A stretch of 64,000 nucleotides of DNA from Phaeobacter sp. A36a-5a (GTDB lineage Bacteria > Pseudomonadota > Alphaproteobacteria > Rhodobacterales > Rhodobacteraceae), in NCBI RefSeq assembly GCF_037911135.1, contig NZ_JBBLYU010000001.1, positions 1,860,001-1,924,000 on the forward strand, read 5' to 3'. A program made the position numbers and the translations under genes. The notes under the pieces were generated by a model, which saw nothing but the letters and a program-made list of their open reading frames with translations, ran no database searches and was not told the origin of the DNA. Below, piece by piece: positions 1 through 64,000 of this stretch. Each line of letters begins with the position of its first letter. Within the stretch, counting starts at the first letter, position 1.

Positions 1-945
1 CTGGCGGCTGCCGCTGGCGCCGGGGAAGCCGCCGCCGGAATCGCGCTTGGCACGCAATCCTCCGCGCTGCGCGGCTTTCTGGCTCATACCCGCGCCGAGG
101 AAGCCTCCGCCGACCGCACCGCCGCAGGCATCCTGCGACGGGCCGGTGTCAGCCCGCGCGGACTGGTCGATGTGCATAAGATCTTTGCCGGGCAAGAGCT
201 GCTGAGCCCGGTCAATCAGGATCCCTATATGCGCTCGCATCCGCTCAGCCGCGACCGGATCCGCGCCGCCGAGGCCTATCTTGCGAGCCACGGTGACAGC
301 GCCAAACCCGATGCCAACGCGATCTATTGGTTTGCGCGGGTGCGCGGCAAGCTGTCAGCCTTTACCCGGTCACCCAAATGGACCCTGCGCCGGATCGGGG
401 ATGAGCCTTACAAGGATGTGCGCCTGATGCGCGAAGCCATCGCCCATCACCGCCGCAACGATCTGAACAAGGCCCTGCGCGCCATCGACGGCGCCCTCGC
501 GATCCGCCCCTCCGATCCCTATTTTCAGGAGCTGAAAGGCCAGATCCTGATGGAGAACCGCCGCTGGCAGCCGGCACTTGCCGCCTATGGCCGGGCCGTT
601 CAGAAGGCGGGGCGTGATCCGCTGATCCTCGCCAGCCTCGGACGCGCGCAACTGGCGGCGGGCCAGCCGAAAGCGGCGCTGAAATCCCTTGAGGCCTCCC
701 GCGCGCAGGATTTCCGCAACGCCAACATGCTGCGGGACATGGCGCAGGCCTACGCGAAACTTGGCCAGTCCGGCATGGCAGCACTGGCCACCGCCGAGCG
801 CTATGCGCTACAGGGTCGGCTGAAGGATGCGGGTCTCCATGCCAAACGGGCCACCGCGCAGCTGCCCACCGGATCCCCTGCCTGGCGACGTGCACAAGAT
901 GTGCTGATTGCCGCCGAACAACACGAAAAAAGGAAATCGAGATGA
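1..945 (+). CDS. M48-family metalloprotease with TPR repeats (3' part)
   Basis: The reading frame is open from the first base, so the start and the HEXXH zinc site lie outside the window. The first visible residues contain the E-x-x-x-D pattern (EEASAD) that supplies the third zinc ligand in M48 (Ste24/HtpX/BepA-type) peptidases. After about residue 130 of the visible part come helical repeats of TPR type (LNKALRAIDGALAIRP and similar). This order, peptidase then TPR, is that of the periplasmic BepA/YfgC group, which looks after outer-membrane protein assembly. The stop codon overlaps the start of the DsbA-like gene (ATGA), so the two are probably co-translated. An internal ATG at 172 is not the true start, because the protease homology begins upstream of it. 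Confidence 0.85.
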   Translation: MAAAAGAGEAAAGIALGTQSSALRGFLAHTRAEEASADRTAAGILRRAGVSPRGLVDVHKIFAGQELLSPVNQDPYMRSHPLSRDRIRAAEAYLASHGDSAKPDANAIYWFARVRGKLSAFTRSPKWTLRRIGDEPYKDVRLMREAIAHHRRNDLNKALRAIDGALAIRPSDPYFQELKGQILMENRRWQPALAAYGRAVQKAGRDPLILASLGRAQLAAGQPKAALKSLEASRAQDFRNANMLRDMAQAYAKLGQSGMAALATAERYALQGRLKDAGLHAKRATAQLPTGSPAWRRAQDVLIAAEQHEKRKSR

Positions 946-1730
946 CCCGTATTGCCCGCCTTCCCGCCCCGGCGCTGCCTGTTCTGTCGGCGGCCGCCCT
1001 GTCGCTTGGGCTGATGATCGCTCCTGCCGCTTCGGCGCTCGACCTCGGCAAGATGAGCGCCGAGGAACGCGCCGCCTTTGGCGCCGAGGTGCGTGCCTAT
1101 CTGCTGGAGAACCCGGAGGTGATCCTGGAGGCTGTCAGCAAGCTGGAACAGCAGCAGGCCGCCGATGAGGCCGCCCGCGACGATGCGCTGGTGGCCGAGA
1201 ATATGACCGCGCTGCATGATGACGGGTTTTCCTGGGTCGGCGGCAACCCCGAGGGCGATATCACGCTGGTCGAATTCATGGACTACCGCTGCGGCTACTG
1301 CCGCCGCGCCGCGCCAGAGGTGGAAAAACTGGTCTCCGGCGATGGCAATATCCGCCTGATCATCAAGGAATTCCCGATCCTCGGCGAGGCTTCCGTGCTG
1401 ACCTCGCGGTTTGCGATCGCCACCAAGATGGTCGCCGGGGATGAAGCCTACAAGATGGTGCATGACGCGCTGATCACCCTCGGAGGCGAGCCGAACGAAG
1501 GCACGCTGCGCCGCCTGGCAGAGGGGCTGGGTCTGGACGCCGATGCGATCCTCGCGCGGATGTCAGATCCCGAGATTGCCCGTCAGCTGCAGGAAACCCG
1601 CGCGCTGGCCCAGCAGTTGGCGATTTCGGGCACCCCGACCTTTGTCCTTGGCGATGAGCTGCTGCGTGGCTACCTGCCCGCCGATCAGATGGAAATCATG
1701 GTCGCCGAGATCCGCGAGAACCGCAGCTGA
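942..1730 (+). CDS. DsbA-family thiol:disulfide oxidoreductase (ScsC/Com1-like)
   Basis: 262 residues. A signal peptide (about residues 1-30, ending near APAASA) points to the periplasm. Residues 35-75 form a short charged helix pair (LENPEVILEAVSKLEQQQ) like the N-terminal ScsC domain. A thioredoxin fold follows, with the redox motif C-G-Y-C in YRCGYCRR and the cis-proline loop in SGTPTFVLG. The family oxidises or isomerises disulfides in exported proteins. It overlaps the upstream M48 protease gene by 4 bp and has the ribosome site AAAGGAA, so a joint envelope quality-control role is likely. This is an inference from context. Confidence 0.9.
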   Translation: MTRIARLPAPALPVLSAAALSLGLMIAPAASALDLGKMSAEERAAFGAEVRAYLLENPEVILEAVSKLEQQQAADEAARDDALVAENMTALHDDGFSWVGGNPEGDITLVEFMDYRCGYCRRAAPEVEKLVSGDGNIRLIIKEFPILGEASVLTSRFAIATKMVAGDEAYKMVHDALITLGGEPNEGTLRRLAEGLGLDADAILARMSDPEIARQLQETRALAQQLAISGTPTFVLGDELLRGYLPADQMEIMVAEIRENRS

Positions 1731-1778
1731 TCTTTTTCTGGGGGTGTGACGCAGGTTGCCCCCTATATGCAGGGCGGA

Positions 1779-1853
1779 CTGGGGGCCAGCCCCCAGACAC
1801 AGGTCTCACTGGGGGCCAGCCCCCAGACCCCCGGAGTATTTCTGGAAAGATGA
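1779..1853 (+). repeat. 3' tag element, copy 1, with two GC-rich hairpins
   Basis: Two nearly identical hairpins (CTGGGGGCCAGCCCCCAG at 1779-1796 and 1809-1826) are followed by CCCCCGGAGTATTT and GGAAAGATGA (tag 1831-1853). The tag lies about 100 bp after the dsbA-like stop in the same orientation. Related copies occur after five other stop codons in this window. Roles as a terminator or a REP-like repeat are both possible. Confidence 0.75.
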
Positions 1854-1872
1854 CGGGCGAAACAGACACGAG

Positions 1873-1905
1873 AAAAGGGCGCTGATGTCATCATAGCGCC
1901 CTTTT
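1873..1905. terminator. Bidirectional rho-independent terminator
   Basis: The inverted repeat AAAAGGGCGCT / AGCGCCCTTTT has an 11-nt loop and lies between the convergent dsbA-like gene and ispG. The A and T runs at both ends suit termination on both strands. Confidence 0.8.
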
Positions 1906-1937
1906 GCTCATCTCGTTGTCAGTTGGTGGTCGCGGAT

Positions 1938-3059
1938 CTATTCCGCCGCGGCGGCCTCTGCATCCAGCTGAGCCGCCTTTTTCTCTACCTCTTCGACGAT
2001 GTGATCCACCATCTGATCATTGGACATCTTGTGGCTGGCCTTGCCGGCCAGATAAACCATGCCGGATCCCGCGCCGCCACCGGTGAAACCCACGTCTGTC
2101 ATCAACGCCTCGCCCGGGCCATTCACCACACAGCCGATGATGCTGAGGCTCATCGGGGTCTTCACATGTTCCAGGCGCTTTTCGAGCGCCTCCACCGTCT
2201 TGATCACATCAAACCCCTGCCGCGCGCAGCTGGGACAGGAGATGATATTGACGCCACGGTGGCGCAGGCCGAGGGATTTCAGGATTTCAAAACCCACTTT
2301 CACCTCTTCCACCGGATCGGCGGAGAGGCTGACCCGCAGCGTGTCACCGATGCCCATCCACAACAGCTGGCCAAGGCCGATGGCGGATTTGATGGTGCCG
2401 GAGACAAAGCCCCCGGCCTCGGTGATGCCAAGGTGGATCGGCGCATCGGTTGCCTCGGCCAGCTGCTGATAGGCGGCGGCGGACATGAAAACGTCGGAGG
2501 CTTTGACCGAGATCTTGAACTCGTGAAAATCGTGATCCTGAAGGATACGGATGTGATCGAGACCGCTCTCCACCATCGCCTCCGGGCAGGGTTCGCCGTA
2601 TTTGTCGAGGAGGTGTTTTTCCAGCGAACCGGCATTGACGCCGATGCGGATCGAACAATTGTGGTCGCGGGCCGCGCGGATCACTTCGGCCACGCGTTTT
2701 TCATCGCCGATGTTGCCCGGGTTGATGCGCAGGCAGGCAGCGCCAGCTTCGGCGGCCTCGATGCCGCGTTTGTAGTGGAAATGGATATCGGCAACGATAG
2801 GCACCGGGCTTTCGCGAACGATTTCCTTTAGTGCCTTGGAGGAGGCCTCATCCGGGACCGAGACCCGGACGATATCGGCGCCAGCCTCCGCTGCGGCCTG
2901 CACCTGGGCCACCGTCGCCGCAACATCCGTGGTCAGCGTATTGGTCATCGTCTGCACCGCAATCGGCGCATCGCCACCCACAGGCACATTGCCGACATGG
3001 ATCTGGCGGCTTTTGCGGCGTTCGATGTGGCGCCAGGGGCGAATGTGGTTGATCGACAT
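1938..3059 (-). CDS. ispG: 4-hydroxy-3-methylbut-2-en-1-yl diphosphate synthase (IspG/GcpE)
   Basis: This enzyme of the MEP isoprenoid pathway converts methylerythritol cyclodiphosphate to HMBPP using a [4Fe-4S] cluster. The cluster ligands are visible: CPSCARQG and the later C-V-V-N-G-P-G-E. The N-terminal TIM barrel carries QTMTNT and the [10 protein letters not shown] motif. I chose the ATG at 3059 (protein MSINHIRPW, 373 residues, the usual family length). The frame extends to a TTG at 3122, but no good ribosome site precedes it. The C-terminus is alanine and glutamate rich, as is common in Rhodobacterales. Gene order ispG-rodZ on this strand, with about 210 bp between them, suggests a loose operon. 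Confidence 0.95.
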
Positions 3060-3268
3060 GAGGTCCGGTCCGCGCTGTTCAGGGTTCCGGGCATAAATAC
3101 GCGCAGTCTCGCGCAGCTTCAATGGGAGGCAGGCAATCCTGAAGGTCGCAGGCCAGATGTCGCAATCACCACGCGTGGCCCATGAGGGAGGCCCGGGCTC
3201 AGAAAGGTCAGCTGTACGGCAAAGGCAGGTCAGACGCCCCGGCTGGAAACATCCGGGCCGGACGGGGC

Positions 3269-4492
3269 CTATTCGCCCGTGGTCTCGGTCACGGGAACGG
3301 TGAGGCTGCTGGCCTGCAATTCAGCGACCAGCGTGGCCAGTGCGCTGTTGCGATCCTCGCTCAGATCGGCCAGCGCAAACCGTTCGGTGAGCGCATCGGA
3401 GGACAGCACGACGTTCTTCGTCACCTGCCCCCGTTCGCCGACCGGTCCGTAGTGGGCGCCGTTCACTGCGAAGTAAATCGCGCCGCTTTCGCCGGTGCGC
3501 AGCAGCGGTGCTTCTTCGGTGGCGGGAATTTCGAAATGCTGACCCGGCTCCATGATGGTTTCAAAGATCACGCTGCCATCCACGGCAGTGACCTGAACCC
3601 AGGACGGGCGCACGGCGACCATCTGCAGCGCGGGCGCGGTCTCTTCCACGACCTGCGGCATGGCGGGCAGCGGTGCTGCCGTGCTGAGGCTGGCATCTGC
3701 CAGCGCAACCGAGGGCAGCTCCGGCATGACAAAATTGCCGAAGCCGCGTGGATCAAGCGTCGCGATCGGGCCGTCGCGCGGCACCATGACCGGCACGTCC
3801 AGCGCCTGCGGGCGATAGAGCCGATCCAGCGCCTCAAGTGCGGGATCTTCGTTCTGGGCATCCCCCTCGCGGGCAGCCCCGGCCAACGGATCCAGATCAG
3901 CCAGCACGATGGGGGTCTGATCCACCGGCGCCATCTGCACCTGCTGGACCTCTTTCAGAACCGCCCAACCGCCGTAGCCAATGCCGCCGATCAGCGCCAC
4001 CAGCACCGCAAGCGACCCCACCGCGCGCAACTCGATCTGGCTGAAGACGCTGCTGGCTGCGGGTACGAAGGGTGTATTGGGAGAGGTGAAGGCATCGCTG
4101 CGCAGCCCACCCATGCCGGTTGCAATCGGTTTCCCGGCGGATTTGCGCACTGATGCCTCGGCGGACATGCCATGGGCCACCTGGAAACCGCTTTCCTGGC
4201 AGAAGGCGTCAAATGTGGTGTCGGGATCCATATTGAGATAGCGCGCATAAGAGCGCACGTAACCCGCAATAAAACCCGGCGTGTCAAAGACAGTCGGGTC
4301 AGAATTCTCAATCGCGGCGATGTAGGAGGCTTTGATCCGCAGCTCACGTTGGACATCCAGCAGCGACTTGCCCATCGTGGCCCGTTCACCGCGCATAATG
4401 TCACCCAACCGAAGCTCGTAATCATCAAAGCTGCGAGGCCTTGGCGATTCGTCGTGCGTCTTCGATTTGCGCTGAGTAAGGCGCCCGATCAT
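3269..4492 (-). CDS. RodZ-like HTH membrane protein (HTH_25/DUF4115)
   Basis: 407 residues. Residues 25-95 form a Cro/CI-like helix-turn-helix of the HTH_25 type ([25 protein letters not shown]...). One transmembrane segment follows at about 157-178, then a proline/alanine-rich linker and a C-terminal DUF4115 domain (about 293-370, beginning [12 protein letters not shown]). This arrangement is that of RodZ, which links MreB to the cell-wall elongation machinery, with the HTH in the cytoplasm binding MreB and DUF4115 in the periplasm. It lies upstream of ispG on the same strand, a pairing common in proteobacteria. The symbol is withheld because the roseobacter homologues are divergent. Confidence 0.85.
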
Positions 4493-4623
4493 GCCTGCTG
4501 TCCCATTTTAGCCTGCCGCATTCGACATTTAGGACGTCATGGATCCGCGGAATGCGATTCGCCTGCGCCCTTTGATTATGGTCATACTACCACAATCTTA
4601 CCATTTTGACACAGCGCTATGAT

Positions 4624-5859
4624 TCAGCCCGCCATTTCGGCACGATTCAGCGCACAATGCGACCAGAGCCCATCCATTGCCTTGACCAGGGCGTCAATCT
4701 CTTTGGGACCATGTACCGGGGATGGGGTAAAGCGCAGCCGCTCGGTGCCGCGCGGCACTGTCGGGAAGTTGATCGGCTGCACATAGATCCCGTGATCCGA
4801 CAACAGCATGTCGCTCAGCTTCTGGGTATGGACCGGGTTGCCGACGATCACCGGCACGATATGGCTGCCATGGTCGATGATCGGCAGGCCAAGCCCCTTC
4901 AGCCGCATCTTCAGGATCCGTGCCTGCAACTGGTGCTGTTCGCGCAGTTCCGGCGCCGTCTTCAGATGGGCAACCGAGGCCGCCGCCCCTGCCGCTACCG
5001 CCGGGGCCAGCGACGTGGTAAAGATGAAGCCCGGCGCATAAGATCTTATGGCATCGCACATTTTTTCCGATGCGGCGATATAGCCGCCCATCACGCCAAA
5101 GGCCTTGGCCAGGGTTCCGTTCACAATGTCGATGCGATCGATCAGCCCGTCGCGTTCGGTCACACCGCCACCGCGCGCGCCATACATGCCAACCGCATGA
5201 ACTTCGTCGATATAGGTGAGCGCGCCAAATTCATCAGCCAGGTCGCAGATCTCGGCAATCGGGCCAAAGTCGCCATCCATGGAATAGACCGATTCAAAGG
5301 CGATGAGCTTGGGGGCGGCAGGATCCGCCGCTGCCAGCAGCTCCCGCAGATGCGCAACATCATTGTGGCGGAAGATGCGCTTGGCCCCGCCATTGCGCCG
5401 CACACCTTCGATCATCGAGGCGTGGTTCAGCGCATCGGAAAAGATGATCAGACCGGGAAACAGCTTGGGCAGCGTGCTCAGCGTGGCATCATTGGCGATA
5501 TAGGCCGAGGTGAACAGCAGCGCCGCCTCTTTCTGATGCAGGTCCGCCAGCTCGGCTTCCAGCTGTTTGTGATAGACCGTCGTGCCCGAGATATTGCGGG
5601 TGCCGCCGGAGCCTGCACCGGTGGCATCAATGGCCCCATGCATTGCCTCCAGCACAACCGGGTGCTGACCCATGCCCAGATAATCGTTGCCGCACCAGAC
5701 CGTTATGTCCTGTTTGCTGCCGTCTGGACGGGTCCAGACCGCATGTGGAAACTGACCGTTCTGCCGTTCGATATCAATAAATGTCCGGTAGCGACCTTCG
5801 GTGTGAAGCTGAGCAATCGCTTGGTCGAGTTTCGCGGTATAGTCCACCGGCATCTCCAT
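4624..5859 (-). CDS. hemA: 5-aminolevulinate synthase
   Basis: This PLP enzyme condenses glycine with succinyl-CoA to 5-aminolevulinate, the first step of the alphaproteobacterial C4 tetrapyrrole pathway. It has 411 residues, the usual length. The N-terminus has the typical [15 protein letters not shown] signature. Further hallmarks are [10 protein letters not shown] (glycine-rich substrate loop), [10 protein letters not shown] (cofactor-binding Asp) and the Schiff-base lysine near 252 in [14 protein letters not shown] second in-frame ATG lies two codons downstream, so the exact start is uncertain by two residues. The upstream region has an FnrL-type box at 5983-5996, consistent with oxygen control of tetrapyrrole synthesis. 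Confidence 0.96.
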
Positions 5860-6170
5860 GGCATAGTTGGCACCAGCGGATCTGGCGCGAGCTGTGGTCG
5901 GGCTGATATATTCACGTTACCGAATAAATAACCCGATCCCTCCGTTTGATCAATCAAATACGGTGAAGGGGCCGGTCCAGCCTTGATGCAGGTCAAATAG
6001 ACCTTTGCGCCGACGGCAGCAAGAATTGTAACGCCCGTTTGACGCTACAAACCGACGCATATCACAGGCTTATCACTGGCACATCACAGGTGGGCGGCCT
6101 CTGGCCCCTGCCGACGGGCACTGTTAGGCTTCGCGGCGAGCCAATCATCAATTGCAGGAGCCCCCTGACC
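5860..6170. promoter_or_regulatory. Divergent hemA / M20-peptidase promoter region with FnrL-type box
   Basis: TTGAT-GCAG-GTCAA at 5983-5996 matches the FNR/FnrL consensus TTGAT-N4-ATCAA in nine of ten positions. It lies about 124 bp upstream of hemA. A second inverted pair, TTGAT-CA-ATCAA at 5946-5957, has only a 2-bp spacer and so is not a standard FNR box. No other gene is seen in this 311-bp gap. Control of hemA by FnrL is known in Rhodobacter; applying it here is inference. Confidence 0.6.
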
Positions 6171-7562
6171 ATGTCCTTGAACGACGTCCTGAACCGGATT
6201 GACAGCGACCTTGATGCCGCGACGCAGCGGCTGATGGATTTGCTGCGCATCCAGTCGATCTCAACCGATCCCGCCTATAAGGCCGAATGCGACAAGGCTG
6301 CCGATTGGCTGGTGGCGGATCTGCAATCCATCGGCATCGAGGCGGCAAAGCGCGTCACCCCCGGCCACCCGATGGTGGTGGGTCACGTCGGCCCTCAGGA
6401 TGAGGCGCTGCCGCATGTGCTGTTCTACGGCCATTACGACGTGCAGCCGGTGGATCCGCTGAACCTCTGGACCACCCCCCCGTTTGAGCCGCAGCTGGAA
6501 GAGACCGCGCGCGGCACCGTCATTCGCGGCCGTGGCGCCTCGGATGACAAGGGCCAGCTGATGACCTTTGTCGAAGCCTGCCGCGCCTGGCAGGCGGTCA
6601 ATGGCACCCTGCCCTGCCGTATCACCTTCTTCTTTGAGGGCGAGGAAGAGAGCGGCTCGCCCTCTCTCGTGCCCTTCATGGAACAGCACGCAGCCGAGCT
6701 GAAGGCGGATCTGGCGCTGATCTGCGACACCTCGATGGTGTCGCGCGGGGTGCCGTCGATCTCTTCGCAGCTGCGCGGCATGCTGAAGGATGAGTTCACC
6801 CTGATCGGCCCGCGCATCGACCTGCATTCCGGCCATTACGGCGGCCCCGGCCTCAACCCGCTGCGCGAAATCAGCCGCATCGTCGCGTCCTTCTATGACG
6901 AAGACACCAGCAAGGTCGCGGTTGAGGGCTTCTATGAGGGCGTGCATGAGGTGCCGGAAGAGCAGCTGCGCCAGTGGGAAGGCTGCGGCTTTGATGAAAA
7001 GGACTATCTCTCCAACGCAGGCTATACTCAGGCCCACGGGGAAAAGGACCGCTCGGTTCTGGAACAGCAATGGGCCCGCCCAACGCTGGAGGTGAACGGC
7101 CTCTGGGGTGGCTACAACGGTGCCGGCTCCAAAACCGTGATCCCGTCTGAGGCGCATTGCAAGATCACCTGCCGTCTGGTCGGCGACATGGACCCGGATG
7201 CGCTGCGCCTGAAGATCCGCAAACATGTCGAAGACCGGCTGAAACCTGACTGCAAGGTGGTCTGGGACAATGACCTGGAGGGCTCGCGTGCCTCGGTGAT
7301 GAATATCGCCCGCCCCGAGTTCGAAGCCGCCCGCGGTGCGCTGTCGGATGAATGGAACCGCGAAGCCGTATTCTGCGGCATGGGCGGCTCGATCCCCATT
7401 GCCGGCTTCTTCAAATCCATCCTCGGTATGGATGCGATGCTGATCGGCTTTGCCAATGAAGATGACGCCATCCACTCCCCAAATGAGAAATACGATCTGG
7501 AAAGCTTCCACAAAGGTATTCGCTCCTGGGCGCGGGTGCTGGATGCTTTGACCACGAAATAA
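6171..7562 (+). CDS. M20-family metallopeptidase (dipeptidase)
   Basis: 463 residues from the ATG at 6171, which is preceded by GCAGGAGC; the frame is open further upstream, but that part does not look like the family. Metal-site motifs are clear: GHYDVQPVD (first His and Asp), RGASDDKGQ (bridging Asp) and FEGEEESGS (catalytic Glu). The dimerisation (lid) domain lies in the middle, and a C-terminal GFANEDDAIHSPNE carries the last His. The family (CNDP/PepV-like) removes residues from dipeptides or N-acyl amino acids in the cytoplasm. The substrate cannot be read from the sequence. It is divergent from hemA. Confidence 0.92.
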   Translation: MSLNDVLNRIDSDLDAATQRLMDLLRIQSISTDPAYKAECDKAADWLVADLQSIGIEAAKRVTPGHPMVVGHVGPQDEALPHVLFYGHYDVQPVDPLNLWTTPPFEPQLEETARGTVIRGRGASDDKGQLMTFVEACRAWQAVNGTLPCRITFFFEGEEESGSPSLVPFMEQHAAELKADLALICDTSMVSRGVPSISSQLRGMLKDEFTLIGPRIDLHSGHYGGPGLNPLREISRIVASFYDEDTSKVAVEGFYEGVHEVPEEQLRQWEGCGFDEKDYLSNAGYTQAHGEKDRSVLEQQWARPTLEVNGLWGGYNGAGSKTVIPSEAHCKITCRLVGDMDPDALRLKIRKHVEDRLKPDCKVVWDNDLEGSRASVMNIARPEFEAARGALSDEWNREAVFCGMGGSIPIAGFFKSILGMDAMLIGFANEDDAIHSPNEKYDLESFHKGIRSWARVLDALTTK

Positions 7563-7636
7563 CAAGGCCAGTGGTGTGCGTTCCGGCGCGCACCACATCT
7601 CGACGGGGCAATCACAGTAACGCCCCCCACAAACGC

Positions 7637-7657
7637 AAAAACCCCGCCGAAGCAGGG
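7637..7657 (-). terminator. Terminator of the tRNA-Asp operon
   Basis: On the minus strand CCCTGC-TTCG-GCGGGG is followed by five T. It is a compact UUCG-capped hairpin about 30 bp after the last tRNA-Asp. Confidence 0.85.
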
Positions 7658-7687
7658 AGCGTTCATCCACAAATTTAGGGGAGAAAG

Positions 7688-7764
7688 TGGCGCGGTTGAC
7701 GGGGCTCGAACCCGCGACCCCCGGCGTGACAGGCCGGTACTCTAACCAACTGAGCTACAACCGC
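7688..7764 (-). tRNA. tRNA-Asp(GTC), copy 3 of the operon
   Basis: 77 nt with encoded CCA. The acceptor stem GCGGTTG/CAACCGC, anticodon stem-loop CCTGTCACGCC (GTC) and T-loop GTTCGAGCC are all visible on the minus strand. It is identical to the two upstream copies. Confidence 0.97.
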
Positions 7765-7851
7765 GCATGGGCCTTTCGGCAAATCAGGCAGCAGCCTGAC
7801 CTATATATCCCCTCCGGGGCGGACCCTGAACGACAGGGCATCGTATGAAAG

Positions 7852-7928
7852 TGGCGCGGTTGACGGGGCTCGAACCCGCGACCCCCGGCGTGACAGGCCG
7901 GTACTCTAACCAACTGAGCTACAACCGC
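7852..7928 (-). tRNA. tRNA-Asp(GTC), copy 2 of the operon
   Basis: This is an identical 77-nt cloverleaf with GTC anticodon and encoded CCA. It is separated from the next copy by 87 bp and from the previous one by 50 bp. The spacers are unrelated in sequence. Confidence 0.97.
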
Positions 7929-7978
7929 GCATTTACTTTCATCTGGATCCCTTAACCCGGATCCGGGGCGGACAGCAG

Positions 7979-8055
7979 TGGCGCGGTTGACGGGGCTCGA
8001 ACCCGCGACCCCCGGCGTGACAGGCCGGTACTCTAACCAACTGAGCTACAACCGC
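7979..8055 (-). tRNA. tRNA-Asp(GTC), copy 1 of the operon
   Basis: First of three identical tRNA-Asp genes on the minus strand, 77 nt, anticodon GTC, CCA encoded. A promoter lies about 40 bp upstream. Confidence 0.97.
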
Positions 8056-8094
8056 TTGCTGTTCCATCCAACGTCGCCGCTGAATGTTGGGCTG

Positions 8095-8123
8095 TAATAT
8101 TCGCAGCACCGAGGGATCGTCAA
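8095..8123 (-). promoter_or_regulatory. Sigma-70-type promoter of the tRNA-Asp operon
   Basis: On the minus strand TTGACG (8118-8123) is followed after 17 bp by ATATTA (8095-8100), about 40 bp before the first tRNA-Asp. The rest of the gap 8056-8385 shows no gene. Confidence 0.7.
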
Positions 8124-8385
8124 GCGGTGTTTTGGCATTTTCTCCGGTTTCCGTGAAAAAAAACAAAGCCACCGCCAAATTACCGCCTAACCCATTGTTT
8201 TTCCGAAATTCCCATCTGGCGTCCCGCCGGACACCAGGGATAATCGATCAGGAAAATCACAGCCAACCTCAGATCCGCGGATCACGGAGCCACGCGGCGA
8301 CAACAACAGCGCCATCCAGCCGCAAGGTGCCGCAGACAGCACCGATGGCGCGCCGTACCAGAGCCGCGCCAGCGGTTAGTCCTGA

Positions 8386-8757
8386 TCAGTTGGAGATCAC
8401 CATGACAACGGCCGCGCCCCGGCCCTGCTCACGGATAAACTGCATCTGATTTCCAGAGACACCGATTTTCTGGCAGTCCGTCCCCCGCTCCGGCTGCTTG
8501 CCGATGCGGACATTGCGGCACCACAGGGCGCCATTCCACTGCCAGGCGCCAACCAGCTTGCCCTGGTTGGTCTTTCCCTTGATTTTCCCGTTGGGCAGGA
8601 TCTGCATACTGCCCCAATCGGCGCTGAGGGTCTTGCCACCGACAAGAGCGAGAAACTCCGCCTCGGTCTTGATTGGTTTGTAGGACCCGGCCTGCCCCGC
8701 TGCGGGCAGACAGAACAGGACAGAGACCACGACTGAAAGGATTGCAAAATATTTCAC
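8386..8757 (-). CDS. Small secreted protein of unknown function
   Basis: 123 residues from a GTG start preceded by GGAG. An N-terminal signal peptide (about 1-23, ending AAGQA) predicts export. The mature part has two cysteines (ALWCRN and GTDCQK) that could form a disulfide, and a beta-rich pattern (TEAEFLALVGGKTL, LPNGKIKGKTNQGKLVGAW). Similar small proteins are common in roseobacters, sometimes mislabelled dihydrodipicolinate reductase. I do not assign a function. It stands alone between tRNA genes. Confidence 0.75.
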   Translation of the reverse strand: MKYFAILSVVVSVLFCLPAAGQAGSYKPIKTEAEFLALVGGKTLSADWGSMQILPNGKIKGKTNQGKLVGAWQWNGALWCRNVRIGKQPERGTDCQKIGVSGNQMQFIREQGRGAAVVMVISN

Positions 8758-8904
8758 GACATAAACTCCACGTCATATACTCGGTAAAAAAACTCCCCTC
8801 CGGCGGGCAATTCACCGAAGGAGCGACATGAGCCTACTGCGAAACCATATGTCTCGCAACTTTGGCGCTGGCAGAGCTTATTGATATGGAATTCAAGGGG
8901 GGGA

Positions 8905-8980
<76 letters not shown>

Positions 8981-8990
8981 GGTGAGCGCG

Positions 8991-9019
8991 GATTTAGAGA
9001 ATGCGCGCGCTCTGCGCAA
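8991..9019 (-). promoter_or_regulatory. Promoter of tRNA-Val(TAC)
   Basis: TTGCGC (9014-9019) and TAAATC (8991-8996) are separated by 17 bp on the minus strand. The -10 box lies only 11 bp before the mature 5' end, so the primary transcript would have almost no leader. Confidence 0.6.
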
Positions 9020-9057
9020 GAGGCAAATCGCAAAAATCTGCGAAAAAATTCCCGCCC

Positions 9058-9627
9058 CTAGCGCAGCACCCGCTCCATGCCCTGCGACAACTCGTAGATG
9101 CAGCCCTGTTCATTGGGCAAGGCGGCCATTTTCGCGCGCGACAAGCCGCAGATCACCCCGCGCAGGACCTGCCCCCACAGCCCATGCGCCACCACAACGG
9201 TCGGCTCACTCAGCCCGGTCAGGAAATCCGTGATCCGGGCCTGAAACGCAGCAAAGCCCTCGCCCTGTGGCGCCGCACAGAACAAATCCAGATTAAGCGG
9301 GTTGGCGGCGTAGATATCCGGGTATTCAGCCGCGACCTCGGCACGGGTCATGCCCTGAAACACGCCGGCCTGCGCCTCGGCCAGCCGGGCGTCCGTGACA
9401 TAGGGCTGACCGCCAAGCGCGATCTGCGCCGTCTGCTGCGCCCGCCCCAGCGGCGAGACATAGCAGGCAGGCCCCTGTGCCAGAATCGGCGCCATCAGCC
9501 CCGCTTGCTGCTGCGCATGCTCAATCCCCAGCGGACTCAGCCGCGATTCCAGCTGTCCCTGAATGCGCCCTTCGGCGTTCCATTCCGTCTGCCCATGCCG
9601 CAGAAACCAGATCTTCGGATAGTCCAT
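9058..9627 (-). CDS. Histidine phosphatase family protein
   Basis: 189 residues from the ATG at 9627 (MDYPKIWFLRHGQTEWN); an upstream in-frame start would add 15 residues outside the fold. The catalytic motif is L-R-H-G-Q-T-E-W-N, with the phospho-accepting His. The second His lies in VVVAHGLWGQVLRG, and the arginine in SPLGRAQQTA completes the pocket. The family includes phosphoglycerate mutase-like and broad phosphatases; no substrate can be deduced. It is a single gene between two tRNA-Val genes. Confidence 0.9.
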   Translation of the reverse strand: MDYPKIWFLRHGQTEWNAEGRIQGQLESRLSPLGIEHAQQQAGLMAPILAQGPACYVSPLGRAQQTAQIALGGQPYVTDARLAEAQAGVFQGMTRAEVAAEYPDIYAANPLNLDLFCAAPQGEGFAAFQARITDFLTGLSEPTVVVAHGLWGQVLRGVICGLSRAKMAALPNEQGCIYELSQGMERVLR

Positions 9628-9775
9628 GCCCGCCCTCGTTGATGCCCGACCCTCGGGCCCTTGCCTAAACATCTAGACAGGTTTCTCCGGCCTGAGAAGA
9701 ACCAAGCGCGAAACGCGACACCACGTCCGCACCACAAGACGCAGAGGTCAGCTAATCGGCACTGCAAAAGGAGGA

Positions 9776-9850
9776 TGGTGGGTGATAAGAGATTTGAACT
9801 CCTGACATCTTCGATGTGAACGAAGCGCTCTACCACTGAGCTAATCACCC
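9776..9850 (-). tRNA. tRNA-Val(CAC)
   Basis: 75 nt on the minus strand with encoded CCA. The acceptor stem is GGGTGAT and the anticodon loop TTCACAT gives CAC. The body closely resembles tRNA-Val(TAC) at 8905-8980. Confidence 0.96.
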
Positions 9851-9859
9851 TTGGCGGCG

Positions 9860-9888
9860 GTCATACCGCCGGTCGCGCGTCGCTGCAA
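9860..9888 (-). promoter_or_regulatory. Promoter of tRNA-Val(CAC)
   Basis: TTGCAG (9883-9888) and TATGAC (9860-9865) are 17 bp apart on the minus strand. The -10 box ends 10 bp before the tRNA, mirroring the arrangement at tRNA-Val(TAC). Confidence 0.65.
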
Positions 9889-9951
9889 GAGGGGGGTGAT
9901 GAAAAATCCCGCTGCGCTGCGATTTTTGCGCCGCACGGGCGCTGCCCCCTC

Positions 9952-10407
9952 CTACTCCAGCGGCAGCACATTGCGGCAGATCATCGTGCGCAGGGTAAAA
10001 CTGGACCGGGTGTTGCGAATGCCGGGGACCCGCATCAGACGATGCTCCAGAAACTGATCGAAATCGGTCAGATCCTGCGCCACGACCCGCAGCAGAATAT
10101 CGCGGCTGCCGGTCATCAGATAACATTCCATCACCTGATCGAACCGCCGCACCGCCGCCTCAAAGGCCTGCAATCCCTCGCTGGACTGGCGTTCCAGCTC
10201 CACCGCGACAAAGATGGTGACCGGCAGGCCAACCTCGGCCTGATCGACCCGCGCTGAATAGCCCGAAATCACGCCGCTGTCCTCCAGATTGGCGACCCGC
10301 CGCGCACAGGGCGTCGCAGAGAGGCCGACTCTCTCCGCCAGCTCGGCGATCTTCATCCGACCGTTCTCCTGCAGGGCGGCCAGAATCCTGCGATCAATCT
10401 TATCCAC
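9952..10407 (-). CDS. Lrp/AsnC-family transcriptional regulator
   Basis: 151 residues from a GTG start preceded by GGGGGAA. The N-terminal winged HTH (DKIDRRILAALQENGRMKIAELAERVGLSATPCARRV) is followed by the RAM ligand-binding domain (about 65-140), with the glycine-containing effector loop around YLMTGSRDILLRV. Such proteins sense amino acids. It is divergent from a Leu/Phe/Val dehydrogenase gene, so it probably controls branched-chain amino-acid deamination, similar to BkdR or Bkd-type Lrp regulators. An inverted repeat just upstream (10411-10444) is a likely operator. Confidence 0.92.
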   Translation of the reverse strand: MDKIDRRILAALQENGRMKIAELAERVGLSATPCARRVANLEDSGVISGYSARVDQAEVGLPVTIFVAVELERQSSEGLQAFEAAVRRFDQVMECYLMTGSRDILLRVVAQDLTDFDQFLEHRLMRVPGIRNTRSSFTLRTMICRNVLPLE

Positions 10408-10410
10408 GTG

Positions 10411-10444
10411 TTTCCCCCTAATTTTGGCCCGATATTAGGGAAAA
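10411..10444. promoter_or_regulatory. Probable Lrp-type operator
   Basis: TTTCCCCCTAAT (10411-10422) and ATTAGGGAAAA (10434-10444) form an inverted repeat with an 11-bp centre. It lies directly upstream of the lrp-like start and about 95 bp before the dehydrogenase start. Confidence 0.55.
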
Positions 10445-10536
10445 CCACCAACAGCATCAATAACTGCGACGTATTTTGGAGGAAACCGGCGGTTGCGTGG
10501 CGGTATTCTGCGGTGAAATGGAGGAGCAATCCAAAG

Positions 10537-11592
10537 ATGACAGCCACAATCACCCCCGTCGCCACCTCGACACATGAAGAAATCTACCGCGTCGAGGATG
10601 CCTCGGTCGGTCTCACCGGTTTTATCGCCGTGCATTCCACCCTGCTTGGCCCGGCGGCCGGCGGGCTGCGGATGCGCCCCTACGCCAGCGCCGATGACGC
10701 GCTGACCGATGTCAAACGCCTGAGCGAAGGCATGACCTACAAAAACGCCGCAGCAGGCCTCGCGCTTGGCGGCGGCAAGGCGGTGATTATGGGCGATCCC
10801 GCCACCCAGAAAACCCCGGAGCTGCTGCGCGCCTTTGCCCGCGCCATCGACAGCTTGGACGGGCGTTACATCACCGCCGAGGATATGGGCATGAGCCCCG
10901 CGGACATGGCCATCCTGGCCGAGGAAACCAGCTCCGTCGCCGGGCTTGCCGATGGTGAATATGCCTCCGGTGACCCCTCACCCATCACGGCGCGCGGCAT
11001 CTTCAATGCGATCCGCACCGCCTGGGCGCATAAGACCGGCCAGATCGACCTCAGAAACCGGGTTGTTTCGGTTCAGGGCCTGGGCCATGTCGGCTGGTAT
11101 CTCTGCGATTTTCTCAACAAGGCCGGTGCCGAGCTGATCGTCACCGATGTAAACAGCACACAGGTTGAACGTGCAGTTGCCGCCTTTGGCGCCACGGCTG
11201 TCGCCCCCGATGAGATCTACGCGGTGGAGGCCGATATCTTTGCCCCCTGCGCGATCGGCGGCATCCTCAACAACGAAACCATTCCGCAGCTGAAGGTTGC
11301 CCTGGTCGCAGGCGGTGCCAACAATCAGCTGGCCTCGGCCGAGGATGCAGCCGCACTGCACAAACGCGGCATCCTCTACGCGCCCGATTTCGTGGCCAAT
11401 GGCGGCGGCATTATCAATGTCGCCACCGAGATCCTGAAAATCGGCAACCGCAACAGCTTTGTGGCCGAACGGCTTGAGGCGCTGGAGGTCACCATGGCGG
11501 CAATCCTGAAGCAGGCCACCGCCGATGACGTTAGCCCCGACGCCGTGGCCATCGCCACCGTGCAGGCAAAAATGGCGCCCAAAGCGGCCTGA
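10537..11592 (+). CDS. Leu/Phe/Val dehydrogenase (Glu/Leu dehydrogenase family)
   Basis: 351 residues from the ATG at 10537, with GGAGGAG in front; the frame extends upstream to 10408 but not with family sequence. The catalytic domain shows PAAGGLRMRPY, MTYKNAAAGLALGGGKAV (substrate and catalytic lysines) and ITAEDMGMS. The Rossmann half begins with VQGLGHVGWYL (G-x-G-x-x-G). The length and GGGK context fit NAD-dependent leucine/phenylalanine dehydrogenases, which are about 350 residues, rather than hexameric glutamate dehydrogenase (about 450). It deaminates branched-chain or aromatic amino acids to 2-oxoacids. The neighbouring divergent Lrp regulator supports this. Confidence 0.9.
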   Translation: MTATITPVATSTHEEIYRVEDASVGLTGFIAVHSTLLGPAAGGLRMRPYASADDALTDVKRLSEGMTYKNAAAGLALGGGKAVIMGDPATQKTPELLRAFARAIDSLDGRYITAEDMGMSPADMAILAEETSSVAGLADGEYASGDPSPITARGIFNAIRTAWAHKTGQIDLRNRVVSVQGLGHVGWYLCDFLNKAGAELIVTDVNSTQVERAVAAFGATAVAPDEIYAVEADIFAPCAIGGILNNETIPQLKVALVAGGANNQLASAEDAAALHKRGILYAPDFVANGGGIINVATEILKIGNRNSFVAERLEALEVTMAAILKQATADDVSPDAVAIATVQAKMAPKAA

Positions 11593-11627
11593 CCCGGCAT
11601 CGCGACCCTGTCGCCCGCCCCGAACAT

Positions 11628-11658
11628 CCAAGATGCGCTGCCCAATGCAGCGCCTTGG
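11628..11658 (+). terminator. Stem-loop after the dehydrogenase gene
   Basis: CCAAGATGCGCTGC and GCAGCGCCTTGG pair almost fully. No T run follows, so it may be an RNA-stabilising stem ahead of the terminator at 11736. Confidence 0.45.
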
Positions 11659-11735
11659 ATCAAGCCCGCCGAATAAGAGCGGGCGCCAGACGGAAGAACC
11701 CGAAACCTCGGGAAAACAATAATAAAACCTGATTT

Positions 11736-11763
11736 GGGCGACCCTTTGCGGTCGCCCTTTTTC
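11736..11763 (+). terminator. Rho-independent terminator
   Basis: GGGCGACC and GGTCGCCC (loop CTTTGC) are followed by TTTTTC. It ends the dehydrogenase transcript. Confidence 0.85.
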
Positions 11764-11884
11764 TTGCGAGACCTGCGGGGAACCCCTGAGGGTCACTGAC
11801 TGCCGCTATGAAGATCTCCTTTGAACCAATCCTCCCCCCGCGCGTTAGGGTAAAAGCAGCCGACACAGACCGACGGAGGACATG

Positions 11885-12157
11885 ATGGCCCTGTTCCACC
11901 CCGACAATCGCAATCGCAGCGACCGCCACAAGAAGATCTACGCCTATTGTGAAATCGCCTACACGATGGTCGATGTCTCCGCTGCGGTGCTGTTTGTGAT
12001 AGGTTCAATCCTGTTCTTCAACGACGCAACCGTCACCCCCGGCACATGGCTGTTTCTGGTAGGATCCGTCCTCTTCGGACTGCGCCCGACGATCAAACTC
12101 TACCGTGAATACGCCTATCTGCGACTTGGCGATTATGACGATATCACCCGCCAATGA
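11885..12157 (+). CDS. YrhK-family small membrane protein
   Basis: 90 residues from the second of two adjacent ATGs (11882, 11885). The GGAGGA at 11875-11880 is too close to the first. Two hydrophobic segments (about 25-45 and 52-70) flank the short FNDATVTPGTW loop, and the end carries RPTIKLYREYAYLRLG, typical of the YrhK domain. The function of the family is unknown. It is a single gene after the dehydrogenase terminator. Confidence 0.8.
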   Translation: MALFHPDNRNRSDRHKKIYAYCEIAYTMVDVSAAVLFVIGSILFFNDATVTPGTWLFLVGSVLFGLRPTIKLYREYAYLRLGDYDDITRQ

Positions 12158-12469
12158 CACGGCCCGCGCCTGCGTCTCCGCCAGAGCCACCGCCCGGCGG
12201 ACCGGCCAACAACCGGTTTCTCGTCGCCCTGTCGTATCAGGCCAGCGTATCCCCTGTTGCGACAATCAAGCGGCCCAACAATGCGGCGAACTGATCTATT
12301 TCTTCCTCTTCCCACCGTCGACGAACCGACAGGTCGCCTGCTTCAAGAAGGTCGCAAACGCATCTCACAGGACATAAGGCAGATGGGCGCCCCGGATAAG
12401 GGACGCCCATCTATTGTTACCTATTGCGGATTGATCTCAACAGCTTAGGGGCAGCACCCGTGGCCTGGA
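12158..12469. other. Intergenic gap with a bidirectional stem-loop
   Basis: The gap lies between the convergent yrhK-like gene and lon. The only clear element is the inverted repeat AGATGGGCG (12381-12389) / CGCCCATCT (12403-12411), a probable terminator for lon, read from the minus strand. I see no convincing gene. Confidence 0.5.
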
Positions 12470-14884
12470 TCAATGCGCGGTGGCGCTGGCGCCATCCTCG
12501 GGAACACCCAATGCTGCCTTGGCAGCGGCGGCGGCCTCTTCTGCGGCCTCATCCCATTCGATGGGTTCGGGCGTATCGGTCAGCGCATGTTTCAGCACCT
12601 CGGAGACGTGGCTGACGGGGATGATCTCCAGCCCCTCCTTCACGTTATCCGGGATATCCGGCAGGTCTTTCTCATTCTCCTGCGGGATCAGCACGGTCTT
12701 GATGCCGCCACGCAGCGCCGCCAGCAGCTTCTCCTTGAGACCACCAATCGCGGTTGCATTGCCACGCAGGGTCACCTCGCCGGTCATGGCGATGTCCTTG
12801 CGCACCGGGATTTGCGTCAGCACCGACACAATACCCGTCACCATTGCAAGGCCCGCGCTCGGCCCGTCCTTGGGGGTGGCCCCATCCGGCACGTGCACGT
12901 GAATGTCCCACTTGTCAAAACGCGGCGGCTTGATGCCCAACTGCGGAGAGATGGAGCGGACATAGCTTGAAGCCGCCTCGATCGACTCTTTCATCACATC
13001 ACCCAGCTTGCCGGTGGTCTTCATCCGACCCTTGCCCGGCAGGCGCAGCGCCTCGATGCTCAGCAGCTCACCCCCGACCGAAGTATAGGCAAGACCGGTG
13101 ACAACACCGACCTGATCTTCCTTCTCGGCGAGACCATAGCGATACTTCGCAACCCCAAGGAATTCATCCAGATTCTCAGGCGTGACAGAAACGCTCTCCG
13201 CCTCTTTCTTGACGATCTTGGTCAGCGATTTCCGCGCCACTTTGGCGATCTCACGCTCCAGATTCCGCACCCCCGCCTCACGGGTATAGGTGCGGATGAT
13301 CTCGGTCAGCGCCTCATCGGTGAGCTCGAATTCCTTGGCCTTCAGACCGTGGTTCTTCACCTGCTTGGAAATCAGGTGCTGCTTGGCGATCTCACGCTTT
13401 TCATCCTCGGTGTAACCGGACAGCGGAATGATCTCCATCCGGTCCAGCAGCGGCCCCGGCATGTTGTAGCTGTTCGAGGTGGTCAGGAACATCACGTTCG
13501 ACAGGTCATATTCCACTTCCAAATAGTGGTCCATGAAGGTCGCGTTCTGTTCCGGGTCCAGCACCTCCAGCATCGCCGATGCCGGATCACCCCGGAAATC
13601 CTGCCCCATCTTGTCGATTTCATCGAGCAGGATCAGCGGGTTGGTGGTCTTGGCCTTTTTTAGCGCCTGAATGATCTTACCGGGCATGGAGCCGATATAG
13701 GTCCGGCGGTGACCGCGGATCTCGGACTCGTCGCGCACGCCACCCAGCGAAATGCGGATGAACTCGCGACCGGTTGCCTTGGCCACCGATTTGCCCAGCG
13801 AGGTCTTGCCGACACCCGGAGGGCCAACAAGGCAGAGGATCGGCCCCTTCAGCTTGGCCGAGCGCTGCTGCACAGCGAGATATTCAACGATACGTTCCTT
13901 GACCTTCTCAAGCCCGTAGTGATCGGCGTCCAGAATATCCTGCGCCCGGCTCAGATCTTTCTTCACGCGGGATTTGGTGCCCCAGGGCAGGGCCAGAATC
14001 CAGTCCAGATAGTTGCGCACAACCGTGGCTTCCGCCGACATCGGCGACATGTTCTTGAGCTTCTTCAGCTCGGCCTCGGCCTTTTCGCGCGCCTCTTTGG
14101 AGAGTTTGGTCTCGGCAATCTTGGCTTCCAGCTCGGCGACTTCGTTAGAACCGTCCTCGCTGTCGCCCAGCTCCTTCTGAATGGCTTTCATCTGCTCATT
14201 CAGATAATATTCGCGCTGGGTCTTCTCCATCTGGGATTTGACGCGGGTCTTGATCTTCTTCTCGACCTGCAGCACAGACAGCTCGCCCTGCATCAGGCCA
14301 TAGACCTTCTCCAGACGTTCGCTCACCGACAGGGTTTCCAGAAGATCCTGTTTGTTGTCGACCTCGATCCCCAGATGACCGGCGACCAGATCGGCCAGCT
14401 TGGCCGGCTCCGTGGTCTCTCCAACGGCGCTCAGCGCCTCTTCCGGGATGTTCTTGCGGACCTTGGCATAACGCTCGAACTCATCGCCGACCGTGCGCAG
14501 CAGCGCCTCCACGGTGGTGACATCGCCGGGAATCTCGCTGAGATACTCCGCGCGCGCTTCAAAGAAGTTGTCGTTGTCCAGATATTCGGTGATTTTCACC
14601 CGCGCATGACCTTCGACCAGCACCTTCACGGTGCCGTCGGGCAGTTTCAGCAGCTGCAGCACATTGGCCAGCACGCCGACACTGTAGATGCCATCGGATT
14701 GCGGATCATCTTCCGCCGGGTCGATCTGACTGGACAGCAGGATCTGCTTGTCGTCGGTCATCACCTCTTCCAGGGCACGCACCGATTTTTCCCGCCCGAC
14801 GAACAGCGGCACGATCATATGCGGGAACACAACGATATCGCGCAGCGGCAGGACGGGGTAGGATGAATTGAGTGGCTCTTGCAT
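12470..14884 (-). CDS. lon: ATP-dependent protease Lon (La)
   Basis: 804 residues, full length. Domains in order are the N-terminal substrate-binding LON domain (about 8-200, PVLPLRDIVVFPHMIVPLFVGR), a coiled coil (about 200-260), the AAA+ module with Walker A GPPGVGKTS and Walker B LILLDEIDKM, and the protease domain. The catalytic Ser lies in DGPSAG and the Lys in IGGLKEKLLAA, near 680 and 720. It degrades misfolded and regulatory proteins in the cytoplasm. The start ATG is preceded by AAAGGAC. A heat-shock-like or sigma-70-like promoter lies upstream. Confidence 0.97.
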   Translation of the reverse strand: MQEPLNSSYPVLPLRDIVVFPHMIVPLFVGREKSVRALEEVMTDDKQILLSSQIDPAEDDPQSDGIYSVGVLANVLQLLKLPDGTVKVLVEGHARVKITEYLDNDNFFEARAEYLSEIPGDVTTVEALLRTVGDEFERYAKVRKNIPEEALSAVGETTEPAKLADLVAGHLGIEVDNKQDLLETLSVSERLEKVYGLMQGELSVLQVEKKIKTRVKSQMEKTQREYYLNEQMKAIQKELGDSEDGSNEVAELEAKIAETKLSKEAREKAEAELKKLKNMSPMSAEATVVRNYLDWILALPWGTKSRVKKDLSRAQDILDADHYGLEKVKERIVEYLAVQQRSAKLKGPILCLVGPPGVGKTSLGKSVAKATGREFIRISLGGVRDESEIRGHRRTYIGSMPGKIIQALKKAKTTNPLILLDEIDKMGQDFRGDPASAMLEVLDPEQNATFMDHYLEVEYDLSNVMFLTTSNSYNMPGPLLDRMEIIPLSGYTEDEKREIAKQHLISKQVKNHGLKAKEFELTDEALTEIIRTYTREAGVRNLEREIAKVARKSLTKIVKKEAESVSVTPENLDEFLGVAKYRYGLAEKEDQVGVVTGLAYTSVGGELLSIEALRLPGKGRMKTTGKLGDVMKESIEAASSYVRSISPQLGIKPPRFDKWDIHVHVPDGATPKDGPSAGLAMVTGIVSVLTQIPVRKDIAMTGEVTLRGNATAIGGLKEKLLAALRGGIKTVLIPQENEKDLPDIPDNVKEGLEIIPVSHVSEVLKHALTDTPEPIEWDEAAEEAAAAAKAALGVPEDGASATAH

Positions 14885-14959
14885 ACTCGGTCCTTTGGTT
14901 TGGCAAGACGCCCCCGCCCCGATTATCGGCAGCTTCGGCGCGTCTCCTCATTGGCTGTT

Positions 14960-14988
14960 TATCTGGTGCAGCGGTGTTGGGATTTCAA
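14960..14988 (-). promoter_or_regulatory. Candidate lon promoter
   Basis: TTGAAA (14983-14988) and CAGATA (14960-14965) are 17 bp apart on the minus strand, about 75 bp upstream of lon. The surrounding GTTGAAA and CACCAGAT also resemble an RpoH site (CTTGAAA / CCCCATNT) loosely, and both readings are tentative. Confidence 0.4.
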
Positions 14989-15119
14989 CCGCCGTGCCTC
15001 AATGTTTGGTGTCACATTGCCCGCAGCGCGCCCGGACCACAAGGGCGCAAATGCAGCTAGGGTGAGCAAATGGTGAAGGCCGCGCGCGGCAGCCTCCGCC
15101 GATGACCTGACCCGCAGCA

Positions 15120-15788
15120 TCAGCGCCGCATCAGGGTGATCACCCCGCGTTCCAGCCGCCCACCCGGTCCGGTTTCGCGGTAGGTGCCGCTCATCCGGGT
15201 CTGATCAATCAGGAACAGACGGATATCCTGCCGCAACACGTCTCCGGTGCCGGTGTCGCGTTCTGATTGCAGCCTCAGTTGCAGCATCTGCTCCACCCCG
15301 CAGGGCAGCCGCCCCATGCCCAGCTCATCGAGGAAGACCTCCGCACCATCCGCCAGATCGCCGCGGCCGACGCTTTCGGCCCTCAGCCCCGTGCCTGGCT
15401 CAGGTGGCGCCCGGTCCAGCACGCCGACGGGGATCACCCCGGACACGGCAGAATCCGCCACCAGACGGCCATTGCGAAATCTCAGTGTCAGCACCTCACC
15501 CGCGCGCTGCGGCAGCGGTTGCATATCGACGCGGCCGCCAACCGGCAGCCCGGTTTCCCCCGGCCCCTTCTGCACAAACCACTGGCCCCGCAGCGCTTTG
15601 GAGCCGCCCTTGATCAGATCGTCAAATGCGATCCGGCAGCCATCAAGCGGTGGTGCCTTGAAAAAACTTGAGGCCTCGGCCAGCGACCCCGGCGCCTTAG
15701 CTGCCTGATCCGACTGCGCCACAGCGCCAGAGGCAGCCACAAGGCCGCCCAGCAGCACCACGCTCCCCCATGCCTGTAACCAGCTCAT
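15120..15788 (-). CDS. Exported protein of unknown function
   Basis: 222 residues from the ATG at 15788 (MSWLQAWG); the frame continues upstream without a better start. A signal peptide (about 1-25, ending SGAVAQ) predicts the periplasm. The mature part has two cysteines (LDGCRIAF and LPCGVEQM) and beta-rich stretches, including TLRFRNGRLVADSAVSG and RLFLIDQTRMSGTYRE. I recognise no domain. It lies downstream of a 50-residue membrane-peptide gene on the same strand, with tgt further up. Confidence 0.7.
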   Translation of the reverse strand: MSWLQAWGSVVLLGGLVAASGAVAQSDQAAKAPGSLAEASSFFKAPPLDGCRIAFDDLIKGGSKALRGQWFVQKGPGETGLPVGGRVDMQPLPQRAGEVLTLRFRNGRLVADSAVSGVIPVGVLDRAPPEPGTGLRAESVGRGDLADGAEVFLDELGMGRLPCGVEQMLQLRLQSERDTGTGDVLRQDIRLFLIDQTRMSGTYRETGPGGRLERGVITLMRR

Positions 15789-15933
15789 CGCGACCCTTCC
15801 CGTTTTGGCGGAATCTAGCAGCGAGGTCTTCATAACCGGTGAACGCGGACCGGGATCATCCCTACCAAAGATCGCAGCAAAAAGCGCACGACATCAGGCC
15901 GTTGCCTTGGGTGCAGTCGCGCTCCGGCAATCC

Positions 15934-16086
15934 TTACCGCTGCGCGGCCGACGTCAGGTGCGCCAGCGACCCCGGCTGCTCCCCATAGGATCCGCCATGG
16001 TCCAAAAGCGCAAAAACAGCAACGCCCGCCGCCAGCAAAATCATCAGCGAACAATGCGCAAGTCCAGTTGAAGCCGTCTCATTCAT
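15934..16086 (-). CDS. Small single-span membrane protein (50 aa)
   Basis: ATG at 16086 is preceded by GGAGAGATCCG. It encodes 50 residues with one hydrophobic span (about 13-28, CSLMILLAAGVAVFALL), a polar tail (DHGGSYGEQPGS) and a TAA stop at 15934. It lies between tgt and the exported protein, in the same direction. The good ribosome site and the clean hydrophobic segment support a real gene. No function is known to me. Confidence 0.55.
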   Translation of the reverse strand: MNETASTGLAHCSLMILLAAGVAVFALLDHGGSYGEQPGSLAHLTSAAQR

Positions 16087-16225
16087 CGGATCTCTCCACG
16101 TTGGTCATCAGTGCCTGATTGACAGATCACCGCTGATTTGTGGCGCAAACGTGTTCAGGGCAGGACCCGCCGATGAACATTCGCTCAAGTTTTCGACAAT
16201 CCGGGCGCATCCCCCTTGCCGGCCC

Positions 16226-17356
16226 CTACAATGGCTCAATATCGCCTTCGGCACGGGTGTCGTGGAAATCCTTCTGCCAGGCCTCGAAGGTGCCCGCAGC
16301 AATCGCCTCCCGCATGCCGCCCATGATTTCCTGGAAGTAATGCAGGTTATGCCAGGTCAGCAGCATCCCCGAAATCATCTCGTTGCTGCGGAACACATGG
16401 TGCAGATAGGCGCGCGAATAGTTCGAACACGCCGGGCAGCTGCACTGCTCATCCAGCGGGCGCGGGTCATCCTGGTGGCGGGCGTTCTTGATATTGACGA
16501 CGCCGTAGCGGGTAAACGCTTGCCCCGTGCGGCCAGAGCGCGATGGCAGCACGCAGTCCATCATGTCGATACCACGGGCCACCGCACCGACGATATCATC
16601 AGGCTTGCCCACCCCCATCAGATAGCGCGGCTTGTCCTCAGGCAGGAAACCGGGCGCATAATCAAGACAGTCAAACATCGCCTCCTGCCCCTCGCCCACT
16701 GCCAGGCCGCCAACCGCATAGCCCTCGAATCCGATCTTCTTCAGCGCCTCGGCGCTTTCTTCGCGCAGATCCTGCTCCAGCCCGCCCTGCATAATGCCGA
16801 ACAGCGCATGGCCCGGACGGTCGCCAAAGGCCTCGCGCGAGCGCTCCGCCCAACGCATCGACAGGCGCATCGACTCGGCGATCCGGTCGCGGTCGGCAGG
16901 CAGCGCCGGACATTCGTCGAAACACATCACGATGTCCGAACCGAGCAGGCGCTGGATTTCCATCGACCGTTCCGGCGTCAGCTCATGTTTGGATCCGTCG
17001 ATATGGCTTTTGAAGGTCACGCCCTTTTCCGTCAGCTTGCGCAGACCCGCCAGCGACATCACCTGAAACCCGCCCGAGTCCGTCAGGATCGGCCGCTCCC
17101 AGTTCATGAATTTGTGCAATCCGCCCAGACGGTCGATCCGCTCTGCCGTGGGGCGCAGCATCAGATGATAGGTATTGCCCAGCAAGATATCCGCCCCGGT
17201 CGCACGCACGCTCTCCGGCAGCATTGCCTTCACTGTTGCGGCCGTGCCCACGGGCATGAACGCAGGCGTGCGGATCTCGCCGCGCGGCGTATTGATGACA
17301 CCGGTGCGGGCCTTGCCATCGGTGGCTTTCAGGTCAAATGAGATTTTCGGCGCCAT
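16226..17356 (-). CDS. tgt: tRNA-guanine transglycosylase (queuine tRNA-ribosyltransferase)
   Basis: 376 residues, standard length. It exchanges G34 for preQ1 in GUN-anticodon tRNAs (Asp, Asn, His, Tyr) during queuosine synthesis. The nucleophile/base region is [12 protein letters not shown], the specificity loop [17 protein letters not shown], and the zinc site C-S-C-P-A-C followed by [10 protein letters not shown]. The ATG at 17356 has AAGGAAGAG in front. The substrate tRNA-Asp is encoded three times 8 kb away in this window, but no functional link is implied. Confidence 0.96.
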
Positions 17357-17722
17357 GTTCTCTTCCTTGGGCTGTCTTGTGCGTGGTCCCGCCGCTGCGG
17401 GGAATTTCCTACGGGATCATCTGCCACCTGAACCCTGCTCCGCCGCGATCCGGGACCATACCGGCAGAGCCTGCCGGATGTGCCTTATCCCGGTGCGGTT
17501 TTCAAGCCTGCATGACCGCAGCCCGCGCCAAAGCCCCGACAGCCCTATCCAGCCCCCACCCCGCACGCCACGGATGCGCCGCAGACGGGGCCGTTCCCCT
17601 TGCCTGCCACCACCGCACACGCCATAGAGAAGAGGAACGGGGCGCCGTCCCCCCACGCTTGAATCCCGGGTCCACGACCCCCCAACTGCATACCATAGCA
17701 TACAAATTTATTGCGAGGCATA
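17357..17722. other. Intergenic gap between tgt and the stomatin-like gene
   Basis: 366 bp between divergent genes. It should hold both promoters, but I see no clear boxes, repeats or small gene. Confidence 0.5.
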
Positions 17723-18616
17723 ATGACCGAAGAACTCCTGCTGAGCCTGCTGACGCAGAACATCATCTATATCCTGGGCGCGATCTTCCTGATCATCCTG
17801 ATCCTCAAGGGCGTCCGCATCGTACCGCAATCCGAAAAATACGTGGTCGAACGCTTTGGCCGCCTGCATGCAGTGCTTGGCCCCGGCATCAACTTCATCG
17901 TCCCGCTGCTCGACTCCGTCGCCCATAAGGTCTCGATCCTGGAACGCCAGCTGCCCAACGCCAGCCAGGACGCCATCACCAAGGACAACGTGCTGGTGCA
18001 GATCGACACCTCGGTGTTCTACCGCATTCTGGAACCGGAAAAGACCGTCTATCGGATCCGCGACGTTGACGGCGCCATTGCCACCACCGTGGCCGGCATC
18101 GTGCGCGCCGAGATCGGCAAGATGGACCTGGATGAGGTGCAGTCGAACCGCTCGCAGCTGATCGGTCAGATCCAGCATCTGGTCGAAAGCGCCGTTGACG
18201 ACTGGGGCATCGAAGTGACACGCGCCGAGATCCTCGACGTGAACCTCGATCAGGCCACCCGCGACGCCATGCTGCAGCAGCTCAACGCCGAGCGCGCCCG
18301 CCGCGCCGAGGTGACCAAGGCCGAGGGCCAGAAACGCGCGGTCGAACTGGCCGCCGACGCCGAGCTCTACGCCGCCGAGCAGATCGCCAAGGCCCGCCGC
18401 ATTCAGGCCGATGCCGAGGCCTATGCCACCGGGGTAGTCGCCAAAGCCATTGCCGAAAACGGTCTGGAGGCCGCGCAATATCAGGTGGCCCTGAAACAGG
18501 TCGAGGCGCTCAATGCCCTTGGCGCAGGTGAAGGCAAACAGACCATCCTGGTGCCCGCCAATGCGATTGAGGCCTTCGGCAACGCCTTCAACATGCTGAA
18601 AGGGGCCGGAAAATGA
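17723..18616 (+). CDS. SPFH/stomatin/QmcA-type membrane protein
   Basis: 297 residues from ATG 17723, preceded by GCGAGG. An N-terminal membrane anchor (about 10-30, IIYILGAIFLIILILKG) precedes the band-7 domain (VRIVPQSEKYVVERFGRLHAVLGPGINFIVPLLD). A long alanine/glutamate-rich coiled coil follows (RRAEVTKAEGQKRAVELAADAE), as in QmcA/SPFH1 proteins. These oligomerise in membrane microdomains. The next gene, nfeD, starts within the last four bases (ATGA), the classic stomatin-NfeD pair. Confidence 0.93.
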   Translation: MTEELLLSLLTQNIIYILGAIFLIILILKGVRIVPQSEKYVVERFGRLHAVLGPGINFIVPLLDSVAHKVSILERQLPNASQDAITKDNVLVQIDTSVFYRILEPEKTVYRIRDVDGAIATTVAGIVRAEIGKMDLDEVQSNRSQLIGQIQHLVESAVDDWGIEVTRAEILDVNLDQATRDAMLQQLNAERARRAEVTKAEGQKRAVELAADAELYAAEQIAKARRIQADAEAYATGVVAKAIAENGLEAAQYQVALKQVEALNALGAGEGKQTILVPANAIEAFGNAFNMLKGAGK

Positions 18617-18891
18617 CGGCCCTGCTCTCCGTCTGGTGGGTCTGGATCGCGATTGCCATCGGCCTCGCCATCGTCGAGGTGCTGGCGCCGGGCTTCATGT
18701 TCCTCGGCTTTGCCGTCGGCGCGGTGCTGGTGGCCCTGCTGCTGGTCGCCACCCCCGCAGGCAGCATCACCCTGCCGGTGCTGCTGCTGATCTACGCCAC
18801 CCTCTCGCTGATCGCCTGGCTGGTCTTGCGCCACTTCTTCAAGGGCCCCAAAGGCCAGGTGAAACACTTCGACCACGATATCAACGATTGA
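18613..18891 (+). CDS. NfeD-like membrane protein
   Basis: 92 residues with two to three membrane spans (about 5-25, 29-45, 50-75), the short NfeD1b-type lacking an extended OB domain. It works with SPFH proteins in membrane organisation; the partner is the gene immediately upstream, with a 4-bp overlap. Its 3' two-thirds and the following 38 bp are duplicated at 26608-26831 with one mismatch in 224 bp. The short length compared with full NfeD proteins (about 150) is typical of many roseobacters. Confidence 0.85.
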   Translation: MTALLSVWWVWIAIAIGLAIVEVLAPGFMFLGFAVGAVLVALLLVATPAGSITLPVLLLIYATLSLIAWLVLRHFFKGPKGQVKHFDHDIND

Positions 18892-18929
18892 ACAAAGCCC
18901 CGTCCGGTCTGCACTGGGCGGGGATCCCC
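18706..18929 (+). repeat. 224-bp direct repeat, left copy (within nfeD)
   Basis: It is identical to 26608-26831 except at 18807 (G here, C there). It runs from inside nfeD to 38 bp past its stop, with both copies in the same orientation and 7902 bp apart. It marks the left boundary of the island. Confidence 0.95.
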
Positions 18930-19400
18930 CCTAGCCTCACCAGTCCCGCAATCCAATACAACAGCCGCAACCGTCAGGCTCAGCAGTGTATAGATAGCGA
19001 CATTCGGAGCTGGCGCCCGTCTCCCCTGCTGGAACGCAACACAGCGTCCGAAGCGGCCAGAGGCTATGTTGTCTTGCAAGACTCTCCTCTCTGCAAATCC
19101 TGTCCAGCGTCCAGTCTGCAATCGGATGTTATGCAACTGCGATCCGGCTGCGGCTCGAAACCTTTTTCTGCTCCGGGTCGGCCTGCTCTGCCGTTGCGAA
19201 ACGTCTACCCGCGACATGCTGATATCAAACGGAGATATGCCCCCTATTGGCGGACAACGCCGATCAGCTGGACGTGGTCGCGCTCATTTCGGTCGCAAAG
19301 CCACTGAGCTGACGGAGGGCTTTCAGGTAGGGATATCCTAATCTAGCATGTGATCGTCGGTCATATGACCGTGCTTCCACACAAAGAAAGACCAGAGCGA
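18930..19400. other. Gap at the left end of the island
   Basis: About 470 bp of lower-GC DNA immediately inside the left repeat. Short frames are present but none has a ribosome site or recognisable sequence. It may be remnant DNA from the insertion. Confidence 0.45.
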
Positions 19401-19916
19401 ATGAAGAGACTTGCCCTTGATGCAGCAGACATCCGCATTCTCAGCGCGCTCCAGCAGCATGGGCAGTTGAGCAAGGCCAAGCTGGCAGAGCTGAGCGGGC
19501 TTTCCGCGACCCCCTGCTGGGCGCGGCTGACCCGGTTGAAAGCGGGCGGATACATTCGCGGCTATCATGCCGATATCGCGCTGGAGCGGCTCGCAGATTT
19601 CGCGCAGGTGATTGTGACGGTTTCCCTCAGCCGTCATCGAAAGGCTGATTTTGAGCGCTTTGAAGCTTTTCTCAACAGCCGGGATGAGATCATTGATTGC
19701 ATCGCCACCGGTGGTGGGGTCGATTACATCATGAAGATCATCAGCCCCAGCCTCGCCGCGTTTCAAGACCTGATGGAAGATTTCCATGCCGAAGACCTCG
19801 GCATTGACCGCTACATGACCCATTTTGCCACGCGCCAAGTGAAATCAGCTTTGCCGAACCTCTCGAAATTGGCCACTGCAAGTCCGAAATTGCCGCTCTG
19901 GCCCAATCGGTCCTGA
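19401..19916 (+). CDS. Lrp/AsnC-family regulator of the island
   Basis: 171 residues from ATG 19401; a longer frame begins at 19350 but lacks a ribosome site. The winged HTH covers LDAADIRILSALQQHGQLSKAKLAELSGLSATPCWARLTRL, followed by the RAM domain (about 65-145). The signal-binding loop reads IATGGGVDYIMKI. A 25-residue tail beyond the fold is unusual. Standing first in the island, 140 bp ahead of the methyltransferase gene and co-directional, it is the obvious candidate to control the catabolic cluster. Confidence 0.88.
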   Translation: MKRLALDAADIRILSALQQHGQLSKAKLAELSGLSATPCWARLTRLKAGGYIRGYHADIALERLADFAQVIVTVSLSRHRKADFERFEAFLNSRDEIIDCIATGGGVDYIMKIISPSLAAFQDLMEDFHAEDLGIDRYMTHFATRQVKSALPNLSKLATASPKLPLWPNRS

Positions 19917-20056
19917 TATGGCCCCCCAAACGGCCTGAATGGTCTGAGAAGTGATAATCTTCGGACCACTTTCGCGGCCTCTCCTGGACTACATCTCGCA
20001 AAGGTTTTGACAGTCTCCGATCAAAGCGGTCGGGGACAAAACGGGAGGTAGTTCCA

Positions 20057-21196
20057 ATGCAAGCAGATGATTTCGGTTTCGGCACACAGATCCGCAAGTC
20101 GCCCTATTTTGACGCGACAGTGCGTTGGGGCGCGCAGGGGTTCTCCGTCTACAACCACATGTATATCCCGCGCGATTTCGGTGATCCCGAGCAGAACTTC
20201 TGGAACCTCGTGAATGACGCGATACTCTGTGATGTGGCCGTTGAACGGCAGGTTGAAATCACCGGTCCTGACGCGGCGAAATTCACCCAGATGCTGACCT
20301 GCCGCGATCTGTCGAAGATGGCGGTCGGCCAGTGCAAATACATCCTGATCACCAATGCCGACGGCGGCATTCTGAACGATCCGGTCCTGCTGCGTCTTGC
20401 CGAGAACCATTTCTGGATCTCTCTTGCTGATAGCGACATTCTTTTGTGGGCGCAGGGGGTTGCGGTCAACTCTGGCCTTGATGTCACGATTGGTGAGCCG
20501 GATGTCTCGCCGCTGCAATTGCAAGGCCCCAAATCCGGCGAGATCATGCGCGCGCTGTTTGGCGACGGGATCATGGACCTGCGCTACTACTGGCTGCGCG
20601 AAGTCGATCTGAACAGCATCCCGCTGATCGTGTCCCGCACCGGCTGGTCCAGCGAGCTGGGCTATGAAATCTACCTGCGCGACGGCTCCAAAGGCGATCT
20701 GCTGTGGGAAACCATTATGGCAGCCGGTCTGGAATTTGGCCTCAAGCCCGGCCACACATCCTCCATCCGCCGCATCGAAGGTGGGATGTTGTCGTATCAC
20801 GCGGATGCCGACATGGGCACCAACCCCTTTGAGCTTGGGTTTGACCGGTTGGTGAACCTCGACATGGAGGCTGATTTCATCGGCAAGGCCGCGTTGCGCC
20901 GTATCAGGGACGAAGGTGTCAGCCGTAAGCAGATCGGCCTGATCATCGACGGCGATCCTCTTGCGGGTCCCAACACGACATTCTGGGACATCAATTCGGG
21001 TGGCGAAGCAATCGGCAAGGTCACCTCTGCGGTTTATTCCCCGCGTTTGGAGCAGAACATCGCCTTGGCCATGGTGTCAGCGGAACACGCCAACATCGGT
21101 GCACAGGTTGAGGTCGTCACGAAATCCGGCCCCGTCCGCGCAACAATCTGCGAGCGCCCGTTCTATGATCCCAAAAAACAGATCGCTGCCGCTTAA
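20057..21196 (+). CDS. DmdA/GcvT-family folate-dependent methyltransferase
   Basis: 379 residues with a strong ribosome site (GGGAGGT). It belongs to the GcvT/DmdA superfamily, whose members transfer a methyl or aminomethyl group to tetrahydrofolate. Shared DmdA-like blocks are SVYNHM, DVAVERQVEITGPDAAK, GGILNDPV, WISLADSDIL and EPDVSPLQLQGPKS. The later block RTGWSSELGYEIYLRDGS departs from DMSP demethylase (SKQGGFEIY) and is nearer to general GcvT-like enzymes. It may therefore demethylate DMSP or another methylated compound such as an O-methyl aromatic or betaine; the substrate is unproven. It leads an apparent operon with OsmC, crotonase and CoA-ligase genes. Confidence 0.8.
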   Translation: MQADDFGFGTQIRKSPYFDATVRWGAQGFSVYNHMYIPRDFGDPEQNFWNLVNDAILCDVAVERQVEITGPDAAKFTQMLTCRDLSKMAVGQCKYILITNADGGILNDPVLLRLAENHFWISLADSDILLWAQGVAVNSGLDVTIGEPDVSPLQLQGPKSGEIMRALFGDGIMDLRYYWLREVDLNSIPLIVSRTGWSSELGYEIYLRDGSKGDLLWETIMAAGLEFGLKPGHTSSIRRIEGGMLSYHADADMGTNPFELGFDRLVNLDMEADFIGKAALRRIRDEGVSRKQIGLIIDGDPLAGPNTTFWDINSGGEAIGKVTSAVYSPRLEQNIALAMVSAEHANIGAQVEVVTKSGPVRATICERPFYDPKKQIAAA

Positions 21197-21223
21197 CGTC
21201 CTGCTACATGAAAGAATACCGAA

Positions 21224-21673
21224 ATGTCAGATCTCGCGATTGAGCTGCACTGGCAGCGCGCAGCGCCCGTATTGCAAACCGGTGCCTATTCGAACGAGCA
21301 CACCGTGCAATACAACAACCGCTATGACCTGCTGGTCGATTCCGCCCCTGATTGGGGCGGAAACCCGGAGAACACAAACCCCGAACAGGCCCTCGCCTCG
21401 GCGCTGTCGAGCTGCCATATGATGACCTTTCTTGCGCTGGCCGCAAAGGCGGGCTGGCCGGTGGCCAGCTACCACGATTACGCCGAGGCCCATCTGGGCA
21501 AGAACCCCAAGGGCCAGATGTCGGTAACGCGGATTGATCTGCATCCGGTGGTGCGTTTTGACACCGGCTTTACGGTGGGCGACGCCGAACTGGCGCAGAT
21601 GCAGGACCGCGCGCACCGCTACTGCTTTATTGCGAACACCCTCGCCGACAGTGTCGAAATCAACATTCTTTAG
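21224..21673 (+). CDS. OsmC-family protein
   Basis: 149 residues. OsmC/Ohr proteins are thiol-dependent peroxidases that remove organic hydroperoxides. The second conserved cysteine lies in LSSCHMMTFLALA; the other candidate is C in HRYCFIANTLADSVEI, the usual second position of the family. The first third (DWGGNPENTNPEQALASALSSCH) is typical. It is 27 bp after the methyltransferase gene and 23 bp before the crotonase gene, so it is in the same transcript. A protective role against reactive sulfur or aldehyde products is possible, but this is inference. Confidence 0.88.
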   Translation: MSDLAIELHWQRAAPVLQTGAYSNEHTVQYNNRYDLLVDSAPDWGGNPENTNPEQALASALSSCHMMTFLALAAKAGWPVASYHDYAEAHLGKNPKGQMSVTRIDLHPVVRFDTGFTVGDAELAQMQDRAHRYCFIANTLADSVEINIL

Positions 21674-21696
21674 CGCTCGAATAAGGGATACCCCCC

Positions 21697-22497
21697 GTGA
21701 CCACATCTGACATCCTGCTGCGCGTTCTGGACGGGACCGGAATATTGCGCCTGACCCTGAATGACGTGCGTCGGCGCAATGCCTTGTCCGAGGCGATGCT
21801 GGCGGAACTCGGTGCTGCGTTTGCAGCCGCCGGGACCGATCCAAATGTGCGGGTCATTGTCCTGGCGGCCAATGGCCCTGCGTTTTGTGCAGGCCATGAC
21901 CTCAAGGAGATGACCGCTGGGCGTTTGAACGGAGATGGTGGTAAAGCCTATTTTGCCCATGTCATGGCGATGTGCGCAGGCGTGATGCAAGGCATCGTGA
22001 ATTGCCCCAAACCCGTCATCGCTGAGGTCACAGGCATTGCAACGGCCGCAGGCTGCCAGCTGGTCGCAAGCTGTGATCTGGCCATTGCGGCGGACACGGC
22101 GCAATTCAGCACACCGGGTGTTCACATCGGGTTGTTCTGCTCCACCCCGATGGTGGCGCTGTCGCGCAATGTGGCGGACAAACACGCGATGGAAATGCTG
22201 CTGACCGGTGACCTGACCTCAGCCGCGCGGGCCGCCGAAATCGGCCTTGTGAACCGCGTCGCGGCACCTGACGCGTCGCAAACGGTAACGATGGAGTTGG
22301 CGCGCAAGATTGCGTCAAAATCCAGCATGACGCTGGCAACCGGCAAACGCGCCTATTACGCCCAGCGCGAGATGTCGCTGCCCGATGCCTACGATTACGC
22401 CTCTGCTGTGATGGTCGATAACATGCTGGCGCAAGACGCCGAAGAAGGGATCGAAGCGTTCATCGAAAAGCGCGCGCCCCAATGGCAGGACGCCTGA
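21697..22497 (+). CDS. Crotonase-fold protein (enoyl-CoA hydratase-like), catalytic Glu missing
   Basis: 266 residues from a GTG start preceded by AAGGG. The oxyanion-hole regions AFCAGHDLKEM and ATAAGCQLVASCDLAIA identify the crotonase superfamily. Aligned by eye to rat mitochondrial enoyl-CoA hydratase, Glu144 (GGGCEL) is Gln here and Glu164 (QPE) is Gly in TPGVHIG. Both acid/base residues are thus absent, and standard hydratase chemistry is unlikely. The pattern resembles the ECHDC3 group, so another CoA-ester reaction is likely. Three bases separate its stop from the CoA-ligase start, so they are co-translated. Confidence 0.85.
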   Translation: MTTSDILLRVLDGTGILRLTLNDVRRRNALSEAMLAELGAAFAAAGTDPNVRVIVLAANGPAFCAGHDLKEMTAGRLNGDGGKAYFAHVMAMCAGVMQGIVNCPKPVIAEVTGIATAAGCQLVASCDLAIAADTAQFSTPGVHIGLFCSTPMVALSRNVADKHAMEMLLTGDLTSAARAAEIGLVNRVAAPDASQTVTMELARKIASKSSMTLATGKRAYYAQREMSLPDAYDYASAVMVDNMLAQDAEEGIEAFIEKRAPQWQDA

Positions 22498-22500
22498 GCC

Positions 22501-24168
22501 ATGACCGCAAACCCTTACAACACCGATCTGGACCGCAACCCGGCAAACTATCAGCCACTGACGCCGCTGACATTTCTGGAACGCGCGGCCTCGGTCTTTC
22601 CTGATCACACTGCGATCGTGCATGGCCCGTTGCGGCGCACTTATGCGGCGTTTTATGCGCGATCACGTCAGTTGGCCTGTGCATTGACAGAGCAAGGCAT
22701 CGGGCGCGGTGACACGGTGTCGGCCCTGCTGGCCAATACGCCCGCAATGCTGGAATGCCACTACGGTGTTCCCATGTGTGGCGGGGTCCTGCATTCCGTG
22801 AACACACGGCTAGATGCGTCGGTGATTGCGTTTCAGCTGGACCATGCCATGTGCAAAATCGTCATCGTAGACCGCGAATTCATGCCCTTGATGCAGGATG
22901 CGCTGGCGCTGGCAACAGTGCGCCCGCTTGTCATCCAATACGACGACGCTGAATTCTGCGGACCCGTTACCGAGGCAGATGCGCAGGATTACGAGGCCTT
23001 CCTGTCGACGGGCGATCCTGAATTCGACTGGCTGATGCCGCTGGATGAATGGGACGCGATTTCGATCAACTACACATCGGGGACGACAGGCGATCCAAAG
23101 GGTGTGGTTTCGCACCACCGGGGGGCCTATCTGCTGGCGCAGGGCAATGCGCTGACGACGTCGATGGCGAAACATGCGGTCTATCTGTGGACGCTGCCAA
23201 TGTTCCACTGCAATGGCTGGTGTTTCCCATGGACGCTGTCGGCGATCATCGGCACCCATGTCTGCCTGCGTCAGGTGCGGGCAGGACCAATCTGGGCCGC
23301 TTTGGCAGATGAGCACGTCACCCACCTGTGCGGCGCGCCAATTGTCATGTCGCTGATGATCTCGGCCCCCGAGGCCGAAAAGCGCCAACTTGATCATACC
23401 GTGCAATTCTTTACCGCCGCCGCCCCGCCGCCGGAGAAGCTGCTGGCGGATATGAAAACCTCAGGCTTTGACGTCACGCATCTCTATGGGCTGACTGAAA
23501 CCTACGGCCCTGCCGTGGTGAATGACTGGCATCAGGACTGGTCCGATCTGCCGCCCGCCGAACAGGCCCGGCTGAAATCGCGCCAAGGCGTGCGCTATCT
23601 GCCGCTGGAAGGATTGGATGTGCTGGACCCGGACACAATGCTGCCCGTGCCGCGCGACGGGAAAACCATGGGCGAGGTGATGTTTCGCGGCAACGTCGTC
23701 ATGAAGGGTTATTTCCGCAATCCCACAGCCACCCAAGAGGCCTTTGCAGGCGGCTGGTTCCATTCCGGCGATCTCGGCGTGCGGCACGCGGACGGCTATA
23801 TTCAGCTGAAGGATCGCTCCAAGGATATCATCATTTCGGGCGGCGAGAATATTTCGTCCATTGAGGTGGAAGAAGCGCTTTATCGTCACCCCGCCGTCGC
23901 GATTGCTGCCGTGGTGGCCATGCCGCACGAAAAATGGGGCGAAACGCCCTGTGCTTTTGTGGAACTGGCTACAGGTGAACATGTAGATGCCGCCACACTG
24001 CGCGCGTGGTGCAAGGACCAGCTTGCGCCCTACAAGGTGCCCGGACGGTTCGTGTTCATGCCGATCCCGCGCACGTCAACCGGCAAGATCCAGAAATTCA
24101 TCTTGCGCGATCAGGCCCAGAAGATCGCGGAAAACGCGCATGCAGGTCAAATGACACCGGCTCAGTAA
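22501..24168 (+). CDS. Acyl-CoA synthetase (AMP-forming)
   Basis: 555 residues. It activates a carboxylic acid with ATP and CoA. Motifs in order are the P-loop YTSGTTGDPKGV, YGLTETYGP, the hinge aspartate region HSGDLGVRHADGYIQLKDRSKD with GGENISS, and the catalytic lysine in PRTSTGKIQKF. The sequence is of the DmdB/medium-chain type (roseobacter methylmercaptopropionate-CoA ligases belong here), but substrate specificity cannot be read. It lies 3 bp after the crotonase gene. A perfect 14-bp hairpin overlaps its stop. Confidence 0.9.
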   Translation: MTANPYNTDLDRNPANYQPLTPLTFLERAASVFPDHTAIVHGPLRRTYAAFYARSRQLACALTEQGIGRGDTVSALLANTPAMLECHYGVPMCGGVLHSVNTRLDASVIAFQLDHAMCKIVIVDREFMPLMQDALALATVRPLVIQYDDAEFCGPVTEADAQDYEAFLSTGDPEFDWLMPLDEWDAISINYTSGTTGDPKGVVSHHRGAYLLAQGNALTTSMAKHAVYLWTLPMFHCNGWCFPWTLSAIIGTHVCLRQVRAGPIWAALADEHVTHLCGAPIVMSLMISAPEAEKRQLDHTVQFFTAAAPPPEKLLADMKTSGFDVTHLYGLTETYGPAVVNDWHQDWSDLPPAEQARLKSRQGVRYLPLEGLDVLDPDTMLPVPRDGKTMGEVMFRGNVVMKGYFRNPTATQEAFAGGWFHSGDLGVRHADGYIQLKDRSKDIIISGGENISSIEVEEALYRHPAVAIAAVVAMPHEKWGETPCAFVELATGEHVDAATLRAWCKDQLAPYKVPGRFVFMPIPRTSTGKIQKFILRDQAQKIAENAHAGQMTPAQ

Positions 24169-24181
24169 GCCGGTGTCATTT
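24149..24181. terminator. Hairpin terminator between convergent ligase and hydrolase genes
   Basis: AAATGACACCGGCT and AGCCGGTGTCATTT form a perfect 14-bp stem with a 5-nt loop, overlapping the ligase stop codon. Short A/T runs flank both sides. It should insulate the two convergent transcripts. Confidence 0.7.
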
Positions 24182-24190
24182 GCGATCCTG

Positions 24191-25045
24191 TCAGGCTGGC
24201 AAAACCTTTGATCGTTGCTCGCCCAATCCGTCGATACCCAAGGTCACAACCTCCCCGCCGTGCAGATACCGCTGCGGGGATTGACCCATCCCCACGCCCG
24301 GAGGCGTGCCGGTTGAAATGACATCCCCCGACTGCAGGCTCATGAACTGGCTGCAATAGGACACGAGGTGCGGGATCTTGAAGATCAATGTCGCGGTTGA
24401 TCCTGTTTGCATGCGTTTGCCATCCACATCCAGCCACATCCCCATGTTGTCCATGTCTGCGATCTCATCGACTGTGACGAGCCAAGGCCCTGTTGGCCCA
24501 AAGGTATCGCAGCCTTTGCCCTTGTCCCACGTGCCTGCCCGATTGAGCTGAAAATCGCGCTCTGACACATCGTTGATCACACAAAACCCTGCGACATGGT
24601 CCATCGCGTTGCCCTCGTCGATATAAGATCCCGGTTCGCCGATCACGACGCCCAATTCGACCTCCCAATCGGTTTTGACCGAACCGCGCGGGACCTGAAT
24701 GTCATCATTCGGGCCGACCACCGCAGAGGTCCATTTGTTGAAGATGATGGGTTCTTCGGGGATCGGCATCCCCGCCTCTTCGGCGTGATCGGCGTAGTTC
24801 AGGCCGATGCAGACAAATTTGCCGATATTCCCGACACAGGCCCCAAGGCGCAGATCGTCCTGTGGTGTGCCGTCAACGAGCGGCAGCGTTTCCGGGTCCA
24901 GCCCGTGCAGCGCCTTCAGCCCAGCGGGGCGCAATGTCTCACCAGAGATATCCGGGACCACGCCCGACAGATCGCGAACGCGGCCTGACGCATCCAGAAG
25001 TCCGGGTTTTTCTGCGCCGGGCGCGCCGTAGCGGAGAAGCTTCAT
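24191..25045 (-). CDS. Fumarylacetoacetate hydrolase-family protein
   Basis: 284 residues. The FAH fold shows the metal-binding acids in DWEVELGVVIG and the catalytic His in GLNYADHAEEAG. Further conserved blocks are FNKWTSAVVGPNDDI and ISTGTPPGVGMG. The family hydrolyses C-C or decarboxylates 2-oxo acids and includes 2,4-diketo-3-deoxy sugar-acid hydrolases and ureidoglycolate-lyase-like enzymes, so the substrate is open. It is the last gene of a minus-strand transcript whose upstream members (ThuA, dehydrogenase) are broken. Ribosome site GAGGACA. Confidence 0.9.
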   Translation of the reverse strand: MKLLRYGAPGAEKPGLLDASGRVRDLSGVVPDISGETLRPAGLKALHGLDPETLPLVDGTPQDDLRLGACVGNIGKFVCIGLNYADHAEEAGMPIPEEPIIFNKWTSAVVGPNDDIQVPRGSVKTDWEVELGVVIGEPGSYIDEGNAMDHVAGFCVINDVSERDFQLNRAGTWDKGKGCDTFGPTGPWLVTVDEIADMDNMGMWLDVDGKRMQTGSTATLIFKIPHLVSYCSQFMSLQSGDVISTGTPPGVGMGQSPQRYLHGGEVVTLGIDGLGEQRSKVLPA

Positions 25046-25082
25046 ATCGTGTCCTCATAATTATGACTTGAATATCGTGTCA

Positions 25083-25545
25083 TCAGGCAGCGCCACGTGC
25101 CGCCCACAGTACCCCACGGCGAATAATCTCGGTGACTTGCGGCACCTTCAGGTCGTCCAACTCGTGGCCGATTGAGCAATAGAAGACGCGGCCCTTGTTC
25201 CAGCGGCGTTTCCAGACAACCGGGATCACGGTGCCTTCGATCCACCACAGATGATCGCCCGAAAACGTCCTGGTCGCCAGGACCTCGTTCGATGGATCGA
25301 CGAGCATATAGTATTGCTCGGTCGTCAGGCGGAAACTCTTAATGTCTTGCACAATCGGATCGTCGGGTTTGCAGATGGTCACATCGTAATCAATATGGTC
25401 TTCGCGCGGCTGCGGGTTGTCGGGCCATCCAAGGGGATGAGCCACAAACTGACCGCCGATCAGGAAATGATAGGTCGGGCGATCGTGGAACGCATCCCCC
25501 ATATGCCCGTGCCAACCAGCCACCAATAAACAGCGCTGCTTTCAT
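25083..25545 (-). pseudogene. ThuA-domain protein, internal deletion
   Basis: The frame begins at 25545 with [10 protein letters not shown], the normal ThuA N-terminus, with AGGA before it. It then jumps directly to the middle of the protein in another frame ([16 protein letters not shown], then [13 protein letters not shown]), losing roughly 80 residues. The junction falls where GGCTGG could pair with a downstream copy, suggesting a short-homology deletion. The C-terminal half (25083-25526) is intact. ThuA proteins are putative sugar/trehalose-utilisation factors related to glutamine amidotransferases. The start overlaps the previous gene's stop by 4 bp, so they were once co-translated. Confidence 0.8.
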
Positions 25546-26283
25546 GGTGTATCCTTTCGCATGTAGGTCGATATCGACGCCATATCGCGGGCGCCATAAC
25601 TTGCCTTTTCCGCCTCGATCAATTTGGCCAGTGTGGTTCGGCCTTGCGGCATCGCAGTGCCACGTCGATCTGCAAGCTGTGCCGTCACCTCCATGTCTTT
25701 GCGGGCCAGTGCCACGGTAAAGGTGACATCGTGATCTGCCTCGTTCAGATAGAGCGGACGCCGGTATTTGAGCATTGGCGCACAGGCCGCAGAGGCCACG
25801 ATCACATCGAATGCCTGCTCAGACGTGATGCCGGAGGCTTCGGCCAGGGTCATCGTTTCGGCAAGCGTCTGAATAATCCCGTAGATCAGCGAATTCACCG
25901 CCAGTTTCATCACAGCCCCTGCCCCGGACTGACTGACTGAGATAGATGGTTTGTCGGCTCACCGCATCGAATATGGCCGCAAGATCAGCATCTTCGTCAC
26001 GGCAGCCGGCCATGACCAGCAGATCTGCACTTGCAGCAGCTTGTGTCGCCCCGGAAACCGGCGCATCAATCACCCGGATATTCTCTGGCGCCGTTGCGAC
26101 CAGATCGGCGATGTGGTCAGGGCTCATCGTGCCCATTTCCACCAAGGTCGCGCTGCCTGTCGAGGCAAACAATCCGCCGCGTCCGAGATGCACTGCATAA
26201 GAGGCCGCGCCATCGGCCAACATCGTCACAACGATGTCAGCCCGCGCCGCCAGATCCACAGGGGTCTGCGCTGCCAGACAGCC
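25542..26283 (-). pseudogene. 3-hydroxyisobutyrate-dehydrogenase-like oxidoreductase, truncated and frameshifted
   Basis: The N-terminal half runs in one frame (VDLAARADIVVTMLADG, DAPVSGATQAAASADLLVMAG) to about 25940. The C-terminal half (AVMKLAVNSLIYGIIQTLAE, ARKDMEVTAQLADRRGTAMP) continues in another to the stop at 25542. The break is at a GACT tetranucleotide run (25927-25940): removing one 4-bp unit restores ...YLSQSGAGAVMKL. The first 45 or so residues with the NAD-binding G-x-G-x-x-G are also missing at 26283. The family oxidises beta-hydroxy acids with NAD(P). It is non-functional as it stands. Confidence 0.8.
25927..25940 (-). repeat. GACT tetranucleotide run causing frameshift
   Basis: GACT is repeated three times plus GA. 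Two copies would restore the dehydrogenase reading frame. Slipped-strand gain of one unit explains the break. Confidence 0.7.
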
Positions 26284-26304
26284 TTCGGATTTTGATCCGA
26301 CCCG

Positions 26305-26560
26305 GCGATCAGGCCTTCTTTGATATCCTGCAATCCTATCAGGGATATCGCACCTGCTACTACCGCAGGTTCAACGTCGGCCGCGCGACCCCAGGGCAGA
26401 ATGACGCCTATGTGAAGGCGCGCGAATGGATTGATGCCTCCATCGCGACGATCAAACCCGACGTCTCCACCGACAAGGTGGCCGAGGTTTGACCAACAGC
26501 CCAGAAGCTCGGCTTTGCAAATGAAGATCAGGGCGTTGGGCACCAGGGCTGCCGCAGTAT
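26305..26560 (+). pseudogene. M24-family (Xaa-Pro/creatinase-like) peptidase fragment
   Basis: On the plus strand the translation reads GDQAFFDILQSYQGYRTCYYRRFNVGRATPGQNDAYVKARE, a hallmark of roseobacter M24 peptidases around the first metal aspartate. It continues through a TGA at about 26490 where Trp is expected (V-W-P). Both ends are missing and the frame is broken. It is head-to-head with the dehydrogenase remnant. It probably belongs to an older operon of amidohydrolase or aminopeptidase type. Confidence 0.6.
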
Positions 26561-26607
26561 GCGCCGACTTTTCCTATATGGGTCAAGCCGGGGCCGAGGA
26601 CGTGATA

Positions 26608-26831
26608 GGCTTTGCCGTCGGCGCGGTGCTGGTGGCCCTGCTGCTGGTCGCCACCCCCGCAGGCAGCATCACCCTGCCGGTGCTGCTGCTGATCTACGCC
26701 ACCCTCTCCCTGATCGCCTGGCTGGTCTTGCGCCACTTCTTCAAGGGCCCCAAAGGCCAGGTGAAACACTTCGACCACGATATCAACGATTGAACAAAGC
26801 CCCGTCCGGTCTGCACTGGGCGGGGATCCCC
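26608..26831 (+). repeat. 224-bp direct repeat, right copy
   Basis: The second copy of the nfeD 3' segment (see 18706-18929), one mismatch. It is attached in frame to the remnant upstream sequence, giving a chimeric 120-codon frame (26431-26793) that is probably not translated. It ends exactly where a truncated IS transposase begins. Confidence 0.95.
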
Positions 26832-27425
26832 GAGCAGCCAAACGACATTTGGGAGACCACTGAGCAGCGCCCGCGCGCCGATGTAGTCGCACCTGACCGT
26901 CGGTAACGAACAGATCGAGCGGGTGCCCTGGCTGTCGAAGATGGCATGCAGCTTGGTGTTCATTCTACACTTGCCTCGCCCCCTCTCGGGACATTGCTGC
27001 GCAATGCCCTGCCGGGCAAGGGATCAGGCGGCCGCACCTCCCTTCGTCGGTGAATTGATCCACTGGATCAGTTCCTTATCCTCCATAGTTCGCGGCCATG
27101 CTGATCGCTGTGCGGTGGGCTTTTAGATACGTCGCGTCGATCATCACGGCCTGTTCTTCGCCGTGCCCGGCGGCCAGGCCCGCCATCATCCGCGCGAAGA
27201 TGCCTTTCTCGCTTCAGCGCGTTCAGCGGCTGTAGAGAGTCTTATGCGGGCCGTACTCCCGAGGAGCATCGCACCAGCGCAACCCATCGCGATTGATAAA
27301 GATACTCCGCTCAACACACGTCGGCCATCAACGCGGGGCTCGCCGTGGGACTTGGGAAAGAAGGGCTCAAAGCGCGCCACCTGGGCATCCGTCAGCCAAA
27401 AAATCAGACAATTCACCGCTCCGTT
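26832..27425 (-). mobile_element. Degenerate IS5-family transposase remnant
   Basis: On the minus strand fragments in several frames read TDAQVARFEPFFPKSHGEPRVDGRRVLSG, GPHKTLY, ARMMAGLAAGHGEEQAVMIDATYLKAHRTA and MNTKLHAIFDS, then IGARALLSGLPNVVWLLGD, matching IS5-type transposases. The frame is broken by frameshifts and stops. About 50 bp with a palindromic core (CATTGCGCAGCAATG) interrupts it near 27000. The C-terminal third is cut off at 26832 by the duplicated nfeD segment. It is inactive and is evidence for IS-related rearrangement of the island's right end. Confidence 0.75.
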
Positions 27426-27473
27426 TCGGAACCGTGAATCACGCGTTGCAGCAGAAACCTTCTGATCCTGACC

Positions 27474-27893
27474 CTAGGCCTCTCGTTCGGCAGACACCAT
27501 CAGCCACCATGCAAGTAGCGGAAAACCAACAAGCTCGAAGGCGAACGAAGGGGCAATGGCAGCGCTGAATACCCCGCCGGTGTCCATGGCGCTTAGTCGG
27601 AACAGACCCGCAACTGCGATCATCGCCGACAGAATGATCAAGGTTGGGCGAAGCTGGCGCATTGCAAAACCTCCGATCATGAACACAGCACCGACGCCAA
27701 ACCAGACACCACCAATAAATCGTATGTGACTATCTTGAGCATGGAATGTTGCCGCATCGGTGATCGAAACGAAATCACGTGTCGATTGCCATCCCAGTGT
27801 CTTTATCCCGCCAAGGCCGACGTTCAAACCTAGGAGGACAATGACGGCACCAATGATCACGACGACCGCGTTCAGTAGTTTGATCTTCTTCAT
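27474..27893 (-). CDS. DUF4345 membrane protein
   Basis: 139 residues with about four hydrophobic helices (about 7-25, 62-80, 84-102, 112-132) and the conserved HIRFIGGVWFGVGAVFM stretch of DUF4345. The function is unknown. It is divergent from a TetR regulator across a 124-bp gap that holds two operator-like palindromes, so it is probably the regulator's target. Ribosome site AGGAG. Confidence 0.85.
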   Translation of the reverse strand: MKKIKLLNAVVVIIGAVIVLLGLNVGLGGIKTLGWQSTRDFVSITDAATFHAQDSHIRFIGGVWFGVGAVFMIGGFAMRQLRPTLIILSAMIAVAGLFRLSAMDTGGVFSAAIAPSFAFELVGFPLLAWWLMVSAEREA

Positions 27894-27935
27894 TTCATGT
27901 CTCCTAGAGGTTGGCGCTGAGGCTGAATAATAATT

Positions 27936-27994
27936 GGTACGCGTTCCATATTAATGAAAACTTGACATTGCAATATTTATTTGGGACGCGTTCC
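27936..27994. promoter_or_regulatory. Twin TetR-type operators
   Basis: GGTACGCGTTCC (27936-27947) and GGGACGCGTTCC (27983-27994) are near-palindromes 47 bp apart in the divergent DUF4345/TetR gap. They share the extended ending CGCGTTCCANATTA. A TetR-type repressor would bind both and control both genes. Confidence 0.65.
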
Positions 27995-28017
27995 AGATTA
28001 AATTGGAGTGTCCAACC

Positions 28018-28614
28018 ATGGCTAGACGCGCTGGCAGACCTCGCCGAAGCGAGACCGATATCCTTGGATTCCAGGCAAAAATTGGGAAGCACGCGCTTGA
28101 GATTTACCAAGCAGAAGGCTTCGAAGCGATTTCAATCCGGCGTCTGGCGAAGGAGGTTGGATGCGCGCCGATGACGATCTATGCGCATTTCGAGGGCAAG
28201 ACAGATATCCTGCGATACCTTTGGGCGGACGTCCTATCGGACATGTCAGATGAAATCCGGAAGACGCTAACGGTTATCGCTGCTCCAAGTGAACGGTTGC
28301 AGTCGGCGGCACAAACCTTTGTCGCCTATTGGACCAATCATCCCGATCATTTTCGACTTGTCTTTATGTCCAACGACGTGAACCGCGCGGATGTCAGTAC
28401 CTTCGTGAGCGATGAGAAGACTCTGGCACATTTCGCAGTCTTTTCAGATTTGATCCGAGAGGTTCTTCCGGACGCAGCCGATGTTCGAGTGAGGACCGAC
28501 ACGCTCATATCGGGAATGATCGGCATTGCTCTTTGCATGAACACTATCCCTGATTACCCTTGGGTCGATGCACCACTGATGACCGAACGTTTATTAAAAA
28601 GCGTCGTTGCATAA
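28018..28614 (+). CDS. TetR-family transcriptional repressor
   Basis: 198 residues from ATG 28018 (TGGAGTG upstream). The N-terminal TetR HTH is typical: ALEIYQAEGFEAISIRRLAKEVGCAPMTIYAHFEGK. A helical ligand domain follows (about 75-190). It is divergent from the DUF4345 gene with two palindromic sites between. Codon usage is less GC-rich than in the flanking core genes, suggesting acquired DNA. The effector cannot be inferred. Confidence 0.9.
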   Translation: MARRAGRPRRSETDILGFQAKIGKHALEIYQAEGFEAISIRRLAKEVGCAPMTIYAHFEGKTDILRYLWADVLSDMSDEIRKTLTVIAAPSERLQSAAQTFVAYWTNHPDHFRLVFMSNDVNRADVSTFVSDEKTLAHFAVFSDLIREVLPDAADVRVRTDTLISGMIGIALCMNTIPDYPWVDAPLMTERLLKSVVA

Positions 28615-28820
28615 GCCGATAGGCAGTTTCGGAATGAGACAGACTTCCATGCGATCAGCAGCATTGGACACAGTGGGCCGGTAGCATACTTGAGGCGATG
28701 CGGCGCCGAGAGACCAGCCCAAGCTTGTCCCAGGCCAACCGTGATAGGCTCAGGCCCGCCGAAATCACCCAATGCCGCACCTTAGACGGACCGTGGCTTT
28801 CAAAACTAGCGGTTGCGCTG

Positions 28821-29987
28821 CTACCCAGCATTGACAGCGGCGCTGGACGGGACGGGTCGCCGTTGCCATAGCATAACGATGATCGCTGTCGCCACGATCT
28901 GGACAGATGCGAAAACGATCATGGCCGACAGCAGGCCGAGCCTATCCGCCAGTGCGCCGCTGGCAATCACGGGCAGCGAGAAGCCGAAATAGGCATAGAC
29001 GAAGAGACCCGCCGTCGCCCGCGCCCGATCATCCGGCGCATGTAACGAGACCTCTGCCAGAGCGGCGAGATAGGTAAAGCCATAGCTGGCCGCACTGGTG
29101 ATGCAGGTGCCGATCAGAACAAATGCCAGAACCTTCAGCCAGACACCGGCCAGAAGAACGAGAAAGCCGAGCGGGATCAGGACAAACCCGAGGGCGAGCG
29201 CCCGTTCGTTGGTCATGCGGCGGGCAATCGGCTGGCACAGAAAGCCCACGAAGATCGCAAGAAAGATGACAAGGCCCGTCCAGCCGCCAAGGTCGTTCGC
29301 GGCGAGTTCCAGCGGAACAACCGCAATGGTCATACCTGTCGTGGACCAGGCCAGCGCCATCGCGGCCCCGAAAACCCAAACGCCAGCCGGGAACACCGGA
29401 AGGCGCAGAACCGATACCGACTTGGGCGTGTCGACCCGCGGCAATGCAAGGACAAGGACCGCAAGCACCGGTGCTGCCACAAACAGCGCAATATAGCTCG
29501 CAGGCAGCAAACTTGGCCCCTGCACACCAAGGCTGATACCGGTCGCCAGAGCGCCACCACCAAAGCCGAGAGATGTTGCGGAGGTGACAATCAGAGCGGC
29601 GCTCCTTGCGCGCTCCGCGCCGCGAATTTCCGTCATATAGGCGGTTCCGGCAGTCGTCGCGAGACCTGTCCCGATCCCGAGCAGGAAGCGCGCGATGACC
29701 AGGCTTGTCCAGCTTGGCACCTGCACCAGCAGCGCGGTTGCGACGACTCCGAAGATCAGCGCCAGTGTAATCGGAACCCGGCGACCGATCCGATCCGATA
29801 GCCCGCCCACCAGCAGCAGCGTCGGCATGAGACCTCCGACATAGGCCGCGAACGCGACCGTCACTGCCGTCGCCCCAACATCGCTTTCGGCGGCATAGAC
29901 ATCATAGAGCGGAGCCTGAAGGTTCACGGCGAATGTCACCGTGAACAAGCCAAAGGCAAGAAGCGAAATCGGGATGAGTTTGGACAT
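28821..29987 (-). CDS. MFS transporter
   Basis: 388 residues with about 12 membrane helices. The loop after helix 2 carries GGLSDRIGRRVPI, the MFS motif A. Arginine/glycine-rich helix 4 (RFLLGIGTGLATT) resembles drug:H+ antiporters of the DHA1 type. The substrate is unknown. It is divergent from a MocR-type regulator, a common pairing in which the regulator controls the exporter. The intergenic region has a palindromic site at 30056-30068. Confidence 0.88.
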   Translation of the reverse strand: MSKLIPISLLAFGLFTVTFAVNLQAPLYDVYAAESDVGATAVTVAFAAYVGGLMPTLLLVGGLSDRIGRRVPITLALIFGVVATALLVQVPSWTSLVIARFLLGIGTGLATTAGTAYMTEIRGAERARSAALIVTSATSLGFGGGALATGISLGVQGPSLLPASYIALFVAAPVLAVLVLALPRVDTPKSVSVLRLPVFPAGVWVFGAAMALAWSTTGMTIAVVPLELAANDLGGWTGLVIFLAIFVGFLCQPIARRMTNERALALGFVLIPLGFLVLLAGVWLKVLAFVLIGTCITSAASYGFTYLAALAEVSLHAPDDRARATAGLFVYAYFGFSLPVIASGALADRLGLLSAMIVFASVQIVATAIIVMLWQRRPVPSSAAVNAG

Positions 29988-30055
29988 GGGGTGGACCTTG
30001 AAGGTTGACTTCAGATCGGAATGCCATGAGCCTCTAAATATGACAATTTTTCTAT

Positions 30056-30068
30056 TGTACTAATTACA
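30056..30068. promoter_or_regulatory. Candidate MocR operator
   Basis: TGTA-CTAAT-TACA is an inverted repeat with a 5-bp centre, 8 bp before the regulator start and about 70 bp from the MFS start. Confidence 0.5.
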
Positions 30069-30076
30069 TTGAAGAG

Positions 30077-31411
30077 ATGAGGAAATCCAGATACATACGC
30101 TTGGCCGACATGCTCTCGGCAGTGATCCGGCAGGGCAAGCTTGCCCCGGGCACCAAACTCCCGACACATCGGGCGTTTGCGGAGCAGTTCAACGTCGCCC
30201 TCGCCACGGCGACGCGCGCCTACGGGGAGCTTGAACGTCGCGGGCTGATTGTCGGCGAGGCTGGTCGCGGCACCTATGTGCGCGACCTTGACCTGCCGAC
30301 GACGCTTGGTGTTCGACAGACCGTCAGCGATGGTCTCGTCGACCTCGTCTTCAACATGCCGGGTGACGCAGCCGATGCAGATATGCTGCGTGCTGGCCTT
30401 CGGCGGCTTGCGACCACGGGTGATCTTGAGGCGATGCTGCGCTACCAGCCCCATGGCGGACGCACCCACGAACGCCGGATCATCGCCGAAAATCTCACAT
30501 CAACGCTTGGTCCCATTGATCCCGAATGCCTGTTGGTCACCTCCGGTGGCCAGCATGGATTGGCCATCATCGCCCTTGGGCTATTTCAACGCGGTGACGC
30601 CATCGCTACCGACACGCTGACCTACCCCGGCTTCAAATCCATCGCGACATTGCAGGGGGTTGACCTTATCCCGGTTGACGGGCGGGACGGCGTGATGAGC
30701 CCGGATGATCTGGACAGACAGTGCCGCGACCGAAAGATCCGGGCAATCTATCTGATGCCCACCGTCCATAATCCCCTGGGCGCAGTCATGGACGAACCAA
30801 CGCGCCACCGTCTGATCGGCGTCGCGCGCAAACATGATCTTCTGGTGATCGAGGACGCTGCATACGCCTTTCTGGAGCCGGACCCGCCGCCGAGCCTCAT
30901 CTCGCTTGCGCCGGAGCGTACCGTTCATGTGGGCGGCTTCTCCAAGAGCCTCGCCACGGGGCTACGCCTGGGATACGTGATCGCCCCTGCAAACCATTGC
31001 GACAGACTGCTTGAAGCGATCCGGGCGACAACATGGAACACCCCGGCGCTCATTTCCGGTCTGGTCACGGGCTGGGTGGAAGATGGCACGCTGGTGGCTT
31101 CGGAGGAAAACCGCAGACGGGATGGCGCTGAGCGCCAGCAGCTCTGCCGGACCGCGTTGGGTGGCGCGCGCATCCTGTCGCACCCGAATGCAGGTTTTGC
31201 CTGGCTGCCGTTGGAAAAGGGTGGCCGCGCCGAGCCTATCGTCACACGTCTGAAAGAACACGGCATCTCGGCATCGGGAGCAGACCCCTTTGCGACAACC
31301 GTTGCTGTGCCACAGGCATTGCGGCTCGCTTTCGGTGGCATTTCAAAGAGTGAGTTGAGGGAGGTTTTCCAGACCGTCCGAAAAGCCGTCGAGGAAACTT
31401 CGATAGCCTAG
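30077..31411 (+). CDS. MocR-type regulator (GntR HTH + PLP aminotransferase fold)
   Basis: 444 residues. An N-terminal GntR-type winged HTH (about 5-70, LADMLSAVIRQGKLAPGTKLPTHRAFAEQ) joins a fold-type I aminotransferase domain. The PLP lysine lies in VGGFSKSLATGLRLGYVI, and TVHNPLGAVMDEPTR and EDAAYAFLEP are typical. Such proteins use PLP adducts as effectors (PdxR, GabR, TauR). It is divergent from the MFS exporter and likely controls it. Confidence 0.9.
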   Translation: MRKSRYIRLADMLSAVIRQGKLAPGTKLPTHRAFAEQFNVALATATRAYGELERRGLIVGEAGRGTYVRDLDLPTTLGVRQTVSDGLVDLVFNMPGDAADADMLRAGLRRLATTGDLEAMLRYQPHGGRTHERRIIAENLTSTLGPIDPECLLVTSGGQHGLAIIALGLFQRGDAIATDTLTYPGFKSIATLQGVDLIPVDGRDGVMSPDDLDRQCRDRKIRAIYLMPTVHNPLGAVMDEPTRHRLIGVARKHDLLVIEDAAYAFLEPDPPPSLISLAPERTVHVGGFSKSLATGLRLGYVIAPANHCDRLLEAIRATTWNTPALISGLVTGWVEDGTLVASEENRRRDGAERQQLCRTALGGARILSHPNAGFAWLPLEKGGRAEPIVTRLKEHGISASGADPFATTVAVPQALRLAFGGISKSELREVFQTVRKAVEETSIA

Positions 31412-31714
31412 GGAAGCTCCGGCACCGGCTGTCGAGCGAATACCGCGAACTGACGTTTGCCGCCGGTTCATCTTAGGTGCCGCTTGCTGACGGCACATCC
31501 GGCAAAGGGGGGAATGAGCATTGGCAGCCGTGTCATGCCAAACGTCCAACACTCCGCACCCATCCGAAAGGCAGGGCTTCAGACACGGGCGGCCTCATCG
31601 GCCAGAAACGCCCCCTGACACCAGACACGTATGGCGAATGGACAGTTGCAACCGCAAACCGTGCGAAAGCAGGCACCTTGATGTGGTGCCTGCTTCGATT
31701 GCTGTACTGGTCCC
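31412..31714. other. Gap with bidirectional terminator
   Basis: This 303-bp gap contains the inverted repeat AAGCAGGCACC (31667-31677) / GGTGCCTGCTT (31685-31695), a terminator for the convergent MocR and VCBS genes. The rest shows no gene. Confidence 0.65.
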
Positions 31715-34700
31715 CTAGGCAAACAGGATGTCATCTGATCCCAAAATGGTGATCGTCACAGTTTCCGTGTCCAGACCGCCATCGCCGTCATCGACCGTGT
31801 AGGCAAAGCTGTCTGTGGCCGTCTCCCCGCTGTTCAAATGCTCGAACATACCGTCTGCGGAATAGGTGAACGTGCCGTCGCCGTTGTTGATGACATCGCC
31901 AAGGGTGCCGCTGTCGTCAATCGTGAACACAAAGGTATCGCTGTCAGGATCGGTGACATTTGCTGCAACCGTGACCGAGGGGCTGGGGCCATTCAGGGTT
32001 GAGCTGAACTGAACCCCGTCCACGCGCAGATCATCGGTCCGCGCATACTCATAGTTAAGCGGGCCGACCGAAATCTGGGCATCCACCGTGACACCGCCTC
32101 CAAGATCCAAGCCTGCGATGTCCAGCTCGATGCTGTCGATGTTCTGATTGGTGTCGGCAAACAAGATCCACTGAGGGTTCGACAGGTCGACATCGCCGTT
32201 GCCCCCGTTGATGACCCAATCGGTCGAGGCGATTGTCTGTCCCGTCCCATCCACGAACACCTCGCCCGCGAATGCCCAGCCGGTGCTATTGGGGTTGGGC
32301 TGGACGATCACCCCGTTGCCCTCGCTGAGATACTGCGCGGCGATCTGATCAAAGGTGAAATTCGCGCCCCCGTCGCGCTGGATAGACGCCGCCGTGCCCG
32401 TGTCGAAATCGTAGACATAGAAACGCCCGGCATTGGGGATCGTTTGGGCCCCGACGCTGTCGGAACTGGCGACCTGCGGATCTTCGTCGACAGTGCCTGT
32501 CACCGCTTGTGCCACCGGAGCGTCATTTGTGCCGTTCACTGTGAACGACAGGGTTTGCGTGTCAGAGCCGCCGTTGCCGTCCTGCACGGTTACATCATAC
32601 TCAATCATCAGCGTCTCGCCCGCGGCCAGATAGGCCGCATCCACCGCGCCTATGTCAAAAGCCCAGTCCACAGAGCCGGACGCTTGCGCTGCGGTGCTGT
32701 TCACGCTGAGCTCGATCAGGGCCAGCGCCTGCGCCGAGGTCAGCCCGCCTGCATCGCCAACAAAGCGCACCGCATCAATCTCTGCCGTGTGCTCATCCGT
32801 GACATCGACATCGTTGAATTCAATCGTGCCCTGACGGGTGATCTCCATATCGTAGTCAAGGCCGACAAAGTAATTGGTCTCGTTGTCACCATCACTCGCC
32901 AGAAACAGCTTGAGACCCAAAGACGGATCAATCGCGTTGGTTTGATCGGGTGTTGAGGACGCCGGGTCAAAGCCATCAAACGTGCCAATCAGCGCACCCG
33001 AACTGCTGAACACCGAGATGACATCGCTGAGACCGTCGAGGACGATTTCGAGGCTAAAGGTATTCTGCTGCCCGCCGCTCAGATTGAGTAGGTTCAGCTC
33101 AATCGCACCATCCTGTAGCGAGTCTCCCGGCTGCGAGTCCGTCTTGAGCTCGCCGTTATACAGGCGTCCCGCCCTGCTGTTGACAGAGAAATACGACATC
33201 TGGCCGACACCATCGGTGAGACCAAAAAAGACGTCCTGATCGCCGCCTGTCCGTGCGACTTCACCCTGAACAGTCACGACGACCTTGTCGTTCGCCTCCA
33301 GCGCGCCTTGCTCGACAATATCAAAAACGGTGTGTGGCGCACGCCTGTCTTCGGTGTTGATATTCACCCGCATCGCATCCTGACCGCCGACCGTCTGGAT
33401 CGAAGCCGTGCCGCTTGTGGGATCAAAGGCCTCGATGAAATCTTGCGCGTCAAAGCTGCCGGTTGTGGTAAAGCCCGCGCCGATCTCTTCCACCAGATCA
33501 GAGTTTGCGACATTGATGATCGGCGCGTCGTTCTGGCCGGTGACGGTGATCGTCACGGTTTCGGTCGCAGTGCCGCCATTGCCATCATCCACAGTGTAGG
33601 TGAAGCTGTCGGTTGCTGTCTCTCCAACCGCGAGGCTGTCAAACGCGCCGCTGGGGTCATAGCCAAACGTGCCATCGCCGTTGTCGGTGACCGCGCCAAG
33701 CGTGCCTGTGGTGTCGACGCTGAACGTGTGGCTGTCAGCGGCATCGACATCTGTGAAGTCCGCCGCAATGGTGATGGCAGGACCGTCTTCGTCGGCAGTA
33801 TCGGTTACCGCCATGGCAACCGGCGCGTCGTTCTGGCCGGTGACGGTGATCGTCACGGTTTCGGTCGCAGTGCCGCCATTGCCATCATCCACAGTGTAGG
33901 TGAAGCTGTCGGTTGCTGTTTCTCCAACCGCGAGGCTGTCAAACGCGCCGCTGGGGTCATAGCCAAACGTGCCATCGCCGTTGTCGGTGACCGTTCCCAG
34001 CGTAGCACTCGTGTCGATGCTGAATGTGTGGGTGTCGGTGGCATCCACGTCCAAGTAATCAGCCGAAACGGTGACGGCCGGGCCGTCTTCGTCAACGGTC
34101 GCAGACACGGCCATGGCTACAGGGCCGTCGTTTTGTCCTTCGATCACGATATCATAGGTGACAGTTGTGATATTGCCTTCGTCATCCGATATCACCAGCG
34201 TCACGGTTTCGGTTGTGCTCTCGCCCGCGCCGAGACTGTCGTAGGCGGTCCCGGGATCAAAGGACAGGCTTGCACCGCCGCCGACCCCGATTTGGCTGGT
34301 CTGGCTGGCTCCACTGTCCTGCGCCGTCAATGTCCCGCCGCCGGTAACACTTGCCGATACCAGTTCCACCGATGTCCCATCCAGATCGTAGTAGTCCACC
34401 TGGAACTGCAGCGCGTCACCTTCCGACGTGCTCAAACCCTCATCGCGCAGGATCACCAGAGGCGCGTTGTCGCCCGCCAGATCAAATGTGAAATCGTCGA
34501 ATTGCAGCACTTCAAAACTGTGCAGAAAATCGCAGCCGTCCTCGCCCTGGACATAGGTCCAGGGTCCACGGCCAAAACCTGAAACCTGATAGTCCAGCAC
34601 AGAACCGGAAAAAACCGCAGTGTCCCGTCCCTTGCCACCAAACATGACATCGTTGCCGCCGCCGCCTTCCACGGTGTCGTCACCTCGTCCGGTATAGATA

Positions 34701-34831
34701 CGGTCACGGTACTCGGAGCCGGTGACATCATCGTTTCCCCGGCGCGTCCAGATGAATTGTCCACGGGATGCGTCCGACGCATCTACTTCCATATCAGTAT
34801 TTCTCAGATAACCACGACCGCGATATCCCAT
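31715..34831 (-). CDS. VCBS/cadherin-like repeat protein with N-terminal RTX repeats
   Basis: 1038 residues. Near the N-terminus (about 30-80) are RTX-like calcium repeats (GRGDDTVEGGGGNDVMFGGKGRD). The rest is VCBS/cadherin-like beta domains (DEDGPAVTVSADYLDVDATDTHTFSID, GTFGYDPSGAFDSLAVGETATDSFTYTVDDGNGG). Two neighbouring repeats are identical over 173 bp but for one base. No signal peptide is visible, which fits type I secretion. No secretion ABC transporter lies in the window, and the last residues (GSDDILFA) are short and acidic/hydrophobic as in some type I signals. It is probably a surface adhesin; the role is inference. Ribosome site GGAG. Confidence 0.85.
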   Translation of the reverse strand: MGYRGRGYLRNTDMEVDASDASRGQFIWTRRGNDDVTGSEYRDRIYTGRGDDTVEGGGGNDVMFGGKGRDTAVFSGSVLDYQVSGFGRGPWTYVQGEDGCDFLHSFEVLQFDDFTFDLAGDNAPLVILRDEGLSTSEGDALQFQVDYYDLDGTSVELVSASVTGGGTLTAQDSGASQTSQIGVGGGASLSFDPGTAYDSLGAGESTTETVTLVISDDEGNITTVTYDIVIEGQNDGPVAMAVSATVDEDGPAVTVSADYLDVDATDTHTFSIDTSATLGTVTDNGDGTFGYDPSGAFDSLAVGETATDSFTYTVDDGNGGTATETVTITVTGQNDAPVAMAVTDTADEDGPAITIAADFTDVDAADSHTFSVDTTGTLGAVTDNGDGTFGYDPSGAFDSLAVGETATDSFTYTVDDGNGGTATETVTITVTGQNDAPIINVANSDLVEEIGAGFTTTGSFDAQDFIEAFDPTSGTASIQTVGGQDAMRVNINTEDRRAPHTVFDIVEQGALEANDKVVVTVQGEVARTGGDQDVFFGLTDGVGQMSYFSVNSRAGRLYNGELKTDSQPGDSLQDGAIELNLLNLSGGQQNTFSLEIVLDGLSDVISVFSSSGALIGTFDGFDPASSTPDQTNAIDPSLGLKLFLASDGDNETNYFVGLDYDMEITRQGTIEFNDVDVTDEHTAEIDAVRFVGDAGGLTSAQALALIELSVNSTAAQASGSVDWAFDIGAVDAAYLAAGETLMIEYDVTVQDGNGGSDTQTLSFTVNGTNDAPVAQAVTGTVDEDPQVASSDSVGAQTIPNAGRFYVYDFDTGTAASIQRDGGANFTFDQIAAQYLSEGNGVIVQPNPNSTGWAFAGEVFVDGTGQTIASTDWVINGGNGDVDLSNPQWILFADTNQNIDSIELDIAGLDLGGGVTVDAQISVGPLNYEYARTDDLRVDGVQFSSTLNGPSPSVTVAANVTDPDSDTFVFTIDDSGTLGDVINNGDGTFTYSADGMFEHLNSGETATDSFAYTVDDGDGGLDTETVTITILGSDDILFA
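33521..33693 (-). repeat. VCBS tandem DNA repeat, unit 1
   Basis: 173 bp identical to 33821-33993 with one mismatch, 300-bp period. It encodes the same VCBS segment. It reflects recent duplication or gene conversion within the adhesin gene. Confidence 0.95.
33821..33993 (-). repeat. VCBS tandem DNA repeat, unit 2
   Basis: The second copy of the 173-bp unit, 300 bp from the first. The single difference is C/T at 33620/33920. Repeat number may vary among strains. Confidence 0.95.
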
Positions 34832-35056
34832 GGTGATACTCCGTTATTGTCATTGGACAGCTTTCGGGCCCCATCCCCTAGCCTTCCTGCGACCTCTGAT
34901 CCGAGACCAGAAACACGCAAAAACAAGCTAATTTTTAATAAGTTAAGGATGGGAGCGACAATCACCCGAACGGGTGATTTTTATGGGCGAAACAGAAAGT
35001 TATTCCATTGGAAACAGTAATGCGTTCAAGATAACCCAAATGAGTTGGGGGAGATA
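34832..35056. promoter_or_regulatory. Regulatory gap with a palindrome (34961-34978)
   Basis: ATCACCCGAACGGGTGAT (8-bp arms, AA centre) lies 78 bp before the transporter start, in AT-rich DNA. A run of T follows, but no plus-strand gene precedes it, so an operator is more likely than a terminator. The gap carries the divergent promoters of the VCBS gene and the transporter-kinase operon. Confidence 0.6.
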
Positions 35057-36355
35057 ATGAGAACCACCAATCGGGTTATGAGCGGCTGGCAGCTTTTCTG
35101 TTTCAGCGTTCTCAGCGCACCATTGGCCATGGTCAGCTTCGCAATCGTGAGCTTTGCGCCAACCTTTTACGCAATAGACATGGGGTTGGGGCTGGCGGTT
35201 GTAGGGGCCGTGTTTATGTTTGGTCGCTTGTTTGACGTGTTCACGGACCCATTGATTGGAGCGCTGAGCGATCGGACCTTCGGCGCACGCGGCCCCCGAG
35301 TACCGTGGATGCTGTTTTCTTTCCCCGGGGTTTTGCTGTTTGCCTGGTTGCTGCTCTCGCCCCCGGATGGGGTTGGTCCGGTGTATCTGTTCTGTGTGAT
35401 CTCCGGCTATTTGCTTTTTGTGACCGCTTTTGATGTGCCTTACTCCAGCATTGGTTTGGAGATTTCTCCCAATGTGCACGAGCGCTCGGTGCTGGCTGGC
35501 ACCAAGGCTGTGTTTCAAATCCTGGGCGCCCTGGCCGCGTCACTGGCGCCCGTGATCATTGGGGCGCAGATGGGTCTGTCGCTGCGCACATTGGCGCTGG
35601 CCTTTCTCATAACGATGCCTGTCGCGATGGCGTTTTTTCTGATCTGGGCGCCGCGACAGCAAAGCCGGGAGGCCCGGACCCGTTTAAGCCTGTGGACTGC
35701 GTGGCGTAACTGCTTGCAGGAGCGCGCGTTTCGCAGGCTGATGATTGCGTTCTTTGCCGTGCAGGCAGCCAACGCGATGACGGTCGGCCTATTGGTGCTG
35801 TTTGTCAGCCATGTTCTGAATGCACCTGCGGTGGTGGGTCAGATGTTCTTGCTGCTGCTGGTGGGCACGGCAGTCTTTGTGCCACTGTGGATCTGGCTTT
35901 CCAGCATGATCGGCAAGCGCCGAACTTGGACAGTCGCGATCACGATTTGCGCCGGTGTCTTGTCGGGCTGCTACATGGTTGGCGCCGGCGACATCCTATT
36001 GATGCAGGTGATCTGTGTCGGCCTGGGGGCCTGCATGACCTGTGATGCGGTGATGCCAACGTCGATGCTTGCAGATATCGTCGCTCGGGATGAAGCCGAC
36101 AGCGGCTACCCAAGAGCTGCCAGCTATTTGGCCCTGAAAAACGCGGCTTCCAAGATGGCCTTTGTTGCGCCAATGGGGATCGCTTTTCCGATCCTGGGTT
36201 TGGCCGGTTTCGACAAATCCGGCGTAAATGGCCCGGAGACCTTTGGCATCCTGCTATTCTTCTTTGCCGGGCTTCCCGCTGTGCTGCGGCTGGCGGTTGC
36301 AGGATATCTCTGGCGCCGGGCAGGTGATGTGACGGTCACAACCACCCCAGCATGA
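35057..36355 (+). CDS. GPH/MelB-type MFS symporter
   Basis: 432 residues from ATG 35057, with TGGGGGAG before it; the frame extends upstream to a TTG at 35045. The first 130 residues match the glycoside-pentoside-hexuronide symporter signature: FMFGRLFDVFTDPLIGALSDRT with GARGPRVPWM. There are about 12 transmembrane helices. Members import sugars or other polar solutes with Na+ or H+. It overlaps the histidine kinase gene by 4 bp (ATGA), so transporter and kinase are made together. The VCBS gene is divergent across a palindrome. Confidence 0.9.
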   Translation: MRTTNRVMSGWQLFCFSVLSAPLAMVSFAIVSFAPTFYAIDMGLGLAVVGAVFMFGRLFDVFTDPLIGALSDRTFGARGPRVPWMLFSFPGVLLFAWLLLSPPDGVGPVYLFCVISGYLLFVTAFDVPYSSIGLEISPNVHERSVLAGTKAVFQILGALAASLAPVIIGAQMGLSLRTLALAFLITMPVAMAFFLIWAPRQQSREARTRLSLWTAWRNCLQERAFRRLMIAFFAVQAANAMTVGLLVLFVSHVLNAPAVVGQMFLLLLVGTAVFVPLWIWLSSMIGKRRTWTVAITICAGVLSGCYMVGAGDILLMQVICVGLGACMTCDAVMPTSMLADIVARDEADSGYPRAASYLALKNAASKMAFVAPMGIAFPILGLAGFDKSGVNGPETFGILLFFFAGLPAVLRLAVAGYLWRRAGDVTVTTTPA

Positions 36356-38031
36356 GCCAGGCCCTTGTTCCACCGACCCCGGTCGAAATACGGGCAGAAG
36401 AAGCCCGTATGTTGCGAGAGCGGGCCAGAGGTTCCGCCCGCTTCGCCTTTACTCTGATTGCCTTGATCGCCGTCAGCCTCGCCTCCGTGCGTCTCTACCG
36501 CGAGGCGGTCCTATGGGCGGGCCTTGCTTCGATTATGGTGGTGATCACGGTTCTCTACGCGCGCGCCTGGCCTCAGGCAGAGGAGACCCCGGAACAGGTT
36601 GATCGGTACCTGATGGGCCACATCGCGATCTCAGCCTTTACCGGCCTGGTTTGGGGCATTTGCGCGATCCAGTTGGCCAGCCCGACATCTGAACTCCAGA
36701 CTTTTATGGCGGGGCTGTTTCTGACATCAATCACCGCCGGTGGGGTCATGGCAGGAACCGTGTACCGGCCTGGCTACCTCGCCATTGCCATATGCTCACT
36801 CCTGCCGTTCGGCCTGTTTCTCTTGATCACAACAGATGGCGTGATCCGTATCTATGGCGGGTTCATCCTGTTCTATTTCAGCTTCTGTTTCGCCACCAAT
36901 TTAACGGCCAGTCAAAAGACAAGGGATGCGCTCGCAGCCCAATTGGTCAGTCGGCAGGCTGAAAAGGCTTTGGAGCAATTTGCCGAAGCCGCCAGGCACC
37001 AACACGCGGCCAAACGTTCCCTGAAGGCAATTCAGCACGATATGACCCAGCCTCTATTGGCCCTGCGCAACTTCCTGGCCGAGATGGATCGCCAGGCCAC
37101 TTCGCCGGAACAGGCGGTCTTGGTGCGCCAAATCCGATTTGCATTGATCAGTCAGGAGGCGCTGGTCGAGGAGCTTTCGAATGTGGAGCAACCCGCATCA
37201 AGACTGACGCATACCGAAATCGACGTGGCAGATCTGCTGTCTCGGCTGGACGAGGAGTATCGCCCGCAATTTGCCGCAATAGGCTGTGATTTCGTAGTAA
37301 AAAATGATCTGGGGATCATCGAGAGTGACCGCGCCAAGCTGGAGCGCATCCTGCGAAATTTCCTGAGCAACGCAGTAAAATACGGGGCCTCCGGCGGGTA
37401 TGTGCAGCTGTCGGTTTTCGTGACCGGCGACGAGAGCTGGTGGCAGGTCACGGATCGGGGCAGAGGCATGACACAGGACCAGATTCAGGCGGTGCGCCAA
37501 CGCGAAAACCTGCCCGCAACCCGCAATGGCCAGGGGTTGGGACTGGGCATCGTACGGGAACTTGCCCAAGAGCTGGGCGGCACATTTGAGATCAAGTCCA
37601 GCACAACCACAGGCACGCAGGTGTCGCTGCGACTGTCACACCGGCCTGTCGAGGTCGCGCGCGATCAGGCCTTTGTCCTGGTTATTGGGCAGGATACCCT
37701 TCCGAACATGGGCGCATGGGCGGATCTGGTCTCGTCCTGGTACTGGAAATTTGCCCATGCGGACACCTGCCAAGGAGCGGCAGACGCGATCACGCTGCTG
37801 GGACAAGTCCCCGATCTGATTGTATTGGATCCCGTCGCCGGGCAATCGTTTTCCGAAAGCGAAATCAGTGACCTACAGCAATTCGCGCCGACGACCTATC
37901 TCTTGCGTGCCCCGGTCGGCGATGGGCACGGTCAAGACATGAACGGGATCGAATTGCCGGACCGGGAAGTCAACCTGCGGCGGGCGCTGGAAAGCCGCCT
38001 TCAGAACAGCGCCAATTCGCGCGCCCTTTGA
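36352..38031 (+). CDS. Membrane sensor histidine kinase with C-terminal receiver-like domain
   Basis: 559 residues. About six hydrophobic spans (residues 25-185) are followed by a helical linker and the HisKA H-box (AIQHDMTQPLLALRNFL), then the ATPase domain (NFLSNAVKYG, VTDRGRGMT, GQGLGLGIVRELAQ). The last 125 residues look like a degraded receiver: QAFVLVIGQD for the first strand, PDLIVLDPVAG for the phospho-Asp strand, but neither a complete acidic pair nor the conserved Lys (LLRAPV). It senses a membrane signal, possibly through the coupled transporter. The 3' end overlaps the convergent response-regulator gene by 31 bp. Confidence 0.88.
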   Translation: MSQALVPPTPVEIRAEEARMLRERARGSARFAFTLIALIAVSLASVRLYREAVLWAGLASIMVVITVLYARAWPQAEETPEQVDRYLMGHIAISAFTGLVWGICAIQLASPTSELQTFMAGLFLTSITAGGVMAGTVYRPGYLAIAICSLLPFGLFLLITTDGVIRIYGGFILFYFSFCFATNLTASQKTRDALAAQLVSRQAEKALEQFAEAARHQHAAKRSLKAIQHDMTQPLLALRNFLAEMDRQATSPEQAVLVRQIRFALISQEALVEELSNVEQPASRLTHTEIDVADLLSRLDEEYRPQFAAIGCDFVVKNDLGIIESDRAKLERILRNFLSNAVKYGASGGYVQLSVFVTGDESWWQVTDRGRGMTQDQIQAVRQRENLPATRNGQGLGLGIVRELAQELGGTFEIKSSTTTGTQVSLRLSHRPVEVARDQAFVLVIGQDTLPNMGAWADLVSSWYWKFAHADTCQGAADAITLLGQVPDLIVLDPVAGQSFSESEISDLQQFAPTTYLLRAPVGDGHGQDMNGIELPDREVNLRRALESRLQNSANSRAL

Positions 38032-38651
38032 ACCGCTGCGGCGCGGTTGCCCACAGAGAGTTCCCTGAAGATCGTTTTGGCATGAGTTTTGACAGTGTTC
38101 TCGCTGATTGAAAGGGCGCGGGCGATGCTCTTGTTGGTGTAGCCTTCCGCCATCATCGACAATATGCGCTGCTGTTGCGGCCCGAGTTTCGGGCGAACGA
38201 TCGTGTCCATTCCATCAGATTGGAACATCGTACGACGGGCGCCATTCTCAATAGATTTGGCCGGTAGCGGCCCCTCATCGACGGCAGCAAGGATCGCGTC
38301 CAGCAAAACCTGCTCTTCACACGATTTGTGGACAAAGCGAAACGCTCCGACCATCTGGGCATTGGTCCGTGTTTTCGCATCTTCCGACGCCGACAGAACG
38401 ATCACCTGAACGCCAATATTGCGCGCGCGCAACGCGCCGATCAGCGCGATCCCGTTGAACGGCTTCATCGCCAGATCAGTGATGACCACATCCCAGGTTC
38501 GACCGCTGTCTATCTCTGCCAAAAAATCGGTGGCCGTCGTGAAACTCGTCACGTCCAGGTCCAAAGCGCTGCTCTCGAACACGTAGGAGAGCCCCTGCAA
38601 GAAAATCGCATGATCATCAATTATGGCGAGGCGGATCGAAGCAGTTTCCAC
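38001..38651 (-). CDS. LuxR/NarL-family response regulator
   Basis: 216 residues from a GTG start with GGGGGATAATGA upstream. The receiver has the acidic pair IIDDHAIF, the phospho-Asp in VVITDLAMKPFNG and the Lys in FRFVHKSCEE. A LuxR HTH (LSMMAEGYTNKSIARALSISENTVKTHAKTIFREL) ends the protein. Its gene converges with the kinase gene and overlaps it by 31 bp, so the two likely form one two-component system. Targets are unknown; the palindrome at 34961-34978 is a candidate. Confidence 0.93.
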   Translation of the reverse strand: METASIRLAIIDDHAIFLQGLSYVFESSALDLDVTSFTTATDFLAEIDSGRTWDVVITDLAMKPFNGIALIGALRARNIGVQVIVLSASEDAKTRTNAQMVGAFRFVHKSCEEQVLLDAILAAVDEGPLPAKSIENGARRTMFQSDGMDTIVRPKLGPQQQRILSMMAEGYTNKSIARALSISENTVKTHAKTIFRELSVGNRAAAVQRARELALF

Positions 38652-39051
38652 TCATTATCCCCCTTTCAGTCATCTGTTTTTGGACCAATTTCTATTGAAA
38701 ATCTTATTTGATGCAGAGAGCAATTCCATTGTTACGGAGTGCCGCATTTTTCTTCAGCAAGTGACCTTTTTAGAAGTTGAAGGACAACTCTCACCCTCGA
38801 TCAGCGTTTTGCCCCACAATGAGCGGCTGCCTTATTTGCCAAAAACAACTCCAATCGTTGCGCATGTGCAGCCTGGTCAGCCAGGCTCCCCTGTCCCTGC
38901 CTGCATCGGGCCGGAACCCGCCCCGGCCCGCTCATCCCTCAGTTTCACCAAGCCTGCAATCTCGACCATCTCGTAGCTGCCACCGATCCGCCACTGGACC
39001 CCCGGCCCCGGCTTCCCTATATAAACAGTCAGGAAACGAACCGAGGCCCGA
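38652..39051. other. Gap upstream of sufT
   Basis: 400 bp between the response regulator and sufT. An AT-rich first half probably holds the regulator's promoter; the second is GC-rich. A 68-codon minus frame at 38877-39083 lacks a ribosome site, and I see no convincing gene. Confidence 0.45.
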
Positions 39052-39414
39052 ATGACCAACGCATCCGAACCGCTGGAAGGCACACCGCTGATCGCCCCCT
39101 CCTCTGTCAGCCACGAGCTGTACGAGCCTGTGGTGGACGCTTGCCGGTCCGTCTATGACCCCGAGATCCCGGTCAATATCTACGAGCTGGGCCTGATCTA
39201 CACGATCGACATCTCTGCCGAGAATGACGTGAAGATCATCATGACCCTGACCGCCCCCGGCTGTCCCGTGGCTGGCGAGATGCCGGGCTGGATCGTGGAT
39301 GCCGTCTCGCCGGTGCCCGGCGTCAAGAGCGTCGATGTCGAACTCACCTGGGAGCCGCCCTGGGGCATGGACATGATGTCCGATGAGGCCCGCCTCGAAC
39401 TGGGCTTCATGTGA
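39052..39414 (+). CDS. SufT-type iron-sulfur assembly protein (DUF59/MIP18)
   Basis: 120 residues. The DUF59 domain is clear: DPEIPVNIYELGLIYTIDI, then MTLTAPGCPVAGEMPGWI with the conserved cysteine. The family assists Fe-S maturation. In roseobacters it often lies near other SUF genes, and here an IscA/SufA-type carrier follows about 1.7 kb downstream, past a glycerophosphodiesterase. A GAGG ribosome site precedes the ATG. Confidence 0.9.
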   Translation: MTNASEPLEGTPLIAPSSVSHELYEPVVDACRSVYDPEIPVNIYELGLIYTIDISAENDVKIIMTLTAPGCPVAGEMPGWIVDAVSPVPGVKSVDVELTWEPPWGMDMMSDEARLELGFM

Positions 39415-39786
39415 GCCCACGCAGGAACGATCTGGCCTGATCCCGCGCTCGCCCATCGTTGCGTCCGCACCGACCATCCGCAACGCGGCAGCGCTTCTGG
39501 CCTGCCGCGTTTGTCATATCCGCCGCGAGGCTGCACTCCCTGCCGCCATTGCCGACCGCCCCGACGCCCGACCCGACGCCCCGTGGCCGTCCCGTGGCGC
39601 GATCATAACGCAGGATAAATGCGCCTCCCCCTGCCCGCCCCCTTGCCCCGAGGGCGCATCCCCCCGTAATATCGGCCTTATTATTGGCGGCACCTCAGCC
39701 GCAGCCGCCCGATCCTCCGCGACAGCTGCCCCGGCAGCGCGCAACACCACCCGCGGGCGCGCGCACCCAATTTGGAGTTCCATATT
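39415..39786. other. Gap with a terminator hairpin
   Basis: A 372-bp GC-rich gap. AACGCGGCAG (39482-39491) and CTGCCGCGTT (39502-39511) form a terminator for sufT. The remaining sequence shows no gene; the following GDPD promoter must lie here. Confidence 0.55.
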
Positions 39787-41058
39787 TTGCCCCGCATCTT
39801 CGCCTGCCCGACGTCGCTGATCGCACTTGCCCTTGCCGCACCGCTCCTGACCGGCCCTGCCCTGACCAGCCCCGCCCTTGCCGACACCGCGCCCGAGGCG
39901 ATGAGCCTCAGCTACGGCCCGCGCCCCGCGTATCTGGTCGCAGCCCTGCCCGAAGGCCCGCTGAAAACGAAGCTGCAATCCTGCGCCGCGCAGACCCCGC
40001 ATGCCACCGAGTTCTCCATCGCACACCGCGGCGCGCCACTGATGTTTCCCGAACACACGGTTGAGGGCAACCGCGCCGCCGCCTCCATGGGCGCCGGGAT
40101 CCTGGAATGCGACGTGACCTTTACCAAAGACCTGGAACTGGTCTGCCGCCATTCGCAGAACGATCTGCACACCACCACCGATATCCTCACCAGCCCCCTC
40201 GCCGAGCGCTGCACCCAGCCCTTTACCCCGGCCAGTGCCGAAACCCCCGCCACCGCCGAATGCCGCACCAGCGATCTGACGCTGGAAGAGCTGATGACCC
40301 TGCAGCCAAAGATGGACAGCAGCGACGCCACCGCCACCAGCGCCAAGGCCTTTCAGGGCGGTCTGGCCCCCTGGCGCAGCAATCTGCATCAGGGCGAGGC
40401 AACACTGCTCAGCCATGCCGACAGCATCGCCCTGTTCCGCGAGCTGGGCGCCCGTTTCACGCCCGAACTTAAGGCGCCCGCCGTCGCCATGCCCTTCAAC
40501 GGGATGACACAGGAAGCCTATGCGCAGAAACTGATCGACGCCTATGTCGCCGCCGGCATCCCTGCGGCGGATGTCTGGGTGCAGAGCTTTGACCTCAGCG
40601 ATATCAAATACTGGCTCACCCATACGCCGGAGTTCGGCCGTCAGGCGGTCTATCTCGACGACCGCTTTGCCCGCCATGACGCCGATGAGGGGCAGATTGA
40701 TCCGATGGATCCCGCAACCTTCCGACCCTCGATGCAGGAGCTGAAGCAGATGGGCCTCAATTACATCGCCCCACCGATCTGGATGCTGCTGACGCTTGAT
40801 GGCGACCGGATCGTGCCCTCCGCCTATGCACGGGCCGCGCAGGAGGCCGATCTGAACATCATCACCTGGACGCTGGAACGCTCCGGTCCGCTGACCAGCG
40901 GCGGCGGATGGTATTTCCAGTCGATCTCGGATGCGGTGACCTCGGATGCGGCCGTCTACCAGGTCCTTGATGTGCTGGCTCAGGATGTGGGTGTTGTCGG
41001 CGTATTCTCCGACTGGCCCGCAACAGTCACCTATTATGCCAATTGCATGGGGCTTTGA
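39787..41058 (+). CDS. Glycerophosphodiester phosphodiesterase (periplasmic)
   Basis: 423 residues from a TTG at 39787, preceded by TTTGGAG at the right spacing. A signal peptide follows (MPRIFACPTSLIALALAAPL to about 32). The GDPD core shows the catalytic HRG in FSIAHRGAPLMFPEHT and the metal Glu/Asp in ILECDVTFTKD. The family hydrolyses deacylated phospholipid headgroups to glycerol-3-phosphate plus alcohol, a phosphate-scavenging step. A long insertion (about 110-190) separates these motifs from the rest. It is placed between sufT and sufA-like genes without evident link. Confidence 0.88.
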   Translation: MPRIFACPTSLIALALAAPLLTGPALTSPALADTAPEAMSLSYGPRPAYLVAALPEGPLKTKLQSCAAQTPHATEFSIAHRGAPLMFPEHTVEGNRAAASMGAGILECDVTFTKDLELVCRHSQNDLHTTTDILTSPLAERCTQPFTPASAETPATAECRTSDLTLEELMTLQPKMDSSDATATSAKAFQGGLAPWRSNLHQGEATLLSHADSIALFRELGARFTPELKAPAVAMPFNGMTQEAYAQKLIDAYVAAGIPAADVWVQSFDLSDIKYWLTHTPEFGRQAVYLDDRFARHDADEGQIDPMDPATFRPSMQELKQMGLNYIAPPIWMLLTLDGDRIVPSAYARAAQEADLNIITWTLERSGPLTSGGGWYFQSISDAVTSDAAVYQVLDVLAQDVGVVGVFSDWPATVTYYANCMGL

Positions 41059-41127
41059 CCCCTCCCCCCTTGAGCCTGCGCCATCGCCCCCCTAAATTGG
41101 AGGTAACGCTCGATAGTGGAGACAGAG

Positions 41128-41487
41128 ATGTTCGGCATTCCCGGCAAACAAGCGGTGACCATCACCGACAAGGCAGCGGCCCAGATCGCCAAGCTGATGG
41201 ACAAGGGCGGCCATTCCGGCCTGCGCATCGGCGTGAAAAAGGGCGGCTGCGCCGGCATGGAATATACGATGGAATATGTCGACACCCCCGATCCCAACGA
41301 TGAGGTGGTCGAACAGGATGGCGCCCGTGTGCTGATTGCACCGATGGCGCAGATGTTCCTGTTCGGCACCGAAATCGACTATGAGGTCTCGCTGCTGGAG
41401 GCCGGGTTCAAATTCAACAACCCCAATGTCTCCGAGGCCTGCGGCTGCGGGGAATCAATCAGCTTCAAGGATATGCCCGCAGGCTGA
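41128..41487 (+). CDS. IscA/SufA/ErpA-type Fe-S carrier
   Basis: 119 residues from ATG 41128 with GGAGAC before it; a GTG four codons upstream is possible. The A-type motif is complete: GGCAG and, near the end, C-G-C-G. These three cysteines bind an Fe-S cluster passed to apo-proteins. The pairing with sufT nearby supports a SUF role. It is likely a SufA, but ErpA or IscA cannot be excluded by sequence alone. Confidence 0.9.
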   Translation: MFGIPGKQAVTITDKAAAQIAKLMDKGGHSGLRIGVKKGGCAGMEYTMEYVDTPDPNDEVVEQDGARVLIAPMAQMFLFGTEIDYEVSLLEAGFKFNNPNVSEACGCGESISFKDMPAG

Positions 41488-41739
41488 CCTGCCAGCCCCG
41501 ATGGACTGGGGCAGATGCAAATCACAACCCAGACGTGCAGCCTGAAAAAATAGACGCCCCATTGCCGTTTTTCGCAGCCTTGGCGCGCAACTTCGGTATT
41601 GTTCAACATGTGCAGGCCACAGGCTCCATGCGAACAGGCGAATTGTTCCCCAATCCGAACAATGCTAGGACAGGCCAAGCAGCAAGCTGTCCCCCATCAG
41701 GGGCATGAAGGCAGCACCGATTTTGAGGGAGATACGCAG

Positions 41740-42492
41740 ATGCGTCGCAAGATGGTCGCAGGCAACTGGAAAATGAACGGCACCGCAAGTGCGCTGACCG
41801 AGCTGGGCAATCTGGCCTATAGCTGCAAGTCGGCCAAAGCCGAAGTGGTGATTTGCCCCCCGGCAACGCTGCTCTACCGGGCAGCCAATGTCTGCGTCGA
41901 CAGCAAGGTCGACATCGGCGCCCAGGATTGCCATAGCGCGACCTACGGTGCCCATACCGGCGACCTCAGCGCCGAAATGCTGCATGACGCCGGGGCGAGC
42001 GCGGTGATTCTCGGCCATTCCGAACGGCGTGCCAATCACGGCGAGACCGATGACATGGTCCGCGCCAAGGCCAGGACCGCCATTGCAGCGGGACTCACCG
42101 CCATCATCTGCGTCGGCGAAACGCAGGACCAGCGCGAGGCCGGCAAGACGCTGGAGGTGGTTCGCGCCCAGCTGGCAGGCTCGCTGCCGGACGACACCAG
42201 CGGCACGAGTGTGGTGGTCGCCTATGAACCGGTCTGGGCTATTGGCACCGGCAAAGTGCCCACGGTCGAACAGATCGCAGAGGTGCACAACGACCTGCGC
42301 GCAAGCCTCGTCAAACGCTTCGGCGGTGAAACCGCCAATGCCATCCGACTGCTCTACGGCGGCTCGGTAAAATCCAGCAATGCCAAGGAGATCTTCGCGG
42401 TGGCCCATGTCGACGGCGCGCTGGTCGGCGGCGCCAGCCTGAAGGCTGCGGATTTCGCCCCCATTGTCGCGGCTCTCGACGCCAGCGACTGA
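41740..42492 (+). CDS. tpiA: Triosephosphate isomerase
   Basis: 250 residues from ATG 41740 (GAGGGAGA upstream); the frame is open further upstream but the family starts here. Catalytic residues are visible: Lys in AGNWKMNG, His in ILGHSERR and Glu in [13 protein letters not shown]. It interconverts dihydroxyacetone phosphate and glyceraldehyde-3-phosphate in the cytoplasm. It is a single gene ending at a 3' tag repeat. Confidence 0.97.
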
Positions 42493-42518
42493 ACGCGCCT
42501 GACGGCGCGGCCTCCGGC

Positions 42519-42540
42519 GGGAGTATTTGGGGAAAGATGA
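42519..42540 (+). repeat. 3' tag element, copy 2
   Basis: GGGAGTATTTGGGGAAAGATGA, same orientation as tpiA, 26 bp after its stop. Confidence 0.75.
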
Positions 42541-42562
42541 CATCGCCCCGTGCCCGCTTTTC

Positions 42563-42586
42563 ACCTTTCGCAAAATACTCTGGGGT
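42563..42586 (-). repeat. 3' tag element, copy 3 (inverted)
   Basis: On the minus strand CCCCAGAGTATTTTGCG precedes AAAGGT. It is 108 bp after the dctM stop in dctM's orientation. Together with copy 2 it gives an inverted pair between convergent genes. Confidence 0.65.
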
Positions 42587-42636
42587 GAATGCGCGCCAGC
42601 GCAGAGGGGCAAAGCCCCTGACATAACGCCAGACAG

Positions 42637-42668
42637 AAAAAGGCCCGGGACACTCTCCCGGGCCTTTT
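42637..42668. terminator. Bidirectional terminator between tpiA and dctM
   Basis: AAAAGGCCCGGGA and TCCCGGGCCTTTT form a 13-bp stem with A/T flanks. Confidence 0.9.
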
Positions 42669-42694
42669 CATATGCGGGGGGATGCGCCGCAGCG

Positions 42695-44098
42695 CTACTT
42701 TGTTATGATCTCCGGCCCCATCACCGCATTGGGCAGCACCGTCGATATCCACGGGATATAGGTGATCATGATCAGGAACACGAAGAGCACCGCCAGGAAC
42801 GGCAGCGCCGCCCGCACCACCGCCATCATCGGCATCCCCGCAACCCCGGAGGTCACAAAGAGGTTCAGACCAACCGGCGGGGTGATCATGCCGATCTCCA
42901 TGTTGACCACCATGATGATGCCCAGATGAATGGGGTCGATCCCCAGTTCAATCGCTATCGGGAACACCAGCGGCGCCACAATCACCAACAGCCCCGACGG
43001 CTCCATGAACTGACCACCGATCAGCAGGATCACATTGACCACGATCAGGAACATCACCGGACCAAAGCCGGCCGACAGCATCGCGGTGGCAATCTGCTGC
43101 GGCACCTGCTCATCGGTCAGCACATGTTTGAGGATCAGCGCATTGGCAATCACAAACAACAGCGTCACCGTCAGCTTGCCTGCCTCAAACAGGGCATGGC
43201 GCGTATCGGCGTGAAAGAAGGACGGGATGAAATAGACCACGGTCTGCCCCAGCATCTTGGGCAGCATGGTCACAAACTGCCCCAGATCCTTCGGTTTTGG
43301 CGCCGTTTTCAGCGGCCCCATGTCGCGGTAGACAAAGGTCGCGACAAAGAAGGCATAGACCGACGCCACAGCCGCTGCCTCTGTCGGGGTGAAAATCCCG
43401 CCATAGATGCCGCCCAGGATTATCCCGATCAGCAGCAGACCAACCGAGGCATTGGCCGCCGAGGCTGCAACTTCCCCCCAGCCCAGCCATTCGCCCTTGG
43501 GCAGGTTCTTCACCTTGGCCATCACATAGATGGTCACCATCAGCATGAACCCGGCCATCAGGCCCGGAATGACGCCCGCCAGGAACATCCGCCCCACCGA
43601 GACCTCAACCGCCGCCGCATAAACCACCATCACAATCGACGGCGGGATCAGGATGCCCAGCGTGCCCGCGTTACAGATGACACCAGCCGCGAACTCCTTG
43701 CTGTAGCCGACCTGACGCATCCCGGCGATCACAATGGATCCGATGGCCACCACGGTGGCCGGTGACGACCCGGACAGGGCCGCAAACAGCATACAGGCAA
43801 AGACGCCGGCAATCGCCAGACCACCCGGCAGATGACCGACACAGGCGATCGAGAACCGGATGATCCGCCGCGCCACGCCGCCGGTGGTCATGAAGCTTGA
43901 CGCGAGGATGAAGAAGGGGATCGCCAGCAGCGTGAAATGCCCCTCGAAGGCTTCAAAAAGCGTGCCCGCAACCGACGCCAGCGAGCTGTCGGAATAGATC
44001 AGCAGGAACAGCGTCGAGCTGAGGCCAAGCGCCACCGCGATCGGAACCCCGATCAGCAATAGGCCGATGACCATGGAAAACAATAGGACGACATCCAT
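42695..44098 (-). CDS. dctM: TRAP transporter large permease (DctM)
   Basis: 467 residues with about 12 hydrophobic helices. It is a DctM-type permease: FFILASSFMTTGGVARRIIRF, LSGSSPATVVAIGSIVIAGMRQ and NLNLFVTSG-like end blocks. The loop between helices 7 and 8 is extended (FKPKPKDLGQF-like region) as usual. It forms the membrane core with DctQ and takes solute from DctP using the Na+ or H+ gradient. The gene begins within the end of dctQ, overlapping it by 1 bp. Confidence 0.95.
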   Translation of the reverse strand: MDVVLLFSMVIGLLLIGVPIAVALGLSSTLFLLIYSDSSLASVAGTLFEAFEGHFTLLAIPFFILASSFMTTGGVARRIIRFSIACVGHLPGGLAIAGVFACMLFAALSGSSPATVVAIGSIVIAGMRQVGYSKEFAAGVICNAGTLGILIPPSIVMVVYAAAVEVSVGRMFLAGVIPGLMAGFMLMVTIYVMAKVKNLPKGEWLGWGEVAASAANASVGLLLIGIILGGIYGGIFTPTEAAAVASVYAFFVATFVYRDMGPLKTAPKPKDLGQFVTMLPKMLGQTVVYFIPSFFHADTRHALFEAGKLTVTLLFVIANALILKHVLTDEQVPQQIATAMLSAGFGPVMFLIVVNVILLIGGQFMEPSGLLVIVAPLVFPIAIELGIDPIHLGIIMVVNMEIGMITPPVGLNLFVTSGVAGMPMMAVVRAALPFLAVLFVFLIMITYIPWISTVLPNAVMGPEIITK

Positions 44099-44775
44099 CA
44101 GTCGTGCTCCCCGCGCTGCGCCTGAACCTCGGCAATTTCATCTTCGACCTCATGGCTGGCCACCAGACGATCGACATCGCCGCGCAGGATCTGCACCGCC
44201 GCTTGACCAAAGCGCAGCAACATCAGCAGCATCGACAGCGGCAGCACCACATAGGGCACCACTTTGGGCAGTTTCTCGTAAGAGTCGCCGTAGTTGATCA
44301 GCTCTTCGAGAAATCCGAACACCGCCACCATCGGCACATCCTGCACCTCGTAGAAGCTCTGGCTGCGCGCTGACATGTCAAAACCGGTGGGAAACCAGCG
44401 CCCGGAGGTGGGCGGCAGATCGGCAAACACCGCCCAGTAGTCATAGGCGCCCTTCAGCAGCAGCAGCGAAAACACCAGGCAGCAGCCGACCGAGATCAGC
44501 CCGATCACCCGGCGCGCCGGCGCCGACACCATGTTGAGGATCGCATCAACCCCCAGATGGGCATGGACCTTCACCGCATAGGATGCGCCCAAGAGCACCA
44601 GCCAGGCAAACAGGAACACCGTCAGCTCCAGCGCCCAGAGAATATTGGAATTGAACACAAATCGTGCCACCACATTGGCAAATGTGATCAGGGTCATCAG
44701 CCCCAGCAGCAGCGCAATCAGTGTCTCTTCGAGTGTATTGATAAGCCCGGTCGGGCCAGGTTTTGCCCCCGCCAT
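44098..44775 (-). CDS. dctQ: TRAP transporter small permease (DctQ)
   Basis: 225 residues from ATG 44775 (GAGGGAGA upstream). Four membrane spans are visible, including LIALLLGLMTLITFANVVARF and LPLSMLLMLLRFG. A longer periplasmic loop follows the third (GRWFPTGFDMSARSQSFYEV). The NVVARFVF motif is typical of DctQ. It forms a complex with DctM and DctP for C4-dicarboxylate uptake. Confidence 0.93.
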   Translation of the reverse strand: MAGAKPGPTGLINTLEETLIALLLGLMTLITFANVVARFVFNSNILWALELTVFLFAWLVLLGASYAVKVHAHLGVDAILNMVSAPARRVIGLISVGCCLVFSLLLLKGAYDYWAVFADLPPTSGRWFPTGFDMSARSQSFYEVQDVPMVAVFGFLEELINYGDSYEKLPKVVPYVVLPLSMLLMLLRFGQAAVQILRGDVDRLVASHEVEDEIAEVQAQRGEHD

Positions 44776-44884
44776 ATCGCTCTCCCTCGATGTTTGGATA
44801 ATGGGATACCGGCGCGGATGGCGCACCGTGCAAATTGGGGCGGCGCGTCAGTCGCGCCAGCCCCGGATCTTCAGCCTGTGGCCT

Positions 44885-45886
44885 TTACATGCCTGCGTTG
44901 ATCGACTGTGCCGCGTCGATCATGTCCTGACCAACGTCGCCTGCGAATTTCTCCCAGACCGGCTTCATCGCCTCGACCCAGGCCGCGCGCTGCTCGGGCG
45001 TCAGCTCACGCACCACGCCACCGGCATCAATGATCGCCTGACGCGCTTCGGCGTTCACCTTGGTGGATTCGGAGTTCCGCGTTGCCGTGACCTCGCCAAG
45101 GATGGTCAGGAACTGCTCACGGACAGCAGGCTCCAGGCTGTCGAGCCAGTCAACAGAAGTCACCACCAGATAGTCCAGCGCGCCGTGGTTGGTCTCGGTC
45201 ACACCGTCCTGCACCTCAAAGAACTTCTTGCCGTAGATGTTGGACCAGGTGTTCTCTTGCCCGTCCACAACACCCTGCTGCAGCGCGCCGTAAACTTCGG
45301 AGAAGGCCATTTTCTGCGGGCTGCCACCGATCGCTTCCATCTGCGCCACCAGCACGTCCGAAGACTGCACGCGGAATTTCAGCCCATTGGCATCCGACGG
45401 CGCGATCAGCGGCTTGTTGGCCGACATCTGCTTCATGCCATTGTGCCAATAGGCCAGCCCCTGCAGACCGCGGCGCTGCATCGAATCCAGCATCGCCTGA
45501 CCATTGTCAGAGGCCTGGAAAGCATCAACCGCGTCGATGTTCTTGAACATGAACGGCAGGTCGAACAGGCGGAACTGCTTGGTGAATTTCTCGAATTTCG
45601 ACAGGCTTGGCGCGGCCAGCTGCACGTCGCCCTGCAGCATCGCTTCCAGCACCTTGTTGTCATTGTAAAGCGTGGAGTTCGGATAGACCTCCAGACACAT
45701 GGTGCCGTTCATCTCTTCGTTGATGCGCTTTTCCAGCAGCGAGGCGGCAATCCCCTTGGGGTGCTTGTCGGTATTGGTCACATGGCTGAACTTGACGACG
45801 ATTTCGCCTTCCTCACAGGCCGCCATGGCGGCACCGGCACTCATGGTCAGCGCCACGGCGGTGGCAGCAGCAGTTACAAATTTCAT
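44885..45886 (-). CDS. dctP: TRAP transporter solute-binding protein (DctP)
   Basis: 333 residues with a cleavable signal peptide (MKFVTAAATAVALTMSAGAAMA) preceded by GGGAGGAAAG. The DctP fold is recognised by VKFSHVTNTDKHPKGIAAS, the substrate arginine in NGLKFRVQSSDV and GEVYGALQQGVVDGQENTW. It binds dicarboxylate in the periplasm and hands it to DctQM. It is the first gene of the operon. The regulators dctB/dctD lie upstream on the same strand, and two palindromic sites lie between. Confidence 0.95.
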   Translation of the reverse strand: MKFVTAAATAVALTMSAGAAMAACEEGEIVVKFSHVTNTDKHPKGIAASLLEKRINEEMNGTMCLEVYPNSTLYNDNKVLEAMLQGDVQLAAPSLSKFEKFTKQFRLFDLPFMFKNIDAVDAFQASDNGQAMLDSMQRRGLQGLAYWHNGMKQMSANKPLIAPSDANGLKFRVQSSDVLVAQMEAIGGSPQKMAFSEVYGALQQGVVDGQENTWSNIYGKKFFEVQDGVTETNHGALDYLVVTSVDWLDSLEPAVREQFLTILGEVTATRNSESTKVNAEARQAIIDAGGVVRELTPEQRAAWVEAMKPVWEKFAGDVGQDMIDAAQSINAGM

Positions 45887-46067
45887 GTCTTTCCTCCCAG
45901 AATATCTCCTTGGCCTTTGCAACAGCAAAGACCCCGACGGCAGCATCACGGCGCTGGCCGCTCCGCTCAAGCCTTTGTTACAGCGTCACGAGACTGGAAA
46001 TTTATGAATTTATAACAAATGCTTACCGAACCAATCTCAGGTCACCTCTCAGCGACACCACCATGGT

Positions 46068-46118
46068 TGTGCGAATTCCCGCACAGGGAGGCGGCCCTGC
46101 TGTGCGGATTTCCGCACA
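46068..46118. promoter_or_regulatory. Tandem DctD-type upstream sites
   Basis: TGTGCGAATTCCCGCACA (46068-46085) and TGTGCGGATTTCCGCACA (46101-46118) are palindromes 33 bp apart, about three helical turns. They lie about 180-230 bp upstream of the dctP start and resemble rhizobial DctD activator sites upstream of dctA. No sigma-54 -24/-12 box (TGGCAC-N5-TTGCA) is visible downstream. TATAAA on the minus strand (46009-46014) could be a -10 box. The rest of the 45887-46563 gap shows no gene. Confidence 0.7.
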
Positions 46119-46171
46119 TTCTGCGCGTGCGAGAGACGCGGCCCGGGATGCGGTCTTGGGAATCAGCGCCC

Positions 46172-46192
46172 GTCATCTTTCCATAAATACTC
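46172..46192 (-). repeat. 3' tag element, copy 4
   Basis: GAGTATTTATGGAAAGATGA in the minus orientation, 371 bp after the dctD stop. It is the farthest from its gene of the six copies. Confidence 0.65.
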
Positions 46193-46563
46193 AAATCCGA
46201 CGCCCGCACCGGGCAGAGCCAGCGGCGCCGGGGCGTTGCACAGGCGCCGTGCGCCCTGCCCGCGTTTGATTAACCCGCAGCTGTCACATTGGGCCGGTCG
46301 CGACATCCGGGCCGTCTGACACACGGTCCACCGATCCGGGGCATCTGGCACATGCCCCGGCAGGAGACCGGCCCGCGCCCCGCAGCATGCAGGGTGCAGG
46401 CGTCCAGACAGCCATGGTTGACGGACATGGGCCCCGGCTGACACCCGCGCCCATCCCCCTCCGCCCATGCGCCCTTAGGGGCCATCCGGCGGCGCCGCCA
46501 TTCACTGCCCTCGCCGCCCGATCAGGCGTGGCGAGAAACAGCGAAAGACACAGCAGACCGCGC

Positions 46564-47793
46564 TCAGCGGCGATAGTCCTCAGGCCGGATGCCATAGCGC
46601 GCCAGCTTGTCATAAAACGTCTTGCGCGGCAGCTTCAGGGCTTTGGCCGCGGCAGAGGCATGGCCGTTCTGCCGGCCCAGCGCTGCTATGAGCAAGGACC
46701 GCTCCACCTGCGCCAGCTGCTCGGCCAGCCCCAGTTCCGCCGATTGCGCCGCCTCCTCCGGCATGCCGAGGACAAAACGCATGGCCGCCGACATCAGCGA
46801 TCGCGCATTGCCCGGCCAATCCTGCGCCATCAGCGCCGCCAGATGGTCCGGTGGAATATCCGGTACGGCAATGCCCGCCTGCTCTGCCGCCTGCGCCACG
46901 TAATGGCTGAACAGCACCGGGATATCCTCGGGCCGCTCCGACAGCGCCGGAATGCGCACCCGCATCACGTCCAGCCGATAGAACAGATCCGCCAGAAATC
47001 CGCCACGCGTCACCTCCTCGGCCAGATCCGCGACAGTCCCAACCAGAACCCGCGCCTCCACTCGCTGTTCCAGCGCCTCCAGCATGGCATATTGCGTCTC
47101 TTTCGGCAGGGCGGCGATTTCATCCAGGTAAAGCGATCCGCCCGCCGCCTCGCGGCACAGATCCGCAAACCCATCAGGGGTCAGCCCCGCCGCCGGGCGT
47201 TTCACAAAGGCGCCCTGACCACGCGGCGACATCAGGTGAATGACCTCCGCCACCTTGGAGATCCCGCCACCCGGTGCACCGGTCACCAGCACTTCGGCCC
47301 CGGTGGCCGCCACCGCGCGGGCACGGGCGCGCAGCTCCGCCACCTGCGCCGAGGTGCCAAAGATCATCCGCGCCGCCGCATCGCCGCTTTCCAGCCGCGA
47401 CTTCAGTGCGCGGTTCTCCCGCACCAATGCCCGCGTCTTCAGCGCCCGGCGCACCACCGTCATCAGATCCGCAGTGGCGCAGGGTTTTTCGAGGAAATCA
47501 AACGCCCCCTCCGCCATCGCCTGCACCGCCATCGGGATGTCACCTTCGCCGGTCAGCAGGATCACCGGCAGATCACTGTCCACCTCGCGCACATAGCGCA
47601 ACAGGTGAAACCCGTCGCGTCCCGGCATCCGCATATCCGACAGGATCACCCCGTCAAAATCGGGCGTGATCAGATCCTTGGCCGCCACAAAGGATCCCAC
47701 CGTGATCGCGTCACACTCCGCCAGCTCCAGCGTCTGGCCAAGCGCCGCCCGCACCGCCGCATCATCGTCCACCACCAAGACACGATTGGTCAT
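46564..47793 (-). CDS. dctD: DctD-type NtrC-family response regulator, degenerate AAA+ domain
   Basis: 409 residues. The receiver (1-120) is intact with D53 in ILSDMRMPG and K103 in FLEKPC. The AAA+ centre (140-340) is damaged: the P-loop reads GAPGGGISK at 172-180 instead of G-x-x-x-x-G-K, and the sigma-54-contact GAFTGA loop is absent, being replaced by GAFVKRPAAG. Walker B (LYLDEI) remains. The Fis-type HTH at the end (ALKLPRKTFYDKLARYGI) is normal. It should bind DNA but probably cannot drive sigma-54. It overlaps dctB by 4 bp. Confidence 0.9.
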   Translation of the reverse strand: MTNRVLVVDDDAAVRAALGQTLELAECDAITVGSFVAAKDLITPDFDGVILSDMRMPGRDGFHLLRYVREVDSDLPVILLTGEGDIPMAVQAMAEGAFDFLEKPCATADLMTVVRRALKTRALVRENRALKSRLESGDAAARMIFGTSAQVAELRARARAVAATGAEVLVTGAPGGGISKVAEVIHLMSPRGQGAFVKRPAAGLTPDGFADLCREAAGGSLYLDEIAALPKETQYAMLEALEQRVEARVLVGTVADLAEEVTRGGFLADLFYRLDVMRVRIPALSERPEDIPVLFSHYVAQAAEQAGIAVPDIPPDHLAALMAQDWPGNARSLMSAAMRFVLGMPEEAAQSAELGLAEQLAQVERSLLIAALGRQNGHASAAAKALKLPRKTFYDKLARYGIRPEDYRR

Positions 47794-49580
47794 GCCACCT
47801 CATCCTGTTGTTGCGGCTCGGCACCTGCCTGCGCACGCCAGCGGTCCAGCTCCACCGTGAATTCGGCGCCATCGCCGGTGTTGACGCCCCGGATATCGCC
47901 GCCAAAGCTCTGCACCAGCCCGTAAGAGATCGACAGACCCAGCCCCATGCCATCGGCGCTGCCAACCGCCTTGGTGGAATAAAATGGCTCAAAGATCTTC
48001 TCGGGTTCCTTCAGCCCCGGACCGATATCGCGCACCGTCACCGCCAGCCGCGCGGCAGCATCCCCGCCGCGGGTTTCAATCGCCATCCTGATCTCGCGGC
48101 GCTCCTGATCCAGCATCGCATCGGCGGCATTGTTGATCAGGTTCACAAACACCTGCGACAACCGCACCTCGCCGCCCCAGGCAAAGACCGGCTCCGCAGG
48201 CGGCTGCCAGACCAGCGCCACCCCATCCTGCCGCAGCCGCTGCTCCGTCAGCTCGGCGGCGGTATTGATCACCTGCACCAGATCGACCCGGCCCATCGGT
48301 TCGTTTTCGTTGCGGGCAAAGGCACGCAGGTTCTTGATGATCCGCGCCATCCGACCGGCCATCTGCGCAATCCGGCCCAGGTTCTCGCCCGCCCGTTCCG
48401 GCTTGCCGCGCGCTACAAAAGCCTCGCCGTTCTCGGCATATTGCTGGATCGCCATCAGCGGCTGGTTCAGCTCATGGCTGATCCCCGCCGACATCTGCCC
48501 CAGCGCCGACAGCTTGCCCGCCTGCACCAGCTCCTCCTGCGCGCGTTTCAGCGCCGCCTCCGCCTCCTGACGTTCCTGCACCTCGCGGGTCAGCCGCATA
48601 TTGGTGGCCGACAGCGCCCGCGTGCGCGCCTCGACCCGGCTTTCCAGCGCCGCATTGGCCTCCGCCAGTGTGCGCCGCCGTTCCAGCGCCAGCGCCAGCA
48701 TCGTGCCCAGCGCCAGCACGATCGCCGCCATCGCCGCCGCCTGCAATCCTGCCAGACGCTGCGCCGGGGCCACATCCACCAGGATCTCCCCCACCATGCC
48801 GATCTGCGGCAGGTTCACCGCCTGATGCAGCGCCCGCTCCGGCAGATAGGGCGACCAGCGCAGATCCCAGATCTCATGCGGCCCCTCGAGCCAGGACCGA
48901 AGCGCCACCTGTCGCCCATCGGGCGGCGACAACCCCGGCCCGTCGGTGCTGCGCTGCCAGAACAACAGCTCCCGCCGGTTGGCGATAAAAACTTCACCGC
49001 CCCGGTTGGTGAAAAACACTGCCGGCAGCGAGCCACGCCAGGTCTGCTCAACATCCTCGACATCAGCCACCACCACCAAGGCACCGCGCACCCGGCCATC
49101 GCCGTCGAAATCAGGGGCCGCATAGACATAGGCCCGCCGCCCATCCGGTTGCAGCACATCATATCCGGTGCCCAGCGCCCCCTGCATCGCACGGTGGAAG
49201 TAGCGGCTCTGGGTCACATCGCGCCCCATCACTCCCTCAGCAGCGACCACCACCCGCCCCGCCCGGTCGACAAAGAACACATCCAGCGCCGCCGTCTTGT
49301 CCGCCACCTCCCGCAGCAGCCCCTGCGCCGCCGCCCGTGCCTCGGCGCGGTCCAGCTGCTTCAGCGTCGGGTGATCGGCCATCAGCACGGCGAGCTCCTG
49401 ATAGACCTGCAATTGCGTGGTCACCCGGTCCGAGGCCAGCGCCAGATCCGCTGCACTGCGTTCGGCAAGCGAATCAAGCGCTTGGCGATAGCCCAGCCGG
49501 TAGACACCCGTTGCCACAGCCGTCACCGCCCCCAGAAGAAGCGCCAGAATGATCCAGCGATGTGCGTGAAACTGCGTCAT
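47790..49580 (-). CDS. dctB: DctB-type sensor histidine kinase
   Basis: 596 residues from ATG 49580 (the frame continues 29 residues upstream). One N-terminal membrane span (about 9-25) precedes a periplasmic double-PAS region (DVFFVDRAGRVVVAAEGVMGRDVTQSRYFHRAM is typical of DctB). A second span lies near 290-310. A coiled coil leads to the H-box (MSAGISHELNQPLMAI) and the ATPase domain (NLINNAADAM, GMGLGLSISYGLV). The family senses C4-dicarboxylates. It lies upstream of dctD with a 4-bp overlap and is divergent from the P450 gene. Confidence 0.92.
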   Translation of the reverse strand: MTQFHAHRWIILALLLGAVTAVATGVYRLGYRQALDSLAERSAADLALASDRVTTQLQVYQELAVLMADHPTLKQLDRAEARAAAQGLLREVADKTAALDVFFVDRAGRVVVAAEGVMGRDVTQSRYFHRAMQGALGTGYDVLQPDGRRAYVYAAPDFDGDGRVRGALVVVADVEDVEQTWRGSLPAVFFTNRGGEVFIANRRELLFWQRSTDGPGLSPPDGRQVALRSWLEGPHEIWDLRWSPYLPERALHQAVNLPQIGMVGEILVDVAPAQRLAGLQAAAMAAIVLALGTMLALALERRRTLAEANAALESRVEARTRALSATNMRLTREVQERQEAEAALKRAQEELVQAGKLSALGQMSAGISHELNQPLMAIQQYAENGEAFVARGKPERAGENLGRIAQMAGRMARIIKNLRAFARNENEPMGRVDLVQVINTAAELTEQRLRQDGVALVWQPPAEPVFAWGGEVRLSQVFVNLINNAADAMLDQERREIRMAIETRGGDAAARLAVTVRDIGPGLKEPEKIFEPFYSTKAVGSADGMGLGLSISYGLVQSFGGDIRGVNTGDGAEFTVELDRWRAQAGAEPQQQDEVA

Positions 49581-49641
49581 TGGCCGCACAGTAGCAAAGC
49601 CCCCCTTGCATTGACCAGCCGCCTTGGCAAAAGCTGCGCAG

Positions 49642-50826
49642 ATGAAGACATTGACCCAATCCCCCACCGACCCCGATTTTGTCCAATCCCCCTACGGTTT
49701 TTACGCCGAGGCCCGCGCGAGCGGACATCTGCATTACTGGCAGGACTACAAAATGGTTGCGGCCTTCTCGCACCCGGCTGTTCATACCCTGCTGCGCGAC
49801 CGCCGCTTTGGCCGCGAGATCCCCCCGGAGATGGCGCGCGAAAGCCCCGCCCATCTCGCCCCCTTCCTGCAGGTCGAGGCGCATTCGCTCCTGGATGCAG
49901 AGCCACCCCGCCACACCCGCCTGCGCCGCCTTGTCTTGCGCGCCTTCACCAGCCGCGAGATCAAGGCGCTGGCGCCCGGTCTCGAAACCCTCTGCCACGA
50001 GCTGATCGACGCCTTCCCTCAGGACGCGCCCTTTGACCTCCTGTCCACCTATTGCACCCAGGTCCCGGTGATCGCGATCTGCCGCCTGCTGGGCGTGCCC
50101 GAGGATATGGCGCCGCAGCTCCTGGACTGGTCGCACAAGATGGTCGCCATGTATCAGGCCTCCAAGACGGTCGAGACCGAACATGCCGCCGCGAAGGCCA
50201 GCCAGGAATTCATCGACTTCCTCACCGCCTATGTGGACGAACGCCGCAAGACCCCGGGCGAGGATCTGATCACCCGCCTCATCCAGGCCGAGGAAGACGG
50301 CGAAAGCCTCTCCACCGATGAGCTGATCGGCACCTGTATCCTGCTGCTGAACGCAGGCCATGAGGCCACGGTGCATTCGCTGGGCAATGGTGTGAAAACC
50401 ATGCTGCAACAGGGCTGGGACACAAGCTGGCTTGCTCCCGACGGCATAGAAGGTCTGGTTGAGGAAATCCTGCGCTATGACCCGCCGCTGCATATGTTCA
50501 CCCGCTACGCCTATGAGGAGGTCGAGATGTTCGGCCATAGCTTCCAGCGCGGCGATGAGGTGGCGCTGCTGCTGGCGGCGGCCAACCGCGACCCCGAAAT
50601 GCTGGAGGATCCCGAGCGCTTCGATCCCACGCGCCCGGCGAAGGTGAACACCTCCTTTGGCGCAGGGCTGCATTTCTGCGTCGGCGCACCGCTGGCGCGG
50701 ATGGAGATGCAGATCGCCCTGCCGATCCTGTTCGAGCGTTGCCCGGACCTGAAACTGGCCGCCGCGCCGGAGTATAACAACACCTACCATTTCCACGGGC
50801 TGACAGGCCTGATGGTTCAGGTCTGA
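49642..50826 (+). CDS. Cytochrome P450
   Basis: 394 residues, soluble bacterial type, from ATG 49642 (a TTG at 49624 is less likely). The heme-binding Cys lies in FGAGLHFCVGAPLAR, the I-helix oxygen-activation motif in LLNAGHEATVHSLGNG (Thr present), and the ExxR in VEEILRYDPP. It needs ferredoxin and a ferredoxin reductase; a ferredoxin-NADP reductase lies 6 kb away, but no ferredoxin is adjacent. The substrate is unknown. Confidence 0.93.
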   Translation: MKTLTQSPTDPDFVQSPYGFYAEARASGHLHYWQDYKMVAAFSHPAVHTLLRDRRFGREIPPEMARESPAHLAPFLQVEAHSLLDAEPPRHTRLRRLVLRAFTSREIKALAPGLETLCHELIDAFPQDAPFDLLSTYCTQVPVIAICRLLGVPEDMAPQLLDWSHKMVAMYQASKTVETEHAAAKASQEFIDFLTAYVDERRKTPGEDLITRLIQAEEDGESLSTDELIGTCILLLNAGHEATVHSLGNGVKTMLQQGWDTSWLAPDGIEGLVEEILRYDPPLHMFTRYAYEEVEMFGHSFQRGDEVALLLAAANRDPEMLEDPERFDPTRPAKVNTSFGAGLHFCVGAPLARMEMQIALPILFERCPDLKLAAAPEYNNTYHFHGLTGLMVQV

Positions 50827-50876
50827 TCCCCAAACGTGGCGGGCCGGCGCGGCCTGCCACAACACCACCGCCCCCC

Positions 50877-52076
50877 TCAGGCTGGGCTTCGCGGCCGTCC
50901 AAAGATCAGCACCGCAGCAGCGACAACAGCCACAGCCGACGCACAGCGGATCACGGTCTGAAAATCATAGGCCTGCGCAATCAGCCCCACAGCCGGACCC
51001 GCCATCACCCCGCTCACCATCAGTGTATTCCAGTAGATCGCCGTCGCGCGGGCGGGTGTGTCAGGCGCAAAGGATTGCACATAGCTGATGCCAAGGCTGG
51101 CATAGAACCCGTAATACAGCCCCTCCAGCGCCGCCCCCGCCAGCATCTGCGGAAAGCTCTGCACCGCCGCCAGCAGCTGGATCGTCACAACCGCCAGCCC
51201 GGTGACCACCAGCAGCGCCCGCCACATGCCGATGCGCGCAATCACCCAAGGGGTGGAGAAGATCGCAATCACCTCGACAAAGGTCTTGATGCTAAAGGCA
51301 AACCCCGGCGCATAGCCGGGCAGCCCCACCTCTTCGACGTAAAAGATCGGCAAGGCGGAAAACGTCAGCGAATGCGCGCTCGACAGGCAGAACACAAAGC
51401 CGGCCGCCAGCCACAAACCCTGCGGCGCCACTGCGGTCTGGCCGGCGCTGTCCTGCGCGGGCGCACGGCCCGGCATCGCGGTGATGTCACGGGGCAGCGT
51501 AAACCACCACAAAGAGATCCAGACCATCGACACCGCAACAGCCATCACAAACACCGCCCGAAGACCAATCCCATCCGCAATCAGAAACGTGACAGCCGGG
51601 CCGATCATCCAGGCCGTTGAAGTCGTGGCCCGCATATGCGCATTGAACCGCACCCGCTCTACCTTGTGACGCTCGGCCAGACTGCCGCCGAGGCTGAACA
51701 TGGTCGACACCGCGCTGGAACTGATCCCGAACCCTATAACACCCGCCGTCAGCACCACCCAGAGCGCGGGCAGCAGCGCCAGCGATCCCGCCGCAAACAC
51801 AAACCCCGCCGCGGCCAGTCCGATCAAGGGAAACACCCGCGCGCCGGCATCGATGCGGCGGGCAAACTGCCGGTTGGCCACCAAGGTGAGGCTGATCGCC
51901 ATCCCGGCATAAACGCTGATGATCCAGGGCTCATACCCCAACCCCCTGACCAGAAAATAGCTCATGAAGGGCACAATCATGGCGGTGCAGATCGTGCCGC
52001 AGAACAACAGCAGCAGAAACAGCAGGCGCGCCGTCACCGCACCCACAGGTGCCGCGGAGGATGGGGAAATGGCCAT
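50877..52076 (-). CDS. MFS transporter (sugar-efflux-like)
   Basis: 399 residues from ATG 52076 (TTG at 52082 is possible). About 12 membrane helices. The early block (MIVPFMSYFLVRGLGYEPWIISVYAG) and RRIDAGARVFP loop are like the SET/YdeE-type exporters. No substrate can be named. There is no clear ribosome site. It is convergent with the P450 gene, and the Lrp gene lies upstream on the same strand. Confidence 0.85.
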   Translation of the reverse strand: MAISPSSAAPVGAVTARLLFLLLLFCGTICTAMIVPFMSYFLVRGLGYEPWIISVYAGMAISLTLVANRQFARRIDAGARVFPLIGLAAAGFVFAAGSLALLPALWVVLTAGVIGFGISSSAVSTMFSLGGSLAERHKVERVRFNAHMRATTSTAWMIGPAVTFLIADGIGLRAVFVMAVAVSMVWISLWWFTLPRDITAMPGRAPAQDSAGQTAVAPQGLWLAAGFVFCLSSAHSLTFSALPIFYVEEVGLPGYAPGFAFSIKTFVEVIAIFSTPWVIARIGMWRALLVVTGLAVVTIQLLAAVQSFPQMLAGAALEGLYYGFYASLGISYVQSFAPDTPARATAIYWNTLMVSGVMAGPAVGLIAQAYDFQTVIRCASAVAVVAAAVLIFGRPRSPA

Positions 52077-52167
52077 GATCAAGTCAACTCAACTGCAAAT
52101 GCCTCACCATTGCCGGAGCGCCCCCGCTGCGCAAGCCCAGCGTCCAGACTGGCTGCCCCGCCGCCCC

Positions 52168-52247
52168 GTCATCTTTCCAGAAATACTCCGGGGGATGTGA
52201 CCTGCGCCGCAGGCGTGGGACACGAAAAAGGGGGCAGCGCCCCCTTT
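52168..52247 (-). repeat. 3' tag element, copy 5, with terminator hairpin
   Basis: On the minus strand AAAGGGGGC-GCT-GCCCCCTTTTTC (52225-52247) is a strong terminator after the Lrp gene. It is followed by CCCCCGGAGTATTTC and GGAAAGATGA (52168-52194). The same hairpin-plus-tag order occurs at copies 1 and 6. Confidence 0.8.
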
Positions 52248-52273
52248 CCTTTGCCACCATCTGACAACCGCGC

Positions 52274-52753
52274 TTATTCTTCTGCGATGGCTTCGAGCGG
52301 CAGCAGGGTGGTGGATTTGATCTCCTCCATCGACAGCAGGGCCGTGACATTATGCACCCGTACCTCGGAAATCAGCGCCTGATAGAAGTTGTCATAGGCA
52401 CGGGCGTTCTTCACCCGCACCTTCAGGATATAGTCGATATCCCCGGCCAGCCGGTGCGCCTCCTGCACCTCCGGGCGATCCTGCAGCGCCTTCAGGAACT
52501 TCGCCTGCCACTCCGCCTCATGGGCCGAGGTGCGGATCAGCACAAAGAAACAGGCCTCAAACCCCAGCGCCTCGGCATCCAGCACCATGGTCTGCCGCCC
52601 GATGACGCCCGCCTCGCGCAGCTTGCGAATGCGATTCCACACCGGCGTCTTGGAACTGCCCACTCGGCGGGCGATTTCATCCAGCGACTGGCCCGCATCG
52701 CGTTGCAGCTCCGCCAGAATTTTCCGGTCCGTGCCGTCGATCCGCACTGTCAT
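52274..52753 (-). CDS. Lrp/AsnC-family regulator near the sulfite operon
   Basis: 159 residues from ATG 52753 (AAGGAG upstream). The winged HTH covers IDGTDRKILAELQRDAGQSLDEIARRVGSSKTPVWNRIRKL, followed by the RAM domain with AHRLAGDIDYILKVRV. It is divergent from the SUMT-led sulfite-reduction operon across a 146-bp gap. The gap has symmetric sequences (52817-52845 and GGAATATTTCC at 52848-52858), so it may well control cysteine synthesis. The specific effector is unknown. Confidence 0.93.
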   Translation of the reverse strand: MTVRIDGTDRKILAELQRDAGQSLDEIARRVGSSKTPVWNRIRKLREAGVIGRQTMVLDAEALGFEACFFVLIRTSAHEAEWQAKFLKALQDRPEVQEAHRLAGDIDYILKVRVKNARAYDNFYQALISEVRVHNVTALLSMEEIKSTTLLPLEAIAEE

Positions 52754-52899
52754 TCCTGTTTTCTCCTTGTTTGGGGATCAACCCGCCTGCATCTGCCGCC
52801 AGCTGGAACAATCTTCCTTATTTGCCGCGCCATATAGCGGATAAGGGGGAATATTTCCTATATTCAGGGGTAAGTCAAACAAACCAGACGAGGCCCCAG
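52754..52899. promoter_or_regulatory. Divergent promoter region of lrp-like and sulfite operon
   Basis: Contains CTTAT-N2-GCCGC ... GCGG-ATAAG (52817-52845) and the near-palindrome GGAATATTTCC (52848-52858). These are candidate binding sites for the Lrp-type regulator. Confidence 0.5.
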
Positions 52900-53736
52900 A
52901 TGACCGGTCCAGACACCAGAACGCCCCCTGCGCCGCTGCCGAAGCCCGCGCAGGCCTGTGGCTCCGTCGCCGCGACGTCGCTGGTGGCTGGCGAGGTCGC
53001 CTTTGCCGGCTCCGGCCCCGGCGATCCTGACCTCCTGACGCTGAAGGTGGCGCGCGCGCTGTTGCAGGCGGATGTGATCCTCTTTGACCGTCTGGTCAGC
53101 GCCGAGATCATGGCCCTTGCAGGTCCGCAGGCCCAGCTGGAAGACGTCGGCAAGGAGGGGTTCGGCCCGCAGGTGAGCCAGGAAGAAATCTGCGCCCGCA
53201 TGGTGGCCCATGCCCGCGCGGGCAAGAAGGTGCTGCGCCTGAAATCCGGCGATCCCACCGTCTATGGTCGTCTCGATGAGGAACTCACCGCCTGCGAGGC
53301 TGCCGGCGTCGCCTATCAGATCCTGCCGGGTATTACCGCCGCCTCCGCGGCCGTGGCCTCCATCGGCCAGAGCCTGACGCAGCGCGGGCGCAATGCCTCG
53401 GTGCGGTTTCTGACCGGCCACGACATGAAGGGCTTTGCCGATCACGACTGGGCCGCTCTCGCCCGTCCGGGTGAGGTTGCCGCCATCTACATGGGCAAGA
53501 AATCCGCGCGTTTCGTGCAGGGCCGCCTGATCATGCACGGTGCCGACCGCGCCACGCCGATGACCATTGTCGAAAATGCCTCGCGCGCCAATCAGCGGGT
53601 GATCGAAACCACGCTGGACCGCCTGCCCACCGATCTTGCCGCCGCCGAACTGACCGGCCCGGCGCTGACATTCCTCGGCCTTGCCCCGCGCGCCAGCGCC
53701 CAGGCCCTGACAGATTTGAAAATGGAGCTTGCCTGA
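52900..53736 (+). CDS. cobA: Uroporphyrinogen-III C-methyltransferase (SUMT)
   Basis: 278 residues from ATG 52900. It methylates uroporphyrinogen III at C2 and C7 with SAM to precorrin-2, the precursor of siroheme (needed by the sulfite reductase below) and cobalamin. The SAM-binding region is VAFAGSGPGDPDLLTLKVARALL. The substrate-binding motifs LKSGDPTVYGR and ILPGITAASAA are also clear. The CysG N-terminal dehydrogenase/ferrochelatase is absent, so those steps must be elsewhere. Its stop overlaps the next gene's start. Confidence 0.93.
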   Translation: MTGPDTRTPPAPLPKPAQACGSVAATSLVAGEVAFAGSGPGDPDLLTLKVARALLQADVILFDRLVSAEIMALAGPQAQLEDVGKEGFGPQVSQEEICARMVAHARAGKKVLRLKSGDPTVYGRLDEELTACEAAGVAYQILPGITAASAAVASIGQSLTQRGRNASVRFLTGHDMKGFADHDWAALARPGEVAAIYMGKKSARFVQGRLIMHGADRATPMTIVENASRANQRVIETTLDRLPTDLAAAELTGPALTFLGLAPRASAQALTDLKMELA

Positions 53737-54044
53737 TGCCCCGCCCCTTTACCCCGAAAATCATCACCGCCAACGACCTGCTTGAGGGCGACGTGATCTA
53801 TTTCACCGACACCAACGGCTGGAGCCGCGAGCTGAAAGAGGCCGAGCTGATCGAAGATGAGGCCGAAGCCCAGCTGCGCCTGCTCGAAGCGGAAAAAGAC
53901 GCGCAGCATGTGGTGGGCATCTACCTGACCGATGCAAAAGCGGGGGCTGACGGCCCCGAACCCACCCATTTCCGTGAAGATTTCCGCCGCACCGGCCCAT
54001 CCAACTATCGCCACGGCAAGCAGGAGGCCGCAGCAAATGTATAA
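53736..54044 (+). CDS. DUF2849-domain protein
   Basis: 102 residues of DUF2849 type (ANDLLEGDVIYFTDTNGWSRELKEAELIEDE, then AQLRLLEAEKDAQHVVGIYLTD). The function is unknown. It is always linked with sulfite/nitrite reductase genes in alphaproteobacteria. It overlaps both neighbours: 1 bp with SUMT and 8 bp with the reductase. This linkage suggests a role in sulfite reduction, but that is inference. Confidence 0.88.
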   Translation: MPRPFTPKIITANDLLEGDVIYFTDTNGWSRELKEAELIEDEAEAQLRLLEAEKDAQHVVGIYLTDAKAGADGPEPTHFREDFRRTGPSNYRHGKQEAAANV

Positions 54045-55701
54045 GTACAACGATTTCGACACCGCGTTCCTCGCCGAACGCAACGCCCAGTTCCGCGCCC
54101 AGGTGGAGCGCCGCATTGACGGTTCTCTCACCGAGGATGAGTTCAAGCCGCTGCGCCTGATGAATGGTCTCTATCTGCAATTGCACGCCTATATGCTGCG
54201 GGTGGCGATCCCCTATGGCACGCTGAACTCTGACCAGATGCGCACCCTCGCGCTGCTGGCGGAGAAGTGGGACAAGGGCTATGGCCATTTCACCACCCGT
54301 CAGAACATCCAGTACAACTGGCCCAAGCTGCGCGATGTGCCCGATATGCTGGACGCGCTGGCCGAGGTTGGCCTGCACGCGATCCAGACCTCCGGCAATA
54401 CCATCCGCAATGTGACCTCGGATCATTTCGCCGCCGCCGCCAAGGATGAGCTGACCGACCCCCGCCCCTATGCCGAGCTGATCCGCCAGTGGTCCACCGA
54501 CCACCCGGAATTCCAGTTCCTGGGCCGCAAGTTCAAGATCGCCATCACCGGCAGCTCCAACGACCGCGCCGTGACCCGCGCGCATGACATCGGTCTGCGC
54601 ATGGTCGAACGCGACGGCGTTGCCGGGTTTGAGGTGATCGTGGGCGGCGGCCTTGGCCGTACGCCGCTGATTGGCAAGGTGATCCGCGATTACCTGCCGC
54701 AGGCCGATCTGCTGCCCTATCTGGAATCCGTGCTGGCGGTCTACAACCTGCTGGGTCGGCGCGATAACAAATACAAGGCCCGCATCAAGATCACCGTGCT
54801 GGAAAACGGCATCGACACCATCCGCGAGATGGTGGAGGAGCGGTTTGAAGAGCGTCGCAAGACCTTTGACGGCACCGATCAAGTGCTGCTGGAGGAGATC
54901 AAGGCCCATTTCACCCCGCCCAAACTGCGCGGCGGCAATCTGGAGACCTATCTGGCCGCCTATGATGCCGATCCGGTGTTCCGCTCCTGGGCGGATACCA
55001 ATCTGGCCGAGCACCGCGATGACAACCACGCCATCGTCACCATCTCGATCAAGGCGCATGGCCAGACCCCCGGTGACGCCACCGCCGCGCAGATGCGGGC
55101 AATGGCCGATCTGGCAGAGCGGTTCGGCTATAACGAGCTGCGCATCAGCCATGAGCAGAACGTGATCCTGCCGCATGTGCATAAATCGGACCTGCCGGCC
55201 CTGCACGCCGCGCTGAAGGACCACGGGCTGGCCACCGCCAATGTCGGGCTGATCTCCGATATCATCGCCTGCCCCGGCATGGATTACTGCGCGCTGGCCA
55301 CTGCCCGGTCGATCCCGGTGGCGCAGGAGATTGCCACCCGGTTTGAAGAGCTGAAGCTGGAACATGAGGTGGGTCATCTCCAGATCAAGATTTCGGGCTG
55401 CATCAACGCCTGTGGTCACCACCATGTCGGCCACATCGGCATTCTAGGCCTCGACCGCGCCGGGGTGGAGAACTACCAGATCACCCTTGGTGGCGACGCG
55501 ACAGAAACCGCCGCCATTGGCACCCGCACCGGCCCCGGTTTTGCCTATGATGAAATCGTGCCTGCGGTGGAACGGCTGATCACCGCCTATCTCTCTCTGC
55601 GCGACAGCGCCGAGGAAACCTTCCTCCAGACCTATCGTCGCGTCGGCATGGATCCGTTCAAGGCCGCGCTTTACCCCGAGGCCCAGAAAAAGGTTGCTTA
55701 G
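54037..55701 (+). CDS. cysI: Sulfite reductase hemoprotein (nitrite/sulfite reductase family)
   Basis: 554 residues from ATG 54037 (CAGGAGG upstream). Two ferredoxin-like/siroheme repeats are present. The [4Fe-4S]-siroheme ligands read C-P-G-M-D-Y-C and, about 35 residues on, C-I-N-A-C-G. The motif FTTRQNIQYNWPKL is typical of the sulfite-reducing branch. It reduces sulfite to sulfide in the cytoplasm using siroheme. The local operon supplies SUMT, APS reductase and a ferredoxin reductase. The symbol is a family-level choice. Confidence 0.93.
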   Translation: MYKYNDFDTAFLAERNAQFRAQVERRIDGSLTEDEFKPLRLMNGLYLQLHAYMLRVAIPYGTLNSDQMRTLALLAEKWDKGYGHFTTRQNIQYNWPKLRDVPDMLDALAEVGLHAIQTSGNTIRNVTSDHFAAAAKDELTDPRPYAELIRQWSTDHPEFQFLGRKFKIAITGSSNDRAVTRAHDIGLRMVERDGVAGFEVIVGGGLGRTPLIGKVIRDYLPQADLLPYLESVLAVYNLLGRRDNKYKARIKITVLENGIDTIREMVEERFEERRKTFDGTDQVLLEEIKAHFTPPKLRGGNLETYLAAYDADPVFRSWADTNLAEHRDDNHAIVTISIKAHGQTPGDATAAQMRAMADLAERFGYNELRISHEQNVILPHVHKSDLPALHAALKDHGLATANVGLISDIIACPGMDYCALATARSIPVAQEIATRFEELKLEHEVGHLQIKISGCINACGHHHVGHIGILGLDRAGVENYQITLGGDATETAAIGTRTGPGFAYDEIVPAVERLITAYLSLRDSAEETFLQTYRRVGMDPFKAALYPEAQKKVA

Positions 55702-55705
55702 CACC

Positions 55706-56485
55706 ATGGTCAATGCAGCGGCACTACCGACTGACACACACCAAGGCCCCAGCAGTGCGCATCAACTGGCACTGGCAACAAAGGTGGATGCGCTCAATGC
55801 GCGCTTTCGCCACCATTCTGCCACCGCGGTTATGGAAGGCGCGCTGAAGGATGCGGGCCATATCGCGCTGGTCTCCAGCTTTGGCGCGGAATCGGTCGTG
55901 CTGCTGCATATGGCGGCGGTGATCGACCCGATGACGCCGGTGGTCTTTGTCGATACCGAATTGTTGTTCACCGAAACGCTGGTCTACCAGCAGGAGGTGA
56001 GCGAGCGGCTGGGCCTGCGCAATGTGCAGGTGATCCGCGCCGCTGATATCGCCGAAAAAGACCCCTATGGCGCGCTGCGGTTCTCGGATACCGACGCCTG
56101 CTGCGCCCTGCGCAAGACGGCACCGCTGCAAAAGGCGCTGGCGGGGTTTGACGGCTGGATCACCGGGCGCAAGCGGTTCCAGGCAGGCACCCGTGCGGCG
56201 CTGGAGTTCTTCGAGGTGGAAGAGGCCGCCACCGGCCCCACCGGTCGGCTGAAGATCAACCCCCTCGCCCATTGGGCGCCGCAGGATGTGCGCGCCTATA
56301 TGGATGAAAACAGATTGCCCCGTCACCCGCTGGTGGCCAAGGGCTACCCCTCAATCGGCTGCGCCCCCTGCACCTCGCCCGTCAAGGAAGGCGAAGATCC
56401 GCGGGCCGGGCGCTGGCGCAACCAAGACAAGGAAGAATGCGGCATCCACGTGGTGGATGGCAAATTCATTCGCACAGGAGCCTGA
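55706..56485 (+). CDS. cysH: Phosphoadenylyl/adenylyl-sulfate reductase (CysH)
   Basis: 259 residues from ATG 55706. It reduces APS or PAPS to sulfite with thioredoxin. The paired cysteines in TDACCALRK, C-A-P-C in SIGCAPCTSP and the final KEECGIH cysteine are present. The CC...CxxC pattern denotes the [4Fe-4S] APS-type enzyme. The PP-loop-like SSFGAESVVLLHM binds the nucleotide. It lies 4 bp after the sulfite reductase gene and 3 bp before the DUF934 gene. Confidence 0.94.
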   Translation: MVNAAALPTDTHQGPSSAHQLALATKVDALNARFRHHSATAVMEGALKDAGHIALVSSFGAESVVLLHMAAVIDPMTPVVFVDTELLFTETLVYQQEVSERLGLRNVQVIRAADIAEKDPYGALRFSDTDACCALRKTAPLQKALAGFDGWITGRKRFQAGTRAALEFFEVEEAATGPTGRLKINPLAHWAPQDVRAYMDENRLPRHPLVAKGYPSIGCAPCTSPVKEGEDPRAGRWRNQDKEECGIHVVDGKFIRTGA

Positions 56486-56488
56486 TAG

Positions 56489-56887
56489 ATGAGCGTGATT
56501 GTGACCGATACGGGCTTTGGCCCTGACAGCTGGACAGCGGGCTTTGACAGCGACACCGCCATTGAGATGCAGCCTGATGCCGACCCTTCGGCGCTGTCCA
56601 ACCAGCTGCCGGGGCTGGAGATGATCCGTATTCATTTCCCCAGCTTTGCCGATGGCCGGGGCTTTACCCTTGCCCGGCGCCTGCGGCTGGCCGGCTACAC
56701 CGGCCGTCTGCGCGCCTATGGCCATGTGCTGGCCGATCAATATGCGATGGCGCGGCGCTCCGGGTTTGACGAGGTGGAGATCAGCGACGATCTGGCCACC
56801 CGCCAGCCCGAGGACCAGTGGCTCGACCGTGCCAACTGGCAGGCGCATGACTATCAGGCCCGCCTGCGCGGCACCGCCGCGCGCTGA
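56489..56887 (+). CDS. DUF934-domain protein
   Basis: 132 residues of DUF934 type (FPSFADGRGFTLARRLRLAGYTGRLRAYGHVLADQY, ARRSGFDEVEI). The family is linked with cysH/cysI in many proteobacteria and its exact role is unknown; an oxidoreductase or assembly role has been suggested for it. It lies 3 bp after cysH, so it is part of the sulfite operon. Confidence 0.9.
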   Translation: MSVIVTDTGFGPDSWTAGFDSDTAIEMQPDADPSALSNQLPGLEMIRIHFPSFADGRGFTLARRLRLAGYTGRLRAYGHVLADQYAMARRSGFDEVEISDDLATRQPEDQWLDRANWQAHDYQARLRGTAAR

Positions 56888-57036
56888 GCCACCCCCCTTC
56901 CGCTTCATGGGACGACCCGCTGTCGGCCCGGCTCCCTTGCGCCCTGCGCGGAGCCGGTTTCGCAAAACAGGGGGTTTTCCTGACCTGTATCAAAGACTAA
57001 TCAGAGGTGCCGGCTACTCCTCCGGCAGAGCAACCG

Positions 57037-57915
57037 ATGAACGAGATGACCCCCGTGACTGAAGCTGTGACCGACATTGCCAACGATCCGAAACCGGCCA
57101 AAGCCGTACCGGCCCTGCCCGACGCCCAGACCGTGACCGAGGTCAAGCACTGGACGGATCGGCTGTTTTCCTTCCGGGTGACCCGGCCTGCCTCCCTGCG
57201 GTTCCGCTCGGGCGAGTTTGTGATGATCGGTCTGATGAACGATCCCGACCCCAAGACCGGTAAGGTCAAACCGCTGCTGCGCGCCTATTCCATCGCCTCG
57301 CCCAGCTGGGACGAGGAAATGGAATTCTACTCGATCAAGGTGCAGGACGGCCCGCTGACCTCGCGTTTGCAGCACATCAAGGTGGGCGATGAGATTATCC
57401 TGCGCCCCAAACCCGTCGGCACGCTGGTGCATGACGCGCTGGTCCCCGGCAAACGCATCTGGTTCTTTGCCACCGGCACCGGTTTTGCGCCCTTTGCCAG
57501 CCTGCTGCGCGAACCGGAAACCTATGAGAAATTCGATGAGGTGATCATCACCCACACCTGCCGCGAAGTCGGGGAGCTGACCTATGGCGCCGAGCTGATC
57601 GAAAGCCTGAAGACCGATGAGCTGCTCAATGAGGTGATTGGCGAAGGCTTCTGGAAGAAGATCAAATACTACCCGACCACCACCCGCGAGGAGAGCCCCA
57701 AGATGGGCCGGATCACCGATCTGATGCGCTCGGGCGAGGCCTTTGCCGATCTTGGCGTGCCGCCGCTGAACCCTGAAAGCGACCGCGCGATGATCTGTGG
57801 CAACCTGGCGTTCAACCTCGAACTGAAGGACCTGTTTGAAAACACCTATGGTCTGGAAGAAGGCGCCAATTCCAAGCCTGCGCATTTCGTGGTGGAAAAA
57901 GCCTTCCTCGACTGA
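57037..57915 (+). CDS. fpr: Ferredoxin-NADP+ reductase
   Basis: 292 residues from ATG 57037; a GTG at 57007 in frame is possible. The FAD-binding region RAYSIASPSWDEEMEFYSIKVQDGPLTSRLQ and the nucleotide-binding FFATGTGFAPFASLLREPE are clear. The C-terminal VVEKAFLD is characteristic of the FprA/bacterial type. It probably supplies electrons, via ferredoxin, to the sulfite reductase. It is the last gene of the operon, 150 bp after the DUF934 gene, possibly with its own promoter. Confidence 0.94.
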   Translation: MNEMTPVTEAVTDIANDPKPAKAVPALPDAQTVTEVKHWTDRLFSFRVTRPASLRFRSGEFVMIGLMNDPDPKTGKVKPLLRAYSIASPSWDEEMEFYSIKVQDGPLTSRLQHIKVGDEIILRPKPVGTLVHDALVPGKRIWFFATGTGFAPFASLLREPETYEKFDEVIITHTCREVGELTYGAELIESLKTDELLNEVIGEGFWKKIKYYPTTTREESPKMGRITDLMRSGEAFADLGVPPLNPESDRAMICGNLAFNLELKDLFENTYGLEEGANSKPAHFVVEKAFLD

Positions 57916-57940
57916 TCCGCAGCGACGGCACTGATGTAAA

Positions 57941-57973
57941 AAAGGCCCCCGCCAGAGTTTGGCGGGGGCCTTT
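57941..57973. terminator. Terminator between fpr and the Ala-rich gene
   Basis: AAAGGCCCCCGCC and GGCGGGGGCCTTT form a 13-bp stem with a 7-nt loop. The T-rich ends suit both convergent genes. Confidence 0.92.
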
Positions 57974-57996
57974 GTCGTCTGGCACATCTGCCCGCG

Positions 57997-58722
57997 TTAC
58001 TGCGGCAGCGCGTCCTTGATGCGTTTCAGCGTCGCTTCCAGCAGGGCCGGATTGTCACGCGCCTGACCCAGGGTGGTGACCAGCAGCGCCTTCTGTGTCG
58101 CCTCCATCGAGGAGTCCTCGATCATCGCGATCACCTTGTCATAGTCAAAGCCCGCAGGCGTCAGCAGCGCGTCTCTGGCGGCTTCGCCGTTCTCTTCAGC
58201 CGCAGCCGTGGCATCGGAGGCGGCGTCCGCCACGCTGTCGCCTGCCGCCTCGGCGGATTCTGCGGCATCATTGGCAACATCCTCTGCCGCCTGGCCTGCC
58301 GCAGCTGCCGTATCGGCAACTGCATCACCTGCCGCCGCTGCCTCGTCACCCGCCGCATCCACAGCAGCCGCAGTGCTGTCCTGCAACTGATTGGCAGTGT
58401 CGGTTACACCTTCGGCAATCTCGTTCACGGTTTCCTCGGTCGCCTCGGCAACCGCTGCGGCCGCATCGCTCACGGCCTTTGCCGCCGCATCGACGGAGCT
58501 GTCGACAGCGCCTTCGACCTCTTCGGCGGCGGTGGCCACATCATTCTCGATTTCGGCAGCGACCTCTGCGGCAGTCTCACCGGCAGGTTCTGCCTCCGGT
58601 GTCACCACAACGGTTTCAGTCGCAGGCGCGCCGGTTTCGGGATCGGTCCCCATGGAGGAGACGTAGAAATATCCGCCCAATGCGACGGCTCCCACACCCA
58701 GGCCAATGACGATCGGTTTCAT
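57997..58722 (-). CDS. Membrane-anchored alanine-rich protein
   Basis: 241 residues from ATG 58722 (AAGGAGATCC upstream). A hydrophobic N-terminus (PIVIGLGVGAVALGGYFYV) may anchor it or act as a signal. A very long alanine/glutamate/aspartate-rich amphipathic region follows (AEATEETVNEIAEGVTDTANQL, VADTAAAAGQAAEDVANDAAESAE), like LEA or apolipoprotein-type helices. A short folded end (DYDKVIAMIEDSSMEATQKALLVTTLGQARDNPALL) follows. The function is unknown. Low complexity makes homology searching weak. Confidence 0.75.
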   Translation of the reverse strand: MKPIVIGLGVGAVALGGYFYVSSMGTDPETGAPATETVVVTPEAEPAGETAAEVAAEIENDVATAAEEVEGAVDSSVDAAAKAVSDAAAAVAEATEETVNEIAEGVTDTANQLQDSTAAAVDAAGDEAAAAGDAVADTAAAAGQAAEDVANDAAESAEAAGDSVADAASDATAAAEENGEAARDALLTPAGFDYDKVIAMIEDSSMEATQKALLVTTLGQARDNPALLEATLKRIKDALPQ

Positions 58723-59033
58723 GATGGATCTCCTTATCTCTCCATATGCCCCGCAGCATGGCAAGGCTTATGGCTTAGCACTTGGGGCTAGGCGCCTGAA
58801 ACTACAAGGGGAATAAATGGCAGGCGCCGCCATCGGCCAAACACCGCCAGTCTGGCCCACCCCGGCCTGCCGACATCAGCGCAAGACAGAATTAACCCGT
58901 TGATGACGCTGTTCTGTGCAAACAAACCTTGAAAACAGCGGTATGCGCAGTCATACCCGCAATTGACTTGAATCGCAGGCCCGGGACCGTTACTTTCCGG
59001 GCACTTTTCCGAAGTGACAGAAGGATAGACGTC
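58723..59033. other. Gap upstream of infC
   Basis: 311 bp with the divergent promoters of the Ala-rich gene and infC. The inverted repeat GGTATG (58941-58946) / CATACC (58953-58958) could be an operator or an attenuator stem. TTGACT at 58964 could be a -35 box of infC. No gene seen. Confidence 0.45.
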
Positions 59034-59582
<549 letters not shown>

Positions 59583-59608
59583 CCGCGATCACACGCGCGA
59601 CCGTTCGA

Positions 59609-59638
59609 ACCCCGCCCCAATCGGAGCGGGGTTTTTTC
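59609..59638 (+). terminator. infC terminator
   Basis: AACCCCGC and GCGGGGTT stem followed by TTTT, about 30 bp after the infC stop. Confidence 0.88.
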
Positions 59639-59790
59639 GTCGTCGCGGCAATGGCTTGCACCATTGGCACCGATGATATTTTTTCGCGCCACACGGCTTA
59701 GATGTATTTTATGGTCACGTTTTATTTACGCCCGCAGCTTACCTGATAGAGGACGTTCGGTCGCCGCCGACAATAAAATCACCGCCAAAT

Positions 59791-60444
59791 ATGGAGCCTC
59801 CCTTGAAGCCTCTCAGCGACGTCCAAAACAGTGCCTTCATGGCCATCGCGCCCTGCCGCGCCGCCTCTCTCGCGCTGGTGGTGCTGGCCAATGAAGACAC
59901 CCAGCACGCGCCCGACACGATGAAAGACCTGCTGGACCAGTCGGTGAGCCGGATCAGAGCCGCCTATCAGATGCTGACCCAGGGCCTGGACAAGCTGCTG
60001 GCCGAAAGCGAATACGAACTGCCCGAGGATCTCTGCCTGCAACGGAAGAAATCCATCGACGCGCTGACCCCTTTTGCCGAGGTGCTGAACACGAAATCGG
60101 ATGCCGAGGTGCTGAAGCGGGTACGCGACATGCCCTCCCTCACGGCGCAGGCGCTGTACAAGGTCGAACCGGAGGTCTCCGCCTTTCTGATCGACATGAC
60201 CAAAGACATGTTCGACGCGCAGAAAGCCCGCGACAGCGCCCGGGATGACGGGATGCGCGAAGCCATCGAAAACGCCGAAACCGTCGGCCGTCATATTCAG
60301 CTGATTGCCTTCAACGCCTCGATCGAGGCCGCGCGCATCGGCGATCAGGGCAAGGGCTTTGCCGTCATCGCCTCGGAAATCCGCAACCTCTCTGGGCGCA
60401 CCCAGACGCTGCTCGACACGATGTCCGGCTACCTGCGCGCCTGA
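59791..60444 (+). CDS. Small cytoplasmic MCP-like signalling protein
   Basis: 217 residues from ATG 59791 (a TTG at 59803 after GGAG is an alternative). Its C-terminal third matches the chemoreceptor signalling hairpin tip: HIQLIAFNASIEAARIGDQGKGFAVIASEIRNLS. There is no membrane span, no HAMP and no second full hairpin arm. The front is a helical region with LDQSVSRIRAAYQMLTQGLD. It could form a partial CheA/CheW-interacting bundle or have lost chemotaxis function. No chemotaxis genes are nearby. Confidence 0.75.
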   Translation: MEPPLKPLSDVQNSAFMAIAPCRAASLALVVLANEDTQHAPDTMKDLLDQSVSRIRAAYQMLTQGLDKLLAESEYELPEDLCLQRKKSIDALTPFAEVLNTKSDAEVLKRVRDMPSLTAQALYKVEPEVSAFLIDMTKDMFDAQKARDSARDDGMREAIENAETVGRHIQLIAFNASIEAARIGDQGKGFAVIASEIRNLSGRTQTLLDTMSGYLRA

Positions 60445-60498
60445 TGATCATCAGCCGCCGGCAGTCAGTACCGGCCCAGATAGCAACCAGATAGCAAA

Positions 60499-60523
60499 CG
60501 GCCCCGGCAGATCGCCGGGGCCG
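60499..60523. terminator. Bidirectional terminator
   Basis: CGGCCCCGGC and GCCGGGGCCG form a 10-bp stem with a 5-nt loop, between the convergent MCP-like and coxM-like genes. Confidence 0.75.
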
Positions 60524-60546
60524 TCTTGCCGTTTCGCGCTGATGGC

Positions 60547-61335
60547 TCAGGCCGCAGCCGCCACCGCCCGTTTGGTGATCACGCCGACCAGATGCGCGCG
60601 ATAGGCCTTGCTGCCGTGCAGATCGCCGATCATGCCCTCTGCATCCACGCTCAGCCCCTCTATCGCAGCGGGCGCGAAATTCGCCGACAGCGCCGCCTCA
60701 GCCGCGCTCCAGCGGAACACGCCCTCCTCCGAGGCGCCGGTGACCGCCACCCGCACACCGTCAGGAAACCGCGCCACAAACACCCCCACAAGGGCAAAGC
60801 GCGAGGCAGGCTGGACGAATTTCTCGTAATGCGCCGCCTGCGGCACCGGCATGCGGATATTGGTGATGATCTCACCTTCCTCCAGCGCGGTGGTGAACAG
60901 CCCCTGAAAATAATCATCCGCCGCAATCTCGCGGGTGTTGGTCACAATCGTGGCGCCGCTGGCCAGGGCCGCCGCCGGATAACAGGCGGACGGGTCGTTA
61001 TTGGCCAGCGAGCCACCGATGGTGCCACGGTTGCGCACCGCCGGATCGCCGATATGGCCCGCCAGCGCCGACAGCGCCGGATAGCTCTTGGCGGTTGCCG
61101 CCTCGACCTCGGCATGGGTGGTGGCGCCGCCGATGGCGATGGCATCGCCATCCGGGCAGACACCGCGCATCTCGGCAATCCCGCTCAGACTCACCAATGT
61201 GCTGGGCATCGCCAGCCGCTGCTTCAGCGTCGGAATCAGCGTCTGCCCGCCGCCCAGAGCCTGGGCATCCTCCGCACCCAGCGCCTTGACCGCATCGGCG
61301 ATGGTTGCGGGTTTCTCGAATTCAAATTCATACAT
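60547..61335 (-). CDS. FAD-binding subunit of xanthine-dehydrogenase/CoxM family
   Basis: 262 residues, medium subunit. The FAD motifs are ALGGGQTLIPTLKQRL and IGGATTHAEVE, and RNRGTIGGSLANNDPS includes the second flavin contact (often TIGG). It is the electron-transfer subunit of a molybdenum hydroxylase together with CoxL-like and CoxS-like subunits. It lies 86 bp after the coxL-like gene. The substrate is not established by this subunit. Confidence 0.93.
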   Translation of the reverse strand: MYEFEFEKPATIADAVKALGAEDAQALGGGQTLIPTLKQRLAMPSTLVSLSGIAEMRGVCPDGDAIAIGGATTHAEVEAATAKSYPALSALAGHIGDPAVRNRGTIGGSLANNDPSACYPAAALASGATIVTNTREIAADDYFQGLFTTALEEGEIITNIRMPVPQAAHYEKFVQPASRFALVGVFVARFPDGVRVAVTGASEEGVFRWSAAEAALSANFAPAAIEGLSVDAEGMIGDLHGSKAYRAHLVGVITKRAVAAAA

Positions 61336-61367
61336 CTTCGCTTCCTTCCCAAAGAGCGCATGAGGCC

Positions 61368-61395
61368 CTTCTTCTGGCTAGAAATATCCCGGGGG
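61368..61395 (-). repeat. 3' tag element, copy 6 (variant)
   Basis: On the minus strand CCCCCGGGATATTTC continues into GCCAGAAGAAG, a second variant of the same tag. It follows the coxL-like stop by 26 bp with a GC-rich hairpin (GGGGGC-GCT-GCCCCC) in front. Confidence 0.7.
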
Positions 61396-61421
61396 TATGG
61401 GGGCAGCGCCCCCATGAGCCC

Positions 61422-63785
61422 TTAGCCGTTCATCGCCGCCCAGACCCGTGCAGGGCTCAGGGGCATGTCGATATGGGTGACATCCTTGCCTGCGGATTGC
61501 AGCGCATCCACCACCGCATTGACCACCGAGGGCGGGGTGCCGATGGCGCCGGCCTCGCCGCAGCCCTTCACACCCAGCGGATTGTGGGTACAGGGCGTCT
61601 GGCAGGAATGATCGACCTTGTAGAACGGCAGATCATCGGCCCGTGGCATGGCGTAATCCATGAAGGAGGCGGACAGCAGCTGCCCGTCGTCATCATAGAC
61701 ACAGGCCTCCAGCAGCGCCTGACCGATGCCCTGACCAATGCCGCCATGCACCTGACCATCGACGATCATCGGATTGACGATATTGCCAAAGTCATCCGCC
61801 GCGGCAAAGCTTTCGATGGTGACCTTGCCGGTGTCCGGATCGACCTCCACCTCGCAGGCATAGGCGCCCGAGGGATAGGTGAAATTCGCCGGATCATAGA
61901 ACGCGGTTTCCTCCAGCCCAGGCTCGATATCCTCCAGCGGGTAGTTATGCGGCACATAGGCCGCAAGGGTCACATCGCCCCAGGCCAGCGACTTATCGGT
62001 GCCTGCGACGGTGAACTGGCCGTCCTTCAGTTCGATATCCGCGTCCGAGGCCTCAAGGATATGGGCGGCGATCTTCTTCGCCTTGGCGATGATCTTCTCG
62101 GTGGCACGGACCATCGCAGATCCCCCCACCGCCAGCGAGCGCGAGCCATAGGTGCCCATGCCCATCGGTGCCTTGTCGGTATCGCCATGTTCGATCTCGA
62201 CCATATCCTCGGGGATGCCGATCATCTCGGCGATCACCTGGGGGAAAGACGTCTCATGCCCCTGCCCGTGGCTGTGGCTACCGGTCATGACAACGATGCC
62301 GCCGGTGGCATTGACCCGCACGGTCGCGCTCTCATAGAGGCCTGCACGGGCGCCAAGCTGCCCGACAAGGTTCGAGGGCGCGATGCCGCAGGCCTCGATA
62401 TAGCAGTTCACCCCAAGGCCCCGCAGCTTGCCCTTGGCCTCGCTGGCGGCACGGCGCGCGGCAAAGCCGCTGAGATCGGCGATCTCTTCCAGCTTGTCCA
62501 TCGTGGCGTGGTAATCGCCGGTGTCATATTCCACCGCAACCGGTGTGGCATAGGGGAATTCGGTGATGAAGTTCTGGCGGCGCAGCGCGATCGGATCAAC
62601 CCCCAGCTCACGCGCCGCCTTATCAATGACGCGCTCCAGCTGATAGGTCGCCTCTGGCCGACCCGCCCCGCGATAGGCGTCAACGGCAACGGTATTGGTG
62701 AACACCGCCTTCACATTCACATAGATCAGCGGCGTCTTATAATTGCCAGCCATCAGCGTGCCATGCAGCCAGGTCGGGACCGAGGGGGCAAAGGTCGACA
62801 GATACGCGCCCATATTGGCGTAGGTCTCGGTGCGCAGCGCGGTGAAATTGTTGTCCGCGTCCAGCGCCAGTTCGATCTTGGTCACGTGATCGCGGCCATG
62901 GGCATCGGACATAAACGCCTCGGACCGGGACGAGGTCCATTTCACTGCCCGGTTCAGAGCCTTGGCAGCAAAGGTGCAGAAGGCCTCTTCCGCGTAGTGG
63001 AAGATCTTGGAACCAAAACCCCCGCCCACATCCGGGGCGACCACGCGCAGTTTATGCTCGGGGATGCCCAGCACAAAGGCGCCCATCAGGAGACGGATCA
63101 CATGCGGGTTCTGCGAGGTGGTATAAAGCGTGCTGTCGCCGGTGGCGCGGTTGAAATCCCCGACCGCCACGCGTGGCTCCATCGGGTTCGCGACCAGACG
63201 GTTGTTGACCAGCTCCAGCGTGGTGACATGGGCGGCGTCCTTGATCGCCTGATCCACCGCCTCGCGGTTATCCTCAACAAATCCCCAGTCATAACAGAGG
63301 TTTGAGGTCAAATCATCATGCACCTTCGTGGCGCCATCCTTGACCGCTTCTTTCATGTTGATGACGGCGGGCAGCTCTTCGATGTCGACCACAATCGCCT
63401 CGGCGGCATCACGCGCCTGTTCCGGGGTCTCGGCCACAACGGCGGCGATGGGATCGCCGACATGGCGCACCTTGCCCTGGGCCAGCACCGGATGGGCCGG
63501 TTCCTGCATCACCTCGCCAAAGCGGTCGGTCACCTGCCAGCCGCAGGGCAGCCCGCCGACGCCTTCGAAGTCCGCGCCGGTGAAGATGCGCACAACGCCG
63601 GGCATGGCGGCTGCATCGGCGGTGTCGACCGAGGTCAGCCGACCATGGGCCACATCCGAGCGCAGGAAATGCACATAGGCCTGGCCGTTGAGATTAATGT
63701 CGTCCGTGTAATTGCCGGTTCCGGTCAGGAACCTGATGTCTTCGCGCCGTTTCGGGCTGGCGCCGATGCCGCTATCCTTTGGCAT
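61422..63785 (-). CDS. Molybdopterin-binding large subunit, form II CoxL-type
   Basis: 787 residues from ATG 63785 (GGGAGGAAA upstream). The molybdenum hydroxylase fold is shown by [26 protein letters not shown] and [10 protein letters not shown]. The active-site loop is A-Y-R-G-A-G-R, the form II pattern, not the AYXCSFR of true CO dehydrogenase. It should oxidise a small organic molecule or aldehyde rather than CO, and the actual substrate is not known. The neighbouring CoxM-like and CoxS-like genes complete the three-subunit enzyme. Gene order is S-L-M. Confidence 0.93.
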
Positions 63786-63879
63786 TGTCCAAATTTCCTC
63801 CCTGGACGGTCTGCGCAGAGGCAGACCTCTTGGTCATGCTGTGGTTCAGTCGTGGGTCCTTTTGCAGCTGCGGCGGGCG

Positions 63880-64000
63880 TTATTCGGCCGCCAGCGCAGA
63901 GATGTCCTGACCCGAGGCCGCCATGATCGCCTTCACGATATTGTGGTAGCCGGTGCAGCGGCACAGGTTGCCCTCAAGGTATTCGCGGATTTCCTGTTCG
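63880..64000 (-). CDS. Small [2Fe-2S] subunit of CoxS family (3' part)
   Basis: Only the last 39 codons are in the window, with the 5' end beyond it. The translation [17 protein letters not shown] includes the C-R-C motif of the second [2Fe-2S] cluster, typical of CoxS/XdhC-type iron-sulfur subunits. The TAA stop is at 63880. It is first in the coxS-coxL-coxM-like operon and passes electrons from the molybdenum centre to the FAD subunit. Confidence 0.92.

Follow-up and report, generated by a model that had tools for sequence, protein, structure and literature searches.

Which methylated compound does a DmdA-like methyltransferase act on when its gene is followed by genes for an OsmC-like protein, a crotonase, and an acyl-CoA ligase, and does such an operon represent a variant of DMSP demethylation? 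This question is raised by a locus in the window, i.e., the whole 64,000-nt stretch of Phaeobacter sp. A36a-5a DNA analyzed here (Table 1). The gene order of the preliminary description (methyltransferase [hereafter MT], OsmC, crotonase, and ligase, with an Lrp gene ahead) was confirmed from the open reading frames (ORFs) and Pfam domains. The expected Pfam domains exceeded their cut-offs in all five proteins, the four enzyme genes lie on the plus strand with gaps of 27 bp (MT/OsmC), 23 bp (OsmC/crotonase), and 3 bp (crotonase/ligase), and the Lrp/AsnC gene, which probably encodes the local regulator of the operon, lies 140 bp ahead of MT. As also described previously, no acyl-CoA dehydrogenase (DmdC) was found among the ORFs of the operon. 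The FAA-hydrolase gene is outside the conserved cassette; it is equally placed in L045. The first repeat copy corresponds to the 3' part of a gene at positions 18613 to 18891 (NfeD-like by eye only, with no Pfam match), and an Rfam scan of positions 18500 to 27000 returned nothing at the gathering score.

Table 1. Features of the operon and its surroundings in the window
Feature	Position	Strand	Basis or remark
Exact 224-nt direct repeat, copy 1	18706..18929	+	Repeat comparison
Lrp/AsnC-family regulator	19350..19916	+	Pfam HTH_24, HTH_AsnC-type, AsnC_trans_reg
MT, GcvT/DmdA-family methyltransferase, 379 aa	20057..21196	+	Pfam GCV_T, GCV_T_C
OsmC-like protein, 149 aa	21224..21673	+	Pfam OsmC
Crotonase-family protein, PRK08139/ECHDC3 type, 266 aa	21697..22497	+	NF006008, 392 bits (cut-off, 313)
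AMP-binding acyl-CoA ligase, 555 aa	22501..24168	+	NF006020, 890 bits (cut-off, 677)
FAA-hydrolase gene, convergent neighbor	24191..25045	-	Pfam FAA_hydrolase
Exact 224-nt direct repeat, copy 2	26608..26831	+	Bounds the 7.9-kb segment containing the operon

The closest PDB sequence to MT is the DmdA of P. ubique (3tfh; 280 bits). The C-terminal domain of TMAO demethylase (9q59; 148 bits) and GcvT (143 bits) belong to the same domain family and keep D108 and E204, but they reach only about half of that bit score and are separated from MT by long branches. MT, which is 39% identical to the DmdA of P. inhibens, scored 374.9 bits against the NCBIfam DmdA model NF009133 (cut-off, 410); across 46 genomes, MT copies scored 367 to 382 bits, compared with 563 to 712 bits for canonical DmdA. 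In a phylogenetic tree that included the TMAO demethylase domain and left out LigM, DesA, and SAR92 DmdA, MT and its sisters formed a 22-row set (100/97) outside the one that unites DmdA with its sister group (21 rows; 99/96). MT is thus a DmdA-like protein outside the clade of characterized DmdAs, as had been proposed, and it did not fall inside a clade of known substrate. The substrate-loop motif singled out in the preliminary description, RTGWSSELGYEIY, occupies MT residues 194 to 206; it retains G196, E204, and Y206 and deviates from DmdA at residues 199 to 201 (SEL versus KQG). Among the general DmdA positions, D108 is retained together with E204 and Y206, the latter two of which would, by our own mapping, be the folate residues of PMC7487153. 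Twenty-six positions that are invariant in 10 DmdA rows are differently invariant in 15 MT rows. They include K199, Q200, G201, and E238 of the DmdA clade, which are replaced by S, E, L, and R in MT; these four DmdA residues appear, from the 10 rows, to define DmdA, and they are common to DmdA and the DmdBCD-linked group described below. Judged from its sequence, MT is not DmdA, and we presume it to be a THF-dependent demethylase. We also considered whether W197 is the DMSP-specific Trp described in PMC7487153 and rejected this reading because Tyr occupies this position in most Roseobacter DmdA rows. An AlphaFold2 model of MT (27 close orthologues) had a mean pLDDT of 49 and was set aside.

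The crotonase is 28% identical to DmdD, and its nearest PDB sequences are ECHDC3 (2vx2) and 3myb, which we take to be a crotonase of the M. smegmatis type; it has the segments AAGCQLVA and GLFCSTP in common with them. In place of the two catalytic glutamates of DmdD, it carries Q121 and G141 in all 72 aligned full-length sequences, and the DmdD E121A and double mutants are inactive (PMC3660561). The suggested parallel with DmdD fails because both glutamates are missing, and a protein with these residues cannot work like DmdD. The ligase fared better, as its parallel with DmdB holds at the level of a subfamily: it shares 48% identity with its counterpart in the dmd operon of P. inhibens DSM 17395 (L235), and the ligases of the window, L235, L237, and L215 all exceed the cut-off of NF006020, which delimits a subfamily of dmd-operon ligases. 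Against NF005426 (3-(methylthio)propionyl-CoA ligase; cut-off, 822), the ligase scored 305.6 bits; the L235 ligase likewise remained below the cut-off (313.8 bits), and this model therefore discriminates poorly. The OsmC-like protein, for which VCA0330 (2d7v) is the closest PDB sequence, keeps both cysteines (SSCHM and RYCFIAN) in an alignment of 71 orthologues. In P. ubique, the neighbors of an osmC gene with a possible link to sulfur limitation are bhmT and ordL rather than a dmdA gene (PMC5069961).

The resemblance to DMSP demethylation noted previously thus stands for the DmdA-like MT and the ligase subfamily and not for DmdD. Compared with the plasmid operon of P. inhibens DSM 17395, which has the order acyl-CoA dehydrogenase-dmdD-ligase-dmdA, the cassette also contains a crotonase gene, but it lacks the dehydrogenase gene, adds OsmC and Lrp genes, and encodes an MT without KQG and E238. 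One member of the DmdA sister group, on a plasmid of Marivivens sp. LCG002 (L237), has a dmdBCD-like operon with a methyltransferase 44% identical to MT and a ligase of the same subfamily. It differs from the cassette in its acyl-CoA dehydrogenase, its glutamate-bearing DmdD, and its retention of KQG, and its methyltransferase groups with DmdA, not with MT. In three further genomes (G555, G620, and G707), a relative of 43 to 44% identity is likewise found no more than 5 kb from a DmdD match.

The cassette proved to be co-conserved, not scattered among relatives. Of 80 named loci, 4 were too short for this comparison and 76 extend 3.1 kb or more downstream of MT; of these 76, 56 have the OsmC, crotonase, and ligase genes all after MT, 13 have part of them, and 7 have none; the Lrp gene is upstream of MT in 76 of the 78 loci with at least 700 bp on that side. 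This gene order exceeds chance. No further gene family (45% identity) is common to more than 6 of the 96 loci, so there is no conserved transporter or acyl-CoA dehydrogenase beside MT. MT occurs in 49 of 295 sampled genomes of the family (294 genera), and strain SZCCDBG043 also carries it (L061). The cultured marine isolates Roseobacter sp. GAI101 and Yoonia vestfoldensis SKA53 have MT as well, and neither gave a hit above the cut-off of the DmdA model. A dmdA mutant of R. pomeroyi DSS-3 makes no methanethiol (PMC5395565). The operon lies in approximately 20 kb that are absent at the corresponding site from the four same-genus genomes examined, and the cassette is also found on plasmids with recombinase, transposase, or conjugation genes nearby. 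No operon of this composition is named in the open-access literature searched, in line with the earlier statement that no named system has this combination.

An indication of the substrate class comes from genes of the methanethiol oxidase (MTO) type (SBP56). Such a gene lies within 10 kb of MT in 10 of the 49 MT genomes, compared with approximately 0.2 expected (295 family genomes, no correction for kinship); the test was partly after the fact, since 7 of the 10 linked genomes had been inspected beforehand and 3 (G739, G579, and G506) were new. The other 39 MT genomes have no SBP56 gene within this distance, and the operon in the window has no oxidase gene beside it. SBP56 genes are present in 32 of 49 genomes with MT versus 60 of 246 without it, and in 9 of 19 versus 16 of 159 when only DmdA-less genomes are counted. 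The linked SBP56 proteins form two branches with approximately 40% mutual identity, and the domain was confirmed in those of L103 and L069. GGDC[ST], one of three motifs of cluster-1 Rhodobacteraceae MTOs, two of which were shown to degrade methanethiol (PMC10936201), is present in all 14 distinct untruncated linked copies (13 MT linked and 1 linked to canonical DmdA). The L103 protein scored 114.8 bits against the MtoX model NF052453, below the cut-off of 650. MT and one canonical DmdA are linked to the same SBP56 type: in L214, canonical dmdA is followed by an SBP56 gene whose product is 84% identical to the oxidase after the L069 ligase, with the same membrane protein (by eye) as in L069. 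In three Mameliella loci (L084, L095, and L103), the oxidase gene directly follows MT, with the OsmC, crotonase, and ligase genes not beside MT. A sister clade of 64 to 67% identity has MT, ligase, crotonase, and SBP56 genes together in three of seven loci, one of them with a rhodanese gene, and MT with SBP56 in three more. Because of the 10 linked genomes, the substrates originally listed can be narrowed towards sulfonium or methylthio compounds, away from O-methyl aromatics, betaines, and N-methyl compounds.

From the observed gene content, co-conservation, separate clade, oxidase-type linkage, and residue losses, we infer the reactions, substrate, and regulation of the cassette as follows. 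With a probability of roughly 0.55, it is a variant route of sulfonium/methylthio demethylation, of the DMSP type and without DmdC in the operon, that ends in methanethiol. The substrate of MT would be DMSP or a closely related dimethylsulfonium-type carboxylate; one methyl group would pass to tetrahydrofolate, and the ligase would convert the remaining methylthio acid to its CoA thioester. The glutamate-less crotonase would act on this thioester in a step leading to methanethiol, which would be disposed of by a methanethiol oxidase, encoded by the next gene in some relatives and otherwise elsewhere. OsmC may protect the cell or handle a reactive sulfur or peroxide by-product, and the Lrp protein would control the operon. 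That OsmC is there to deal with H2O2 made by the oxidase lacked support, the available text of PMC10936201 reporting no H2O2, and this idea was abandoned. The MT copy of L222 (77%), which comes from outside the class, has PurU-, MTHFR-, and FolD-like genes alongside, which fit 5-methyl-THF as the MT product. It is quite improbable, though conceivable, that the crotonase frees methanethiol directly from 3-methylthiopropanoyl-CoA supplied by MT and the ligase, giving acryloyl-CoA (or, if the S-oxide DMSOP is the substrate, methanesulfenic acid, then reduced by OsmC, from 3-methylsulfinyl-propanoyl-CoA), in a path independent of DmdC.

Alternatively, MT may be a second DMSP demethylase, with the methylthiopropionyl-CoA made by the ligase oxidized and hydrated by DmdC and DmdD or AcuH encoded elsewhere and with the crotonase and OsmC as accessories; we regard this as possible but doubtful. 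Canonical DmdA is missing from the host genome (a search at 1e-125 gave no match; the next best MT relative is 29% identical), yet the genome carries dmdC and dmdD as a pair (67% and 86% identical, respectively, to those of P. inhibens, L210) and, away from the operon, its own MTO-type gene of cluster 2 (TCQSPYM motif; IclR- and SCO1-like neighbors by eye). SAR92 DmdAs only 38 to 40% identical to R. pomeroyi DmdA, a level similar to that of MT and P. inhibens DmdA, gave a dmdA mutant back part of its methanethiol release (PMC10746254). However, a same-genus genome (G004) has DmdD and neither DmdA nor MT, so the presence of dmdD does not point to an absent demethylase. In the sample, DmdD shows no association with DmdA (23/117 versus 36/178) or with MT (8 of 49 MT genomes versus 51 of 246 without MT), and it is not near MT in those 8 genomes. 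An argument from the host dmdC-dmdD pair to a missing gene was dropped after this co-occurrence test. Moreover, canonical DmdA is already present in 30 of the 49 MT genomes (versus 87 of 246 without MT), KQG and E238 of the DmdA clade are missing from MT, and a spare hydratase would not explain the conserved loss of the glutamate pair.

It is unlikely that MT demethylates a betaine-like or methoxy acid (N-methyl or O-methyl) and that the oxidase linkage arose because catabolic genes gather on mobile islands, without a shared pathway. The contexts of L128 (57%) and L222, which have one-carbon genes alongside and lack matches to the ligase, crotonase, and oxidase, suit an N-methyl substrate equally; at these loci and at L185, L193 to L195, and L239, genes resembling those for MTHFR, FolD, or PurU are present, and the stretch searched yielded no match to the oxidase. 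The MT loop SEL is nearer to the GEL of TMAO demethylase than to KQG, and a BCCT transporter gene lies approximately 6 kb from a haloarchaeal relative. These points are set against an SBP56 linkage far above chance that involves two oxidase branches and varied gene orders, the Mameliella oxidase genes that follow MT without the other cassette genes, and the rhodanese gene added in one sister operon. That the genes form no pathway and co-travel by chance on mobile DNA is scarcely credible: the operon lies in a stretch that is absent from relatives and has an exact repeat, plasmid copies are near mobility genes, and in 20 of the 76 testable loci the set of three downstream genes is incomplete or missing, but the order is kept in the other 56 while no other neighbor is widely shared, and the same three enzyme types recur in three of seven loci of the diverged sister clade.

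Surveys of DMSP turnover genes score dmdA by similarity. A mobile and widespread family of DmdA-like methyltransferases that most likely also feeds methanethiol would alter which bacteria count as sulfonium demethylators; the crotonase that accompanies this family is a different one, the substrate may differ too, and the family provides a defined gene set for assay. If the crotonase eliminates the thiol directly, DmdC would not be as generally required as textbooks have it, and the DmdC-independent path would add to marine organosulfur breakdown a new branch that travels on mobile DNA.

The preliminary description of an operon, comprising genes for a GcvT/DmdA-fold methyltransferase (MT), an OsmC protein, a crotonase, and an acyl-CoA ligase behind an Lrp gene, was borne out in its coordinates, gaps, and domains by ORF calls and profile searches. 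The Lrp gene lies 140 bp upstream of MT, and the enzyme genes are separated by 27, 23, and 3 bp. Co-conservation of this neighborhood, which had been set as a check, was found in relatives: among the best 80 of 495 matches from a similarity scan of genome contigs (at least 83% identity), all three downstream genes follow MT in 56 of the 76 loci with at least 3.1 kb of downstream sequence (4 loci with too little were left out), being partially present in 13 and wholly absent in 7, and Lrp precedes MT in 76 of 78. Clustering of ORFs at 45% identity (96 loci plus the window) revealed no family in more than six loci beyond the cassette and its antisense ORFs.

The operon lies on contig C1 of the 4.05-Mb host genome, in a 7.9-kb segment flanked by an exact direct repeat. 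DNA from four genomes of the same genus matches the window up to positions 18905 to 18923 (approximately), inside the first repeat copy, and again from 38984, with just 1.1 to 2.1 kb between both matching flanks; the operon is thus absent here from these genomes within a stretch of ~20 kb. This stretch was likely gained by insertion, gain and loss not being distinguished by the comparison. No MT ortholog was detected in six same-genus genomes searched (top matches, ≤40% identity). MT copies occur on Phaeobacter inhibens and Loktanella plasmids close to recombinase, transposase, or conjugation genes, and one genome from a different class of the phylum (G278) carries a copy with 78% identity.

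Features located in the window, the host genome, and the compared loci
Sequence	Coordinates	Strand	Feature
Window	18613-18891		Gene whose 3' part forms the 224-nt repeat
Window	18706-18929 and 26608-26831		Exact direct repeat, 224 nt
Window	20057-21196	+	MT
Window	25083-26259	-	ThuA-like ORF covering only profile positions 83-209 of 209; 3-hydroxyisobutyrate-dehydrogenase-like gene broken across two frames; all of these matched in unchanged order at locus L045
Window	31715-34831	-	~1,038-aa protein with bacterial Ig, cadherin-like, and RTX-type calcium-binding repeats, inside the stretch absent from relatives
Host (G000:C1)	510977-512185		SBP56 gene (L129) with cluster-2 methanethiol oxidase motif TCQSPYM; IclR-like and SCO1-like neighbors (by eye)
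L237, Marivivens plasmid	7980-13139		Operon encoding a DmdA-sister methyltransferase together with a ligase, an acyl-CoA dehydrogenase, and DmdD
L069	11553-12212		~219-aa membrane-like protein after SBP56, behind an MT operon (similarity by eye); no Pfam match for this copy
L031	3892-4548		Same, behind an MT operon
L214	11115-11771		Same, behind a canonical DmdA

The top PDB match of MT is Pelagibacter ubique DmdA (280 bits; TMAO demethylase, 148; GcvT, 143). When run on 46 named genomes selected from among the 80 loci, NF009133, the DmdA model (cutoff, 410 bits), scored MT at 367 to 382 bits in all 46 and canonical DmdA, the DMSP demethylase, at 563 to 712 bits in 32; the other 14, whose completeness is not stated, carry MT without any match above the cutoff. 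The model also picks up another paralog group at 359 to 384 bits. A tree with DmdA, likewise proposed as a check (64 rows, midpoint rooted; long branches for the outgroups, P. ubique DmdA, and the L200 protein), placed MT with its sisters of 64 to 67% identity (100/97), apart from a group (99/96) uniting DmdA, including that of P. ubique, with a set containing the DmdBCD-linked Marivivens protein; MT and folate-linked relatives were joined with weaker support (88/96). Across 10 DmdA and 15 MT rows, 59 alignment positions are invariant and identical in both, and 26 are invariant in each yet different, including KQG to SEL at 199 to 201 and E to R at 238 (DmdA to MT). MT is a distinct DmdA-like subfamily.

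The window ligase passes the NF006020 cutoff, as do those of the P. inhibens DSM 17395 plasmid dmd operon, the Marivivens plasmid locus, and the sister-clade locus L215. The crotonase is PRK08139/ECHDC3-like, and all 72 aligned full-length crotonases have Gln121 and Gly141, where DmdD has Glu at both; those of sister-clade loci L215, L217, and L218 likewise lack both Glu residues. According to PMC3660561, DmdD E121A and the double mutant have no activity, E141A retains a trace of methanethiol release, and MMPA-CoA gives no methanethiol with DmdD. The cassette crotonase must therefore either catalyze a reaction other than that of DmdD or rely on other catalytic residues. In a family sample of 295 genomes from 294 genera, DmdD was associated with neither MT nor DmdA; it was not near MT in any of the 8 genomes carrying both, and it occurs without MT and DmdA in G004. 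The host dmdC-dmdD locus is therefore no evidence for DMSP use.

Methanethiol-oxidase-type (SBP56) genes accompany MT at several loci. SBP56 comes next after MT at three Mameliella loci (L084, L095, and L103) and after the ligase at L069, L102, L031, and L127 (truncated in the last), and it is present in 5 of the 80 named loci. The L103 protein scored 581 bits with Pfam and 115 bits with the NCBIfam MtoX model, below its cutoff of 650. GGDC[ST], one of three motifs given for cluster-1 methanethiol oxidases in PMC10936201, which reports methanethiol degradation for two such enzymes, occurs in 14 distinct untruncated SBP56 copies, of which 13 are linked to MT and the other to canonical DmdA. In the 295 genomes, MT was found in 49, canonical DmdA in 117, and this SBP56 kind in 92. 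With shared ancestry uncorrected, SBP56 occurred in 32/49 genomes with MT versus 60/246 without, and in 67/117 with canonical DmdA versus 25/178 without; MT was associated with SBP56 both in DmdA-less genomes (9/19 versus 16/159) and in DmdA-bearing ones (23/30 versus 44/87), and with canonical DmdA itself (30/49 versus 87/246). The MT genomes carry 40 SBP56 copies, and 10 of these, in ten genera, lie within 10 kb of MT (~0.2 expected, uncorrected for shared ancestry); seven of these genomes (G626, G012, G502, G670, G747, G588, and G738) had been inspected before the linkage test, and three (G739, G579, and G506) were new to it. Of 117 canonical DmdA genes, 3 (in G534, G513, and G700) lie within 10 kb of SBP56; the one in G534 (locus L214) stands in a row with SBP56 of the same type (84%) and with a membrane protein that, judged by eye, is also the same.

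In the 64-to-67% sister clade, MT occurs alone at L221 and with SBP56, without any ligase or crotonase match, at L216, L219, and L220. At L215, L217, and L218 it is accompanied by a ligase, a crotonase, and SBP56; L217 further encodes a ferredoxin and a protein that binds CoA, and L218 encodes a rhodanese (Pfam). Two DmdC queries gave no match in any of the seven stretches. The neighbors of a 77% copy outside the class (L222) resemble PurU, MTHFR, FolD, and Lrp genes, and this stretch gave no match to the ligase, the crotonase, or SBP56. This setting is compatible with methyl-THF as the MT product and is uninformative on sulfur; together with a 57% relative (L128), it points to one-carbon and perhaps amine metabolism, which counts against an organosulfur reading, as does the majority of MT copies having no linked oxidase gene. 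DmdA-like proteins ~39 to 49% identical to MT at five further loci (L185, L193, L194, L195, and L239; one haloarchaeal) adjoin MTHFR- or FolD-like genes and possibly use a different methyl donor.

A further point against comes from Ruegeria pomeroyi DSS-3, which may or may not carry MT: there, dmdA deletion abolished methanethiol according to PMC5395565. The cassette is a real, mobile, and co-conserved pathway unit. These data make an organosulfur route with methanethiol among its products the most likely role of the cassette.
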